Shown: positions 1 to 64,000 of the stretch, in pieces
How positions within the stretch are numbered: position 1 is the first letter of the stretch
How the letters are laid out: every line of letters starts with the position of its first letter
Source: Sulfurospirillum sp.
GTDB lineage: Bacteria > Campylobacterota > Campylobacteria > Campylobacterales > Arcobacteraceae
Reading direction: 5' to 3'
Assembly (NCBI GenBank): GCA_030491005.1
Contig: JAKZMJ010000032.1
Location: 186,001-250,000, forward strand
Length of the DNA: 64,000 bases
Notes under the pieces: generated by a model
Database searches by the model: none
Told to the model about the DNA's origin: nothing
The model's input: the letters and a program-made list of their open reading frames with translations, nothing else
Made by a program: the position numbers and the translations under genes

Positions 1-996
1 GCATTATTTTTAGAAAAAATATATGACGAATATCTAACTCTAATTAACCCAAAAGGTAAAATATATGTGATATTTGATGAAATTCAGTTTTTTGATAATT
101 GGCAAGTATATATAAAAAGCAAATATGAATCTAGTGATATAAAATATATTCTTACTGGTTCAAATTCTTCAATGCTTTCCAACGAATTAGCTACTTTACT
201 TACTGGAAGAAGTTTAAATATTCATCTTGATACTTTCTCTTTTAAAGAGTTTCTAAGCTATAAAGAGATTACTTATAGCGATGAACTACAGGTATTAAAT
301 AATAAAATCAATATTGCAAGGGCAAAAGAAGAATACCTAAAATGGGGTGGTTTTTATGAAGTTTTTGAGATAGAAGATGAAGTTATAAAAAAAGAGATAT
401 TGATAAATTATGCAAAAAATATCATATATGCAGATATCGTTCCAAGATATAATATACGAAATAGTCGCATAGTTGAAAGACTATTCTTCTATTTATTGAA
501 TAATGCAACAACAATTTTAAACTATACAACTTTAGCAAATACATTTGAATTAAGCCAAAAGACTATAAAAGAATATATATCATATTTTGAAGAGACTTTT
601 ATGATGCAAAGAATTGATAGATTTCACACGAAACCAAAAGAGAGAATCAAGTCCATGAAAAAAATATACATAAAAGATAATGGCTTTTTACAAATTGCAC
701 CTAAGCAAACAAAAAATTTAGGAGCCATGCTTGAAAATGGTGTATATAATCATTTGTCTTCTATAGTAGATAATATAACATATATGAAGAATACTTATGA
801 AATAGATTTTTATGATGGAAATAGTTTATATCAAGTATCTTATGATATCGAAAATGAAAAAACAAAAAAGAGAGAATTAAGAGCATTTGAGTATTTTAAA
901 AAAGATGATATAAAATCAAAACTTATAACTTTTTCTATAAATGACACTATTAATGATATAGAAATAATAAGCTTTGATAGGTTTACTCTAAAATGA
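1..996 (+). CDS. AAA-family ATPase with DUF4143 domain (5' end outside window)
   Basis: The reading frame is open from base 1, so the gene starts upstream and its Walker A loop is not visible. The first visible part carries a Walker B-like VIFDEIQ at codons 22-28 and the sensor-like stretch YILTGSNSSML, as in the AAA_14 ATPase family. The second half resembles DUF4143, a winged-helix plus nuclease-like region: an RIVERLFFYLLNN helix, an SQKTIKEYISYFEETFMM helix-turn-helix-like part, then a KIYIKDNGFL strand. Proteins of this family are widespread and mostly of unknown role. The stop codon overlaps the start of cas4 (ATGA), so the two are probably co-transcribed and translationally coupled. 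Whether it takes part in CRISPR function is unknown. Confidence 0.8.
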   Translation, partial: ALFLEKIYDEYLTLINPKGKIYVIFDEIQFFDNWQVYIKSKYESSDIKYILTGSNSSMLSNELATLLTGRSLNIHLDTFSFKEFLSYKEITYSDELQVLNNKINIARAKEEYLKWGGFYEVFEIEDEVIKKEILINYAKNIIYADIVPRYNIRNSRIVERLFFYLLNNATTILNYTTLANTFELSQKTIKEYISYFEETFMMQRIDRFHTKPKERIKSMKKIYIKDNGFLQIAPKQTKNLGAMLENGVYNHLSSIVDNITYMKNTYEIDFYDGNSLYQVSYDIENEKTKKRELRAFEYFKKDDIKSKLITFSINDTINDIEIISFDRFTLK

Positions 997-1496
997 TTTC
1001 TTCATCTATAAACGGCACAATTATAAACTACTATTTTCATTGTAAAACCCAATGTTGGCTTCATGCAAACCGTATAAACCTAGAAGACAATAGCGAAGAT
1101 GTAAGAATAGGAAAAATCTTACACGAGATAAAAGAATCAAAATCAAAAAAAGCCGAGATCTCAATAGAAAACATAAAAATCGATAAAATCACAAAAGACT
1201 ATCTAGTAGAAATCAAAAAATCTGATAGTGATATAGAAGCTGTAAAATGGCAAGTTTTATTATATCTTTATAAGCTTAGATGCAAAGGCATTGAAAAAAA
1301 AGGCAAAATCGAGTTCATAGAAGTAAAAAAACAAGCTAAGAAAATACACTATATAAACCTTGATGAAAAAAACGCAAAAGAACTTTTGGAAGTATTGAAA
1401 AAAATCGAAGACCTAATCATACAAGATACTCCACCTCCACCTATATTTGAAAACAAATGTAAAAAGTGTGCATATTATGAATACTGTTATATTTAA
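993..1496 (+). CDS. cas4: CRISPR-associated protein Cas4
   Basis: Cas4 is a RecB-like nuclease with an iron-sulfur cluster that trims prespacers and selects their PAM end together with Cas1-Cas2. This 167-residue protein has the expected plan: an N-terminal Cys pair at residues 17 and 21, a His at about 44 (GKILHE), the nuclease core VEIKKS (about 72-77) followed by WQVLLYLY (86-93, with the conserved Gln), and a C-terminal cluster of Cys156, Cys159 and Cys165. The length is normal for Cas4 of type I-B systems. It overlaps the upstream ATPase gene by 4 bp and lies 13 bp before cas1. Confidence 0.93.
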   Translation: MISSSINGTIINYYFHCKTQCWLHANRINLEDNSEDVRIGKILHEIKESKSKKAEISIENIKIDKITKDYLVEIKKSDSDIEAVKWQVLLYLYKLRCKGIEKKGKIEFIEVKKQAKKIHYINLDEKNAKELLEVLKKIEDLIIQDTPPPPIFENKCKKCAYYEYCYI

Positions 1497-1509
1497 AAAG
1501 GCAAGATAA

Positions 1510-2514
1510 ATGGCTAAAAATCATACAAGATATATATTTTCAATGGGTGAGCTTAAGAGAAAAGATAATTCCATAATGTTTAAAAATGAAAAAGGTAACT
1601 TTTATATACCTATACAAGATACTAAAGAGTTGTATTGTATGAATGAAGTCTCATTTAATACTAAGTTTTTGGATTTTATAGCAAAAGCTGGTATCACTTT
1701 ACATCTTTTTAATTATTATGAAAATTATTCAGGTACTTTTTATCCAAAAGAAAAATATGTAAGTGGAAATCTAACAGTAAAACAAGCTATTTGTTTTATA
1801 GAGCGAAGACTTGAAATAGCAAAAGCAATAGTTGAAGGTATATCTTTAAATATTCACGAAGTACTATATCACTACTTTAGACATGGGAAAAAAGAGTTAA
1901 AACCTTATCTTGATTGGATAAAAGAAGATGTTCCTAAGTTTTTATCAAAAAATATCACCATAGAACAGATTTTATTTATAGAAGGACAAATCTGGGCAAG
2001 GTTTTATGCTAGTTTTAAGTACTTCTTACCTGATGATTTTATTATAAATAAACGAGTAAAAAGACCACCTGATAATCCTATGAACGCACTTATTGGTTTT
2101 GGAAATACTTTGCTTTATACAAAAACTATATCAAGTATTTATCAAACTCATTTAAACCAGACTATTGCATTTTTACACTCCCCAAGAGAGGGAAGATTTT
2201 CTTTAAGTCTTGATTTATGTGAAGTATTCAAGCCTATTATTGTATTTAAAACTATTTTTGATTTAGTTGCTAAGAAAAGACTACAAGTTTCCAAGCATTT
2301 TGATAAGAGTTTGAATTATGCTCTTTTAAATGAAAGTGGAAAAAAGATATTTATTGATGCTTTTGAAACTAGAATCAATGAAACCTTTATGCACAAAAAG
2401 CTTAAAAGAAAGGTTTCTTACAAGCACTGTTTAAAACTTGATGGCTATAAATTGATAAAGTTTATCGTTGAAGATAAAGAATTTAAACCATTTTTATTAA
2501 AAGAAAAGATGTAA
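1510..2514 (+). CDS. cas1: CRISPR-associated endonuclease/integrase Cas1
   Basis: Cas1 is the metal-dependent integrase that inserts new spacers at the leader end of the array. The 334-residue protein has the characteristic alpha-helical C-terminal domain. Likely metal ligands are Glu158 (in IEGQIWARFY), His223 (FLHSPREGR) and Asp235 (SLSLDLCEVF). The GFGNTLLYT stretch near residue 196 is also typical. Size and motifs fit the type I-B branch. Start ATG follows AAAAAGGCAAG. It sits between cas4 and cas2 and reads towards the array, so all adaptation genes are intact. Confidence 0.96.
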   Translation: MAKNHTRYIFSMGELKRKDNSIMFKNEKGNFYIPIQDTKELYCMNEVSFNTKFLDFIAKAGITLHLFNYYENYSGTFYPKEKYVSGNLTVKQAICFIERRLEIAKAIVEGISLNIHEVLYHYFRHGKKELKPYLDWIKEDVPKFLSKNITIEQILFIEGQIWARFYASFKYFLPDDFIINKRVKRPPDNPMNALIGFGNTLLYTKTISSIYQTHLNQTIAFLHSPREGRFSLSLDLCEVFKPIIVFKTIFDLVAKKRLQVSKHFDKSLNYALLNESGKKIFIDAFETRINETFMHKKLKRKVSYKHCLKLDGYKLIKFIVEDKEFKPFLLKEKM

Positions 2515-2844
<330 letters not shown>

Positions 2845-3007
2845 CTTTTCCAATCGTTTTATTTTAAAAAAAGCTATTAAGTGTTATAATATCGTTGTTT
2901 AATAAGTTCTTTTAAAACTTATTGTTAATCAAAAATTTGATTGGAAAAAGGTTTAAGACAAGCTATTAGATGGGAATATTGATATATAGAAGTGGGACTT
3001 TGTCCTT
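2845..3007 (+). promoter_or_regulatory. CRISPR leader with candidate crRNA promoter and two palindromes
   Basis: This AT-rich stretch lies between cas2 and the first repeat. A TATAAT hexamer at 2885-2890 is a candidate -10 box for the precursor crRNA. Two inverted repeats follow: AATAAGTT/AACTTATT (2901-2908 and 2916-2923, 7-nt loop) and AATCAAA/TTTGATT (2927-2933 and 2936-2942, 2-nt gap). The first could also end cas transcripts, although it has no clear T tract. Palindromes in leaders can serve as adaptation or IHF-type sites. That role is inferred. Confidence 0.6.
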
Positions 3008-6000
3008 ATTTAACCGAAACATATGATGTATTTAAATTTTTTTCGTAAATCAATATATCTATCTGTAATCTTATTTAACCGAAACATATGATGTATTTAA
3101 ATATTGATTTTATATCCAGCTTTTGGTTTATAATTAATTTAACCGAAACATATGATGTATTTAAATTATATTTTCGATATGAAGTCTTGCGAGGGGTTTT
3201 GATTTAACCGAAACATATGATGTATTTAAATTTGTATTGACCCCATTCTTGTTTATTATAAATCTCTATTTAACCGAAACATATGATGTATTTAAATTAT
3301 ATTTCGGATATGAACTCTTTTGTTAGGGGTTGGATTTAACCGAAACATATGATGTATTTAAATGATAAAAAAGTAAGTTTCATTAAACTAAGTTCGATAA
3401 TTTAACCGAAACATATGATGTATTTAAATCAAATTAACACAGATAAAATATTGGAACTCCTAATTATTTAACCGAAACATATGATGTATTTAAATTTAAA
3501 ATTCTTCTTTAAAATCGAATGAATAATCTGTATTTAACCGAAACATATGATGTATTTAAATAGATTTTTTGGATATTCGATATTTGGGGCTGTTTAATTT
3601 AACCGAAACATATGATGTATTTAAATATAAATTGTTGTCGTTCAATCTCTAATTGATTTTTATATTTAACCGAAACATATGATGTATTTAAATTTTTTTA
3701 ATATTTTCTCTTGAGGTATAAGTTTTTCTATTTAACCGAAACATATGATGTATTTAAATTTTTTACCCTTTTGGTTTATAATAAGATTTAGCACATTTAA
3801 CCGAAACATATGATGTATTTAAATCACCCCTACTACTATTTCTTATAATAATTTTAAATATTTAACCGAAACATATGATGTATTTAAATTCTATAAAAGT
3901 GATACTTGTTTCTTGCATAGCTTTTATTTAACCGAAACATATGATGTATTTAAATAATGATATAGGTACTAGAGATAAGCAAAGAGAAGCATTTAACCGA
4001 AACATATGATGTATTTAAATTATAGGTCGAAAAATTAAGGATAAAAAAGCAAATTGATTTAACCGAAACATATGATGTATTTAAATTTATTTTTGTTCCT
4101 CCACCTGCCTTTGTCATCTTTATTTAACCGAAACATATGATGTATTTAAATTCTTTTAAAAATGCACTAATGCCTATAGCAGAGCTATTTAACCGAAACA
4201 TATGATGTATTTAATTGCAAAAACTGCTAAAAAATAAAGACGATGAATTTATTTAACCGAAACATATGATGTATTTAAATTTAATTAGTCTTAAAACGAC
4301 TTAAATTGAAAGGAAAATTTAACCGAAACATATGATGTATTTAAATAAAGAATAACGAGATAGATAAACACCATTTAAAATATTTAACCGAAACATATGA
4401 TGTATTTAAATTATTTTTTATTATCTATATTTTCTTTTATATTTATATTTAACCGAAACATATGATGTATTTAAATTTTGTTATTACAGATGAAGATGGT
4501 GTACAGCATACTATTTAACCGAAACATATGATGTATTTAAATAATATTTCATTTAGTTCATCTTGAATTGAACAATGAATTTAACCGAAACATATGATGT
4601 ATTTAAATTTTGTCGGAGGTTTTACTTCCAAACTTTTCGATAAATTTAACCGAAACATATGATGTATTTAAATGCCTTCTTATAGAGTAGGTAGACATCT
4701 ATTTTGGGATTTAACCGAAACATATGATGTATTTAAATCACATTATGTCGCTTTGGAACTCATTTAACCGAAACATATGATGTATTTAAATTAAGTTGCT
4801 TCTATGGAATTACAAGTATTAATAGATTTAACCGAAACATATGATGTATTTAAATAATTCAAAAATCTGGATGGGGACATGCTATCGACATATTTAACCG
4901 AAACATATGATGTATTTAAATATTCCACCATCTGTTATTTTTTTGCATTTTGATACATTTAACCGAAACATATGATGTATTTAAATGCTTGCCTTTTCGG
5001 GCGAAGTTTTAGAGACCCCCGATTTAACCGAAACATATGATGTATTTAAATCAAAATCCTAAATCAAAACCTAATTTTTTATTAAATTTAACCGAAACAT
5101 ATGATGTATTTAAATTTTGTTTTATCTCTCTTTAAAGTATAAAAATCTTTTATTTAACCGAAACATATGATGTATTTAAATTTTTTTTACCTTTCGTTCT
5201 CTTTCTTCTTAATTCAATTTAACCGAAACATATGATGTATTTAAATTTAAAATTTATTGCTTTCATTAAAATTCTTCTTTATTTAACCGAAACATATGAT
5301 GTATTTAAATGTTAAATTCGGCACTTTCGGCTATGATTAGAAGAAATTTAACCGAAACATATGATGTATTTAAATATGGTTTGTGCTTTGGCATTGCTCA
5401 TAATTTGGGAAATTTAACCGAAACATATGATGTATTTAAATGTGCTCTATCATTTTTTTTACCTTTCGTTCTCTTTCATTTAACCGAAACATATGATGTA
5501 TTTAAATACGAAAGCGTGCCAGTGGCGATTTGTCGATTCTTTTATTTAACCGAAACACATGATGTATTTAAATTCTTTCTTCTTTAGAAAGTTCTTTCAC
5601 TTCTTTTTTATTTAACCGAAACATATGATGTATTTAAATTTTTCATTTCTTTTACTACTGCTAAGTAAATCTGATTTAACCGAAACATATGATGTATTTA
5701 AATAATATTAACCTTTATACACTATATTTTAAGCTATAATTTAACCGAAACATATGATGTATTTAAATAAGTTCGTGGACTTTTAGAAAAAATGCAAATT
5801 ACTGTATTTAACCGAAACATATGATGTATTTAAATAGAAGAAATAATAAGCCTAATATTATTATTTCTAATTTAACCGAAACATATGATGTATTTAAATA
5901 AACATAAAATAGATTTGATGAATGCTTATGCTCCATTTAACCGAAACATATGATGTATTTAAATTATTGCTACTAACATGTATTTTTAAATCTTTTATCA

Positions 6001-9000
6001 TTTAACCGAAACATATGATGTATTTAAATAGAAGGAGAGACTTTCTATATAGGAGATGGAATTAATTTAACCGAAACATATGATGTATTTAAATGTGCTC
6101 TATCATTTTTTTACCTTTCGTTCTCTTTCATTTAACCGAAACATATGATGTATTTAAATTCAACATACTCATAATATGTTGATAACATCTTTCTATTTAA
6201 CCGAAACATATGATGTATTTAAATCAGCACTTTCTATACTTACAGTTGATATCTTTTCATTTAACCGAAACATATAATGTATTTAAATGAAATAAACGGT
6301 ATAAATTCTGTAACATCAGAGATATTTAACCGAAACATATGATGTATTTAAATAAAATAAAGTAATTTTGCCAATGGTAAAAGACTTAATTTAACCGAAA
6401 CATATGATGTATTTAAATTCTAAAGAAATGAAAACTATGAACAAAATTATAAATTTAACCGAAACATATGATGTATTTAAATTTAGTTCTTTAATATTTT
6501 TGACACATCTTATTTTTATTTAACCGAAACATATGATGTATTTAAATTATCTCTTTTATTTCCTCTTGTTTCTTTTTATTCAATTTAACCGAAACATATG
6601 ATGTATTTAAATAATGAATAATCTGTATTAGCAATATTTAATGTTTGATTTAACCGAAACATATGATGTATTTAAATAAAGATTATAAATATTTAACTCT
6701 TGATTCTCTGGATTTAACCGAAACATATGATGTATTTAAATGATTTTCCGATAACAGGAATATGTGCATAAACTTCATTTAACCGAAACATATGATGTAT
6801 TTAAATTAAGGATGATAAAGTCTTTTTTATTTAGATATCCATTTAACCGAAACATATGATGTATTTAAATACATTAAAAGAAGTAGATAATTTTGTATAT
6901 GGTGTATTTAACCGAAACATATGATGTATTTAAATAGCAAATAAAACAGTGTTTACTTGATAAAAAAATAAATTTAACCGAAACATATGATGTATTTAAA
7001 TATCTATCGAGTCCCATATTAGACAGATTATTATTCATTTAACCGAAACATATGATGTATTTAAATACAAGAGTGTATATTAATTAATCAAAAAAAACTA
7101 CCATTTAACCGAAACATATGATGTATTTAAATACTTTTGTTTTATCACTTTTAGTAATATTAAATCTATTTAACCGAAACATATGATGTATTTAAATGAT
7201 GAAAAAGATTTTTTTAGAAAACAAATAAACGATTTAACCGAAACATATGATGTATTTAAATATTTTGGGTGGAATGATAGGAGGACCAATTGGAGCTATT
7301 TAACCGAAACATATGATGTATTTAAATCAAAATTTTCGAGAGATAAAAATCCTTGGGGCAAATTTAACCGAAACATATGATGTATTTAAATCGAAGCAAT
7401 ACAGAAAGAGTTGGATTTTATAAATGATTTAACCGAAACATATGATGTATTTAAATTGCTGTAAGGCTTTTTGAAGTAAAAAATTAATATCATTTAACCG
7501 AAACATATGATGTATTTAAATAAATTATAACATATTCTTTTTATATTTTAAATGCATTTAACCGAAACATATGATGTATTTAAATTTATGAAGTTAATGA
7601 CAAATACAGATGATTTTATTATTTAACCGAAACATATGATGTATTTAAATTCATTTGCATTATCTGCCAATGCAAGCATTATTAATTTAACCGAAACATA
7701 TGATGTATTTAAATTACTTATAAACATAGTTTTACCAATCTATAATTTATTTAACCGAAACATATGATGTATTTAAATTCCACAGAATTAAATATATCGA
7801 TTAATTTATTTGATTTAACCGAAACATATGATGTATTTAAATCGAAGCAATACAGAAAGAGTTGGATTTTATAAATGATTTAACCGAAACATATGATGTA
7901 TTTAAATTCTTTATTTTTATAGTCGTACCAAAATTAAATTAAATTTAACCGAAACATATGATGTATTTAAATGCGATGGAAGTAATAACGGACACACTAT
8001 AAATAAATATTTAACCGAAACATATGATGTATTTAAATTACAAATAAATTAATCGATATATTTAATTCTGTGGATTTAACCGAAACATATGATGTATTTA
8101 AATAAACCTCCCACAAGATTTTATTGAAAAAATATATGAATTTAACCGAAACATATGATGTATTTAAATTCATTTGCGTTGTCTGATAAGGCAAGCATTA
8201 TTAGTATTTAACCGAAACATATGATGTATTTAAATTCCACAGAATTAAATATATCGATTAATTTATTTGTATTTAACCGAAACATATGATGTATTTAAAT
8301 GTTGAATTTTTATCTTTAGAGGAAGATATTATTTCTAATTTAACCGAAACATATGATGTATTTAAATAAGGTAATTAGATGAATGATTATAATGATAGTA
8401 TTTATTTAACCGAAACACATGATGTATTTAAATTCTAAACAAATGAAAACTATGAACAAAATTATAATATTTAACCGAAACATATGATGTATTTAAATCA
8501 ATAGTATTAATTATACCACTATTAATAAAACTTTATTTAACCGAAACATATGATGTATTTAAATATATTAATATTAACATATATATAATACTAACAACAT
8601 TTAACCGAAACATATGATGTATTTAAATATGATCAACTAAATGAATTAGGTAAAAATTTTGAATTTAACCGAAACATATGATGTATTTAAATTAATTTGG
8701 GAATAAAAATTAGGACTGGATTTAAATGATTTAACCGAAACATATGATGTATTTAAATACACATATATATAATACTAACAACATTTTTAACACATTTAAC
8801 CGAAACATATGATGTATTTAAATAAAAGCCTTACAGCATGATGTCGATTTTGGTGATAATTTAACCGAAACATATGATGTATTTAAATCAAATCTATTGT
8901 TTTTAATCCAGATATTCTACTAAATTTAACCGAAACATATGATGTATTTAAATATTTGATACTATTCTAAACACAAAAAACATTTATGATTTAACCGAAA

Positions 9001-12000
9001 CATATGATGTATTTAAATTCCAATCCATTAAAATTATGATGAGGATATATGATATTTAACCGAAACATATGATGTATTTAAATTTTGCCGAATTTGTCTT
9101 CTTTTTTTAATATACCAATAATTTAACCGAAACATATGATGTATTTAAATGTTAAAATAATTATATATACATAAGCAGTTTAATATATTTAACCGAAACA
9201 TATGATGTATTTAAATAGCCATTCCAAGATGAATACTGCTTCTTTTTTATTATTTAACCGAAACATATGATGTATTTAAATAGCCATTCCAAGATGAATA
9301 CTGCTTCTTTTTTATTATTTAACCGAAACATATGATGTATTTAAATTTATATTCTTTATCTAGCTTTTTTCTAGCTTCTTTGATTTAACCGAAACATATG
9401 ATGTATTTAAATAATTCTCCAAAACCTTTATGCACAAGATTAAAAGCATTTAACCGAAACATATGATGTATTTAAATTAATTTTCCTTTTAATTTATTAT
9501 CTTTCTATATCTATTTAACCGAAACATATGATGTATTTAAATCTAAAAACGGCAGAGGTTTGTAATTTGGGGGGCTTTATTTAACCGAAACATATGATGT
9601 ATTTAAATAATAAAGGAAAATAAAATGGAAAATGTAAATAATAATTTAACCGAAACATATGATGTATTTAAATGGCAAAGTCCATTTATAAGTACCTATT
9701 TTTTCACAAATTTAACCGAAACATATGATGTATTTAAATGCAGTATTGTCTAAATCATAAAAACTAGCCATATCATTTAACCGAAACATATGATGTATTT
9801 AAATTATTTTGAAGATATGAAGTCTTGTGAGAGGGTTTGATTTAACCGAAACATATGATGTATTTAAATTCTATGGTTATTTTAGGTTAAGAAGATGACT
9901 AGAAATTTAACCGAAACATATGATGTATTTAAATAATACAAAAAGATTTTTTGGTCAAAGTGATTTAAGTATTTAGCCGAAACATATGATGTATTTAAAT
10001 AAGTGTAGAAGATTTATTAAAATCATCTATTGCTAGAATTTAACCGAAACATATGATGTATTTAAATCAATTTAAAAATTTGTAATATGTCCATTACTTC
10101 CATTATTTAACCGAAACATATGATGTATTTAAATTAAGTGTTTTTGTATTAATAATTATAATTGTTGAAAATTTAACCGAAACATATGATGTATTTAAAT
10201 AAACTTATGTTTAATTTTTCGAATTCTTTTTTTTATTTAACCGAAACATATGATGTATTTAAATAACAAAGGGAAGAAAACTTTGAAAACGATACTAATT
10301 ATTTAACCGAAACATATGATGTATTTAAATCCATATCCAGCAGGTACTAATCTTGTAACTTCCTCATTTAACCGAAACATATGATGTATTTAAATTTCAT
10401 TTTTGTATTTTTATTTATTTTACTAAATGGTATTTAACCGAAACATATGATGTATTTAAATTATTTATATAACCCAAAGGATTATATCTATCCGTAGATT
10501 TAACCGAAACATATGATGTATTTAAATAAAAAATGTCCGAAAACACTTTAAACTTTAGTTTAATTTAACCGAAACATATGATGTATTTAAATGTTAAATT
10601 CGGCACTTTCGGCTATGATTAGAAGAAATTTAACCGAAACATATGATGTATTTAAATTTTTTTGTTGGGTGCAAGCTCAAATATAGGGATGAATTTAACC
10701 GAAACATATGATGTATTTAAATAATATAGGGATGACTTTAAAATATCCTATGCCAAGAATTTAACCGAAACATATGATGTATTTAAATCAAGTAGGGGGA
10801 AGTAGCAACAAGTCCTATAACTAAATTTAACCGAAACATATGATGTATTTAAATTTTTGAAGAAGTTGATTTACAAGAGTATCCATTAAATTTAACCGAA
10901 ACATATGATGTATTTAAATTTTATTAAATTGCTTTTTAATATATCTATTAGAATTATTTAACCGAAACATATGATGTATTTAAATTCATTTAGGAATAAA
11001 TTAGTATCGTTTTCAAAGTTTATTTAACCGAAACATATGATGTATTTAAATTCTGAAAATGTATCATATTCTTTAGATATTAATTCATTTAACCGAAACA
11101 TATGATGTATTTAAATTTGCCGAAAGTGCCGAATTTAGCTGAGTAACAGAAAATTTAACCGAAACATATGATGTATTTAAATAAGATATTTTCACTTTCT
11201 CCAAACTCATCTTTTTATTTAACCGAAACATATGATGTATTTAAATTACGGTCTCCCTAAGATTGTACTAGGTACTCCTCCATTTAACCGAAACATATGA
11301 TGTATTTAAATGAGGAACTGGAAGATACTCTTTTTAGAAATAGAATATTTAACCGAAACATATGATGTATTTAAATTAATTTTTATTCCCAAATTATGAG
11401 CAATGCCAAAGCATTTAACCGAAACATATGATGTATTTAAATGTCTAAAAATTTTAGAGATTTTGGGAAGCTTGGAAAATTTAACCGAAACATATGATGT
11501 ATTTAAATTTCATTTCCTTTTAATGTTTTTTGCAGTATATTTTATTTAACCGAAACATATGATGTATTTAAATTTTTGTGCATAAGTGCTAGCACTTCCA
11601 TCAATCATTATTTAACCGAAACATATGATGTATTTAAATGTCTAAAAACTTTAGAGATTTTGGGAAGCTTGGAAATTTAACCGAAACATATGATGTATTT
11701 AAATGAAATATCTTTAAGTTTTTTACCATTAAAATTGTTTTATTTAACCGAAACATATGATGTATTTAAATGAAATATCTTTAAGTTTTTTACCATTAAA
11801 ATTGTTTATTTAACCGAAACATATGATGTATTTAAATCTTGTTTTAGCCTTTGCTTGATGTTTTGGTATCGCATTTAACCGAAACATATGATGTATTTAA
11901 ATGGAGATACAAAAATTAATGAACCATTCGGATATAAAGATTTAACCGAAACATATGATGTATTTAAATAATTTGAGAGCGATGAAATGGGAGGATTTGG

Positions 12001-15000
12001 ATTTGATTTAACCGAAACATATGATGTATTTAAATAAAGAAACACACAAATTATCTTCTGTTACTTTTTATTTAACCGAAACATATGATGTATTTAAATA
12101 ATTATTAGAAATGGCTTAGGTGCAATAGTTAGATTATTTAACCGAAACATATGATGTATTTAAATTAAGTGCAATTTTTCTATCTAGTTGTTTAACCTCT
12201 GATTTAACCGAAACATATGATGTATTTAAATAAATTATAGATTGGTAAAACTATGTTTATAAGTACATTTAACCGAAACATATGATGTATTTAAATAAGA
12301 AATTTTAAAAAGAAAAAGGAGTAAATAAATGATTTAACCGAAACATATGATGTATTTAAATAATATAGGGATGACTTTAAAATATCCTATGCCAAGATTT
12401 AACCGAAACATATGATGTATTTAAATTCATATCTTCTATTATGTGCATCAATAAAATATTGAATTTAACCGAAACATATGATGTATTTAAATCATGCAAG
12501 TCCCTGTTGCGATGTTGAATGATGCAAATTTAACCGAAACATATGATGTATTTAAATAGAGGAAGAGACTTTCTATACAGGAGATGGAATTAAATTTAAC
12601 CGAAACATATGATGTATTTAAATCCCCTTTGCTTTGGTAATCAGGGAGGAAGTTACAAATTTAACCGAAACATATGATGTATTTAAATGATTTTATCTTT
12701 TATCTTTTATCTTTTATACATAATATTTAACCGAAACATATGATGTATTTAAATTGGAGGTTATTCGCAAGAATTTTTGGATATTCGATATTTAACCGAA
12801 ACATATGATGTATTTAAATATGCCATATTAGACAGATTATAGTCGAATATGTAAATTTAACCGAAACATATGATGTATTTAAATAGATGGTGCACAATAT
12901 AAAGGTTATGTTACTACAAAATTTAACCGAAACATATGATGTATTTAAATAAATATAATTTTAATAGTTCGTATTCTGTAACATAATTTAACCGAAACAT
13001 ATGATGTATTTAAATCAAAATCCTAAATCAAAACCTAATTTTTTATTAAATTTAACCGAAACATATGATGTATTTAAATGAGGCAATTACATCTATTTTA
13101 CAAGTGTGTTTATGATTTAACCGAAACATATGATGTATTTAAATCTGAAAAAGCATACCATCAGCACATTAAAATAAATGATTTAACCGAAACATATGAT
13201 GTATTTAAATACACAGGGATATAATTATCCAGCAGTGCATCAATTATTTAACCGAAACATATGATGTATTTAAATCGGGTATATAGGGTAAATAATAAAA
13301 AATATTAATCTATTTAACCGAAACATATGATGTATTTAAATAAATACCTGATGGTAAAACTGATGTAAAAGTGCAAATTTAACCGAAACATATGATGTAT
13401 TTAAATTTGCATTCTAAAGTAAATAAAAGTAGTGTAAGTGTATTTAACCGAAACATATGATGTATTTAAATAAAAAACCACGATGAGCTTGAAACAAAAT
13501 CTAAAATATTTAACCGAAACATATGATGTATTTAAATAAAAAAACAAATAAGGACTTAAGAATGGATAATTTATTTAACCGAAACATATGATGTATTTAA
13601 ATCAAATATATTAATTCTTCTAAATTAAAACCTTTAGGATTTAACCGAAACATATGATGTATTTAAATAATAATTGTTTTGCATATTGTCCAATTTGTGT
13701 TCTATTTAACCGAAACATATGATGTATTTAAATAAGCTTGGAAAGAAATACCTACTAAAAAAACAGTAAATTTAACCGAAACATATGATGTATTTAAATC
13801 ACTTTCACCCTCTTTCGCACACACCTACTACCTATTTAACCGAAACATATGATGTATTTAAATTCTCGATAGTATGCAAAATGCAAATCCAAAGGCTAGA
13901 TTTAACCGAAACATATGATGTATTTAAATAACCTTTCCACCTGTAAATCAACAGCATTTTTCCAATTTAACCGAAACATATGATGTATTTAAATAGGCTT
14001 GTTGTCTTGTACATTTTATAAAAACTAAAATTTAACCGAAACATATGATGTATTTAAATATTAGATTAAGAAGATCATTAAATCTCTCTCCATCATTTAA
14101 CCGAAACATATGATGTATTTAAATTCTCTATGTTTTACTAGTCCATGTGCTGCTTTATATTTAACCGAAACATATGATGTATTTAAATTCTCTAGCCTTT
14201 GGATTTGCATTTTGCATACTATCAATTTAACCGAAACATATGATGTATTTAAATTTTTTAAATTTTTTTATAAGCTCTTCTTTATTCATTATTTAACCGA
14301 AACATATGATGTATTTAAATTACAATCTTAAGTCGGGATACTTTCTTTTTTTGTATTTAACCGAAACATATGATGTATTTAAATATCGCTTATAAGCTTT
14401 TATGGTCTGCTATTTTAAAATTTAACCGAAACATATGATGTATTTAAATGCCTTCTTATAGAGTAGGTAGACATCTATTTTGGATTTAACCGAAACATAT
14501 GATGTATTTAAATCAGCTTGAGGTGATGTAGTATTGATTAACATCATTTATTTAACCGAAACATATGATGTATTTAAATAAGATACATTCCAAAATCATT
14601 TTTTTGGCTTTTAAATTTAACCGAAACATATGATGTATTTAAATAAAAAACCACGATGAGCTTGAAACAAAATCTAAAATATTTAACCGAAACATATGAT
14701 GTATTTAAATATAAAGATAGTAAGACATTCCATCATCTCGATAGTATTTAACCGAAACATATGATGTATTTAAATTAGGAAAGCACTTTGTAATATATGC
14801 TTCCCTATAAATTTAACCGAAACATATGATGTATTTAAATTTTATTAAAATTGTGTTATCTTTGATAAGTGGAGCAATTTAACCGAAACATATGATGTAT
14901 TTAAATTGATTTTTTTGAAGTGGTAAGATATACTTAAATTTATTTAACCGAAACATATGATGTATTTAAATTGATGTAATCTAGTTCCTACAACTATAAT

Positions 15001-18000
15001 ATTGTAAGATTTAACCGAAACATATGATGTATTTAAATGTTTTACCATCAGGTATTTTTAGCTTATAATAAGTTATTTAACCGAAACATATGATGTATTT
15101 AAATAGCATATCAGGCATAACTTGAAATTCAACTAAGTTATTTAACCGAAACATATGATGTATTTAAATGAGCAAAGACTATTAATACAAAATGCTTTAG
15201 AAAATTTAACCGAAACATATGATGTATTTAAATAAATTTATTGATAAACAATTATCTAGTTGTATTTATTTAACCGAAACATATGATGTATTTAAATGGA
15301 TTTGTACATATTAAATTGCCTTTTACTACAGAAATTTAACCGAAACATATGATGTATTTAAATGTTTTTAGTACACTTTAAAAAACTCTTGATAAGCATT
15401 TAACCGAAACATATGATGTATTTAAATTTTGTTGTTGGATTAGTATAATCATTAATACCTACATTTAACCGAAACATATGATGTATTTAAATTATAAAAA
15501 ACCCTTGTCGTTACACCCCAAAGATACGATTTAACCGAAACATATGATGTATTTAAATTTAAATGCTTGTTTGTTAGTCCAAATTGATAAATCATTTAAC
15601 CGAAACATATGATGTATTTAAATAGGTGGTAAAGACATAGCTTACAATATGTTAGTTAATTTAACCGAAACATATGATGTATTTAAATTTAAAAATTAAA
15701 AAGGTAAATTATGAAAATAAAAGTATTTAACCGAAACATATGATGTATTTAAATATTGTACCTATTACAAAGGCACAAAGCGAAAAATCATTTAACCGAA
15801 ACATATGATGTATTTAAATCAAGCAGGAACAACTTTAAAGTCAATGCTTTTAAGATTTAACCGAAACATATGATGTATTTAAATAGATTATTTAGCATTT
15901 CCCTTTGAAATAGGAGTCCATTTAACCGAAACATATGATGTATTTAAATTGGGATGCGAAAGGATATTAAAAAATGAATTTTAACATTTAACCGAAACAT
16001 ATGATGTATTTAAATTTTAAATCTCTTACAAAAGCAACTGAATTTCTAATATTTAACCGAAACATATGATGTATTTAAATATAGCTGTATAATGGTTTTT
16101 TTGCTTAAGTCCTTCATTTAACCGAAACATATGATGTATTTAAATGGAGAAACAAAAACGATTAAAGAAACACTGAAAAGATTTAACCGAAACATATGAT
16201 GTATTTAAATAACTCTCTTAAAGCTAATGCACTTCGACTAATATTTATTTAACCGAAACATATGATGTATTTAAATTATAGTTAAAGTAATAGCCCAAGC
16301 AAATCATACTAATTTAACCGAAACATATGATGTATTTAAATGTTGTTGAATTATTTATAATGAATTATTAAAATGTATAACCGAAACATATGATGTATTT
16401 AAATAGTGCTGCTGTTAGAACTGCTTATAATAGGGCAAAATTTAACCGAAACATATGATGTATTTAAATAATATTACTGTATAGTCTTCTTTTAGTCCTA
16501 AAGCATTTAACCGAAACATATGATGTATTTAAATTTTTGACTTACAAGCTTTACTGTTCTAGCTTTCAAATTTAACCGAAACATATGATGTATTTAAATT
16601 TTGGTGTAAGTTGTGTATCCGAACTATCCATTCCTATTTAACCGAAACATATGATGTATTTAAATATTCCACTCGCTCTTCTATGTGCTGACTTGCATTT
16701 GATTTAACCGAAACATATGATGTATTTAAATTTTCGTGTTGTATGTTCTGTTACTTTAATTGCTTTATTTAACCGAAACATATGATGTATTTAAATGCTT
16801 GTTTCTTTTTTGTTTGTTGGGTAGGGTGATGATTTAACCGAAACATATGATGTATTTAAATACATAGAGCTAAAAGATGGAGATGTGTATTTAACATTTA
16901 ACCGAAACATATGATGTATTTAAATGAAGTTTTAAGAAGATACACATACATAGCAGATGTATTTAACCGAAACATATGATGTATTTAAATACTTCTAACA
17001 TTTCGATTACTGCTTCCTTACTTCCATTTAACCGAAACATATGATGTATTTAAATCTCGCATATAAATAACCTGTGCTCCCTAATCCACTATTTAACCGA
17101 AACATATGATGTATTTAAATCAAGTTTTTTGTGTTTTTTTTATTATTTTTTGTTAATTTAACCGAAACATATGATGTATTTAAATTCATTAATTCCCAAT
17201 GATGCTATCTCCCCTTTTGCTATTTAACCGAAACATATGATGTATTTAAATCAACTACAGTCTAAGTGATTAATTACCCAATGTCTATTTAACCGAAACA
17301 TATGATGTATTTAAATTCTAAAAAAATTAATTGTTCGTTAATTTTCATATCATTTAACCGAAACATATGATGTATTTAAATTTAATATTATCATCTTGCA
17401 GATACTTACCAAAAAAAATTTAACCGAAACATATGATGTATTTAAATAATTGTTGAGTTTGAAGAAGCACTAGATAATCTAATTATTTAACCGAAACATA
17501 TGATGTATTTAAATATTTTTCTTTGTTCGCTTCTTTATAATTAATTCTATTTAACCGAAACATATGATGTATTTAAATGGTATTTTAAATCTTTTAATGT
17601 ATTTAGAAGTTGAATTTAACCGAAACATATGATGTATTTAAATTATATGCACTTTTTGCAGTAAATGTACTGCCTTTAATTTAACCGAAACATATGATGT
17701 ATTTAAATTTTCTGATTTTGTGGCAGGAGGCATAATTATTTGATTTAACCGAAACATATGATGTATTTAAATATGATAATTCTAGTGATGATAATTTCGT
17801 TACTAGCATTTAACCGAAACATATGATGTATTTAAATAATATTACAGGTACAGAAGATACAGCAAATTTATTATTTAACCGAAACATATGATGTATTTAA
17901 ATAGATATACTAACTCTTCTCCAGTAAAATTATAATTTATTTAACCGAAACATATGATGTATTTAAATTTTATAGAAGTAAAGGTAACAGCAGAAAAAGG

Positions 18001-18889
18001 TGCAATTTAACCGAAACATATGATGTATTTAAATCTAGGTGCAGGTTTTGCATCAAGATTAGCAGAATTTAATTTAACCGAAACATATGATGTATTTAAA
18101 TAAGTCATACTGCTCTTTTCCTGTGTATCCTGTGTATATTTAACCGAAACATATGATGTATTTAAATCTTAGACTGTAGTTGTGAATGGAATGTAAGGGA
18201 GTTAATTTAACCGAAACATATGATGTATTTAAATTGAAAATACATTAAGCAAAAAACTTAACATATTACATTTAACCGAAACATATGATGTATTTAAATC
18301 AGTTAGAAGCAGTAATTTACAAAACAAGAAGTGGATTTAACCGAAACATATGATGTATTTAAATGAAGACACACAAGATAAAGAAAAGATATTTTTATCT
18401 GATTTAACCGAAACATATGATGTATTTAAATAAGAGTTAAGCGGAGAGGAGTGTTAAAATGAAAAAATTTAACCGAAACATATGATGTATTTAAATATTT
18501 ATCTTCAGCTTTAAAACTTTCAGATTCTTCAATTTAACCGAAACATATGATGTATTTAAATCGCGAAAGTTAAAGCATTATGTATCATAAATACAGAATT
18601 TAACCGAAACATATGATGTATTTAAATCAAATAAATTGATGTCACTTGTTTTAGCCTTTTCCATTTAACCGAAACATATGATGTATTTAAATTAAGTTCT
18701 TTCGTTAATACTTTTTCATCAATTTCAATTTAACCGAAACATATGATGTATTTAAATGCCACTTACCGAGGATCTACTTGTTTTTAAAAAATCATTTAAC
18801 CGAAACATATGATGTATTTAAATTATTTTTAAATAAACTAACTCCTTGAAAAGAGATATATTTAACCGAAACATATGATGTATTTAAAT
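3008..18889 (+). CRISPR. Main CRISPR array, about 240 repeats, type I-B-like
   Basis: A 30-bp repeat starting ATTTAACCGAAAC and ending GATGTATTTAAAT recurs every 64-67 bp, with spacers of 34-37 nt. The unit length predicts about 240 repeats; I estimated this from spacing and did not count every copy. The ends ATTTAA and TTAAAT are complementary. Repeats ending in GATGTATTTAAAT are typical of type I-B arrays in Fusobacteria, Clostridia and Campylobacterota, matching the Cas4-Cas1-Cas2 set. Repeat variants occur at 4187 (A to T near the end), 5544 and 8404 (CACATG), 6259 (CATATAATG), 9971 (TTTAGCC) and 16375 (two changes at the start). One spacer (4739-4761) is only 23 nt. Several spacers are repeated, inverted or overlapping. 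Short open frames through this region are created by the repeat sequence and are not genes. Confidence 0.99.
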
Positions 18890-18920
18890 AGGGCTAAGAA
18901 CAAGAGATAGAGGAATAAAA

Positions 18921-20468
18921 CAGCAATTCTAACCCAAAAATAAAACTACATAATATATCCTTTCATATCTACATTCTCTTCGGTCTGGCGAGCAATAAGT
19001 ATATATTCCAACATTTTATTAAAGCTTTTAAAATTAAACATTGTTGTTAAAAAATTAATACCTACAAAGAACTCTTCTCTGTTACCAATATTATCACGAA
19101 GTTCCATATATAAATCATCATCAAGTTCTTGTACTGTATGAAATAAGAAAGCTAATATATTAAGGCTACAAAGTGTTTTAGATAGATTTTCTTTTCCATG
19201 ACCAAAGTTGTGATCTAAATGATAGCCTTTAGTTTTTAAAGTATTGTTATTTTCATTTTCGATTTTCCATCTACTTCGTCCTGCTGTTGCTATATCTATA
19301 ACATTATTTACATTCAAAGATATATCAGTAACAAAGCTATTATGATATAGTTTCTTACCCGTAGCATTAGTAACTATAACTTCACACCAGTTTACTTCTT
19401 GTGGTGGATGTTGTGTATCTCCTTGTGGATTTTTAATTGCTAAATTATTAATATAGTTATATGTAAAAATTTGCTTTTTACCATTAATCATTTTGGATAT
19501 TATTTTTGTATCAATAGTATTTAGATTTTTTATCATTTCTATTTGTTCATATAAGTATTTATGTGATGTTGGTTTAGCTACAAATATATATGAATGGCTC
19601 TTATCTAATACTTTTTTTATCATAGGTTCTCTTGAATATAAATCATCACCTAAAATAATAAGTTTTTTATTAGTTGGATTATTAAAACTATCTAGCCATC
19701 TTTTAGAAGCATTTACTTCACAATCTTGTTTATCTTTACCATCATCATTTGATATAAACTCTTGCATCAATGGTATAACTTTTTTTATATCAGGATGTAC
19801 TATTGTTGGAGTTATAACACTATGATAGTAATGTACTTCACCTGTATCACTATTAGTTTTACTTTGACAACATTTACAAGATATATTTTTACTTGAATGA
19901 TAATGAGTACCATCTAATGCTACAAGCATATAATCATCTTTAAAATAAAATTTATCTAATATTCCTATATCTCTTAACTTATCAAGTATTATTTCATATA
20001 CTTTTTTAAAACTATTGGGTGTTATTTTATCCAACATGTTTCGTATATGATTATCACTTGGTATATCAGATATTCCAAACATAGTTTGTGCATTACTGAT
20101 ACCTTTTCTTGTATCAATATCCCTTTGAAAACTTAAGCAAGATTTATTTTGAAAATAAAATACACTAAATGCTGATAATATAATATCTTTTAAACTATAA
20201 ACTAGATTTGTTCTTTGTTTTCTAGTATCTTCTACATTTGATATATTATCTGTAAATGATTCTATTAAAAAATCGAAAATATTTGTCTGTCTCATTTGTT
20301 TAAACACTCCTGTTTGTGGGCTTTTATAGGATATATTATAGCTAAAATTAGGTATTAAAAAGCTTGATAAAGCCTTTAAATAAAGGGTATTAGTGAATTT
20401 GTTTAGTAGTGATTTTTGATATTATTTTGGAAGATTTTAGCTATATAAATTTTCACTTAGAATTGCTG
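18921..20468 (-). mobile_element. Intact IS element (1548 bp) inserted in a CRISPR spacer
   Basis: The ends carry the inverted repeat CAGCAATTCTAA. The element is bounded by a 9-bp direct duplication GGAATAAAA at 18912-18920 and 20469-20477. Removing the element and one duplication restores a 37-nt spacer between repeats 18860-18889 and 20484-20513, which proves insertion into an existing array. It holds one DDE transposase gene. A 9-bp duplication and the transposase motifs suggest an IS4-like or ISNCY group. The exact family is not settled. Confidence 0.93.
18946..20295 (-). CDS. DDE transposase of the 1548-bp IS
   Basis: The protein is a cut-and-paste type DDE transposase of about 449 residues. 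Likely catalytic residues are the Asp of VALDGTHYH, the Asp pair of ILGDDLYSR and the Glu of WKIENENNN, followed by the GYHLDHNFGHG stretch. A small Cys cluster (CKCCQ) lies between the first two motifs. The PSDNHIRNMLD segment near the N-terminus is shared by a group of IS4-like transposases. A GTG 12 bp upstream is also in frame, but AGGAG is better spaced for the ATG used here. No frameshift is seen, so the element may be active. Confidence 0.88.
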   Translation of the reverse strand: MRQTNIFDFLIESFTDNISNVEDTRKQRTNLVYSLKDIILSAFSVFYFQNKSCLSFQRDIDTRKGISNAQTMFGISDIPSDNHIRNMLDKITPNSFKKVYEIILDKLRDIGILDKFYFKDDYMLVALDGTHYHSSKNISCKCCQSKTNSDTGEVHYYHSVITPTIVHPDIKKVIPLMQEFISNDDGKDKQDCEVNASKRWLDSFNNPTNKKLIILGDDLYSREPMIKKVLDKSHSYIFVAKPTSHKYLYEQIEMIKNLNTIDTKIISKMINGKKQIFTYNYINNLAIKNPQGDTQHPPQEVNWCEVIVTNATGKKLYHNSFVTDISLNVNNVIDIATAGRSRWKIENENNNTLKTKGYHLDHNFGHGKENLSKTLCSLNILAFLFHTVQELDDDLYMELRDNIGNREEFFVGINFLTTMFNFKSFNKMLEYILIARQTEENVDMKGYIM

Positions 20469-20477
20469 GGAATAAAA

Positions 20478-21416
20478 GCAAAGATTTAACCGAAACATAT
20501 GATGTATTTAAATTTTGTTTTAATCTTTTAGCTCGTAAAGCTACCAAATTTAACCGAAACATATGATGTATTTAAATATTTTTCACATCTCTTAAAAATG
20601 TATGTTTATTGTTATTTAACCGAAACATGTGATGTATTTAAATTTTACATTAGCAAACAGGTGTCCCAATATATTTAAATTTAACCGAAACATATGATGT
20701 ATTTAAATAATTAAAAAAATGATACAAATATTAAGCAGTTCATTATTTAACCGAAACATATGATGTATTTAAATTTTGTAAAACAAATATCTACTCTTTG
20801 CATTATACTATTTAACCGAAACATATGATGTATTTAAATTGCGTTTCAAAAAAATCTTTATTCTCTGTTAGAGAAATTTAACCGAAACATATGATGTATT
20901 TAAATTTTTTTATTCGGTCAGTTTGTTCATCTTCATTTAATTTAACCGAAACATATGATGTATTTAAATATTTAATATCTATGATTAGGTCAGTTTGTTT
21001 ATCTTATTTAACCGAAACATATGATGTATTTAAATGAATTTAAAAATATATTTACATCTCCTGTAAAATTGTATTTAACCGAAACATATGATGTATTTAA
21101 ATATTAAAGTTATTTCTTTTGTCGTTTTTATTATTGTATTTAACCGAAACATATGATGTATTTAAATAAGTTGGAATTATCGAAGAAGAAAACGGAAACA
21201 AAATTTAACCGAAACATATGATGTATTTAAATGTTTAAAATCTAAAAGTAGGTCATCTTGTTTGTCTTATTTAACCGAAACATATGATGTATTTAAATCC
21301 GCTATTAATAGTTGGTTGCATACTGTCTCCTGAATTTAACCGAAACATATGATGTATTTAAATTCTTCTAATGCTTTTGTTTCTAATCATTATTCTCTAT
21401 TTAACCGAAACATATA
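20478..21416 (+). CRISPR. CRISPR array, second segment (continuation beyond the IS)
   Basis: Bases 20478-20483 are the tail of the spacer interrupted by the IS. Fourteen complete repeats follow from 20484, in the same orientation as the main array. The repeat at 20614 has CATGTG in place of CATATG. A fifteenth repeat begins at 21399 and is cut after about 17 bases by an IS3-family end at 21417. Spacer lengths match the main segment. Confidence 0.97.
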
Positions 21417-21594
21417 TACTGTCCCTCTTTGTCAATACCAATCCTAAATATATTTATATTCCGAACCTCTAAGCTACCTTTAGTAACACTTCTTTAGCAT
21501 TATAACATTTATCATTAGAACAATTATAATATGCTTCATCTGGTGTTAAATAATCTATTGTAGAATGCAATCTTTCTTTATTGTAAATATTAAT
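21417..21594 (-). mobile_element. Remnant of IS3-family element (3' end only)
   Basis: The outer end TACTGTCCCTCTTTG and the following bases are the reverse complement of the right end of the complete IS3-family copy at 26028-27416. The remnant encodes only about the last 45 residues of its integrase, including the HSAIDYLTPDEAYY motif. The rest is lost at the junction with the 1493-bp IS at 21595. Together with the complete copy it forms an inverted pair flanking a rearranged part of the array. Confidence 0.9.
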
Positions 21595-23087
21595 GAGCCA
21601 CTTGCAAATTAGCAAATAAGTTCATAATTTAGGTTTTTATTTGTAAAAAAAGTTGAATCAAATTTCAAATAAGTTATAATTTTATATCCTAAAATTTAAC
21701 AGAAAAGAGATTCAACTTATGAAAAATATTATACCAAAATTATCTTCAAATCTTTCAAAAATGTGGCTTAGGATTATAAACCATGAAAATTGTTTATTTC
21801 CTGAGATAAAAGAACAACTAGGAACACTAAGCACTAAAGAAGAAAAATTAATAAAAATATTAGATTTTGCCCAAATAGAAAAGCATGTTACAATTGTAAC
21901 AATTACAAACACTCCAAAAGATAGAGAAGAAATAGCAAGGGCATTTATTGCTAAATCAGTTTATAATATACAAACAACAAGAGATTTAATTCATAGACTG
22001 CATAGGGATAGAATATTGCGAGTATTATGTGGATGGAGATATAAAATAGATATTCCTAGTGAATCTAAATTTAGTAGAGTGTTTGAACAACTTAGTGATA
22101 TGAAAATAGCTGAGAAAACTCATCAAAAATTCATAGAAGAATATTTGTCAGATACTATATTTATGTATAATGCAAGTGATGCTACTAAAATACCACTTAG
22201 GGAAAAACCTGTAAAAGTTGAGAAAAAAGAGAAAGCAAAAAATAAAGTTGGAAGACCTAAAAAAGGTGAGAAAAGAGAAGCTATAAAACCAAAGATTCTT
22301 GAACTTCAAAAAGATATGAAAACTACTAATGATATGTTATCACTTGTATCAACATCATGTGGAGTTGGTATTAAACAAAATTCAAAAGGTAATAGAGAAG
22401 TTTGGATAGGTGGTAAACTTCATATTAGTGTTGTTGATGGAGATATACCAGTAGTTGCATTTTATAGTGGTGCAAATGTTCATGATAGTTCTGTAGCACT
22501 TCCACTTATAAATGAAACTAGCAAAAGAGTAATGTATCTTCATGATTTACTTGATGCTGGATATGATAGTGATATTATTGCAGAGTATTCTGAAGAGTTA
22601 AATCATAAACCAATCATAGATATAAATCCTAAAAACTCTAAAGTGCTAAAAGAAAAAATAGCTTTAGCAAAAGAGGAAAAAGAAAAATTTGAATATTTAA
22701 ATTTGACTCAAGCATCAGATAAACATCACTACAAGCAAAGAAGTATGGTAGAGCGAGTAAATAAATACTTAAAAGATGACTTTGGATGTGATAAAATATA
22801 CTATCAAGGGGCAAATAAGGTAGCTTGTGTTTTAGCATTTGGAATTTTATCTATTTGTATACATCAAAGTTTAAAACTTATTACATGACCATTAATAGAA
22901 ATTTATATAAAAATACTGAATTTTACAATTTAACCATAAGGAATGGAGAAAAAATGTGATTTTTTAATAAATTTGATAAATATATTGTAAATTATGCAAG
23001 TTAGAAATAATAACTATTTTTTTAAAGCTTAAAATAGTTACTATTAAGAATTATATATTTGATTGTGATTGAATTTGCAAGTGGCTC
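21595..23087 (+). mobile_element. 1493-bp IS, copy 1
   Basis: The element is bounded by inverted GAGCCACTTGCAAATT ends and holds one transposase gene. A second copy of the same length lies inverted at 46553-48045; I saw about four base differences between them. No target duplication is visible here: the left flank is a truncated IS3-family element and the right flank a truncated IS5-like element. Adjacent deletion or recombination probably followed insertion. Confidence 0.93.
21719..22888 (+). CDS. DDE transposase of the 1493-bp IS, copy 1
   Basis: This 389-residue transposase has a plausible DDE triad: Asp in NASDATKIP, Asp in HDLLDAGYDSD and Glu in RSMVERVNKYLKDDFG. The basic linker KNKVGRPKKGEKRE lies between the N-terminal and catalytic parts. 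The arrangement is that of the IS4/IS5 superfamily. I do not assign a subgroup. The product is identical in sequence to the copy at 46752-47921, which suggests recent movement. Confidence 0.88.
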   Translation: MKNIIPKLSSNLSKMWLRIINHENCLFPEIKEQLGTLSTKEEKLIKILDFAQIEKHVTIVTITNTPKDREEIARAFIAKSVYNIQTTRDLIHRLHRDRILRVLCGWRYKIDIPSESKFSRVFEQLSDMKIAEKTHQKFIEEYLSDTIFMYNASDATKIPLREKPVKVEKKEKAKNKVGRPKKGEKREAIKPKILELQKDMKTTNDMLSLVSTSCGVGIKQNSKGNREVWIGGKLHISVVDGDIPVVAFYSGANVHDSSVALPLINETSKRVMYLHDLLDAGYDSDIIAEYSEELNHKPIIDINPKNSKVLKEKIALAKEEKEKFEYLNLTQASDKHHYKQRSMVERVNKYLKDDFGCDKIYYQGANKVACVLAFGILSICIHQSLKLIT

Positions 23088-23953
23088 CTTACTCTAGTTT
23101 TTGAATATTTATGATTGAGTTTGTGTTGAGCATTAATAAGTGGTTTATTTCTATATGCTCGATTGATAACTTTTGAGTTTACATTATTTTTTTGAAGATA
23201 GTCTTCTATCTCTTTTGATTTGTATGCTGAATCAGCATACAATGTAGTATCATCTTCATTGATAAGTTCTTTAATTACTTGTGAATCATGAGTTGATGAG
23301 GGTGTTACAGTATAAGTAGATATTACTTTAGTTTTTTGATCAACTGATATATGATTTTTATATCCAAATTCTCTAGTTTTATACTTGGTAACCCATCTGG
23401 CATCTATATCTTTTTGAGCTAATTTATTTTTATTCTTTCCAAACTCTAAAGGAATAGCACCTTTTTTAATATCAGCATTATCTTGCCTTTTATTTCTTTG
23501 TTTAGGTACTTTGATGAAGCTAGCGTCTACAAGTGTTCCCTCTTTAGCAATAACACCATTAGATAAAAGTTTAGCAGTAAAAATATCAAATAGTTTTTTT
23601 GATAAATCTTTCTCTTTTAGTTCTTCTTTAAATAGCCAAATTGTATTTCTATCAGGTACATTATCACCTATTTGGAGACCTAGAAAATTCATAAAAGATA
23701 ATCTATCTTTGATTTGAAACTCTGTTTGTTCATCCGATAAATTGTAGTATCTTTGAAGTATAATTATTTTGAACATTAAGAGTTTATCATATGGTTTCCT
23801 ACCAGCATTACTTTTTTTATCTTCTTTCATTAATGATTCTTCAATAGGTTGTCTAAATAATTCCCAATCAATAATTTCATTTAACTTTTGTAAAGGTGGT
23901 TGATGCTTTTTAATCTTTTCTAGCTGAAACTCATAATCAAATAATCCTGCCAT
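23088..23953 (-). pseudogene. IS5-like transposase, C-terminus deleted
   Basis: The N-terminal 288 residues belong to an IS5-family transposase. The dimerisation-like start WELFRQPIEESL, the GRKPYDKLLMFKIIILQRYYNLSD region, the catalytic LVDASFI and the second-Asp region LYADSAYKS are present. The sequence breaks after KYSKTRVR, just before the expected catalytic Glu motif (usually R-VEH-F). The frame then runs 12 codons into the neighbouring IS and stops at 23051. Without the Glu region it should be inactive. Confidence 0.88.
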
Positions 23954-24137
23954 AATATACTCACTTTTTATAATAATTTATGTTGTAATTATAGCTAAAT
24001 AGTGGTATCAAATGCTTTAAATAATAGCTTTATAGAGAGTTATTTGTAAATTTATTTGGATTAAATAAAAGACTTATTTTATGATTTTCTAAGTATTTGA
24101 AAATTATGTGATTTTTTGTCTATTTTTAGAGGTGCCC
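23088..24137 (-). mobile_element. Truncated IS5-like element inserted in a CRISPR repeat
   Basis: The 5' end of the element, with outer bases GGGCACCTC (read on the minus strand from 24137), abuts a CRISPR repeat that lacks only its first base. The 3' end has been lost at the junction with the 1493-bp IS at 23087. Between 23954 and 24137 there is only the untranslated end of the element, with no other gene. Confidence 0.82.
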
Positions 24138-24412
24138 TTTAAATACATCATATGTTTCGGTTAAATTAAAGAAAGGAATAATATTATGAAGAATAAAAGA
24201 CATTTAAATACATCATATGTTTCGGTTAAATTGATATCAAGATATACTAATAGATATTCTAAAGAGATTTAAATACATCATATGTTTCGGTTAAATAAAA
24301 ATGACTGAAATAAAAACAAAGGACTAAAAAAATTTAAATACATCATATGTTTCGGTTAAATTTCGGAAAATATAGGCACTTATAGATGGACACTACCATT
24401 TAAATACATCAT
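24138..24412 (-). CRISPR. Inverted CRISPR segment, proximal part
   Basis: The same repeat occurs here in reverse orientation: 24138-24166 (first base missing), 24202-24231, 24267-24296, 24332-24361, and the left half of a fifth repeat at 24398-24412. Spacers are 35-36 nt. The fifth repeat is interrupted by an IS and resumes at 25899. Orientation opposite to both flanking array segments shows that this block was inverted after it was laid down. Confidence 0.96.
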
Positions 24413-25898
24413 GAGCCGACTGCATAATTAAAAAGTACTCATATATCTTATTTTTTCAAATATTTAAAAAAATCCATCTTCAATAAAATTAGATTCAGTC
24501 ATTTTTAGGAGCTTTTTTAGTCTATTAAATCTCTTTAGCTCTATATTATTCATCTAACTACTTATAATCTTTGTCTTATTTGTCTTTGTCCTAATAATCT
24601 AAGATTAGTAGCTATACAGGTAAGGGTAAAATTCATATTATTTCTAACGAGTCCTATAAATTTTGTAGTTGAGCCTTTCATCTGAGTTTTTATATCTGCA
24701 AACCTATGTTCAACTTTAGCTCTAATCTTATGTTTAGGTTTTTCATCTTTTCTTTGCTGCTTAATCTGTTCTTGGCTTAGAGTTTGTTTCTCTTTGAGAC
24801 ATACCATATTTTCTATATTTTCACTTTCTAAAAAAGTATCTATATCTTTTGAGTTATATGCTTTATCAGCATAAAGAGCTTTCATTCCATCTATATCTTT
24901 TACAAATGTTTTTACTGTGTCTATATCGTGAGTATTTGCGAAGGTAGTTTGTTGGGAGATAATAATACCACTTTGCTCATCTACTGCTATATGTACTTTA
25001 TAGCCTTGTGTATATTGTTTTTTTGATGCGTGAAAGCCTATCCTTACTTCACTATCTATTTTATCTTGATGATTATAGCTATCTTCTTCATTCTTTATAA
25101 TAATTTGAGAAGTCTTTATATCTTTAGTATCAATACCTTGTAGTGTATCAAGTTGTGCATTCTTGTATGTCTTGGAGTTATGGGCTTTAGTATTAAGAAT
25201 TCTTTGAATCTTCTTTTTTGAAGGCTTTTTGGATTGAAGCTCTACTTCAAGTTTTATATTTAACTCAGCATTTATTGTTTGAATACCTTTCTTGTCTTCT
25301 TTGTATACTTCTTTAGTCTTATTTTTTATTTGCGTGTTATCACTTCTAATGAGAGTAGCATCAATTAAAACAGATTTTCCTTTTTTAGCTATCAGGTTTT
25401 TACTCTCTAATTGTTTATTTACAGAGTTAAATAATTTATCATAAAGTCGGTTCTTGAGTAGGGAATTTCCAAATCTACAGATTGTACTCTCGTCTGGTAC
25501 ACTATCCTCTAGGCTAAGTCCTACAAATCTAATAAAGAGTAGGTTTACATAGAGTGCATCTTGGGTGGCTTGATCAAAGAGATTGTAATACTTCTGGAGT
25601 AACAGTACTCTAAACATCAGTACATTATCATAAGCAGGTGCTCCAGCTACATTACTTTTAGCAATTCCATTTCTATTTAGTACTGGTCGTAATTTATCAA
25701 AGTCTATAATAGAGTCCAACTCTTTAAGAAATGAATTTACTTTTTCTAATCTTGATGTTACTGCTATATCTGAAAATGTATTGTTTGTATCTTTAAATGC
25801 CATTTTTTACCTCTTCTTAGTGATGTTATTTTAGCTGAAAAGTGCTTTTAATGCCTTTAAATAGGTTGCTTTGTTGGATTATACTGTGCAGTGGTCTC
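24413..25898 (-). mobile_element. Intact IS5-like element (1486 bp) inserted in a CRISPR repeat
   Basis: Imperfect terminal repeats (GAGCCGACTGCA at the left, GAGACCACTGCA read inward from the right) bound the element. The direct duplication ATCAT lies at 24408-24412 and 25899-25903. Removing the element and one ATCAT restores a perfect 30-bp repeat. One transposase gene fills it. Confidence 0.93.
24562..25803 (-). CDS. IS5-family transposase
   Basis: This 413-residue transposase has the IS5 plan: SIIDFDKLRPVL near the N-terminus, GAPAYDNVLMFRVLLLQKYYNL, then VPDESTICRF. The catalytic residues are Asp in VLIDATLIRS, Asp in ALYADKAYNS and Glu in KVEHRFADIKTQM. A Lys-rich insertion lies between the first and second Asp. 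It is complete and probably functional. It is related to, but clearly different from, the truncated transposase at 23088-23953. Confidence 0.9.
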   Translation of the reverse strand: MAFKDTNNTFSDIAVTSRLEKVNSFLKELDSIIDFDKLRPVLNRNGIAKSNVAGAPAYDNVLMFRVLLLQKYYNLFDQATQDALYVNLLFIRFVGLSLEDSVPDESTICRFGNSLLKNRLYDKLFNSVNKQLESKNLIAKKGKSVLIDATLIRSDNTQIKNKTKEVYKEDKKGIQTINAELNIKLEVELQSKKPSKKKIQRILNTKAHNSKTYKNAQLDTLQGIDTKDIKTSQIIIKNEEDSYNHQDKIDSEVRIGFHASKKQYTQGYKVHIAVDEQSGIIISQQTTFANTHDIDTVKTFVKDIDGMKALYADKAYNSKDIDTFLESENIENMVCLKEKQTLSQEQIKQQRKDEKPKHKIRAKVEHRFADIKTQMKGSTTKFIGLVRNNMNFTLTCIATNLRLLGQRQIRQRL

Positions 25899-26027
25899 AT
25901 CATATGTTTCGGTTAAATCTTGGCATAGGATATTTTAAAGTCATACCTAAATTATTTAAATACATCATATGTTTCGGTTAAATACTTATCAAGCTATGCA
26001 AAATAAAACTTTTTATTTATTTAAATA
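25899..26027 (-). CRISPR. Inverted CRISPR segment, distal part
   Basis: This continues the inverted block: the right half of the split repeat (25899-25918 including the duplication), a spacer, a complete reverse repeat at 25954-25983, a 35-nt spacer, and the first 9 bases of another repeat at 26019-26027, cut by the IS3-family element. The first spacer, read on the minus strand, is a diverged version (about two or three differences) of two spacers in the main array at 10723 and 12362, so this block belongs to the same array lineage. Confidence 0.95.
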
Positions 26028-27416
26028 TAATGTCCCCAGATAAAACAACCGATTAATAAAATATTTTTATTCCAATAGATACAATATAAAGATAAGAAAA
26101 GAGGATATTACATTATGAGTAGAAAAAGAACAACATACACAGCAAGTTTTAAAGCAAAATTAGTTTTAGAAGTTTTAGAGGGAACAAAGACATTAAATGA
26201 GATAGCAACACAATAAGAGTAAAGGACAACTTGTGATTAATATCACAAGGCAAACTGTCGAATGTATTACCAAAGAATTTATTAAATTGGAAGAAACAGT
26301 TTTTAGATAATGCAAGTTTAGCATTTGATAAAAGTGCTTTAGTTAAAGAGTATAAAATAGAAATTGAAACACTACAAAAAGATAAAGATAATATGGCAAA
26401 GAAAGTTGGTGAATTAACTTTAGAGAAAGATTTTCTTGAGGGAAAGCTCGTAAGCTTGGTATCATTAAATAAGAGAAAAGAGATGATTGATATCAAGCAT
26501 AAACTATCATTAAATAAGCAATTGAAATTATTAGATATATCTAAAACAGCATATTACTATGAACCTGTAATACCATTTAGTTCTAATGAAGATATGAAGC
26601 TTTTAAATACTATAGATTTAATACACACTAAGCACCCATACTATGGTACTAGAAGGATAGTTAAACTCTTGGCTAGATTGGGTTTAAATGTTGGTAGAAA
26701 ACTGATAAAAACAGCTATGAAATTTATGGGTATAAGAGCATTATATCCTAAGCTTAGAACTACTTTAGCTAATAAAGAACATAAGAAATACCCATACCTT
26801 TTAAAAGAGTTTAAAAATGATAAAAATCAAGTAATCATAGATACTCCAAATAAAGTATGGAGTACAGATATAACTTATATTCGACTAGAGAAAGGCTTTG
26901 TTTATTTGGCTGCTATTATACATTGGAATACTAAGAAGATATTATCATGGAAGTTATCTAATTCAATGGATGTATCCTTGACAACTAGTGTATTAAATGA
27001 AGCATTATCTCTATATCCAAGACCTGAAATAGTAAACACAGACCAAGGTAGCCAATACACTGCAAATGAACATATTAAAATATTAGTAGATAATGATATA
27101 TCTATATCTATGGATGCAAAAGGTAGGAGTATTGACAATATAGTTATTGAGAGATTTTGGAGAACATTAAAATATGAAGATGTATATCCATCTTCATATA
27201 AAGATATCAAGGAGGCAAGAAAAGGAATAGATGAATATATCAATATTTACAATAAAGAAAGATTGCATTCTGCAATAGATTATTTAACACCAGATGAAGC
27301 ATATTATAATTGTTCTAATGATAAATGTTATAATGCTAAAGAAGTGTTACTAAAGGTAGCTTAGAGGTTCGGAATATAAATATATTTAGGATTGGTATTG
27401 ACAAAGAGGGACAGTA
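26028..27416 (+). mobile_element. IS3-family element, complete in extent, orfA broken
   Basis: The ends are TAATGTCCC at the left and GGGACAGTA at the right, so the terminal repeats are TA(A/C)TGTCCC; boundaries could shift by a few bases. The element lies between an inverted repeat fragment and forward-oriented array, and no target duplication is visible. It is the inverted partner of the remnant at 21417-21594. Confidence 0.87.
26115..27364 (+). pseudogene. IS3-family transposase orfA/orfB, orfA interrupted
   Basis: OrfA starts at 26115 (MSRKRTTYTASFKAKLVLE, a helix-turn-helix start typical of IS3 OrfA) and reaches a stop at 26214-26216 after 33 codons. Similarity resumes about 50 bases later in another frame, from LPKNLLNWKKQF at about 26267, and continues as a leucine-zipper-like region. 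The same frame runs through the integrase to 27364. The integrase core is intact: Asp in VWSTDITYI, Asp in IVNTDQGSQYT and Glu in VIERFWRTLKYE. An independent start at 26393 could yield a 323-residue integrase, but loss of the DNA-binding OrfA should prevent normal transposition. Confidence 0.82.
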
Positions 27417-27423
27417 TAGACTT

Positions 27424-27668
27424 ATTTAACCGAAACATATGATGTATTTAAATTCTATATTTATATTATTATCTTCGCAAAAGTTTATATTTAACCGAAA
27501 CATATGATGTATTTAAATAACTTTAGGATTTGCAAATGGAGTAACATTATCTATATTTAACCTATTAAGTGGTGCATATTTACATTGCATATTGGTACAT
27601 TTTTAGATTGCACTTGACAGGTAGTACTTACAAGCAAAAATTTAACCAAACATATGATGTATTTAAAT
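27424..27668 (+). CRISPR. Distal end of the CRISPR array, degenerate
   Basis: Two perfect forward repeats (27424-27453, 27489-27518) are followed by a 36-nt spacer, an 8-base repeat start ATTTAACC at 27555-27562, 77 bases without a repeat, and a 29-base repeat with one base missing at 27640-27668. Decay of repeats is expected at the leader-distal end. Between 27669 and 27733 nothing was recognised before the end of the wtpB gene. Confidence 0.93.
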
Positions 27669-27733
27669 CAGCCTTACTATCTGCTATTACTAAACATTGC
27701 ACTTTAAGTGTAAATTGGCAATTTTAATAATAA

Positions 27734-28504
27734 TCATTTTAAAGAATTTGTAATAAACCTCACAATTATAAAAACAATTAACGAAAATCCTATAATAACG
27801 ACAGCCACAGGTGCTGAATAATTTAATCCGTAAGAATTAAATCTATCAAAAATTAAAACAGGCGTTGTCATTGGATGATAAACAAGAATAACAACTGCAC
27901 CAAATTCACCTAAGCCCCTACTCCACATCATTAAAGCACCATTAATTATATCTTTTTTAGAATTTGCAATGGAAATGACAAAAAATACATCTAGTGGACT
28001 AGCTCCAAGAGTTCGTGCCACTTTTTCTAATTTAACATCAACTTTTCTAAAACCATCTTTTGCACCATTAATTAAAAAAGGTGCTGATAAAAACATCATT
28101 GCTATCATAATTCCATACTGTGTTCCAATAAACTCAATCCCAAAAAACTTAAAAAAATCACCTATTGCTGAATCACCAAAAGTTGTAAGAAGTGCAATAC
28201 CAGCAGCCGTATGAGGTATCATAATTGGAATGTCTATTATGGCTTCTAAAATACTTTTTCCAAAAAAATCAAATCTTGCTATTATATACGCAAGTGGTAA
28301 ACCAGTTATAAGTACAAAAATCATAGCCCAAGCAGATACTTTCATAGTTAAAAAAATAGAGGCTAAGACTTCACCTTCTTTTATAGTTTTTAATAAAGTA
28401 TCACTACTAACACCTATAAACATCTTTATAATTGGAATTGATAAAAAAAATATTATAATTAGTGCCAAACTTATTAATGTAAATTTAAATGATTTATTTT
28501 TCAT
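27734..28504 (-). CDS. wtpB: Molybdate/tungstate ABC transporter permease
   Basis: This inner-membrane permease of 256 residues has about six hydrophobic segments and the cytoplasmic EAA-type loop EKVARTLGASPLDVF, which docks the ATPase. With the adjacent WtpA and WtpC it would import molybdate or tungstate. The ATG at 28504 overlaps the stop of wtpC (ATGA) and is preferred to one three codons upstream. It is the last gene of an eight-gene operon. The nearest relatives I recognise are WtpB and ModB, and WtpA next door favours Wtp. Confidence 0.85.
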   Translation of the reverse strand: MKNKSFKFTLISLALIIIFFLSIPIIKMFIGVSSDTLLKTIKEGEVLASIFLTMKVSAWAMIFVLITGLPLAYIIARFDFFGKSILEAIIDIPIMIPHTAAGIALLTTFGDSAIGDFFKFFGIEFIGTQYGIMIAMMFLSAPFLINGAKDGFRKVDVKLEKVARTLGASPLDVFFVISIANSKKDIINGALMMWSRGLGEFGAVVILVYHPMTTPVLIFDRFNSYGLNYSAPVAVVIIGFSLIVFIIVRFITNSLK

Positions 28505-29487
28505 ATAAAACAAATATCCTTTTTATCAAAACCAATATATAATACATTTCCAGTGTTGGAAAAACAATCTTGATAATTCTTTTTTAAGACTTTTATAAAA
28601 AACTGATATTCTAATACATTAACAAATACTTTATAATGATCAACAACCCCCATACATTCCTCTAAAATACCCTCAAAAATAAAATCTGTTTGCATATTTT
28701 TAATGCTTGAAATACTAATAAAATTTGGGTCAATACAAAAAAATTTCAAAGATATTTTTATATTTAACAATTTACTTGGAAAAATATTCTTAAATCCTAA
28801 AAATTTTGCAACTTCTACATTTAATGGTTTATTTAAAACATCTTGAGCTTTTCCTATTTGTTTAATTTGTCCATTCATAATAATTGCAATATTTGTTGCA
28901 AGATACGAAGCTTCTCTAAAATTATGTGTAACATGTATAGTTGTTAAATCATATCTTTTATGTATTGCTTTTAGGTTTTTCATAATAGAATTTCTAAAAG
29001 TTGGATCTATTGCACTTAATGGTTCATCAAGTAGTAAAATTTTTGGTCGTAAGTACAAAGCTCTTGCAATTGCAACTCTTTGTTTCTCCCCACCACTTAA
29101 TTGATTTATATCTCGTTTTAATAAATCTTCAAGTTTTAAAAAATTTATTATATCTGCAAATAAAGTTAAAGAATCTTCTATTTTTTTATATCTAGCTGCA
29201 AATTTGATATTTTTTTCAACATTAAGATTTGGGAATAATGCAAAGTCTTGATATACAAAACCTATATCTCTACTCTCAGTAGGAAGAAGAGATATATCTT
29301 TATTTTTATAATAAATATTTCCTGTAGAAGTATTTAATCCTGCTATTGTTTCAAGTAATTTTGTTTTTCCACTACCACTTTGTCCAAGAAGAACATAATA
29401 TTCATTCTTTTTTATACTTAAATTAATATTATCAAGTAAGAAGTTTCCTATTTTAGATGATAAATTTTCTAGTTTTAAATAAGACAT
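28501..29487 (-). CDS. wtpC: Molybdate/tungstate ABC transporter ATP-binding protein
   Basis: The cytoplasmic ATPase has Walker A GQSGSGKT (about residue 34), the signature LSGGEKQRVAIARAL, Walker B ILLLDEPLSAID and the switch His in IHVTHNF. About 110 residues follow the nucleotide-binding domain, as in importer ATPases with an extra oxyanion-sensing C-terminal region. It begins 2 bp after wtpA and overlaps wtpB. It powers uptake of the metal used by the formate dehydrogenase encoded just upstream. Confidence 0.87.
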   Translation of the reverse strand: MSYLKLENLSSKIGNFLLDNINLSIKKNEYYVLLGQSGSGKTKLLETIAGLNTSTGNIYYKNKDISLLPTESRDIGFVYQDFALFPNLNVEKNIKFAARYKKIEDSLTLFADIINFLKLEDLLKRDINQLSGGEKQRVAIARALYLRPKILLLDEPLSAIDPTFRNSIMKNLKAIHKRYDLTTIHVTHNFREASYLATNIAIIMNGQIKQIGKAQDVLNKPLNVEVAKFLGFKNIFPSKLLNIKISLKFFCIDPNFISISSIKNMQTDFIFEGILEECMGVVDHYKVFVNVLEYQFFIKVLKKNYQDCFSNTGNVLYIGFDKKDICFI

Positions 29488-29489
29488 TA

Positions 29490-30437
29490 TTAATCTAATA
29501 TTGACATATCACCTGTAATAACAGCAGGAGAGATATTACCTTGACCATTTTTAGACATTATGTCTTGACCAACTTGTGATAAAACAAATTTAATAAATTT
29601 TATAGCTCCTTTTTTATTTCTAGGAGATTTTTTATTTTGAGCAATAGTAATGCCATATACCATAGCAGAGCCTATTTTGTTTATAAATTCATCTGGTTTT
29701 TTACCATTAATTTGAAAACTTACTGTTTTATAAAAATCTTTAAATTCATTATCTTTTAAAGATACTTCTTTAGGTAAAGTAATATATTTTAGACCATGTT
29801 GTTGTGCAACTGATTTATAAATATATAAATAATCATAAATATGAACTTCAATTAAAGCAAGTAAATCTGTTTCTTTTGGTCTTACAATTATTTTACTTTT
29901 CTTTTCTTCACCTACCTTATAAGATGAGCCATATCCAAAAAGTTTTTTAAATAAGTTTGGTATTTTATAATGTTTTTCAGCTAATTTTGTAACTAACATA
30001 GATCTATATCCACAAGGGTCTATATTAGGATTAGAATGCCCTATTTTTACACCATCTCTTAAAAATATTCTAGCCCAATTATTTGCATTTATTTCATTTG
30101 CATATTTTGACTTTGAAGTATAAGCAATGACCATTTCATTTGTTGCAAATTGTGCATTAAATTTTGCATCTTTTGGTATTAATAATGAATCAATGACTTT
30201 ATAATCTGCACTAGCCATTACATCCGCAACTTTTTTTATCTCAGAAATTTTTCTAGCAGCTGCTCTGCTTCCACTTGCCTCTCTTTGCACATCATATTGT
30301 GGATATTTTTTTTCAAATGCTTTTTCAATTTGAGCAAAAGGTACAGCTAAACTACCTGCATGAAAAACAATAATTTTTTCCTTTGCAAATAAAGTACTAA
30401 AAAGAACAAAGATTAAAGCTAATAATATTTTTTTCAT
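29490..30437 (-). CDS. wtpA: Tungstate/molybdate-binding periplasmic protein
   Basis: The 315-residue protein starts with a signal peptide (MKKILLALIFVLFSTLFA) and has the WtpA/ModA-type fold: IVFHAGSLAVPF contains the oxyanion-binding Ser, and GSRAAARKI and DVMASADYKVID are typical of WtpA rather than classical ModA. NPNIDPCGYRS and VYGITIAQN match further ligand-binding loops. It would deliver molybdate or tungstate to WtpBC. Preference between the two metals cannot be read from sequence. It lies 8 bp after moeA. Confidence 0.88.
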   Translation of the reverse strand: MKKILLALIFVLFSTLFAKEKIIVFHAGSLAVPFAQIEKAFEKKYPQYDVQREASGSRAAARKISEIKKVADVMASADYKVIDSLLIPKDAKFNAQFATNEMVIAYTSKSKYANEINANNWARIFLRDGVKIGHSNPNIDPCGYRSMLVTKLAEKHYKIPNLFKKLFGYGSSYKVGEEKKSKIIVRPKETDLLALIEVHIYDYLYIYKSVAQQHGLKYITLPKEVSLKDNEFKDFYKTVSFQINGKKPDEFINKIGSAMVYGITIAQNKKSPRNKKGAIKFIKFVLSQVGQDIMSKNGQGNISPAVITGDMSILD

Positions 30438-30445
30438 TTTATTCC

Positions 30446-31690
30446 TTAGTTAAATATATTTGTTTTGTCATCTAAGTATGAACAATTAAAAGAAATCACT
30501 TTTATAGTGTCTTTTTTTTGTATAATAGAAGTTTCTTCACTACTTACAAGAATACTATTGCTGTAACTTAAAGCACTAATCATTCCTGAACCATATCTAT
30601 TTTTTTGTGTTACTTGATATTCTCCTTTATTACAAGAACCAAGTACTACATTTACTCTTCCTTGTTTTACAGTAAAAGTTTCCATATTTTTAGCAAAAAT
30701 TACATCGTGATAAATATTATAATATCCTTGAATTTTCCTTAGTACTGGTATTGAAAATAGATGCATATTAACCATAGCAGTTAATGGATTTCCAGGTAAA
30801 CAAATCACAAAAGTATTATGATTTTCTTTTTTTATTGTTCCCATCATTATAGGTCTTCCTGGTTTTATATTCACTCCATGAAAGATAATTTCTAAATTAT
30901 TTTTTAAAAAAGCTTCTCCTATAAAATCAGCATCACCCATTGAAATACCACCACTTGTAATAATGACATCATAGTTTGTAATATTATGTATAAACTCTAC
31001 AGATTTATCTAAATTATCAGGAATAAGTCCTAAATATGAGGCATTAAAACCTTTTTCTTTTAAAAGTGAGATTAAAGCATATGAATTACAATTATATATT
31101 TCATTGTCATTTGCATTCTCCCATGGTTCTTTTATCTCATCTCCTGTCGATACAATAGCAATGGATATTTTTTTATAAACCTTAATCATATTTAAACCTT
31201 GGCTAGCAAATAAAGTTATCATAGCTGAAGTGATTTGTTGATTTTTGTTAAATAAAAGCTCTCCTATTTTACATTCCTCACCTTTTAATCGTAAACATGC
31301 ACCTTTTTTAACATCTTGTTTAATTTTAACAATATCATTTTTATAAAACTCTACATTTTCAATAGGAATGATTGTATCAACATCATCAGGCACTTTAGCC
31401 CCTGTCATAATCTTATAGCATTCATTTTCTTTAAGTAGCTTTTCTGCACTATCTCCTGCAAAAATAGTTTTTACTACATATAATTCTTTTCCTTTATGGC
31501 TAGCTTTTATAGCAAAACCATCCATTGCTGAGTTATTAAAAGATGGAAGATTTTTAACACAATAAATATCTTGTGCAAGAACTCTATTAAGAGAATTTTC
31601 TAAAGTTACAATTTCATTTAATTTACTAACTTGTGCAAACTCTAAAGCTTGCTTAAGTGCTAAATCAAAATTTAAATATTTTTTAATCAT
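30446..31690 (-). CDS. moeA: Molybdopterin molybdenumtransferase MoeA
   Basis: MoeA inserts molybdate (or tungstate) into adenylylated molybdopterin in the cytoplasm. The 414-residue protein has the expected domain order: LPSFNNSAMDGFA near the N-terminus, MTGAKVPDDVDTIIPIE, the MPT-binding core IVSTGDEI and ITSGGISMGDADF, then FCLPGNP-like VICLPGNPLTAMV and a C-terminal beta domain. It overlaps the nifS-like gene by 8 bp and precedes the metal transporter, a logical pairing of metal import and insertion. Confidence 0.95.
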   Translation of the reverse strand: MIKKYLNFDLALKQALEFAQVSKLNEIVTLENSLNRVLAQDIYCVKNLPSFNNSAMDGFAIKASHKGKELYVVKTIFAGDSAEKLLKENECYKIMTGAKVPDDVDTIIPIENVEFYKNDIVKIKQDVKKGACLRLKGEECKIGELLFNKNQQITSAMITLFASQGLNMIKVYKKISIAIVSTGDEIKEPWENANDNEIYNCNSYALISLLKEKGFNASYLGLIPDNLDKSVEFIHNITNYDVIITSGGISMGDADFIGEAFLKNNLEIIFHGVNIKPGRPIMMGTIKKENHNTFVICLPGNPLTAMVNMHLFSIPVLRKIQGYYNIYHDVIFAKNMETFTVKQGRVNVVLGSCNKGEYQVTQKNRYGSGMISALSYSNSILVSSEETSIIQKKDTIKVISFNCSYLDDKTNIFN

Positions 31691-32660
31691 TTAATGCCTT
31701 TATTTGTCTATATGTTTTACTTATTTTTTTACAAATAAATTCTATATCTTTTTCTCTAAACTCATTTGTATAAGATAAGCTAATAGCTTGTCTTGATTCA
31801 AGTTCGCTATAACCCATTTCTTGTAAAATTCGTGATGGTTTTAAAAGTCCAAGTGAACACCCCTCCCCATTACTCATAAAAATATTTCCTAAAGCCAATG
31901 TTCTTATTAATTGTCTTGCTTTAATATTTTTTAAAGCAAAGTGCAAAGTATTAGTCAATGTTGTATCTGCTTGTACGAAGAAGAATAAATCATCTTTTAG
32001 ATATTGTTTTAGATATTTTATAAAATAAGATTTATTTGTATATTGAATTTCTTTTAAAAAACTATCATAAATATTTTTTATAGAAACTATGTCCATTTGA
32101 GCTAAACTTTGCTTAGGAAGTAAATTATTGTGTAATATGATACAAGATGTTGCGTATGCTGTTAATTTATATGAATCAAATATAACTATGTCAGAATTTG
32201 AACAATCAAGAGTAGCTGATATATTTGAAATTATTTTTGCTTTTGTTAATTTGGAAACTTTTTGTAAATCAACTTTTACATAAGTATCCATAATATATGA
32301 TGATATAAAAATATAATCTAAATCTTTTTTTATATCATCATACTTTAAGGAACCATCTTTATTTAAAGATATAAAATCAAGTTGCAAGCCTAAGTTTTTA
32401 TATTGATATCCAGCTTGAATAATAGCATCACTTTCGCCTATTGAAATTGCAATTTTTCCATTTAAAATACACATTAAACCTAAAAATGCTTCTTGAGTAA
32501 AACTCATAGTATTTAAATTTTTAAAATTAAATTTATTTTTAAAACTTAAAACTAATTCTTCGATTTGTCTATTATTTTTTAAAGTATAATTAGAATACTC
32601 TTTTAATATATTTATATCTTTTACTACAGCAGGGTATTGTAAAGTATCAAGTTTATACAT
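31683..32660 (-). CDS. NifS-like (class V aminotransferase) protein, divergent
   Basis: The protein has the fold signature of cysteine desulfurases but is short (325 residues; NifS/IscS are about 400). A Lys in IFDSYKLTAYA occupies the PLP-lysine position, although the usual SHK is SYK. The C-terminal part NGEGCSLGLLKPSRILQEMG matches the catalytic-Cys loop and the following PSHVL-AMG region of NifS, and includes a Cys. The usual Asp-Ala-x-Gln PLP motif is not obvious. Its place between modE-like and moeA, in an operon headed by fdhD, suggests it donates sulfur to FdhD, which passes it to the formate dehydrogenase cofactor. That role is inferred. Confidence 0.7.
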   Translation of the reverse strand: MYKLDTLQYPAVVKDINILKEYSNYTLKNNRQIEELVLSFKNKFNFKNLNTMSFTQEAFLGLMCILNGKIAISIGESDAIIQAGYQYKNLGLQLDFISLNKDGSLKYDDIKKDLDYIFISSYIMDTYVKVDLQKVSKLTKAKIISNISATLDCSNSDIVIFDSYKLTAYATSCIILHNNLLPKQSLAQMDIVSIKNIYDSFLKEIQYTNKSYFIKYLKQYLKDDLFFFVQADTTLTNTLHFALKNIKARQLIRTLALGNIFMSNGEGCSLGLLKPSRILQEMGYSELESRQAISLSYTNEFREKDIEFICKKISKTYRQIKALND

Positions 32661-33024
32661 CTTTATCCCTTGTAGCTTTCATAAGTGCAGTATTACTTAA
32701 AAATAATTCATTAAATCTCTTTTGTGCAAAAAGATTAATATCTTCTTTTAAAATTTTATAGTTTTTTATAATTTGTTTAGCTTTAGGAGTTAAAACTGTT
32801 CCTCCAATTTTTCTACCTTTATTACTAATGACGATATCATCTTCTATGTAATTTTGTAATATTTGTACATGAGACCAAGCTTTTTTATAATTTATTCCCA
32901 TTATAGAAGAAGCCTTTGCAATTGAACCAGTTTTGTCAATATATTCTAATATTTGTGTTTTTCCACCTCCAAATATTAAATTATTATCTTCATCTTCTAT
33001 CCAAGTTTTAACTTTTATTTGCAT
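32653..33024 (-). CDS. ModE-like winged-helix regulator
   Basis: The 123-residue protein matches the N-terminal DNA-binding domain of ModE: ILEYIDKTGSIAKASSIMGINYKKAWSHVQ is the characteristic helix-turn-helix, followed by the wing SNKGRKIGGTVLTPKAKQII. It lacks the C-terminal molybdate-binding (TOBE) domains, so if it senses metal it does so in another way or with another protein. It overlaps genes on both sides. It probably regulates this molybdenum/tungsten operon, possibly its own. Confidence 0.85.
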   Translation of the reverse strand: MQIKVKTWIEDEDNNLIFGGGKTQILEYIDKTGSIAKASSIMGINYKKAWSHVQILQNYIEDDIVISNKGRKIGGTVLTPKAKQIIKNYKILKEDINLFAQKRFNELFLSNTALMKATRDKDV

Positions 33025-33406
33025 GAGATAACTTCTCCTTAAAACATCCTAATTGACAATATATAACATCAATATTACTTTTTTTAACTGTTGAACCAAC
33101 TCTTCTTAATGAGGTTTTCCTAGCTTCATTCCATAAGGTTTTACATTTTAATTTATATTCATTATTTGAATTTTTTCTTATATCATCATAAATCTTGTCT
33201 TCAAAGTCTTTAAAATCAATATTCCCAAAAACTCCTAATTCGCAAGAAGTTATTTTAATATTAATACTTTCACAAATCTTTGCCATTTTTATAACTTCAA
33301 CATTCATTTTTTTTGCCACTTTAAAAGCTTTTAAACATGGTAATTTATCCTCATCATCAAGTTCATCTAAGATATATTTTTTATTTGAAATGCTTATATC
33401 AGACAT
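33008..33406 (-). CDS. Conserved small protein of formate dehydrogenase clusters
   Basis: This is a 132-residue soluble protein whose function I do not recognise. The central and C-terminal parts carry two similar Cys motifs, SCELGVFG and YCQLGCF, with further Cys residues at LPCLKAF, AKICES and KLKCKTLW. The N-terminal half, DDEDKLPCLKAFKVAKKMNVEVIKMAKICE, looks helical, like a small DNA- or protein-binding domain. It overlaps fdhD by 8 bp and the modE-like gene by 17 bp, so it is translated with them. A link to cofactor or sulfur handling is suggested only by context. Confidence 0.7.
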   Translation of the reverse strand: MSDISISNKKYILDELDDEDKLPCLKAFKVAKKMNVEVIKMAKICESINIKITSCELGVFGNIDFKDFEDKIYDDIRKNSNNEYKLKCKTLWNEARKTSLRRVGSTVKKSNIDVIYCQLGCFKEKLSHANKS

Positions 33407-34187
33407 CTATTCTTCCTTGATGTGTATAGATATTCATTCTTTTACCTCTGGCAAATCCTATTAATGTGATACCGTGTTTATGTGCTATTTGTACACCTAG
33501 GTATGTAGGTGCAGTTCTTGATATGATTATAGGGATTTTATGCATTACTGATTTTATTACCATTTCAGAACTTAGGCGTCCTGATACAAAAAGAAGTGAC
33601 TTAGTGGTATCTAAACCTTGTATTTTACACTTGCCTATTGCTTTATCAATAGCATTATGTCGTCCAATATCTTCAGCTGTAATAGTTTGCCCATCAAGCA
33701 AGTAAATCATCGCTTTATGCACACAACCTGTTAAATTATAAAGTTCGCTTTCTTTATAAAATATTTTAATTTCCGAAGATATAGTATTTGCTTTAATCAA
33801 AAAAGAAGTTTGATTAAAAGCTACTTTAATATTACCATCAATATTACCAGTAATTCCACCACCACAACCACTAGTTAGTGTTTTTTCTTTATATAAGTTT
33901 GCAATTGAGTCTTTATTTATTTTAGCATCAACATAAACTTTTAAACCATCTTCACTTATATGGATTTTTTCTATATCTTTCATAGAAGAAATAACATTTT
34001 CACTCATCAAAAATCCAATTGCATGAGCATCTTGATCTTTTGGTATACACATCATTGATATTGTTTTCTGACCATTTAAATACAAATTTAAGCGTACCTC
34101 ATCAATAGTTACATCTTCAAATTCTTTAACTTCATTTCCTATAAGTTTGTCTATTATTACTGTTTTTAAATATTTGTCATTTTCCAT
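33399..34187 (-). CDS. fdhD: Formate dehydrogenase sulfurtransferase FdhD
   Basis: FdhD carries sulfur from a cysteine desulfurase to the molybdenum/tungsten cofactor of formate dehydrogenase. The 262-residue protein has the family motifs: MSENVI, the loop TSGCGGG with Cys108, TGCVHKA and the strongly conserved AEDIGRHNAIDK. The E. coli enzyme has two Cys in the loop (C-x2-C), whereas only one is present here, as in a subset of FdhD proteins. It is the first gene of the cofactor operon, with its own promoter upstream. Confidence 0.95.
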   Translation of the reverse strand: MENDKYLKTVIIDKLIGNEVKEFEDVTIDEVRLNLYLNGQKTISMMCIPKDQDAHAIGFLMSENVISSMKDIEKIHISEDGLKVYVDAKINKDSIANLYKEKTLTSGCGGGITGNIDGNIKVAFNQTSFLIKANTISSEIKIFYKESELYNLTGCVHKAMIYLLDGQTITAEDIGRHNAIDKAIGKCKIQGLDTTKSLLFVSGRLSSEMVIKSVMHKIPIIISRTAPTYLGVQIAHKHGITLIGFARGKRMNIYTHQGRIDV

Positions 34188-34217
34188 ATCTATATCCTAA
34201 ATGTGCATTTTTTGCAT

Positions 34218-34223
34218 ATTATA
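34218..34223 (-). promoter_or_regulatory. Candidate -10 box upstream of fdhD
   Basis: TATAAT on the minus strand lies 31 bp upstream of the fdhD start, in a gap that also holds the terminator of the preceding operon. Between this box and the gene are inverted TGCA motifs around a run of A, which could be an operator. No clear -35 box was seen. Confidence 0.5.
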
Positions 34224-34243
34224 TAAAGTTAAAAAAAACAAAA

Positions 34244-34260
34244 ATACTTTTTAAAAGTAT
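34244..34260 (-). terminator. Rho-independent terminator after the fdh operon
   Basis: The palindrome ATACTTTT-T-AAAAGTAT is followed, reading on the minus strand, by a T-rich tract (TTTTGTTTTTTTT). It lies 15 bp beyond the fdhI stop codon and would end the formate dehydrogenase transcript before fdhD. The stem is AT-rich and weak. Confidence 0.6.
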
Positions 34261-34275
34261 AATCGTTTTTTTTAT

Positions 34276-35229
34276 TTATGCTAAATCTTCTTCTAAAACA
34301 TCTGGTCTTAGTTGTTCTAAATATTCTTTTGCTAATCTTCCTTTTATTAGTCCAGGAATATAGCCTTTAACAGATACAACATAAGAATAAACTGTTTCAA
34401 ATACAAAAAATGAGATAATCGCAGAACCCATAAAGTGTACAAAAATCATTAGTCTTTTCAATTGTATTGTTTGTGCATAAGTAGATGAATCAGGAAACAT
34501 ATTCCATAAAATAAATCCACTTAAAACCAATAAAAAACCAAAAGCTACATACATATAATAATTAATTCTATCCATATGCTTGTATTTACCTCTTAAGAAA
34601 ATCTTATTCCATATTTTTGCACTTGGTCTTATAAAATATTTATGATCCTTAAAAGCTATTATGGTCATAATAAACCATATAGGTATCCAAGAAAGTCCTA
34701 TCATTTCGTGACTTGCTCTCATAAACCTTGCAAGTTCACCTCCATTTGTAATGTTCCCAAATGTTATAGAAAAACCAGTGATAAATAAATAAATCATAAT
34801 TATAATATTGATTAATAAAACAAATCTTTGAAAAATAGAATATACTTCAACTGTATCTTCTGCTTTAGTAATTTTTGCTTGTTTTCTTCCTTTTGTAATA
34901 ATAAACATACTTAAAAATAAAAAAAACTCAACAATAAATACTATAGGTAAAAGTTCTTGTCTTTCTTCAAATGCTCTAATAAACTCAGGTGCAATCGCAC
35001 TATAATTTGGACCAAATAATGTAACTTCCATTTGTTCATGTCTACTTAAACTTTCAAAAGCTACAACTTGACCATTTATATTACCTTGTAAAATTTGCAT
35101 TATAAACTGATATACATAATCTATATTAGCAATACTTGCTAAAAAGAAATACCAATATGTTAGAAGAATGAATAAAAAACCTATTATAAAATAGGCTTTA
35201 TATTCGTTTAAAAAACTTTTATTTTCCAT
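34276..35229 (-). CDS. fdhI: Formate dehydrogenase cytochrome b subunit (gamma)
   Basis: This inner-membrane subunit (317 residues) carries electrons from FdhB to the quinone pool. It has about four or five membrane segments: one near residue 10-30, one near 100-120, then the di-heme b core with His in RASHEMIGLSWIP and in MIFVHFMGSAIISF. The family is FdnI/FdoI-like cytochrome b556. The ATG at 35229 (MENKSF) overlaps the end of fdhB by 11 bp and is preceded by GGGAT. An upstream in-frame ATG at 35268 lies deep inside fdhB and is less likely. Confidence 0.9.
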   Translation of the reverse strand: MENKSFLNEYKAYFIIGFLFILLTYWYFFLASIANIDYVYQFIMQILQGNINGQVVAFESLSRHEQMEVTLFGPNYSAIAPEFIRAFEERQELLPIVFIVEFFLFLSMFIITKGRKQAKITKAEDTVEVYSIFQRFVLLINIIIMIYLFITGFSITFGNITNGGELARFMRASHEMIGLSWIPIWFIMTIIAFKDHKYFIRPSAKIWNKIFLRGKYKHMDRINYYMYVAFGFLLVLSGFILWNMFPDSSTYAQTIQLKRLMIFVHFMGSAIISFFVFETVYSYVVSVKGYIPGLIKGRLAKEYLEQLRPDVLEEDLA

Positions 35230-35833
35230 AAGCTTTATCCCAACCATAAGGTGCACTTTGCACACCATGACCAGCAGAAACTACTCTTTGTCTAAAAATA
35301 TTCGATACATCTTCCGCATCGCCTACAAGTAAAGCTTTTGTTGAACACATAGCAGCACAAACAGGAACTTTTCCTTCTGCTATTCTATTTTGTCCATACA
35401 ATTGTCTTTCATGTGCACTATTTGTATCTTCAGGACCTCCTGCACACATAGTACATTTATCCATAACACCTTTTGTTCCAAATGCCCCATTTGAAGGAAA
35501 TTGTGGGGCTCCAAAAGGACAGGCATATAAACAATAAGAACATCCTATACAGATATCCTTATCATGTAAAACAATGCCATCTTCTCTTATATAAAAACAA
35601 TCCACTGGACAAACTTCTTCGCAAGGTGCATCTGTACAGTGCATACAAGCAATTGATAAAGAAAACTCTTTTCCTTGAATTCCTTCATTTATAGTTACTA
35701 CTTTTCTCCTTGAGATTTCAACAGGTAATTCATGTGCTTCTGCACAAGCAACTGAACAACCATCACAGTGAATACATCTATTTTCATCACAAAAAAATTT
35801 CATTCTTGAAAAATCTACATTATTATTACTCAT
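35219..35833 (-). CDS. fdhB: Formate dehydrogenase iron-sulfur subunit (beta)
   Basis: The 204-residue subunit holds four [4Fe-4S] clusters. The Cys groups are CIHCDGCSVAC (about residue 17), CMHCTDAPCEEVC, CIGCSYCLYAC and CTMC with a later CAAMC. It links the catalytic subunit FdhA to the membrane cytochrome FdhI. It has no signal of its own, so it probably crosses the membrane as a complex with the Tat signal of FdhA. It starts 9 bp after fdhA. Confidence 0.95.
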   Translation of the reverse strand: MSNNNVDFSRMKFFCDENRCIHCDGCSVACAEAHELPVEISRRKVVTINEGIQGKEFSLSIACMHCTDAPCEEVCPVDCFYIREDGIVLHDKDICIGCSYCLYACPFGAPQFPSNGAFGTKGVMDKCTMCAGGPEDTNSAHERQLYGQNRIAEGKVPVCAAMCSTKALLVGDAEDVSNIFRQRVVSAGHGVQSAPYGWDKAYGK

Positions 35834-35842
35834 CTTGTTCTC

Positions 35843-38674
35843 CTATGCTTTTTGAATTCGACATAATCCACCTTTTGTCTCAGGTATTTGGGTAACAATG
35901 TCATAACCATAATTTGTAACCGTATTGGCGCTCTCCCCTAAAGCATGAGGTACAGTTCCACTTGGATATTTATCTTTTAATTCCACACCTTCTAATACAC
36001 CAGCAAAATGAATAGGAATAAAAATTCTATCAGAACTAACAGAATATGAATATTTTGCTTTTACTTTGATTTTTGTTCCTTGGGGTGAATGAATCCACAT
36101 CATAGCTCCATCTCTAATATCATGCTTGGATGCTAAATTAGGATTAATATCACAAAACATTTCAGGAGTTAGTTTTGCAAGATATTTTGACGATCTACTT
36201 TCCATTCCTGCACCATTCATATTAACAAGTCTACCAGTTACTAAATTAATAGGAAAATCTTTTGCCCAATCTTGTTTTGTTTGTTCAGATATATATCTAG
36301 TATCAACCCTATAATGATTTTTTTTATCTTCAAAACTAGGATAATCTTTTACTAAATCAGTTCTTGGTGAATGTAAAGGTTCACGATGTAAAGGAATTGG
36401 ATCTGCAAATGTCCATACTTTAGCTCTTGCTTTTGCATTTCCATAAGGAGCCATACCAGCTTCCATACATTTTTGTGCAATTATATTAGAAGTATCAACT
36501 TTCCAATTTTTTCCAATTGCTTTTTTCTCTTTATCACTTAGCTTAATACCTAAAACTTTTTCAATATTTTTCTTATTAATTTCAGGATAACCATCTTTAT
36601 TTGAAGAACCTTTAGGAGCTGAGCCAACTCCTGCTAATAAATCAACTCCATCATGTTCTAAGCCAAATCTATTTCTAAATCCCATTCCACCTTCAGATAC
36701 TTTTCTATTAATATTATATAAAACAGGAGAACCACTATGAGTTTCCGTCCAACAAGGCCATGGTAAACCATAATATTCACCTTTCATCTTGCCATAACCT
36801 CTGCTTGATACTTCATCAAACATATGCCAATTTTTTTGATGCTTTTTCAATCTTTTAGCAGTCCAACCAGTTAGTCCAATAGTTTTTATAATTCTTGCTA
36901 TTTCATCAGTAGCATCTTCTGGCCACTTATAAGATTTTTTATTTTTAGCTACTGTCATTCCAGCAGTAAGTTCATCATAAAACCCAAGTTTTTTAGCTAA
37001 TAAAAACATAATATCTTGATCAGCTTTTGACTCATACATAGGTTTAATGACTTCACTTCTCCATTGAGCTGCTCTATTTGTTGCTGTTACAGAACCACTT
37101 GTTTCAAATTGAGTAGCAGCTGGTAAAATATACACATCATCTTGTTTATCTGTTAAAATTGCACCTTCATTTACAAAAGGATCACAAAAAACAGCAATAT
37201 CAAGATTGTCTAACGCTTCTTTTACTTTTTTAGTTTGTGCGGTTGATGTTATACCATTACCCATTACAAACAATGCTTTTAATCTTGTATTAGCATTATA
37301 AATCTTATCTTCACCAGGGTTTCCACCTAAAACACCAGCCCACCACCTAGAAAGTGTAAAGCCTTTTTTATTCATCCACGATGGATCTTTAAATCTTCCT
37401 TTTAGCCACTTATAATCAACACCCCAAGATTTTGCAAAATATTTCCATGAACCATCACTTAATCCATAATATCCAGGTAAAGTGTGAGATAAACAACACA
37501 TATCAGTTGCACCTTGAACATTATCATGACCTCTTAAAATATTACACCCTCCACCTTCAACACCCATATTACCAAGTGCTAATTGTAAAATTGGAGCCAT
37601 TCTTGTATTTGAAGAACCATTTGAATGCTGAGTTAAACCCATAGCCCAAATTAGTGTTCCAGGAGTATTAGAAGCATAATGTTTTGTAATTTGTACAATT
37701 AAATCTGCATCAACTCCTGTCACATCAGCTACTCTTTCAATTGGCCAATTCTTAGCTTCTTTCATGATGTCTTCCATTCCATAAACTCTATCTTTTATGA
37801 AATTTTCATCATGCCAAGCATTTTTAAAAATAATATTTAGCATTCCATACATAAATGCAATATCAGTACCTGGTCTAATTTGTGCATAATAATCTGCTTT
37901 TGCAGCAGTTTTAGTAAATCTTGGGTCTACAACAATTATTTTTGCATTATTTCTCTCTTTTGCTTTTAAAAAATGTTGAAAACCAACAGGATGATTAACT
38001 GCTGGATTTGCTCCAAATATAATAATAGCTTTTGCATTTTGAATATCACCTAAAGAATTTGTCATAGCACCATAACCCCATGTATTTGCCACACCGGCAA
38101 CTGTTGAGCTATGTCAAATTCTAGCTTGGTGATCTATATTATTAGTTCCATACATAGCAGCAAATTTTCTAAAATAATATGATTGCTCTGTACCAAACTT
38201 AGCTGAGCCTAGAAACATAGTAGAATCAGGTCCTGCTGTTTGTCTTAATTTTTCTAATTTAGTTCCTATTTCTTCAATTGCATTTTCCCAAGAAATTCTA
38301 TGCCATTTTCCATTTTTCTTAACCATTGGATGTTTTAATCTAACTTCTGAACGAATTACATTTATAACATCGGCACCTTTACAACAATGTCCTCCAAGTG
38401 AAACTGGATGATCTTGTGCAACTTCTTGTCTAACCCAAACACCATTTTGAACTTCTGCAATTACTCCACAACCTACTGAACATGCTGTACAAATCGTTTT
38501 TACCAATTTTGAATTGGGAAATGGATTTTTAATCTCACTTTTTGTAGCATTTCTAGTTACTTTTGTACTTGCAAAAGACCTTGTTACTCCAAATGCACTA
38601 GCAAGCGCTGCCATTTTCATAAATGAGCGTCGTCCTACTTTAGCATTTAGAGCCTCATATGTATTAATTGACAT
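35843..38674 (-). CDS. fdhA: Formate dehydrogenase catalytic subunit, selenoprotein
   Basis: The enzyme oxidises formate to CO2 with a molybdenum or tungsten bis-MGD cofactor. The gene reads through an in-frame TGA at 38114-38116 as selenocysteine at residue 187, giving about 943 residues. The sequence around it, QARI-Sec-HSSTVAGVANTWG, is the hallmark of FdnG-type enzymes. The N-terminus has a twin-arginine signal (RRSFMKMAALASA), so the enzyme faces the periplasm. A cluster motif CTACSVGC with later CCKGAD binds [4Fe-4S]. The C-terminal domain (HSPQGTKIKVKA, cofactor binding) is complete. Ordinary gene finders would split it into two genes at the TGA. Confidence 0.97.
38086..38100 (-). promoter_or_regulatory. 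SECIS hairpin for selenocysteine insertion in fdhA
   Basis: Thirteen bases downstream of the TGA on the minus strand, TTGCC and GGCAA form a 5-bp stem with the loop GGTGT. Bacterial SECIS elements sit in this position, and the E. coli fdhF element has a comparable GGUCU loop recognised by SelB. The hairpin lies within the coding sequence. Confidence 0.75.
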
Positions 38675-38695
38675 ATGCTTCTCCTACTTTAGATT

Positions 38696-38911
38696 TTATT
38701 TTGCGCTCTTGTAATACTCTTCCCAAGTCGCAGTTTTTTTGTATAGTATTTCTTGTTTTTTAGAACTACCTACAACAACACCATTATTGCTTCCATCTTG
38801 AACAGATTTAGCACTTGCAGCCAATACATTGGTACTAGCAATTGCAACTGAACCAACAGCTGCTACTATGGCAGTTTTTTTAGCGAATTCTCTTCTGCTT
38901 GTTTGCACCAC
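38696..38911 (-). CDS. Small Tat-signal protein of formate dehydrogenase operons
   Basis: This short protein of about 71 residues has a twin-arginine signal (TSRREFAKKTAIVAAVGSVAIAS) and ends in WEEYYKSAK. Proteins of this type occur beside formate dehydrogenase genes in Campylobacterota and Proteobacteria; their role is unknown, possibly assembly or a small accessory subunit. I chose a GTG start just after AAGGGGG. A longer frame from an ATG at 38974 would place the Tat motif too far from the N-terminus. It lies 21 bp before fdhA. Confidence 0.82.
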   Translation of the reverse strand: MVQTSRREFAKKTAIVAAVGSVAIASTNVLAASAKSVQDGSNNGVVVGSSKKQEILYKKTATWEEYYKSAK

Positions 38912-39013
38912 TGACCCCCTTATAGAAATTAAGCCCCATTTGATATATTTAAAGAGACTTTGTAAAAAAAACAAAATATTTTTTACAAAATCTCCTATAA
39001 AATAATAATTTTC

Positions 39014-39775
39014 TTAAACTCCATCTTCTATATCATAAGCAATATCATGTTTTATATTCTCATTATCTAATTGTTTTAATTGCTTATTTTTAAATCTTCT
39101 TTCTTTTTCTGCATCTGAGATTATTTCAATTGGTTTTTGTTCTTGTATTTGATCTTTTTTATTAGGTTTTGATACTTCTAAATAAAGTCTTTCAAATTCT
39201 ATAAAAGAATGTAAAATAATCATAAGTTCTTTATAAATCACAGAATCATTATGTTCGTATATATCTTTTGCAAATTCATCTATAAAATTATTTAAAATCT
39301 CAGAAAAGATACAATGAACAGTATTTTCATATTCACTTTCGTCTTTGGATACCAAATCTACTAAATTAGCCATTAAGGAAAAAATAAAACCTACAGAATC
39401 TTCATATTCAAAATATAATTTTTCATTTCGTCTTATTTTAGTTTTTGCAAGAAATTGAATCATCTCAACTCTTTTTTTCCCTGATTCAACACCTTCATCA
39501 TAAAAAGATGCAGTTTGTCTGATATTTTTTGAAAGAGGTGAATGAAATAAATTATCAAATTCTTCTATAAGTTTTATATTAGATAAAGGATCTAATAATT
39601 TTGAAAGTTTTTCCATAGCTATTTGTGAACTTGAATCTAATGAATTGCTTTTAAATAAATTAACCAAACTTATTAATTCAAAATAATTATGTGTATCCTT
39701 ACTTAAAATAAAAAAATTAGCAAATAAATTATAATAAAGAGCTCTTGATTTGTTGATTTTATTTTTATCTTGCAT
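39014..39775 (-). CDS. TorD/DmsD-like molybdoenzyme chaperone
   Basis: The 253-residue, mostly helical protein resembles the TorD family, which binds Tat signals of molybdoenzymes and holds them until the cofactor is in place. Matching features are the N-terminal ALYYNLFANFFIL helix, EEFDNLFHSP in the position of the conserved E-x-x-LF region, and ASFYDEG with a later helical domain. The C-terminus (about 45 residues) is charged and probably unstructured. The start at 39775 has AAGGA upstream and overlaps the preceding gene by 11 bp. It is expected to serve FdhA. Confidence 0.8.
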   Translation of the reverse strand: MQDKNKINKSRALYYNLFANFFILSKDTHNYFELISLVNLFKSNSLDSSSQIAMEKLSKLLDPLSNIKLIEEFDNLFHSPLSKNIRQTASFYDEGVESGKKRVEMIQFLAKTKIRRNEKLYFEYEDSVGFIFSLMANLVDLVSKDESEYENTVHCIFSEILNNFIDEFAKDIYEHNDSVIYKELMIILHSFIEFERLYLEVSKPNKKDQIQEQKPIEIISDAEKERRFKNKQLKQLDNENIKHDIAYDIEDGV

Positions 39776-41462
39776 TAAGAATTCCTTTGTTTTTTTCATC
39801 AAAATAATTTTGCATCATTATTTTAGGTTTACAATTTGCACAACAATATAAACTTTTTTCCTTGATCTTATCACCTTTAAACAAGGGAAGCATAATTGAA
39901 GCTATTTTATCAATAGCTTTTGTTGTCGCAAACTCTTCTCCACACTCAAGACAAGCAAACAGTGTATCTTTGGCTAGTATATTTTCTTTAAACCACATAG
40001 GTTCTAATTTTATAACATCTCTTTGTATTGTTAAGCAATCACTCTCAGGACAAGAAACTTCACAATAACCACAAGAAGTACATAAAGATGGATTAAGTCT
40101 TAAGGTATTATCAGAAGCATCTGCTTGTAGGGCATTTACATTACAAGCTCCTACACATACCAGACATAAAGTACAAGTACTTTCATTTACTTTTACTAAA
40201 CCATAGTGTACATACTCCCCCGTTGTAACCTCACCTAAATTGTCATTTTGCACAATATTAGATAATCTAATGGCAAAAATTTCTCTTTTTCTTGAATTGC
40301 TTTCATTAAAAGTAAATCTTGAATTAGGAATAAAAGAAACTTTTTTAATAGCTTGTCTTAGTTCTTCTTCATTCATAGCAAGTAAAATAGCATCTAGCCC
40401 ATATTTTTTTTGATAAATTTGATTTAAGATACTTATTGCATCTTTTGTACCTTGTGATAGTAAGTCTGTGTAAAGTATACTTTGAGCTCCTGATTCTTGC
40501 ACAATAGTTAAAAGATCACATTCATCTAAAAATTGTTCACCATCAATAGCAAAAGGAAGTATATTTTCTTTTATTTGTATATCTAAATTATCTATTTGCA
40601 TTTTATTTGGCACTATTAAAGCAATATGTCCATTTAAAAATTTTGACATTTCATAAATAGCTTCTTTGTTACTAGGAGTATACTCTAAAGCACCAGAAGG
40701 ACAAACTGAAATACAAGCCCCACAACCTGTGCAATTTATTTGGGAAAAAGCCAGTGTTTTACTAGTATCATCTTTGCTAATTGCAACTGTAGGGCATACT
40801 TCTTCACACTTAGAGCATATAACTTCTCTTCTTTCATGGTATTGACAAATATTTTTATCGTATATTGTATATTTTTTATACTCATATTGCTTAATATTGG
40901 CTCTTAGTGTATTTATAACATCTTCAAGTGAAGTATCATTTGGGTCTAATGTTCCACTTTGTTTTAATCCCATCAGTTTTGCATCAAACCATACTATTTG
41001 ATCAACAAAAATATCAACATCTTTGTGTTCATCATCAACTGTAACAATTAAATTTCCAATATGACCTGTAATGTTTTTTATAATACTTTCATCAATATGG
41101 AATAAATCAAATTCTTCAAGTATTGAATTATTTAAAAAGTCTTTTTTTTCTTCGTCATTACATACAAGCAAAACTTTATTTTGAACTTCTTGTGAATAAG
41201 TAATATCTTTTGCTAAATCAAATCTTAAGGCATTTAATTCATATAACTTTTCAACATTCTTAATTTTTGCAGAATCACTATCTTTAGAATTTTTAATATA
41301 AAATCCTATTTCATTTGCTATAACTTCAGCATCAATACTCTTCGTATTTGATACTAAGTAATCATAACTTTCTATTGTTGATAAATTATTGCTTACTAGA
41401 ATTTTATCAGAAAGAGGAAAATCAAGTTTTTTGTCATCATAATATATAAATTCTTGCATCAT
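39765..41462 (-). CDS. Polyferredoxin of the formate dehydrogenase operon
   Basis: This 565-residue cytoplasmic-type iron-sulfur protein has no signal peptide. It carries a Cys-rich CSKCEEVCP, a ferredoxin motif CTGCGACISVCP (about residue 243), and in the C-terminal half CTLCLVCVGAC and CTSCGYCEVSCP. A pair FACLECG and CCANC near the end could bind zinc or another cluster. Such proteins are the first gene of many Campylobacterota fdh operons. Their exact role, perhaps electron transfer or assembly, is not established. It starts the operon, with AAAGG upstream of an ATGATG start. Confidence 0.82.
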   Translation of the reverse strand: MMQEFIYYDDKKLDFPLSDKILVSNNLSTIESYDYLVSNTKSIDAEVIANEIGFYIKNSKDSDSAKIKNVEKLYELNALRFDLAKDITYSQEVQNKVLLVCNDEEKKDFLNNSILEEFDLFHIDESIIKNITGHIGNLIVTVDDEHKDVDIFVDQIVWFDAKLMGLKQSGTLDPNDTSLEDVINTLRANIKQYEYKKYTIYDKNICQYHERREVICSKCEEVCPTVAISKDDTSKTLAFSQINCTGCGACISVCPSGALEYTPSNKEAIYEMSKFLNGHIALIVPNKMQIDNLDIQIKENILPFAIDGEQFLDECDLLTIVQESGAQSILYTDLLSQGTKDAISILNQIYQKKYGLDAILLAMNEEELRQAIKKVSFIPNSRFTFNESNSRKREIFAIRLSNIVQNDNLGEVTTGEYVHYGLVKVNESTCTLCLVCVGACNVNALQADASDNTLRLNPSLCTSCGYCEVSCPESDCLTIQRDVIKLEPMWFKENILAKDTLFACLECGEEFATTKAIDKIASIMLPLFKGDKIKEKSLYCCANCKPKIMMQNYFDEKNKGILNAR

Positions 41463-41470
41463 TTGCCTTT

Positions 41471-41541
41471 GGTAAAATTTACTTTACCATTTTATAGCTA
41501 TATAGCTTATACTTTTATTAAAAGGTAAACTATTCTTTACC
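41471..41541. promoter_or_regulatory. Paired 18-bp palindromic operators in the fdh/sensor divergent promoter region
   Basis: The sequence GGTAAA-N6-TTTACC occurs twice, at 41471-41488 and 41524-41541. The centres are 53 bp apart, about five helical turns, so a dimer bound to each would face the same side of the DNA. The left copy lies just upstream of the fdh operon start codon (41462) and next to a TATAAA-like -10 on the minus strand. The right copy lies upstream of a TATAAT-like -10 at about 41563 for the sensor operon. One regulator could control both operons. Confidence 0.7.
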
Positions 41542-41589
41542 TAAGAAATATAAAATATTGTGATATAATATATTTTATAAAGGATTATT

Positions 41590-42732
41590 TTGTTTAAAAA
41601 AATACTTTTTATAATGTTTGTTCTATCTTCTATTTTGTATCTCATATTTAGAAATAAAATATACAATGATAAGGTTTTATTATTTGGCTCTTCTTTACCA
41701 AAAACTGGGATTATGAAAGCTTGGGGGAATAGTGTTAATCACGGTACTAATGCATATTTTAAATATGTTAATGAAAATAATATATTAACAAAGAACAAAA
41801 AAATTAAACTTGTAGATTATGATGATAAATATGAACCTGAGTTAACATATGATAATATAAAAAAATTAATTTATAAAGATAAAATATTTGCTCTTTATGG
41901 TTTTGTAGGAACACCTACTGTAAAATATATTTTTCCTTTATTAGAAAATACAAATATACCATTTATTGCAGCTTTTACAGGAGCTGATTTTTTACGAAAT
42001 ACTTCAAAACCTAATATAGTAAACTTTAGAAGCTCTTACAAAGAAGAACTTTATAAAATCGTTTCTTACCTTAAAAATAAAAAAAATATTAGTAAATTTG
42101 CAATTTTTTATCAAAATGATGATTATGGTAAAGAAGGATATGTATCATTAGTAAAAACTCTAAATAAACAAAGTTTAAAATTAATAGCCCAAGGAACCTA
42201 TAAAAGAAATACTTTATCAATAACACATGCTTTTGCTGAAATTAAAAATGCTAAACCTGAAGCTATTATCTTAGTTGGAGCATACAAAGCAAATGCCTTA
42301 TTTATAAAAAAAGCAAAACAAAATAAAAACTTAAAAAATGCTATCTTTTCTATTTTATCATTTGGTGATGCAAATGAGATGGTTAAAGAACTAAATTATA
42401 ATACTTCTAATGTCTTATTTTCACAAGTTGTACCAAGCTACAATAATAATAAAATAAAAGTAGTTCAAGAATATCAAAGATTAATGAGCAAGTATTATCC
42501 AAATGAATCCTTAGGATTTATCTCCTTAGAGTCTTTTTTAGTAGCAAAAACTATTGTAAATGCTTTAAATAATATTGATGGAAATATTACAAGAGAAAAC
42601 TTCTTAGAAAAAATTAAAACTCTATCTTCTACTCAATTAAATGGAATTCACACTACTTATAAAAATACACAACTTCTAAATAAGGTATATTTATTTGAAT
42701 ACAAAAATAATGATTTTAAAGAAATTTATTAA
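41590..42732 (+). CDS. Periplasmic ligand-binding protein (LivK-like) of a sensory operon
   Basis: The 380-residue protein has an N-terminal hydrophobic segment (about residues 3-20) acting as a signal or anchor, then a type I periplasmic binding fold as in branched-chain amino-acid receptors: the start VLLFGSSLPKTG, the GFVGTPTVKYIFPLLE loop, FAIFYQNDDYGKEGY and ILVGAYKANALFIKKA. No transporter genes are nearby. Its stop overlaps the start of a histidine kinase (TAATG), so it probably senses a ligand for that kinase rather than supplying a transporter. Confidence 0.82.
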   Translation: MFKKILFIMFVLSSILYLIFRNKIYNDKVLLFGSSLPKTGIMKAWGNSVNHGTNAYFKYVNENNILTKNKKIKLVDYDDKYEPELTYDNIKKLIYKDKIFALYGFVGTPTVKYIFPLLENTNIPFIAAFTGADFLRNTSKPNIVNFRSSYKEELYKIVSYLKNKKNISKFAIFYQNDDYGKEGYVSLVKTLNKQSLKLIAQGTYKRNTLSITHAFAEIKNAKPEAIILVGAYKANALFIKKAKQNKNLKNAIFSILSFGDANEMVKELNYNTSNVLFSQVVPSYNNNKIKVVQEYQRLMSKYYPNESLGFISLESFLVAKTIVNALNNIDGNITRENFLEKIKTLSSTQLNGIHTTYKNTQLLNKVYLFEYKNNDFKEIY

Positions 42733-44318
42733 TGTTTATTAAAAAAATATTTTATTTTTTAAATAAAATACCATTTTCATTAAAAACATCAATACTGATT
42801 TTTATTATTGCAGGAGGAATGATATGTATAATTATTTTATCTCAAATTTCTATTTATGCTTTAAAAAATGATTTTGATATTTTATTTGAAAAAAGAACAA
42901 AACCCATTATACAAATTGAAACAATCAAAGATATCTACAAGATAAATATATTTGATACTTTATACGATATCCAAAATAAAAATTTAACCTTAAAACAATC
43001 AAAAGTTGTGATATCCTTAGGTCAACAACTAATAAAAAAAAATTGGTTAAAATATCAAACAACAAATAAAAGTTCTAAATACAAATCATCACAAATTAGT
43101 AAAAGTATAAAATATATATTTGGTTTGAAGAAACATCAAACTAATGTAATAGTGCAAATAAATAATATAAAAACTATCAATACAAAAATGCTTGAAATTA
43201 ATGTACACATAAATAAAATCATTAATTATCTCAAACAAGATGATTTTATAAGAGCAACTAAATTAATTAATCAAATATATTTCAAAATAAATTCTATTAA
43301 TATTTATCTTACTAATTTAACAACTTATGATTTAGATATGGCAATAATAGAAAAAAATGAAACACAAAAAATATTTAATTCTTTAGTTATGATTTTAAAT
43401 ATATCAATTATTTTTGTATTTTTATTTTCTATAATATTATCAATGATAATTATTCATAATTTCAGAGTTCTTCATTTTGACCTTAAAGTTGCAGTTAAAG
43501 AAAAAACAAAAGAATTATTAGAAATAAATGATTATCTTCAAATTAAAATATCAAAAGAAGTTCAACAAAATAGAAAAAAAGATTTAATTATGTTTCAACA
43601 AGCAAGATTAGCATCTTTAGGAGAAATGATAGCAAATATTGCTCATCAATGGAGGCAACCTTTAGGATCTTTGATGATGATTATTCAAGGTATTCAAAGT
43701 AAAATGCAGTTGAAAAAATTAAGTGAAGATTATGTAAATAAAAAAGTAGAAGATGCTCTTTTATTAGGCAATAATATGTCTGAAACTCTTGATGATTTTC
43801 AAAACTTTTTTAAACCAAATAAAGACAAATCAGTATTTAATTTAAAACAATGCCTAGAAGATTCTTTTGAATTATCAAAATATTTTTTAGAACAAGAAAA
43901 AATTCATATTTCATTAAATATAATTGATGATGTAGAAATTTATGGATTTAATAATGAACTCTCACATGTTTTTTTAAATTTTATAAGTAATTCAAAAGAT
44001 GCACTAAAAAATAAAACAAATAAAAAAGTTATCGAAATAATAGTTAAAAAAACAAAAGATAAAATAAAAATTAATATTTTTGATAATGGTGGGGGGATAA
44101 AAGAAGAAGCATTAAGTCATATTTTTGAGCCATATTATACAACTAAGTATAAAAGTGACGGTATAGGACTTGGTTTATATATGTCTAAGCAAATTATTGA
44201 AAAACATATGAATGGAAGTATTACTTGTAAGAATATTTATTATAAAATAAACAAAGGCAAATCTGAAAATTGTAGTTTGTTTATAATAAGCATACCATAT
44301 TACCAAGGACATCAATGA
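42732..44318 (+). CDS. Membrane sensor histidine kinase
   Basis: The 528-residue kinase has two membrane segments (about 20-42 and 218-240) enclosing a periplasmic domain of about 175 residues with no domain I recognise. A coiled stretch leads to the H-box LASLGEMIANIAHQWRQPL with His305. The ATP-binding domain follows (N-box FISNSKDAL, DNGGGI, GIGLGLYMSK). It probably receives a signal through the binding protein encoded just upstream. It overlaps the response regulator gene by 4 bp. Confidence 0.92.
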   Translation: MFIKKIFYFLNKIPFSLKTSILIFIIAGGMICIIILSQISIYALKNDFDILFEKRTKPIIQIETIKDIYKINIFDTLYDIQNKNLTLKQSKVVISLGQQLIKKNWLKYQTTNKSSKYKSSQISKSIKYIFGLKKHQTNVIVQINNIKTINTKMLEINVHINKIINYLKQDDFIRATKLINQIYFKINSINIYLTNLTTYDLDMAIIEKNETQKIFNSLVMILNISIIFVFLFSIILSMIIIHNFRVLHFDLKVAVKEKTKELLEINDYLQIKISKEVQQNRKKDLIMFQQARLASLGEMIANIAHQWRQPLGSLMMIIQGIQSKMQLKKLSEDYVNKKVEDALLLGNNMSETLDDFQNFFKPNKDKSVFNLKQCLEDSFELSKYFLEQEKIHISLNIIDDVEIYGFNNELSHVFLNFISNSKDALKNKTNKKVIEIIVKKTKDKIKINIFDNGGGIKEEALSHIFEPYYTTKYKSDGIGLGLYMSKQIIEKHMNGSITCKNIYYKINKGKSENCSLFIISIPYYQGHQ

Positions 44319-44977
44319 TAGCTAAAAATCTTAATATTCTAAATAATTTTAATATCTTATATTTAGAAGATGATAAATCTTTATTAATTCATACAAAAGA
44401 TATTTTAGATGATTTTTTTAAAAATGTTTTTGCAGTTCAAAATTGTAAAGATGCTATGACAATAATAGAAAATGAAAAAATTGATGTCATAATATCTGAC
44501 ATATTATTAGAAAATGAAAATGGAATTGATTTTCTTAGACTTTTAAAAAGTAATGATATATTAATTCCTAGTATCTTAACAACTGCACATACAGATACTA
44601 AGTATTTACTAGATGCCATTAAATTAAAAGTTGAAAATTATATTATCAAACCTATTAATATAAAAGAATTACTTGATAGTTTATATGATATTTTGCTTCC
44701 AATTATACAAGATAAAGAAATTAAGAAAAGCTCAAATATTATAAAAACAATTTCTGCTATTACAAATAGTAAGCAAGTAGAAGTTATAAAATATATCATC
44801 TCAAACTTAGATGAAAAAAATGAACTACTTTCATCTTATAGTGAGATTATGTCTAATATTCCTATTTCTAAACCTACTTTAATAAAACTCTTTAGACAAT
44901 TAGCTTCTCAAAAGATTTTATTAAAGATATCTCATAAAAAATATAAATTTAATGAAAAAGTATTAAATATCGTGTAA
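44315..44977 (+). CDS. Response regulator with helical C-terminal output domain
   Basis: The receiver domain covers about residues 12-125, with acidic LEDD at 17-20, phospho-acceptor Asp62 (VIISDILLE), Thr in LTTAHTD and Lys in YIIKPI. The C-terminal 90 residues look like a winged helix (PISKPTLIKLFRQLASQKIL) and probably bind DNA. The gene is translated with the kinase (ATGA). It is the obvious candidate to bind the GGTAAA-N6-TTTACC sites beside the fdh operon. Its stop lies 2 bp from that of the converging DUF502 gene. Confidence 0.88.
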   Translation: MIAKNLNILNNFNILYLEDDKSLLIHTKDILDDFFKNVFAVQNCKDAMTIIENEKIDVIISDILLENENGIDFLRLLKSNDILIPSILTTAHTDTKYLLDAIKLKVENYIIKPINIKELLDSLYDILLPIIQDKEIKKSSNIIKTISAITNSKQVEVIKYIISNLDEKNELLSSYSEIMSNIPISKPTLIKLFRQLASQKILLKISHKKYKFNEKVLNIV

Positions 44978-44979
44978 TT

Positions 44980-45651
44980 TTATTTTTTATCTAAATATTG
45001 AGAAATACTTACAAAATCATCAATATCTTTTGGCTTACTTTTGATGATATCAGCTATGCTTTTTACTCCCATTGATAATAAATACTCTAAATTAGAATCA
45101 AAAGTGGCTTCTTCTATTATATAAATATTATCTTTGTGAACTTCAAACATATATCCACCATTTGGTATAGGAGTCATTGAAAGTGTTACTGTGTAATGGT
45201 CTTTTATTATAGATTCTTTAGTTGAATACATTAGACCTATATTATAGCCTTGTGAAGCAAAACCACGAATTAAAACAACTAGTACTTTTTGTTCACCAGA
45301 TTTTGAAGTATTAAAAATATTAATTAACTCTTTTACAGTTTCATATCCAGGAATTTTAGCATATATTTTTTGTATAAAATTACCTAATTTTGTCTCAACA
45401 AAAATACCAATCACATAAGCAATAAATGCTAATATTACAACACCAACTATAGTCCATAAGAATGGATAATTCTGTGGATTTATTCCAATTATCTGAAATA
45501 ACTGTCCCGTCATTGCATCTATTTTATCGTAAATCCATAATACTATTAGCGTAACTGCAACTATTGGGGCCAACCAAAAAAGTCCATTAAATATGACTTT
45601 AATAAAATGATCTTTTCCATACAATAAAAATTTTTTAATTTTATCTAACAT
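44980..45651 (-). CDS. DUF502 family membrane protein
   Basis: The 223-residue protein has two membrane helices (about 20-42 and 66-88) followed by a soluble domain with the family's typical IPGYETVKELINIF, VVLIRGF and YTVTLSMTPIPNGGY segments. Function is unknown in bacteria generally. It converges on the response regulator gene with no room for a separate terminator. Confidence 0.85.
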   Translation of the reverse strand: MLDKIKKFLLYGKDHFIKVIFNGLFWLAPIVAVTLIVLWIYDKIDAMTGQLFQIIGINPQNYPFLWTIVGVVILAFIAYVIGIFVETKLGNFIQKIYAKIPGYETVKELINIFNTSKSGEQKVLVVLIRGFASQGYNIGLMYSTKESIIKDHYTVTLSMTPIPNGGYMFEVHKDNIYIIEEATFDSNLEYLLSMGVKSIADIIKSKPKDIDDFVSISQYLDKK

Positions 45652-45768
45652 TTGATACCTTTGTAAAATAATATCTTAACTAAAACAATATTAATTTATA
45701 TTGTATCTAATTTAAAGTTAGCACTTTTATCAAGAGATTTAAACTTTAGTTTTAAGATAATAACTTTT

Positions 45769-45840
45769 AGTATCAAAAAAGCTAATAAAAAAGATATGAT
45801 AGAAATACAAGCACCCATGATAAAAACAAAAGAATGAGAC
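45769..45840 (-). pseudogene. Remnant of a second MFS transporter gene (last membrane helix)
   Basis: These 72 bp match about 64 of 72 bases of the 3' part of the intact MFS gene (48503-48574) and encode SHSFVFIMGACISIISF, like its SHSLVFIIGACIAVISF. Similarity ends exactly where the stop codon of the neighbouring gene begins (45841). The rest of the MFS copy is gone. It points to an old duplication in which one copy was almost wholly replaced. Confidence 0.75.
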
Positions 45841-46552
45841 TTATGCAAATACTTCTTTTGTATAATCTTTAGTAAGATAATGAAGAAGTGCCTTTTCATC
45901 ATTTTTTAGTTTTACATACTTTTCTTTTAATTTTGTAGTTTCGTATATGATTTCATCTATGTGTTTATAATATTCTGTTTGTCTTAAATCACTCCAAGCT
46001 AAAGGGTCGTGTATATAATTTTTTATATTTTGATGTTTGTCTTCTAAATAATTAAAAAAATCTTCACTTGATATTTTATTATGTTTACTTGCATATTGTA
46101 GCTTTTTATGAATGTCAAATGCATCTTCTCTTTTTGAAAGTTCTCTTTCATATTCAGGTGAAGTTTGAAAACCATTTTTTGCATAAATTGCAATGACAGG
46201 TAGTAAAACATTTTTATCAAATTCAGAAAAAACATCTTTGAATTTTATAAACATACTAGCTTGTATATCACTTTTCAACTCTTTTTGTGCATAAGATTTA
46301 TTATTAGATAATTGATATTCAAATAATAGTTTGTTTAATGCTTCATCTTTAAATTCATTTGCATTATTTCTTAAAGCCATTGCATTAGACCATTGTAATC
46401 TATCATTTTTATAAGAAAATAAACTATTGATATCTGTATTTGTCAGTTTTTTGTATTCATCATAAGTAATATCTTCAGGAGCTAATGCTTTGCTTATAGT
46501 AAAATCACTAGCTACTGTTTTGGTATGATTTGTTTTTATATTATTAACTAGT

Positions 46553-48045
46553 GAGCTACTTGCAAATTCAATCACAATCAAATATATAATTCTTAATAGT
46601 AACTATTTTAAGCTTTAAAAAAATAGTTATTATTTCTAACTTGCATAATTTACAATATATTTACCAAATTTATTAAAAAATCACATTTTTTCTCCATTCC
46701 TTATGGTTAAATTGTAAAATTCAGTATTTTTATATAAATTTCTATCAATGGTCATGTAATAAGTTTTAAACTTTGATGTATACAAATAGATAAAATTCCA
46801 AATGCTAAAACGCAAGCTACCTTATTTGCCCCTTGATAGTATATTTTATCACATCCAAAGTCATCTTTTAAGTATTTATTTACTCGCTCTACCATACTTC
46901 TTTGCTTGTAGTGATGTTTATCTGATGCTTGAGTCAAATTTAAATATTCAAATTTTTCTTTTTCCTCTTTTGCTAAAGCTATTTTTTCTTTTAGCACTTT
47001 AGAGTTTTTAGGATTTATATCTATGATTGGTTTATGATTTAACTCTTCAGAATACTCTGCAATAATATCACTATCATATCCAGCATCAAGTAAATCATGA
47101 AGATACATTACTCTTTTGCTAGTTTCATTTATAAGTGGAAGTGCTACAGAACTATCATGAACATTTGCACCACTATAAAATGCAACTACTGGTATATCTC
47201 CATCAACAACACTAATATGAAGTTTACCACCTATCCAAACTTCTCTATTACCTTTTGAATTTTGTTTAATACCAACTCCACATGATGTTGATACAAGTGA
47301 TAACATATCATTAGTAGTTTTCATATCTTTTTGAAGTTCAAGAATCTTTGGTTTTATAGCTTCTCTTTTCTCACCTTTTTTAGGTCTTCCAACCTTATTT
47401 TTTGCTTTCTCTTTTTTCTCAACTTTTACAGGTTTTTCCCTAAGTGGTATTTTTGTAGCATCACTTGCATTGTACATAAATATAGTATCTGACAAATACT
47501 CTTCTATGAATTTTTGATGAGTTTTCTCAGCTATTTTCATATCACTAAGTTGTTCAAACACTCTACTAAATTTAGATTCACTAGGAATATCTATTTTATA
47601 TCTCCATCCACATAATACTCGCAATATTCTATCCCTATGCAGTCTATGAATTAAATCTCTTGTTGTTTGTATATTATAAACTGATTTAGCAATAAATGCC
47701 CTTGCTATTTCTTCTCTATCTTTTGGAGTGTTTGTAATTGTTACAATTGTAACATGCTTTTCTATTTGGGCAAAATCTAATATTTTTATTAATTTTTCTT
47801 CTTTAGTGCTTAGTGTTCCTAGTTGTTCTTTTATCTCAGGAAATAAACAATTTTCATGGTTTATAATCCTAAGCCACATTTTTGAAAGATTTGAAGATAA
47901 TTTTGGTATAATATTTTTCATAAGTTGAATCTCTTTTCTGTTAAATTTTAGGATATAAAATTATAACTTATTTGAAATTTGATTCAACTTTTTTTACAAA
48001 TAAAAACCTAAATTATGAACTTATTTGCTAATTTGCAAGTGGCTC
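46553..48045 (-). mobile_element. 1493-bp IS, copy 2
   Basis: It has the same length and ends as copy 1 at 21595-23087, in opposite orientation. Its left end reads GAGCTACTTGCAAATT (one change). A 4-bp target duplication TAGT flanks it (46549-46552 and 48046-48049). It interrupts the gene at 45841-48084. Confidence 0.94.
46752..47921 (-). CDS. DDE transposase of the 1493-bp IS, copy 2
   Basis: The predicted 389-residue product is the same as that of the copy at 21719-22888; the one coding difference I found is synonymous (GTG-to-GCG region near the C-terminus reads the same amino acid). DDE motifs are NASDATKIP, LLDAGYDSD and MVERVNKYL. Intact and probably active. Confidence 0.88.
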   Translation of the reverse strand: MKNIIPKLSSNLSKMWLRIINHENCLFPEIKEQLGTLSTKEEKLIKILDFAQIEKHVTIVTITNTPKDREEIARAFIAKSVYNIQTTRDLIHRLHRDRILRVLCGWRYKIDIPSESKFSRVFEQLSDMKIAEKTHQKFIEEYLSDTIFMYNASDATKIPLREKPVKVEKKEKAKNKVGRPKKGEKREAIKPKILELQKDMKTTNDMLSLVSTSCGVGIKQNSKGNREVWIGGKLHISVVDGDIPVVAFYSGANVHDSSVALPLINETSKRVMYLHDLLDAGYDSDIIAEYSEELNHKPIIDINPKNSKVLKEKIALAKEEKEKFEYLNLTQASDKHHYKQRSMVERVNKYLKDDFGCDKIYYQGANKVACVLAFGILSICIHQSLKLIT

Positions 48046-48084
48046 TAGTGTATAGTTTATATTTGTCGTTGAGTTTATCATCAT

Positions 48085-48459
48085 GGTAAATTCCTCATAT
48101 TTTATACTTTATAATAATTTTATCATATATTAAGTTAAAGAAGTGGAATTAAAAATACTCAATAAATATTCAATTTTATTTCTTGACATATAATTATAAT
48201 GCCATTATAATGACATTTTAAATTAAACTGGAAATAAAAACATAAGAAATATTGGAAAGAATAAGTAAAAAACTTTAAGTAACGTTTTATTGATAGAGCT
48301 TAGTAAATTAGAATTAAAGCTAAAATAGATGATATAATCGAACAATTAAAAAAATGAAATCATCTAAATACAAGTATATTAAGTAAATATTTTCCTTGAT
48401 TTTAATAATTTAGCAAAAGATATTTAAGCCTAAGATTCTAATAGCTACTTAGAAAAAAA
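48085..48459. other. Intergenic region with probable remnants of a decayed gene
   Basis: The 375 bp contain no intact gene. Downstream of a strong plus-strand promoter (48183-48211) short stretches in different frames read ILERISKK, LSKLELK and KIDDIIEQLKK, separated by stops. This looks like a small gene destroyed by frameshifts. The left part (48085-48182) would hold the promoter of the split gene on the minus strand. Confidence 0.4.
48183..48211 (+). promoter_or_regulatory. Perfect consensus sigma-70 type promoter
   Basis: TTGACA at 48183-48188 and TATAAT at 48206-48211 are separated by exactly 17 bp. The promoter reads into a stretch without an intact gene before the converging MFS gene. 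It may be left from a decayed gene or drive a small RNA. Confidence 0.65.
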
Positions 48460-49641
48460 CTAAGTCTTAAATATAGTCTCAAAACCTTGTTTAGGTTCTT
48501 TTGGTATTAAAAAAGCTAATAAAAAAGATATGACAGCAATACAAGCTCCAATAATAAAAACCAAAGAATGAGACTGTAACCAAATAAGTCCTAAGATAAA
48601 GGGTAAAAATACAGCAGCTATATGATTAATAGTAAAAGAAACAGCACTAGCACTTGCTATATCTTTGGGGTCTGCTATTTTTTGGAAGTATGTTTTTAGT
48701 GCAATTGCCATGGCAAATAATAAATGATCAAGGATATATAAAATAAAAGCTATATATATATTTTGAACAAAAGCATAAGAAATAAAAATAAAAATCAAAC
48801 CCAAATACTCAAACTTTAAAGTTAATCTCTCTCCAAATATGCTGATAAATTTTCCTATTTTAGGAGCTAAGAATATATTTAAAATAGAATTAACAAATAA
48901 TAGGATTACCATATTGTGAATATCTACTCCAAATTTTTCAACTAGTAAAAAACCTGCAAACACTACAAATATCTGTCTTCTAGCCCCTGCAAAAAAAGTA
49001 AGTACATAAAATAGCCAGTATTCTTTTTTAAGTCTTAATTTTTTATCTTGAATTACAGTTTCTTTAAAATGACTAAATAAATACCAAGCAAAAAGTCCTA
49101 TAATAAAAGATGTTCCACCAAAGATTAAATATACATACTTGTATGAAAGATTTAAATAATTCATCAAAATATAAATCAACACAAATACACACAAACCTGT
49201 AAAAGATTTTATAGCTGATAACTTTCCTAAAACAATAGGAGCTTTTTTCTTATCAATCCATTGTAAAGATAAGGACTGATTTAGTGTTTCTAAATAATGA
49301 AAGCCCAAAGACATAATAATAGTCGTAATATATAAACCTAAGACAGATGGAAAATAGCCACTTAAAGCAGTTCCAAGTCCAAGAGTTAAAATAGATATAT
49401 ATACTAGTTTTTGTTGGGCTACAAATACAAGTACTAAGATGACACTAAAAGCTAAAAACCCTGGTATTTCTCTTAAGCTTTGCAGTATTCCTATTTGACT
49501 TCCATCAAAAGACGCAACTTCTATTGTAAAGTTATTTAACAAACTCATCCAAGCAGAAAATGAGATAACCATAGAAATACTCATAATATACAAAAGAGCT
49601 TCTTTTGAAGTGAATATTTTATTAAAAAAAGTTTTTTTCAT
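48460..49641 (-). CDS. Major facilitator superfamily transporter
   Basis: This 393-residue inner-membrane protein has about 12 hydrophobic helices with a central cytoplasmic loop (FKETVIQDKKLRLKKEYW, near residue 200). The substrate is not evident. Residues such as the N-terminal SQIGILQSLREIPGF segment fit MFS half-repeat organisation. A 3'-terminal fragment of a related gene remains at 45769-45840. It diverges from dapE, with 107 bp between the start codons. Confidence 0.85.
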   Translation of the reverse strand: MKKTFFNKIFTSKEALLYIMSISMVISFSAWMSLLNNFTIEVASFDGSQIGILQSLREIPGFLAFSVILVLVFVAQQKLVYISILTLGLGTALSGYFPSVLGLYITTIIMSLGFHYLETLNQSLSLQWIDKKKAPIVLGKLSAIKSFTGLCVFVLIYILMNYLNLSYKYVYLIFGGTSFIIGLFAWYLFSHFKETVIQDKKLRLKKEYWLFYVLTFFAGARRQIFVVFAGFLLVEKFGVDIHNMVILLFVNSILNIFLAPKIGKFISIFGERLTLKFEYLGLIFIFISYAFVQNIYIAFILYILDHLLFAMAIALKTYFQKIADPKDIASASAVSFTINHIAAVFLPFILGLIWLQSHSLVFIIGACIAVISFLLAFLIPKEPKQGFETIFKT

Positions 49642-49748
49642 ATAATTTCCGTTTAATTAAAGTTGATATTTTTAAGTTTAAAATAGCTAATAAAGCCTTA
49701 AATAGTTATAATGGATTTTTAAAAATATATTTTATTCTAAGGAAAACA

Positions 49749-50849
49749 ATGAGCATTATAGAACTTTTTCAAAAATTATTAAGATTTAAATCTGTTACAC
49801 CACATGATGATGGGGCATTTTTATTTATAGAAAAATATTTAGGAGATGAATGGACTTGTATCAATATAGATAGGCATGATACTAAAAATAGATTTTATTA
49901 TAAAAAATTCAATGATAAAAAACAACACTTATGTTTTGATGGACATATTGATGTCGTACCTGCTGGAGAGGGTTGGGAAGTAGATCCATACGAAGCAAAT
50001 ATAAAAGATGGGGTAATAATAGCAAGGGGAGCGCAAGACATGAAAAGTGGAGTTGCTGCTTTTTTATATGCTTGTAAACACGCAAAAGTATTTGATGGTA
50101 CTTTAAGTATATTACTAACTTCAGATGAAGAAGGTAATGCCTCAAATGGTACGATTAAAGCTTTAGAGCATTTAAAACAAATTGATTTTGTACCAAATTA
50201 TGCCATAGTTGCAGAACCTACTTGTGAAAAAATCTTCGGAGATGCTATAAAAATCGGACGGCGTGGCAGTATAAATGGCTACTTGCATATTCAAGGTAAA
50301 CAAGGACACGCAGCTTATCCTGAAAAAACAATAAATCCTATACATCAAATCTCTTGTATTTTAAAAAATATAGCAGGATATAAGTTTGATAATGGAGATG
50401 AGTATTTTGAAGCAAGCCAACTAATAATTACAGATATAAGAGCTGGAATGCAAGTTACTAATGTAACCCCTGATACACTTGACTTGATGTTTAATGTAAG
50501 AAACTCAACAAATACAAAACAAGAAGACATAAAAGAATTTATAAAAAAACAATTTAAAGATATAAATTATACTTTAAAGCTAACACAAGGTTCCCATCCA
50601 TTTATTACTAGTAAAAACTCTAAAGTTGTATATGCCGTTCAAGATTCTATTTTAAAAGTTTTAAATATGAAAACAAAATACTCAACAGCAGGTGGGACAA
50701 GTGATGCTAGACACTTTGGTGCTTTTGGTATTGCTTCTATTGAATTTGGTGTAAGAAACGATACTATTCATTCTGTTAATGAAAAAGTAGAGATTATTGA
50801 AGTAGAACAACTAAGTGAGGTTTTTATGGATTTAATTAAAGAATTTTGA
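49749..50849 (+). CDS. dapE: Succinyl-diaminopimelate desuccinylase
   Basis: DapE hydrolyses N-succinyl-LL-diaminopimelate in lysine and peptidoglycan precursor synthesis. The 366-residue protein has the M20 metallopeptidase motifs: FDGHIDVVPAGEGW (metal His and Asp), GAQDMKSG (bridging Asp), TSDEEGNASNGT (catalytic Glu pair), and the C-terminal TAGGTSDARHFG with HSVNE. The middle dimerisation domain is present. Start ATG follows AAGGAAAAC. It is a housekeeping gene. Confidence 0.95.
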   Translation: MSIIELFQKLLRFKSVTPHDDGAFLFIEKYLGDEWTCINIDRHDTKNRFYYKKFNDKKQHLCFDGHIDVVPAGEGWEVDPYEANIKDGVIIARGAQDMKSGVAAFLYACKHAKVFDGTLSILLTSDEEGNASNGTIKALEHLKQIDFVPNYAIVAEPTCEKIFGDAIKIGRRGSINGYLHIQGKQGHAAYPEKTINPIHQISCILKNIAGYKFDNGDEYFEASQLIITDIRAGMQVTNVTPDTLDLMFNVRNSTNTKQEDIKEFIKKQFKDINYTLKLTQGSHPFITSKNSKVVYAVQDSILKVLNMKTKYSTAGGTSDARHFGAFGIASIEFGVRNDTIHSVNEKVEIIEVEQLSEVFMDLIKEF

Positions 50850-50883
50850 CATGCTAAAAATATGCTAAAAAGATGCTAAAGAT

Positions 50884-51720
50884 ATGTTAAAACTAAGTGT
50901 TACTAAAACATTGTTTGAAAATATTTTATTACAAAAAATGAATATTTTGGAAAAGAATGTTAGCAAGTATTGGCAAAAAGAATTAATAGAAGTTGAAATA
51001 ATAGATGATAAGTTACATTATAATATTAAAAAAATACCTAAAATCAATATTATAAATGGTTTAGGAAAGAACAATCCTAAGTTAGTAATAGAGTGTAAAA
51101 ATATCATACATAATGCTAAGCAAAATACTTTTGAGTTTCATTTAGGAAAAATACTTGAACAAAAAAATACTTATACACAAGATTATAAAGATATATTAAT
51201 TCAAGAGCTTATAAGCGAAAAAGAAGAACTTAAAGACAATATGAACCGTGATCACTTAACAGGTGTGTTTAATAGAAGAAAAATGGAAGCTGATTTATCT
51301 ATGTTTATAAAACAAAATAATTCTCATAATTTAGCAGCTGTTTTTGTAGATGCTGATAGATTTAAAGGTATAAATGATAATTTTGGACATGATACAGGAG
51401 ATAGAGCTTTAATATATTTAGGAAATAAATTAAAAAAACATGCAAAGCTCTTAGATGGAGAAGTTTATAGATATGGGGGAGAAGAGTTTATCATTCTTTG
51501 TTTTGTAAAAAAAGAATTAATTGTAAAAAAACTAGATATTTTAAGAATAGATATTAAATCACAAAATATTTATCATCCAACAAGAGAGATATCTATGTCT
51601 GTTAGTATGGGGGTGGCATTTTTTTATGAATGTGCATCAAAAGATGAATTGATAAAAAAAGCTGACAATGGAGTATATAAAGCAAAAGAAAACGGAAGAG
51701 ATAGAATAGAATTCGGATAA
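50884..51720 (+). CDS. Diguanylate cyclase (GGDEF domain)
   Basis: The C-terminal 160 residues form a GGDEF domain: DHLTGVFNRRKME, FVDADRFKGINDNFGHDTGD and the active-site YRYGGEEFIIL. GGEEF is a catalytically competent variant for making cyclic di-GMP. No RxxD inhibitory site precedes it. The N-terminal 110 residues have no membrane helix and no domain I recognise. The start is preceded by three imperfect copies of ATGCTAAA (50851-50880), which could blur start selection. It follows dapE by 34 bp. Confidence 0.9.
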   Translation: MLKLSVTKTLFENILLQKMNILEKNVSKYWQKELIEVEIIDDKLHYNIKKIPKINIINGLGKNNPKLVIECKNIIHNAKQNTFEFHLGKILEQKNTYTQDYKDILIQELISEKEELKDNMNRDHLTGVFNRRKMEADLSMFIKQNNSHNLAAVFVDADRFKGINDNFGHDTGDRALIYLGNKLKKHAKLLDGEVYRYGGEEFIILCFVKKELIVKKLDILRIDIKSQNIYHPTREISMSVSMGVAFFYECASKDELIKKADNGVYKAKENGRDRIEFG

Positions 51721-51842
51721 GGTTAAAAAAATAAATATAATATTTATTCCTAATAACGATGTAATTTGATAATTAATATAATGAAGTATGTACATATTTA
51801 AGCTGCAGTTGATTTTTTTTAAAACTAGAAAAAGGATTAATT

Positions 51843-52229
51843 ATGAAAAAATTATGTTTAGCAATTATGCTATTTTTTGCGAGTATTAGTTTAAATGCTG
51901 TTAGTGTTGATGCGTATAGAAATTATTTGACTATTAATGATCAATCTACATTACAGTTAATCAAAGACTATCCAGTAGAGTTGAAAAAGTTTTTAGATAC
52001 TTATGACAAAGTAATTATAAAAGTAAGTAATAGTAATTGGGTTAGTACTATAAAACTTCCATCAGACCCACGAGAAGGAAGTGTAGTTAGAGTAACAAGA
52101 GATTCCAACTGGGATTTAAGAGTTTCTTTTGAGAATGTAAATACTCAATTTAATTGGAGAGAAAGTTATAAGTTTACTTTTAGAAATGGTAAATGGACAC
52201 AAACTTTTGGATTTGGTAGAATCAAATAA
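51843..52229 (+). CDS. Small secreted protein, unknown function
   Basis: The 128-residue product starts with a clear signal peptide (MKKLCLAIMLFFASISLNA). The mature part is basic and contains regularly spaced aromatic residues (NSNWVSTIKL, DSNWDLRVSF, TQFNWRESYKF, NGKWTQTFGF), suggesting a beta-rich domain. I recognise no family. It has its own likely promoter (TATAAT near 51776) and the ribosome site AAAGGA. Confidence 0.75.
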   Translation: MKKLCLAIMLFFASISLNAVSVDAYRNYLTINDQSTLQLIKDYPVELKKFLDTYDKVIIKVSNSNWVSTIKLPSDPREGSVVRVTRDSNWDLRVSFENVNTQFNWRESYKFTFRNGKWTQTFGFGRIK

Positions 52230-52248
52230 GTAATGATGTTTGAGAACT

Positions 52249-52263
52249 AAATGAAAATCATTT
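52249..52263. terminator. Candidate bidirectional terminator between converging genes
   Basis: AAATGA and TCATTT form a 6-bp stem with a 3-base loop, nested within a wider inverted repeat TAAGTAAT / ATTACTTA (52227-52234 and 52278-52285). It lies between the stop codons of two converging genes. The stem is AT-rich and flanked by T/A runs, so termination is plausible in both directions. Confidence 0.4.
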
Positions 52264-52278
52264 TAGCAAATGATAAAA

Positions 52279-52764
52279 TTACTTAACAAACTTAAATATA
52301 AGGTTTCCATAAAGAAAATGCGAAACCTTAATATTTAAATCATAAACATCTTTAAAAGACGAAAACTGCAATACATAATATTTAGTCCATTTATTTTTCA
52401 ATGCAATAGATTTAAAAAGCTGATTATTTTTATCAACAAGTTTTGTTTTATTTATTTCTTTTCCGTTAAGAGTTATAGTGTAAGATTGTTTAAATATATC
52501 TTGTTCTTCTTCATCTGGTAAATAAGCACCAACTAGAAAATATTCTTTTTTTTCACTTTGAAAATCATTGCTTGTATTATTTAAATATGTTACGAAAAAA
52601 AGTGCTTTTACTTTTTCATTTAAAACAAAATCTTGTTTTTTTGTATTCTGTAAGGTATTAAAAGTTAAAGACGAATTCTTAAAAGATATAAACTTATTTG
52701 TAGGACTACATCCTCCTAAAAATAATATGATAAAAAACAGTGTATAAATAAAAAAAAATTTCAT
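52279..52764 (-). CDS. Putative lipoprotein
   Basis: The 161-residue protein has a lipoprotein signal with the lipobox LGGC (Cys19), so it should be lipid-anchored in the envelope after cleavage. The mature part is rich in Lys, Asn and Phe with predicted strands (YNYIT-type patterns are absent). No recognised domain. It diverges from mobB with only about 86 bp between the starts. Confidence 0.75.
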   Translation of the reverse strand: MKFFFIYTLFFIILFLGGCSPTNKFISFKNSSLTFNTLQNTKKQDFVLNEKVKALFFVTYLNNTSNDFQSEKKEYFLVGAYLPDEEEQDIFKQSYTITLNGKEINKTKLVDKNNQLFKSIALKNKWTKYYVLQFSSFKDVYDLNIKVSHFLYGNLIFKFVK

Positions 52765-52850
52765 ATATATTCCTATATAAATTTAAGGTGCAAGTATATA
52801 CTATACATACTTTAAGATACTTTAACGAACATTTTGATAAAATCTTTCTT

Positions 52851-53351
52851 ATGAGTAAATATAAAAGATTAATTGTAGCATTTAGTGGACCTTCAAATAC
52901 TGGTAAAACAAGCCTAATTGTAAAGATATCAAATATATTACAAGATAATTCTTTTAAAGTGTGTATAACAAAGCATGACCCAAAAGATAAAGCAAGGTTT
53001 GATAGATCTGGTAAAGATAGTGATAAGTTCTCACAAACAGGTGCTGATGTATTGATTTTAAGTCCAAATAGAACAACATTGTTTAAAAAAGCTCCATCAA
53101 GTATAGATGATATTATTGGCTTATTTGGTGATTTTGACTATTTGTTAATTGAAGGTTTAAAAACATTAGAACTTCCTCGAATTTCTATTTTTAGAAATGT
53201 TCTTGATGAAACATATTTTAAAGTAAGTAATGCAATTGCTTGTGATGATACTATTAATAAAAATGAGATACCAAAAGAAATTGAAATATTAGATTTAAAT
53301 AATCCTGAAAATATAATTGAATGGATAAATAAAAACGCGAAAAGAGTTTAA
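52851..53351 (+). CDS. mobB: Molybdopterin-guanine dinucleotide biosynthesis adaptor MobB
   Basis: MobB is a small GTP-binding partner of MobA in forming the MGD form of the molybdenum cofactor that FdhA uses. The 166-residue protein begins [22 protein letters not shown] with Walker [19 protein letters not shown] and [20 protein letters not shown] are typical of MobB, as is [18 protein letters not shown] at 52788 would add 21 residues ahead of the P-loop strand and is less likely. Its stop overlaps the fbp start (TAATG). Confidence 0.9.
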
Positions 53352-54196
53352 TGAAAGATATAATAAAAGCTATACAAGAAGCTAGTATTAAAATTAAAGA
53401 TTTGATTTTAATAGGAGATACTTCTAAAAGTGAAAATGAAAATTCAACAGGTGATGTTCAGTTAAAACTAGACATAGCTAGTGATATAATTATTGAAAAT
53501 ATATTTTCAAAACTAGATAATGTAAAAGCAATTGTTTCAGAAGAACAAGAAAATATAATAAACCTTAATGAAAATGGAAAATACTTAATAGCTTATGACC
53601 CTTTAGATGGTAGTAGTTTAGTAGATGTTAATTTATCAGTGGGTTCAATATATGGTATTTATGAAAAAGATTTTCAAGGCTGTAATATTGTTGCAAGTAT
53701 TTATGTTGTTTTTGGTCCTAGAGTTGAGATGGTAATAGCTTTAGACAATAGTGTGAAAATGTATAGACTTTTAAACAATGATTTTATATATGTACAAGAT
53801 ATAAAATTAAATGAAAAAGGAGTATTAAATTCTCCTGGTTCAACGCAAAATTGTTGGACTTCATATCATAAAGAGATGATTGATGGTTTTTTTAATGAAG
53901 GTTATAGATTAAGATATTCAGGGGGTATGGTTCCTGATTTACATCAAATACTGTTAAAAGGTGGGGGAATATTTTCATATCCTAGTACCAGTGATAGACC
54001 AAAAGGAAAATTAAGAAATTTATTTGAAGTTTTTCCTTTCGCTTTTGTTTATGAAAAAGCAAAAGGACAAGGTGTAAATGGATTTAAAAGATTGTTAGAT
54101 ATTAAAACTACACATATTCATGATACAAGTGCTTGTTTTTTTGGCTCAAACACTGAGATTAACAAAGTACTTGAAACTTATAAAAAGCATGGATAA
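53351..54196 (+). CDS. fbp: Fructose-1,6-bisphosphatase, class I
   Basis: The enzyme removes the 1-phosphate of fructose 1,6-bisphosphate in gluconeogenesis. The 281-residue protein has metal-binding VSEEQE and [20 protein letters not shown], the substrate loop [17 protein letters not shown] and a C-terminal [19 protein letters not shown]. It is rather short for the family (about 330 in E. coli) but complete, as is usual in Campylobacterota. It is translationally coupled to mobB. Confidence 0.94.
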
Positions 54197-54201
54197 AAAA
54201 A

Positions 54202-54408
54202 TTGGCTAAGCAAGAAGAGATAGTAAGAGATGAGTGGGAATTAGAACTTGATAAAGTTTTTGAAGAATTACAGCAATGTCAAGTATCAAATACTTTAGAT
54301 TCATGTAATCCTTGTCCTAAATTTTTTGAATGTGATTTAAGACACTCTTATGTAAAAGCCGTATATGAATCTATGAGTAAAGGTTCAAGTGGTGGTTTTG
54401 AATTTTAA
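54202..54408 (+). CDS. Conserved small Cys-rich protein
   Basis: The 68-residue protein, with a TTG start, is acidic at its N-terminus and has CNPCPKFFEC in the middle, a possible metal site with an upstream Cys (QQCQ). Similar small genes are found beside metG in Campylobacterota. Function is unknown. It starts 5 bp after fbp and ends 18 bp before metG, so it belongs to the same transcript. Confidence 0.7.
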   Translation: MAKQEEIVRDEWELELDKVFEELQQCQVSNTLDSCNPCPKFFECDLRHSYVKAVYESMSKGSSGGFEF

Positions 54409-54426
54409 TTATTTTAAAGGTAAAAG

Positions 54427-56388
54427 ATGGACAAAAATTGTAAAAATGTATATATAACAACACCTATTTATTATGTAAATGATGTAGCACACATAGGACA
54501 TGCTTATACTACAATAATAGCTGATATGTTAGCTAGGTATTCAAGATTAAGTGGTTCAAACACATACTTTTTAACAGGTACAGATGAACATGGACAAAAA
54601 ATAGCACAAAGTGCTGTAAGTAGAAATAAAAGTCCAATGGAATATGCGACAGAAATTTCTGCAAAATTTAAAACTTTATGGGATGATTTTGACATTACTT
54701 ATGATAAATTTATAAGAACAACGAATGAAGAACATAAAACAGGTGTTCAAAAAGCCTTTCTTAAAATGTATGAAAAAGGTGATATTTATAAAGGTGAATA
54801 TGAAGGATACTATTGTGTGTCTTGTGAAACTTTTTTTACGCAAAAACAATTAATTGATGAACAGTTTTGTCCTGATTGTGGTAAAACAACTTCTATAGTT
54901 AAAGAAGAAAGTTATTTTTTTAAATTATCTTCTTATGAAGATAAGCTACTTAAATGGTATGAAGAAAATGAAGACTGTATTTTACCACGAGCTAAAAAAA
55001 ATGAAATAATAAACTTCGTCAAAGGTGGATTAAGAGATTTATCCATATCAAGAACATCTTTTGATTGGGGAGTTAAATTGCCTGCTTGTCTTAATGAACC
55101 AAAACATGTTATGTATGTATGGTTAGATGCTTTGATGAATTATATTACAGCATTAGGTTATGGTAGTGATGAGAAGAATATGCACCAATGGCCTGCCTCT
55201 GTGCATTTAGTCGGAAAAGATATTCTAAGATTTCACGCTATTTATTGGCCTGCATTTTTAATGTCTTTAGATATGCCTCTTCCAAAACATATAGCAGCTC
55301 ACGGTTGGTGGACAAGAGATGGTGCGAAAATGTCTAAATCAAAAGGCAATGTAATAGATCCAAAAGAAGTAGCAAATGCTTATGGTTTAGATGCTTTTAG
55401 ATACTTTTTATTAAGAGAAGTTCCTTTTGGTCAAGATGGTGACTTTTCACAAAAAGCATTAATAGATAGAATTAATTCAGACTTAGGAAATGACTTAGGA
55501 AATTTATTAAATAGAATTATTGGAATGAGTGGTAAATATTTTGATTTTTATGTAAGCTCTAAAGATGTTCTTAAATACCATTCAAAAGAATTAGAACAAG
55601 TAAATGATATCTTAGAAAATGTTGAAGAATATATTTATAAAATGCAAATAAATAGATTTTTAGAAGATATATGGAAAGTTTTAAGCATAGCAAATAAAGC
55701 AATAGGGGATTATACTCCTTGGAATTTAATGAAAGAAGACAAACAAGATGAAGCTATGGCACTTGTTGCTTTGATTACAAATATTATGGCAAAAGTAGCT
55801 TTATTACTACATTGTGTTATGCCTGAGAAGACTTCTAAAATAGCACAGTGTATTGGAATGCAAATTAACACACAAACCTATGAGTGTATTTTAAAACAAA
55901 ATGAATTACTTAAAGATATACGCATTACAAAAGTAGAAGCCTTATTTCCAAGGATTGAAAAAGTTTTATTAGAAGAAGCTCCCAATATGATAGTTAACGA
56001 AGAAGAAAAAAAACAAAGCACTAAAAAAGCTTGCGTAGATGATAATGAAGACGAAGACGATAATTTAATTAGTATTGATAAATTTTTTGAAACTTCATTA
56101 AAAATAGGCACCATCATTGAAGCTAGTGAAATTCCAAAATCTAAAAAATTGTTAAAATTACAAGTTGATTTAGGTGAAAAAAATACTAGACAAATTCTAG
56201 CAGGAATTAAAGAGTTTTATAGTGTTGAGGACTTAGTAGGCACACAAGTTTGTATTGTTGCGAATTTAAAACCTGCTAAGTTAATGGGAATGATAAGTGA
56301 GGGTATGCTTTTAGCTGCAAGAGATGAAAATGGTTTACACCTAATTAGACCAGAGAAAAACAAAACAATAGGTACAAATATAAGCTAA
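54427..56388 (+). CDS. metG: Methionyl-tRNA synthetase
   Basis: The 653-residue enzyme charges tRNA-Met. The Rossmann fold has the HIGH motif (VAHIGHAYTT, about residue 20) and KMSKS (AKMSKSKGN, about 300). A zinc knuckle CVSC plus CPDC lies between (about 127-147). The C-terminal 100 residues are a tRNA-binding (Trbp111-like) domain: IDKFFETSLKIGTI and KSKKLLKLQVDLGEKNTRQILAGI. Complete and typical. It overlaps the next gene by 1 bp (TAATG). Confidence 0.97.
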   Translation: MDKNCKNVYITTPIYYVNDVAHIGHAYTTIIADMLARYSRLSGSNTYFLTGTDEHGQKIAQSAVSRNKSPMEYATEISAKFKTLWDDFDITYDKFIRTTNEEHKTGVQKAFLKMYEKGDIYKGEYEGYYCVSCETFFTQKQLIDEQFCPDCGKTTSIVKEESYFFKLSSYEDKLLKWYEENEDCILPRAKKNEIINFVKGGLRDLSISRTSFDWGVKLPACLNEPKHVMYVWLDALMNYITALGYGSDEKNMHQWPASVHLVGKDILRFHAIYWPAFLMSLDMPLPKHIAAHGWWTRDGAKMSKSKGNVIDPKEVANAYGLDAFRYFLLREVPFGQDGDFSQKALIDRINSDLGNDLGNLLNRIIGMSGKYFDFYVSSKDVLKYHSKELEQVNDILENVEEYIYKMQINRFLEDIWKVLSIANKAIGDYTPWNLMKEDKQDEAMALVALITNIMAKVALLLHCVMPEKTSKIAQCIGMQINTQTYECILKQNELLKDIRITKVEALFPRIEKVLLEEAPNMIVNEEEKKQSTKKACVDDNEDEDDNLISIDKFFETSLKIGTIIEASEIPKSKKLLKLQVDLGEKNTRQILAGIKEFYSVEDLVGTQVCIVANLKPAKLMGMISEGMLLAARDENGLHLIRPEKNKTIGTNIS

Positions 56389-57371
56389 TGAATATCAGCT
56401 CCTTAGTTGATATTCTTGATGGGATAATAATAAATAAGCCATCAATATCATTTATTTATAGTATTAAAACAAATCCTTCAAAAGTTAAACAAGGTGATCT
56501 TTTTATTGCAAGTGATATAAAAGATATTCAATTAGCTGTTAATAATGGTGCTTTTGCGATTATCTTTGATAAAGATACTAGTATTATAGATGATGAGATT
56601 GCTTGGGTTAAAGTTTCTTGTATCAAAGAAGCTATTATAAAAATAATTAGATATAAATTATCATATTTAGATATTCAAGTTTATTATTGTGATTTTGTAT
56701 CTTATGATTATTTAAAATTATTTGTAAAAAATGACAAAAAATATATAGATGTCACTCCAAAAAACTTAAAGTATTTTGTAAGTAAAGTTGATGATATCAC
56801 AAAAAATAATATTCTTTTTTCTTGTGATGAAGGTTCGCTTAATAAGATTTATCCAAGTTATAAATTATTTAATAAGAAAGTACATAAAACTACAAACTTT
56901 ACAAAACATTCTATTTTTGAAACTTCTTTTTGTTTTGAAAACGAATATTTTAATAGATATAAAGTATCACAACTTTATTTAAATTCTTTTTTAGAGGTAT
57001 ATGTTTTTTTAGAAAAAAGAATTGATACGAATAAGTTAAAATATTTTATTCATTTACAGCCTATATTTATAGATAAATATGCGAATAATGTGGATTTTGG
57101 TAAAACAAACAAGCTAATATTAGTACAAGAAAATATCTCTTTAATAAAAAAAGAATTTGCCTATTTAAAAGAATCATTTAAATATGGAAAAGTCGTTTGT
57201 TTTGTAAAAGAAGATATAAGTCTTGATAAACAAGAAATACATTTAACAAAAGACGCAGATATTAAAAAGCACCTAAAACAAGATTTTAATCTTGCTTATT
57301 TCGCAGGTTTTGCACTTGATGAAATTCAAACTATAATCTCGCATAAAGAAAATACTTTAAATCTATTTTAA
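56388..57371 (+). CDS. Protein with MurF-like N-terminal domain, unknown function
   Basis: The first 90 residues resemble the N-terminal domain of Mur ligases: TNPSKVKQGDLFIASDIKDIQLAVNNGAFAIIFD has the pattern of the MurF/MurE substrate-binding domain. The expected ATP-binding central domain (GTNGKTT) is missing, so it cannot be a complete Mur ligase. The remaining 230 residues are Lys- and Phe-rich and not recognised. It is coupled to metG and its 3' end overlaps that of thyX by 4 bp on the other strand. Confidence 0.6.
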   Translation: MNISSLVDILDGIIINKPSISFIYSIKTNPSKVKQGDLFIASDIKDIQLAVNNGAFAIIFDKDTSIIDDEIAWVKVSCIKEAIIKIIRYKLSYLDIQVYYCDFVSYDYLKLFVKNDKKYIDVTPKNLKYFVSKVDDITKNNILFSCDEGSLNKIYPSYKLFNKKVHKTTNFTKHSIFETSFCFENEYFNRYKVSQLYLNSFLEVYVFLEKRIDTNKLKYFIHLQPIFIDKYANNVDFGKTNKLILVQENISLIKKEFAYLKESFKYGKVVCFVKEDISLDKQEIHLTKDADIKKHLKQDFNLAYFAGFALDEIQTIISHKENTLNLF

Positions 57372-57979
57372 GATATTTGCTCATTAAAAAGATATTGATG
57401 ATCGCTTGGTAAACTCTCATATAATTTTTTTGCTAATTCTTGTATTTCCCAAAGTGCAGATTTTGACGTTCTTAGACTTAAAAAGTTTTGTAAACTCCTT
57501 GCATTTATACTCCAAGTTAATGAAGTTTTATATGATTCAGGAAGACAGTATTTAGCAAGGTCATTTGCTATGTTTTTTTGTAAAACTTGTCTTAAGTTTT
57601 CTAAAGCTTTTATCGACATTTCATTTACTAATTCATTTGATGTTAATACAAGATATTTACTAGCTTTTTCTAAATTAGAAATATCAAAAGCTTCTTCGTC
57701 TTTTAATTCTTTTAAAGTATATCTTGTTGATTTTACAGATAAACTAGCTATTCTATGTCGTGCTAATTCTTGAAGTAATGCTCTTGAAATACCTTCAATA
57801 AAAAATGTATAACTTAGATGTTCTAAAGTTGAAGCATGTTTAAACTTATTTCCCACTCTATTTATTAGTTCTTTATCTTTCTCTCCACCATCATCACTTT
57901 TGTCATATGATTGCCAACAAGTTCTAATCGCATAAGCACACACTTCTAGTGAAGTATTTTGCATTAGTGTTATTTTCAT
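57368..57979 (-). CDS. thyX: Flavin-dependent thymidylate synthase
   Basis: ThyX makes dTMP from dUMP using FAD and folate. The 203-residue protein carries the signature RHRIASLSVKSTRY (the RHR-x7-S-x2-SxR type motif), with HASTLEHLSYTF before it and SWSINARSLQNFLSLR after it. Complete in length for the family. It converges on the preceding plus-strand gene with a 4-bp overlap of coding ends. Confidence 0.95.
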   Translation of the reverse strand: MKITLMQNTSLEVCAYAIRTCWQSYDKSDDGGEKDKELINRVGNKFKHASTLEHLSYTFFIEGISRALLQELARHRIASLSVKSTRYTLKELKDEEAFDISNLEKASKYLVLTSNELVNEMSIKALENLRQVLQKNIANDLAKYCLPESYKTSLTWSINARSLQNFLSLRTSKSALWEIQELAKKLYESLPSDHQYLFNEQIS

Positions 57980-58033
57980 TTTATGCCTTATCTTTAATTT
58001 GCCTATTACTTATATCTTTATTTATCTTTTTGC

Positions 58034-58585
58034 TTATCTTTTTGATATACCTGTTAAAGCTTTGTGTATAAATGTAGGAAATACAAAAGAAGCTAAGTGA
58101 AGCTCAGATGAATAATAATTTAAATCATCTAATAAATCAGATCTTTGTAAGATTATATCTGCTGTTGGATGATATTTTTTTGAAGCTATTATTGAAGTTT
58201 TATGTCCAAATCTAAATGGCATAGATATCCAAAATTTTGATCCAGCTAATAATAAATCATCTTTTAATTGTTGTTCATTTTGTGAAAAGCTTTTACTTGC
58301 AAAAGTAATTAAACCATCGTTTTTTAAAATTCTTGAAATATTAGCTAATATTTGTTCATCTAATGCGATATTTGTTAGTATTATTATGTCTATATCTTTT
58401 TCATTTTTTGAATGTAATAAATCCAAATTTCCAAATTCTATATCTTTAATATGGCAAGAGTGTTTAAGTGCTTGTTCTTTCATATCATCATTATTATCAC
58501 CTATGATTAACACTTTTGAAGGCTCTTTATGTGTGCATAAAGGAAGATGAATCATCATTTCATTAAAAGCTGTATTATCGTTCAT
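58034..58585 (-). CDS. Spermidine synthase-like protein, shortened
   Basis: The protein resembles the Rossmann core of spermidine synthase: FNEMMIHLPLCTHKEPSKVLIIGDNN matches the E-M-hHhPl-h-xP-VLhIGgGdGg start, and YYSSELHLASFVFPTFIHKAL matches the C-terminal Y-s--iH-a-F-lP part. At 183 residues it lacks the N-terminal beta domain (about 60 residues) and several residues that bind decarboxylated S-adenosylmethionine; GGGDGG is reduced to GDNND. Activity is therefore doubtful, and it may have a different role. Confidence 0.7.
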   Translation of the reverse strand: MNDNTAFNEMMIHLPLCTHKEPSKVLIIGDNNDDMKEQALKHSCHIKDIEFGNLDLLHSKNEKDIDIIILTNIALDEQILANISRILKNDGLITFASKSFSQNEQQLKDDLLLAGSKFWISMPFRFGHKTSIIASKKYHPTADIILQRSDLLDDLNYYSSELHLASFVFPTFIHKALTGISKR

Positions 58586-58618
58586 ATATTTTGTCCTTAA
58601 AATTTATAAATGTTTTGT

Positions 58619-58624
58619 TATAAT
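58619..58624 (+). promoter_or_regulatory. Candidate -10 box upstream of purM
   Basis: TATAAT ends 40 bp before the purM start codon, between two diverging genes. AT-rich sequence without a clear -35 precedes it, as is common in Campylobacterota promoters. Confidence 0.5.
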
Positions 58625-58664
58625 AGCGAAAAATTGTTAAAAATAGTTTGTAAAAAGGTAATAA

Positions 58665-59660
58665 ATGGATTTAGTCAATTATAAAGATGCAGGAGTTGAT
58701 ATAGACGCTGGAAATGAATTTGTCGAGAAGATAAAACCACATGTACAATCAACTATATTACCAGGTGTATTAGGTGGAATTGGTTCTTTTGCAGGTGCAT
58801 TTGAACTGCCTACTTCTTATAAAAAACCAGTACTTTTAGCTGGAACTGATGGTGTTGGTACAAAATTAAAAATAGCAATAGATGCAAAAATATTTGATAG
58901 TGTTGGTATAGATTTAGTTGCCATGTGTGTAAATGACCTTTTATGTAATTTTGGTGAGCCATTATTTTTCTTAGATTATTATGCAAGTGCTTCTTTAAAC
59001 GTAGATGAAGCAAGTGATGTTATAAAAGGAATTGCAAAAGCTTGTATTTTAAGCCAATGCTCACTAATAGGTGGGGAAACAGCTGAAATGCCAGATATGT
59101 ATAAAAAAGGCGATTTTGATTTAGCTGGTTTTTGTGTTGGAATTGCTGAAAAAGATGAATTAAATAGAATTGAAAAAGTAAAAGAAGGTGATATCTTATT
59201 AGCATTACCATCTTCAGGAATACATTCAAATGGTTTTTCTTTAGTAAGAAAACTATTATTTGATAAATTAAATATGTCTTTAGATGATGATTTTGAAGGA
59301 CAAAAATTAAAGAATGTTTTACTAGAACCTACACGAATTTATGTAAAAGAATTCAAAGAAAATAAACATCTTATAAATGCTTTAGCTCATATTACAGGAG
59401 GAGGTATTACTGAGAATTTACCTCGTGTTTTGCCTTCTCATTTAAAAGCAGTGGTAAAAAGAGATTTAATTGATGTTTTACCTATATTTAAATTTATGAG
59501 TAATTATGTAGCAATAGAAGAAATGTACAGAACCTTTAATATGGGTGTAGGTATGGTTTTAGTTGTAGACTCATTAAAAGTAGATGAAGTATTAAAAAAT
59601 ACTGATGCTTATGTTATTGGTAGTGTTGAGAATGGTTTAAAAGGTGTTGAGTTTATATAA
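58665..59660 (+). CDS. purM: Phosphoribosylformylglycinamidine cyclo-ligase
   Basis: PurM closes the imidazole ring to form AIR in purine synthesis. The 331-residue protein shows YKDAGVDIDAGN at the N-terminus, GTDGVGTKLKIA (ATP/substrate loop), VAMCVNDLLCNFGEPLFFLDYYA, GGETAEMPDMY and LALPSSGIHSNGFSLVRK, then HITGGGITENLPRVLP. All are family hallmarks. It has AAAGGTAATAA before the start. Confidence 0.97.
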   Translation: MDLVNYKDAGVDIDAGNEFVEKIKPHVQSTILPGVLGGIGSFAGAFELPTSYKKPVLLAGTDGVGTKLKIAIDAKIFDSVGIDLVAMCVNDLLCNFGEPLFFLDYYASASLNVDEASDVIKGIAKACILSQCSLIGGETAEMPDMYKKGDFDLAGFCVGIAEKDELNRIEKVKEGDILLALPSSGIHSNGFSLVRKLLFDKLNMSLDDDFEGQKLKNVLLEPTRIYVKEFKENKHLINALAHITGGGITENLPRVLPSHLKAVVKRDLIDVLPIFKFMSNYVAIEEMYRTFNMGVGMVLVVDSLKVDEVLKNTDAYVIGSVENGLKGVEFI

Positions 59661-59668
59661 AAGTACTT

Positions 59669-60691
59669 ATGAGTAAAGATAATATAAAATTTAGCAAATA
59701 CTTTAGCTCTTGGTTATATAATGAAAATTCATACTATGCAAACTACAAAGAAATAGGAAAAGATGGAGACTTTTATACAAGTGTTTCTGTTTCTTCTTTT
59801 TTTGGTGGAAGTATTGCTAAAAAAATAATTTCTAGTATTGAAGATGGTTTTTTAGATAAACACACGACAATTGTAGAAATAGGTGCCCATCATGGCTATT
59901 TACTAGCAGATATAATACAGTTTATATATACTTTAAAACCTAAATTATTAGATACTTTAAGTTTTGTCATTATTGAAAAATTTGATAACTTACAAAAACA
60001 ACAAAAACAATATTTAAAAACATCTTTTGATGATAAAATCAAACTTAATTTTTATAAAAATTTACAAGAACTTAAACTTGATAATGCTTTTGTACTAGCA
60101 AATGAGATATTTGATTCATTTGCTTGTGAGTTAGTTTATACAAATAAAAACAATATTTTAGAAATGGCTTATGTAAACAATCATAAAATTAAATTTGAAA
60201 AATGTTTAGATGAAGATATTATAAATCATTGTGAAAAATACAAAATCACAAAAGGTGAAGTTTGTTTGAATTATCTTGATTTTATACAAACATTATGTAA
60301 AAGTGTAAAAAGATTTGAATTTTTAAGTTTTGATTATGGCGATAATTATGCTAGAAATGATTTTTCAACAAGAATATATAATAAGCATAAAGTTTATAAT
60401 ATATTTGAAAAAAATATAGATTTAAAAAAACTATTTGCACTTAGTGATATAACTTATGATGTGAATTTTAAGCACCTAATAGACATTTTTAAACAACACA
60501 ATTGTGATGATATAGTTTACTGCACACAAAATAAAACTTTAATATCTTATGGCATTATTGATTTATTAGAAATATTAAAAAATAATACAAGTCATATAAT
60601 ATATTTAAAAGAAGTGCAAAAAGTTAAAACATTGCTTGAGTCATCTGGTATGGGAGATAGGTTTAAAAGTATAAATGTACGAAAACATTAG
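59669..60691 (+). CDS. MidA/NDUFAF7-type SAM-dependent methyltransferase
   Basis: The 340-residue protein has the family's N-terminal GDFYTSVSVSSFFGGSIAK and the SAM-binding VEIGAHHGYLLADII, then NEIFDSFACELVY, and FEFLSFDYGDNY later. In mitochondria the homologue NDUFAF7 methylates an arginine of a complex I subunit. A similar role with bacterial respiratory complexes is possible but not shown. It follows purM by 8 bp. Confidence 0.85.
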   Translation: MSKDNIKFSKYFSSWLYNENSYYANYKEIGKDGDFYTSVSVSSFFGGSIAKKIISSIEDGFLDKHTTIVEIGAHHGYLLADIIQFIYTLKPKLLDTLSFVIIEKFDNLQKQQKQYLKTSFDDKIKLNFYKNLQELKLDNAFVLANEIFDSFACELVYTNKNNILEMAYVNNHKIKFEKCLDEDIINHCEKYKITKGEVCLNYLDFIQTLCKSVKRFEFLSFDYGDNYARNDFSTRIYNKHKVYNIFEKNIDLKKLFALSDITYDVNFKHLIDIFKQHNCDDIVYCTQNKTLISYGIIDLLEILKNNTSHIIYLKEVQKVKTLLESSGMGDRFKSINVRKH

Positions 60692-60758
60692 TTATACTTA
60701 GAGCTTTATTGAAGTAATTATTTACTACAATTATATAAAAATAATCAAGGATAAAATA

Positions 60759-61043
60759 ATGAATATTACTAAACAAGTTACATTTATAGCAAAACAAGAT
60801 TGTATACAAGAATTAAAAGATTTATTAAAAACTATGGTTCAAGCTTCAAAAGATGAAGAAGGTTGTTTATTATATGATATTTTTCAAGTAAGGAATGAAC
60901 CTACAAAGTTTATAGTTGTAGAGTCGTGGTTAAATGAAGAAGCTTTAGACGGACATAAGAATTCAGAACATTATAAATATTATAAGAAAAACTTTGAAGT
61001 TTTTTGTGAAGATAAAAGTTCATATGAACTTGAAACACTATAA
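60759..61043 (+). CDS. ABM-domain protein (LsrG/YgiN-like)
   Basis: The 94-residue protein is a single antibiotic-biosynthesis-monooxygenase (dimeric alpha-beta barrel) domain. VTFIAKQDCIQELKDLLKTMVQASKDEEGCLLYDIF and FIVVESWLNEEALDGHKNSEHY fit this family, including the conserved His and E-x-W positions. Family members include YgiN-type quinol monooxygenases and LsrG, the isomerase of phospho-AI-2. Its place 6 bp before an aldolase gene and next to an LsrK-like kinase favours a role in the same pathway, but this is inference. Confidence 0.78.
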   Translation: MNITKQVTFIAKQDCIQELKDLLKTMVQASKDEEGCLLYDIFQVRNEPTKFIVVESWLNEEALDGHKNSEHYKYYKKNFEVFCEDKSSYELETL

Positions 61044-61049
61044 TAAATT

Positions 61050-62228
61050 ATGAAAAATTTATGGAATGATGTTGAAGCCAAAAAATATTCAACGGCTTTA
61101 CAATTAAGAGTATATACTTCAAATCTCTTAGGTAGCTGTTCTGATTTAGTTTTACATGGAGGGGGAAATACTTCTGTTAAAATCAATATTAGTAATGTGG
61201 ATATTTTATATGTTAAAGGAAGTGGTTGGGATTTATCTTCCATAAAAGAAGAAGGATTTGCACCTGTAGCGTTAAATGTACTTTTAAAAATGGCACAAGA
61301 AGAAACTCTAAGCGATAAAGATATGGTTCATGAACAAAAACAAGCTATGATTAATAAAAATGCTCCTAACCCTTCTGTTGAAGCTATCTTACATGCCATT
61401 ATTCCTTTTAAATATGTGGATCACACTCATGCCGACTCCATAGTAACTATTTCAAATACAAAAAAAGGCAAAGAATATATTCAAAAAATATTTCCAAATT
61501 TTTTAATCATTCCTTATGTAATGCCAGGCTTTATATTGGCAAAAACAGTATATGAATATACAAAAGATTTTAACTGGTTAAAATGTGAGGGCATTATATT
61601 GCTAAATCATGGTATTTTTACCTTTGATGATGATGCAAAAAAATCTTATGATAAAATGATTAATGCAGTTACAAAAGCAGAACTATTTTTAAAACAAAAT
61701 ACAAGCTTGGAAATCAGTGAAAAGACAGACAAACTAAATTTTGATTTTATTAAACTTAAAATATTAGTAGAAAAAGAAAAAAATCATGAAATAGTTTTAA
61801 AAATAAATCAAAGTCCTTTAGCAGTTCATTATGCTTCACAAGAAAATCTAATGATAAATGCTACAAAAGGTCTTTTAACCCCTGAGCATATAATTAGAAC
61901 AAAAAGAAACCCTTTAATTTTAGAAAACGGTAATATACAAGTTGCTTTAAAAAACTATATACAAGATTATAAAAAATACTTTGAAGCATTTAAAAAAGAT
62001 GAGATTTGTTTAAACCCTGCACCAAATTATGCAGTAATTAAAAATGTAGGAATTGTTTGTTTTGGAAAAAATGAAAAAGAAGCAAGTATCATAAATGATA
62101 TAGTATCTCACACGATAAAGGCTGTTCTACTTTCAAAAGATTTAGGAGGGTATACTTCAATATGTCTAAAAGATTCTTTTGAAATGGAATATTGGGAATT
62201 AGAACAAATGAAATTAAAAAAAATATGA
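61050..62228 (+). CDS. Class II aldolase family protein (single-domain form)
   Basis: The 392-residue protein is a zinc-dependent class II aldolase/adducin homologue. LHGGGNTSVKI binds phosphate, HTHADSI provides two zinc His, and LLNHGIF the third; Glu in VEAILHAII is a likely catalytic acid. It aligns to the aldolase half of bifunctional RhaD-type aldolase/short-chain-dehydrogenase proteins and ends in MEYWELEQMKL, the point where the dehydrogenase half begins in those proteins. That half is absent and a kinase gene follows instead (ATGA overlap). It would cleave a phosphorylated sugar made by the kinase; the sugar is unknown. Confidence 0.83.
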   Translation: MKNLWNDVEAKKYSTALQLRVYTSNLLGSCSDLVLHGGGNTSVKINISNVDILYVKGSGWDLSSIKEEGFAPVALNVLLKMAQEETLSDKDMVHEQKQAMINKNAPNPSVEAILHAIIPFKYVDHTHADSIVTISNTKKGKEYIQKIFPNFLIIPYVMPGFILAKTVYEYTKDFNWLKCEGIILLNHGIFTFDDDAKKSYDKMINAVTKAELFLKQNTSLEISEKTDKLNFDFIKLKILVEKEKNHEIVLKINQSPLAVHYASQENLMINATKGLLTPEHIIRTKRNPLILENGNIQVALKNYIQDYKKYFEAFKKDEICLNPAPNYAVIKNVGIVCFGKNEKEASIINDIVSHTIKAVLLSKDLGGYTSICLKDSFEMEYWELEQMKLKKI

Positions 62229-63787
62229 AATATCTTTTAAGCATAGATGCAGGAACAGGAAGCATTCGAGCTATAATTTTTGATACTTTAGGTAAGCAAA
62301 TATCAATGGAGCAAAAAGAATGGACTCATTTAGCAGAATATGATGTTGATGGCTCCATGAATTTTGACTTTGTTAAGAATTTTACCTTACTTATATTTTG
62401 TATTAAAGAGGCTATAAAAAAAGCAAACATAAATCCAAATGATATTTTAGCTCTAAGTTCTTCTAGCATGAGAGAAGGTATAGTTTTATATGATAAAGAT
62501 AATAAAGAATTATGGGCAGTTGCCAATGTAGATTCACGAGCAGGAAAAGAAGTAAAATACTTAAAAGAAAACTTTAAAAATTTTGAAAAAAATGCATATA
62601 AAAGTTCTGGACAAACATTTGCCTTAGGTGCAGTTCCAAGACTTTTATGGCTTAAGAATAACAATAGTGATATATATAAAAAAGTCAAAAAAATATCTAT
62701 GTTATCTGATTGGATTTTATTTAAATTATCAGGAATTATCGCAAGTGACCCAAGTAATGCAGGTACGAGTGGTATTTTTAATCTTCAAAAAAGAACTTGG
62801 GATAAAGAAATGCTTAGTACCGTTGGATTAAATGAAAACATTTGTCCCTTATGTGTGGAAACTGGAAGCACAATAGGAAATGTTACAAAAGAAGCTTCAC
62901 TTTTAACAAGTTTATCTATTAATACAAAAGTAGTTATGGGTGGTGGAGATGTTCAATTAGGAACACTTGGCTTAGGTATTGTAAAAGAATCGCAATTAGC
63001 CATTTTAGGAGGTTCTTTTTGGCAACAAATTGTCAATATAAAAAAAGATACAATGAACCCCAAAAATATGAAAATAAGAATTAACCCTCATGTAATATCT
63101 GATTTATCACAAGCTGAAGGTATAACATTCTTTTCGGGACTTGTTTTAAGATGGTTTGTTAATAATTTTTGCTGCCAAGAAAAACAAGAAGCTAGCAAGA
63201 AAAATATAAGTGTGTATGAACTTTTAGATGAAAAAGCAAAACATATTCCTATTGGTTCAAATGGTATTATTCCTATTTTTTCAGATTCTATGAAATATGA
63301 TAAATGGTACCATGCAAGTCCTAGTTTTTTAAACTTATCTTTGGATGAAAATGTAGATAATAAAATATCCATGTACCGTTGTTTATTAGAAAATGCTTGT
63401 ATAGTATCTGCTATTAATCTTGAAAAAATACAAAAATTTACAAATATCAAAATAGATGAAATAGTATTTGCAGGAGGAGCTAGCAAAAGTAGCTTGTGGG
63501 CGCAGATACTTTGCGATGTAATGGGATGTAAAATAAAAATACCAAAGATAACAGAAGCTACTTCCCTTGGAGCGATGATTGGTGCAGGAGTTGGAGCTGG
63601 TATTTATACTTCTTTACAAGAAGCTTCATCTAAGTTAATAGTATGGGATAAAGAATATTATCCAAATAGTAAAAATGCTTTATTGTATAAAAGTATAAAA
63701 TCAAAATGGAAAAAGATATATAAAACACAACTAAAACTTGTAGATAAAAACTTAACAAAATCTATGTGGAAAGCAGCTGGTTTATAA
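62225..63787 (+). CDS. FGGY-family kinase related to LsrK (autoinducer-2 kinase)
   Basis: The 520-residue kinase has the FGGY/hexokinase-like fold. YLLSIDAGTGSIRAIIFD is the first phosphate loop, and SSMREGIVLYDK, WAVANVDSRAGKEV and VDGSMNFDFVKNF match E. coli LsrK closely as I remember it; length is also that of LsrK. VMGGGDVQLGTLGLG and EIVFAGGASKSSLW are further nucleotide-binding parts. LsrK phosphorylates AI-2, but related enzymes act on pentuloses, and no lsrB/lsrACD importer genes are visible. The ATG at 62225 overlaps the aldolase stop and is preferred to a start 33 bp upstream inside the aldolase gene. Confidence 0.82.
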   Translation: MKYLLSIDAGTGSIRAIIFDTLGKQISMEQKEWTHLAEYDVDGSMNFDFVKNFTLLIFCIKEAIKKANINPNDILALSSSSMREGIVLYDKDNKELWAVANVDSRAGKEVKYLKENFKNFEKNAYKSSGQTFALGAVPRLLWLKNNNSDIYKKVKKISMLSDWILFKLSGIIASDPSNAGTSGIFNLQKRTWDKEMLSTVGLNENICPLCVETGSTIGNVTKEASLLTSLSINTKVVMGGGDVQLGTLGLGIVKESQLAILGGSFWQQIVNIKKDTMNPKNMKIRINPHVISDLSQAEGITFFSGLVLRWFVNNFCCQEKQEASKKNISVYELLDEKAKHIPIGSNGIIPIFSDSMKYDKWYHASPSFLNLSLDENVDNKISMYRCLLENACIVSAINLEKIQKFTNIKIDEIVFAGGASKSSLWAQILCDVMGCKIKIPKITEATSLGAMIGAGVGAGIYTSLQEASSKLIVWDKEYYPNSKNALLYKSIKSKWKKIYKTQLKLVDKNLTKSMWKAAGL

Positions 63788-63800
63788 AGTAAGATGAAAG

Positions 63801-63839
63801 TCTAAATAAAAAATCTAAATAAAAAATCTAAATAAAAAG
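63801..63839. repeat. Three tandem 13-bp repeats
   Basis: The unit TCTAAATAAAAAA occurs three times in a row (63801-63813, 63814-63826, 63827-63839, the last with one change). It lies between the kinase and rnhA. It may affect spacing of promoter elements; no stronger signal is seen. Confidence 0.85.
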
Positions 63840-63872
63840 TTAAAATAAAAAATTTAATAAAATGGAAAAAAA

Positions 63873-64000
63873 TGAATAAAATAAATAAGATAGAGATATA
63901 CAGTGATGGAGCTTGTTTAAATAACCCTGGAAAAGCAGGAAGTGGTTTAAGCATGTATATAAATGATGATAATCCTATACTTTTACATGGACAATATGTA
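63873..64000 (+). CDS. rnhA: Ribonuclease HI (3' end outside window)
   Basis: The first 42 residues of RNase HI are visible. IEIYSDGACLNNPGKAGSGL is the first strand pair with the catalytic Asp. The enzyme cleaves RNA in RNA-DNA hybrids. Start ATG follows a nearby out-of-frame ATG at 63863 that stops after five codons. Confidence 0.92.

Follow-up and report, generated by a model that had tools for sequence, protein, structure and literature searches.

Paired palindromes around a formate dehydrogenase promoter of Campylobacterales as predicted operators of a neighboring response regulator

In systems of the TorT-TorS-TorR and TtrSR type, the gene for a periplasmic binding protein stands beside those for a kinase and a response regulator, next to a molybdoenzyme operon. 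The locus described here lies in a 64,000-nucleotide stretch of a Sulfurospirillum sp. genome (contig JAKZMJ010000032.1 of GCA_030491005.1, positions 186,001 to 250,000), which we call the window. It shares this layout, in that a binding protein, a kinase, and a response regulator are encoded together beside a molybdoenzyme operon, that of formate dehydrogenase (fdh). Its binding protein is of the Peripla_BP_6 type, in contrast to TorT-TorS-TorR and TtrSR-type systems. Moreover, TorR is an OmpR-type regulator, whereas the output domain here is RepL-like, and a Pfam search of the response regulator did not find the OmpR-type DNA-binding domain (Trans_reg_C). BumSR of Campylobacter jejuni is likewise a two-component system of the Campylobacterota, tied to organic acid signals; the 2024 BumS paper mentions no inverted repeat, palindrome, or DNA-binding domain. 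The promoter resembles those of HP1043 (HsrA) and CosR in Helicobacter and Campylobacter, which carry the same element immediately upstream of the -10 box. The published HP1043/HsrA activator site has the consensus TTTAAG-N5-TTTAAG and occupies -26 to -42 from the transcription start (PMC5253667, PMC8345958). The difference is that the palindromes considered below would be bound by a second regulator, whose operators frame the predicted HsrA/CosR site.

The sensor operon of the window consists of the following genes.

41590-42732, plus strand: periplasmic binding protein with an N-terminal signal/anchor, putative sensor input (Peripla_BP_6, PF13458, 140 bits)
42732-44318, plus strand: membrane histidine kinase (HATPase_c; HisKA below its cut-off)
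44315-44977, plus strand: response regulator with receiver and RepL-like winged-helix output domains (PF00072 and PF05732), predicted binder of sites 1 and 2

Among solved structures, the nearest relative of the binding protein, which is similar to proteins of the Leu/Ile/Val type, is 4kv7. In the response regulator, the phosphorylation residues D62 (phospho-Asp) and K112 are invariant in 35 sequences, and the RepL match of the output domain lies just above its cut-off (20.7 versus 20.3 bits). An AlphaFold2 model of this protein is confident (pLDDT 92.6); in a fold search with the model the receiver domain dominated, and the output domain was not matched decisively. The fdh operon runs in the opposite direction and, with its neighbors, contains the following.

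39765-41462, minus strand: polyferredoxin-like 4Fe-4S protein, first gene of the fdh operon (Pfam Fer4 domains)
39014-39802, minus strand: TorD/NarJ-type chaperone (PF02613)
35843-38674, minus strand: formate dehydrogenase alpha subunit (fdhA), in two ORFs (38114-38674 and 35843-38092; TIGR01591 on both pieces)
35219-35833, minus strand: formate dehydrogenase FDH3 beta subunit (fdhB; NF038355, 329 bits, cut-off 240)
34276-35268, minus strand: formate dehydrogenase cytochrome b (gamma) subunit (fdhC; PF01292)
33399-34187, minus strand: FdhD (PF02634)
32653-33024, minus strand: small ModE-like winged-helix gene without molybdate-binding domains, within the fdh/moeA/mod cluster

A gene for a short twin-arginine-type protein is listed between the TorD-like chaperone and fdhA, and moeA- and mod-like genes complete the minus-strand cluster beyond the ModE-like gene. 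The two fdhA ORFs are split by an in-frame TGA, presumed to be a selenocysteine codon, and SECIS_3 matches at 38061-38119 (E 5e-6, 39 bits, below the gathering score); this combination makes fdhA probably a selenoprotein. The mod/fdh/sensor block is flanked by two identical transposase genes, each encoding 389 aa and facing opposite ways (21719-22888 and 46752-47921), and further transposases lie around 18946-27364.

An earlier note on this DNA had described two copies of GGTAAA-N6-TTTACC, 53 bp apart, between the fdh and sensor operons, one downstream and the other upstream of the likely fdh -10 box. The sequence bears this out: both copies are exact, their start-to-start distance is 53 bp, and both lie between the polyferredoxin start (41462, minus strand) and the binding-protein start (41590, plus strand), with the -10 hexamer at 41494-41489 between them. 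The elements of this intergenic region are as follows, the fdh transcription start being predicted from the -10 alone.

41471-41488, no strand assigned: site 1, exact palindrome GGTAAAATTTACTTTACC, directly after the fdh -10 and covering the predicted fdh transcription start
41489-41494, minus strand: predicted fdh -10, TAAAAT, matching a conserved TAnAAT that follows the direct repeat by 11 bp and adjoins site 1
41506-41522, minus strand: direct repeat TTTAAT-AAAAG-TATAAG, predicted HsrA/CosR-type activator site of the fdh promoter (10/12 match)
41524-41541, no strand assigned: site 2, exact palindrome GGTAAACTATTCTTTACC, 1 bp upstream of the direct repeat
41564-41569, plus strand: predicted extended -10 (TGaTATAAT) of the binding protein-kinase-regulator operon, from the sequence

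Across the 2.69-Mb genome, the exact palindrome occurs nowhere outside these two copies. Since base composition predicts about 0.2-0.3 exact copies per genome (our own arithmetic), two copies within 53 bp are not a product of chance. When at most one mismatch was allowed, the genome contained 21 palindrome sites versus 14 for a reversed control pattern. Because only two exact copies exist, the exact-copy scan of the window's own genome did not find a wider regulon.

The direct repeat between the palindromes, which is absent from the earlier note, gives the promoter a regular anatomy. It ends 11 bp before the -10 in the window and is aligned in relatives; the 11-bp gap recurs in nearly all regulator-positive loci and corresponds to about -24 to -40 from the start. 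Relative to the start of the -10 in regulator-positive fdh promoters, the repeat occupies -28 to -12, site 1 begins at +6 to +9 in most, and site 2, where kept, begins at -46 to -48, its equivalents being found in other Arcobacteraceae-like loci and in one further family (f9). In an analysis anchored on site 1, the repeat appeared at one fixed offset, with a mean score of 8.21/12 versus a background of 4.17 (28 promoters). The genome also encodes a close ortholog of solved HsrA/CosR-type regulators (8uvx, 2hqr), and we predict that the TTTAAG-N5-TTTAAG element is an activator site of this type. The spacing between site 2 and the extended -10 of the sensor operon is not kept in relatives.

We then compared the locus across 249 genomes of the order Campylobacterales, 88 of which contain relatives of the response regulator and 94 polyferredoxin orthologs. 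Among 40 regulator loci retrieved for comparison, most keep the divergent layout, across many families, and most have the palindrome just before the fdh operon, so the motif is conserved in relatives that share the arrangement. For a presence/absence comparison, we counted a palindrome if it scored 10/12 or better in the 150 bp preceding the first fdh gene, a score that shuffled sequence reaches in 0.6% of cases per promoter. Such a palindrome was present at 38 of 42 fdh promoters in regulator-positive genomes and at 0 of 19 in regulator-negative ones. The Fisher p value of 3e-12 for this table takes no account of shared ancestry among the sampled genomes and thus overstates the association; independent losses of the regulator are few, in about three clades. 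The negatives comprise 17 genomes of one Campylobacter-like family, whose fdh promoters are without the motif because the family lacks the sensor system, together with one regulator-negative genome from the window's own family (G187), likewise without a palindrome, and G015. The earlier note had considered the neighboring response regulator a good candidate to bind both palindromes, and by presence and absence it is the best one. Because in relatives the palindromes are found only where the sensor system exists, they are very probably its docking sites for turning formate use on and off.

Individual loci vary around this pattern. Two distant regulator-positive loci (L084, L085) have a half site only, another (L079) scores 9/12, and family f9 has site 2 without site 1. 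In G168, the regulator locus has 56% GC and lies on a different contig from fdh, and an exact, AT-rich palindrome precedes the same fdh gene. Where the fdh operon is split (L056, L057, L093, L094), an exact copy of the palindrome lies next to a -10. A scan of genome contigs with the first fdh protein gave no confirmed loci. One regulator-positive genome (locus L080) is without the fdh polyferredoxin; its sensor operon directly follows a moaA-like gene, and there is no palindrome.

A search of the 249 genomes for the palindrome with an adjacent -10 returned 37 hits versus 3 for the reversed control. Six of the 37 are chance matches within coding sequence of one family, and a few others are not near fdh. 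Three hits (L182, L183, L188) come from genomes of the window's family that have more than one fdh operon; each precedes a second or third such operon, with an exact palindrome next to the -10. We discarded the palindrome-like sequences of family f15 (L189-L192) as nonregulatory, as they lie inside a 5-formyltetrahydrofolate cyclo-ligase-like coding sequence. At one locus (L184, site at 3327), an exact palindrome with the -10 pattern lies 174 bp before a YeeE/YedE-like transporter gene and a TusA-like gene; this site may concern selenium or sulfur supply, or may be chance. Other hits to the -10 pattern, near genes for a PhnD-like binding protein (L185), an undecaprenyl-phosphatase-like protein (L186), and a porin-like protein (L187), are unproven or chance. 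At two paralogous regulator loci (L121, L122), the local binding-protein gene is preceded by AGTAAA-N6-TTTACT, which suggests that the regulator family shares a recognition core. An apparent paralog site at L107 was dropped because its spacer is N7 instead of N6.

These observations led us to consider how the regulator might act on the fdh promoter. Judging from the sequence, both palindromes are probably operators of the adjacent response regulator, which would bind each as a symmetric dimer and repress the fdh operon. Repression is the likeliest action because site 1 adjoins the -10 and extends over the transcription start predicted from it. Regulator bound there, directly behind the -10, would block initiation, and regulator bound at site 2, at the upstream edge of the direct repeat, would reinforce this effect by shutting out or enclosing the HsrA/CosR-type activator and polymerase. 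A periplasmic signal, acting through the binding protein and the kinase, would set the phosphorylation of the regulator and so relieve or impose the block. The parts of this operator model that we infer are the binding itself, its dimer symmetry, its repressive sign, how phosphorylation acts, and which ligand is sensed.

The sign of control is where the strongest alternative lies. The arrangement had been thought suited to combined activation and repression, of which repression at site 1 is suggested by its position, while activation by the regulator itself would be the less likely part. From site 2, the same regulator could in principle act as an activator of fdh and perhaps also of the sensor operon, with site 1 only limiting or fine-tuning expression. 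Measured to its center, site 2 is positioned like an activator site with respect to both promoters, at about -50 for the predicted fdh start and about -43.5 for that of the sensor operon, and an opposite or mixed sign is possible because family f9 retains site 2 alone, in such a position. We nonetheless judge this alternative unlikely, if worth keeping in mind: site 1 is the copy kept in most lineages (28 non-redundant promoters, of which 9 have a second site), the HsrA/CosR-type repeat already fills the space before the fdh -10, and the distance from site 2 to the start of the sensor gene varies among relatives. The spacing of the sites bears on a further proposal from the earlier note, DNA looping between copies five helical turns from each other, which here would mean a short loop for repression. 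Second palindromes do occur only at 52-55 bp, near 52.5 bp, and 9 are observed where shuffles predict 0.02. However, the interval is filled by the 17-bp activator site, the 11-bp gap, and the -10 box, and these promoter elements account for the 53-bp distance; in addition, most promoters have a single site, one lineage has the upstream copy only, the range from 52 to 55-56 bp covers about 0.4 turn, and DNA this short would need bending help. Looping is therefore not needed, twin copies being present in only 9 of the 28 promoters, and we consider it improbable.

Other readings assign the palindromes to a different molecule. The product of the clustered ModE-like gene, a winged-helix protein, might bind the sites, given that molybdate supply matters for fdh. 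The motif, however, tracks the response regulator in presence and absence, and G015 (locus L092) has a ModE-like gene (59% identity) beside fdh, without the response regulator and without the palindrome; on this ground we rejected ModE as the binder and regard any regulator other than the adjacent one as very improbable. Still harder to credit is an RNA hairpin or riboswitch in the fdh leader, even though site 1 lies 9-26 nt before the start codon, beside the ribosome-binding site. The predicted transcription start falls inside the palindrome, site 2 sits upstream of the promoter, and deviations among relatives are mostly one-sided rather than compensated; given this position and no Rfam match at site 1, this explanation was rejected as well.

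Formate is a main electron donor of the Campylobacterota. In its passages on fdh, a review of how respiration is regulated across the phylum gives no transcription regulator dedicated to formate dehydrogenase and, for C. jejuni, cites post-transcriptional control by FdhTU (PMC6682613). Targeted searches of the open-access literature turned up no account of this motif or of a link between the regulator and fdh. Two-component control of a divergent operon is the known part of the arrangement, and the RepL-like output domain together with the framed HsrA/CosR-type site is the uncommon part. We would put about equal weight for and against the broader proposal of an order-wide, so far undescribed fdh switch of the Campylobacterales, in which a binding protein-kinase pair drives a RepL-like regulator that clamps an HsrA/CosR-activated promoter from both sides. 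The palindrome is a directly searchable motif, and a type of response regulator with a RepL-like output domain gains a candidate DNA target. The locus thus brings candidates for the sensor, the regulator, the operator sequence, and the activator site together at a single conserved promoter.
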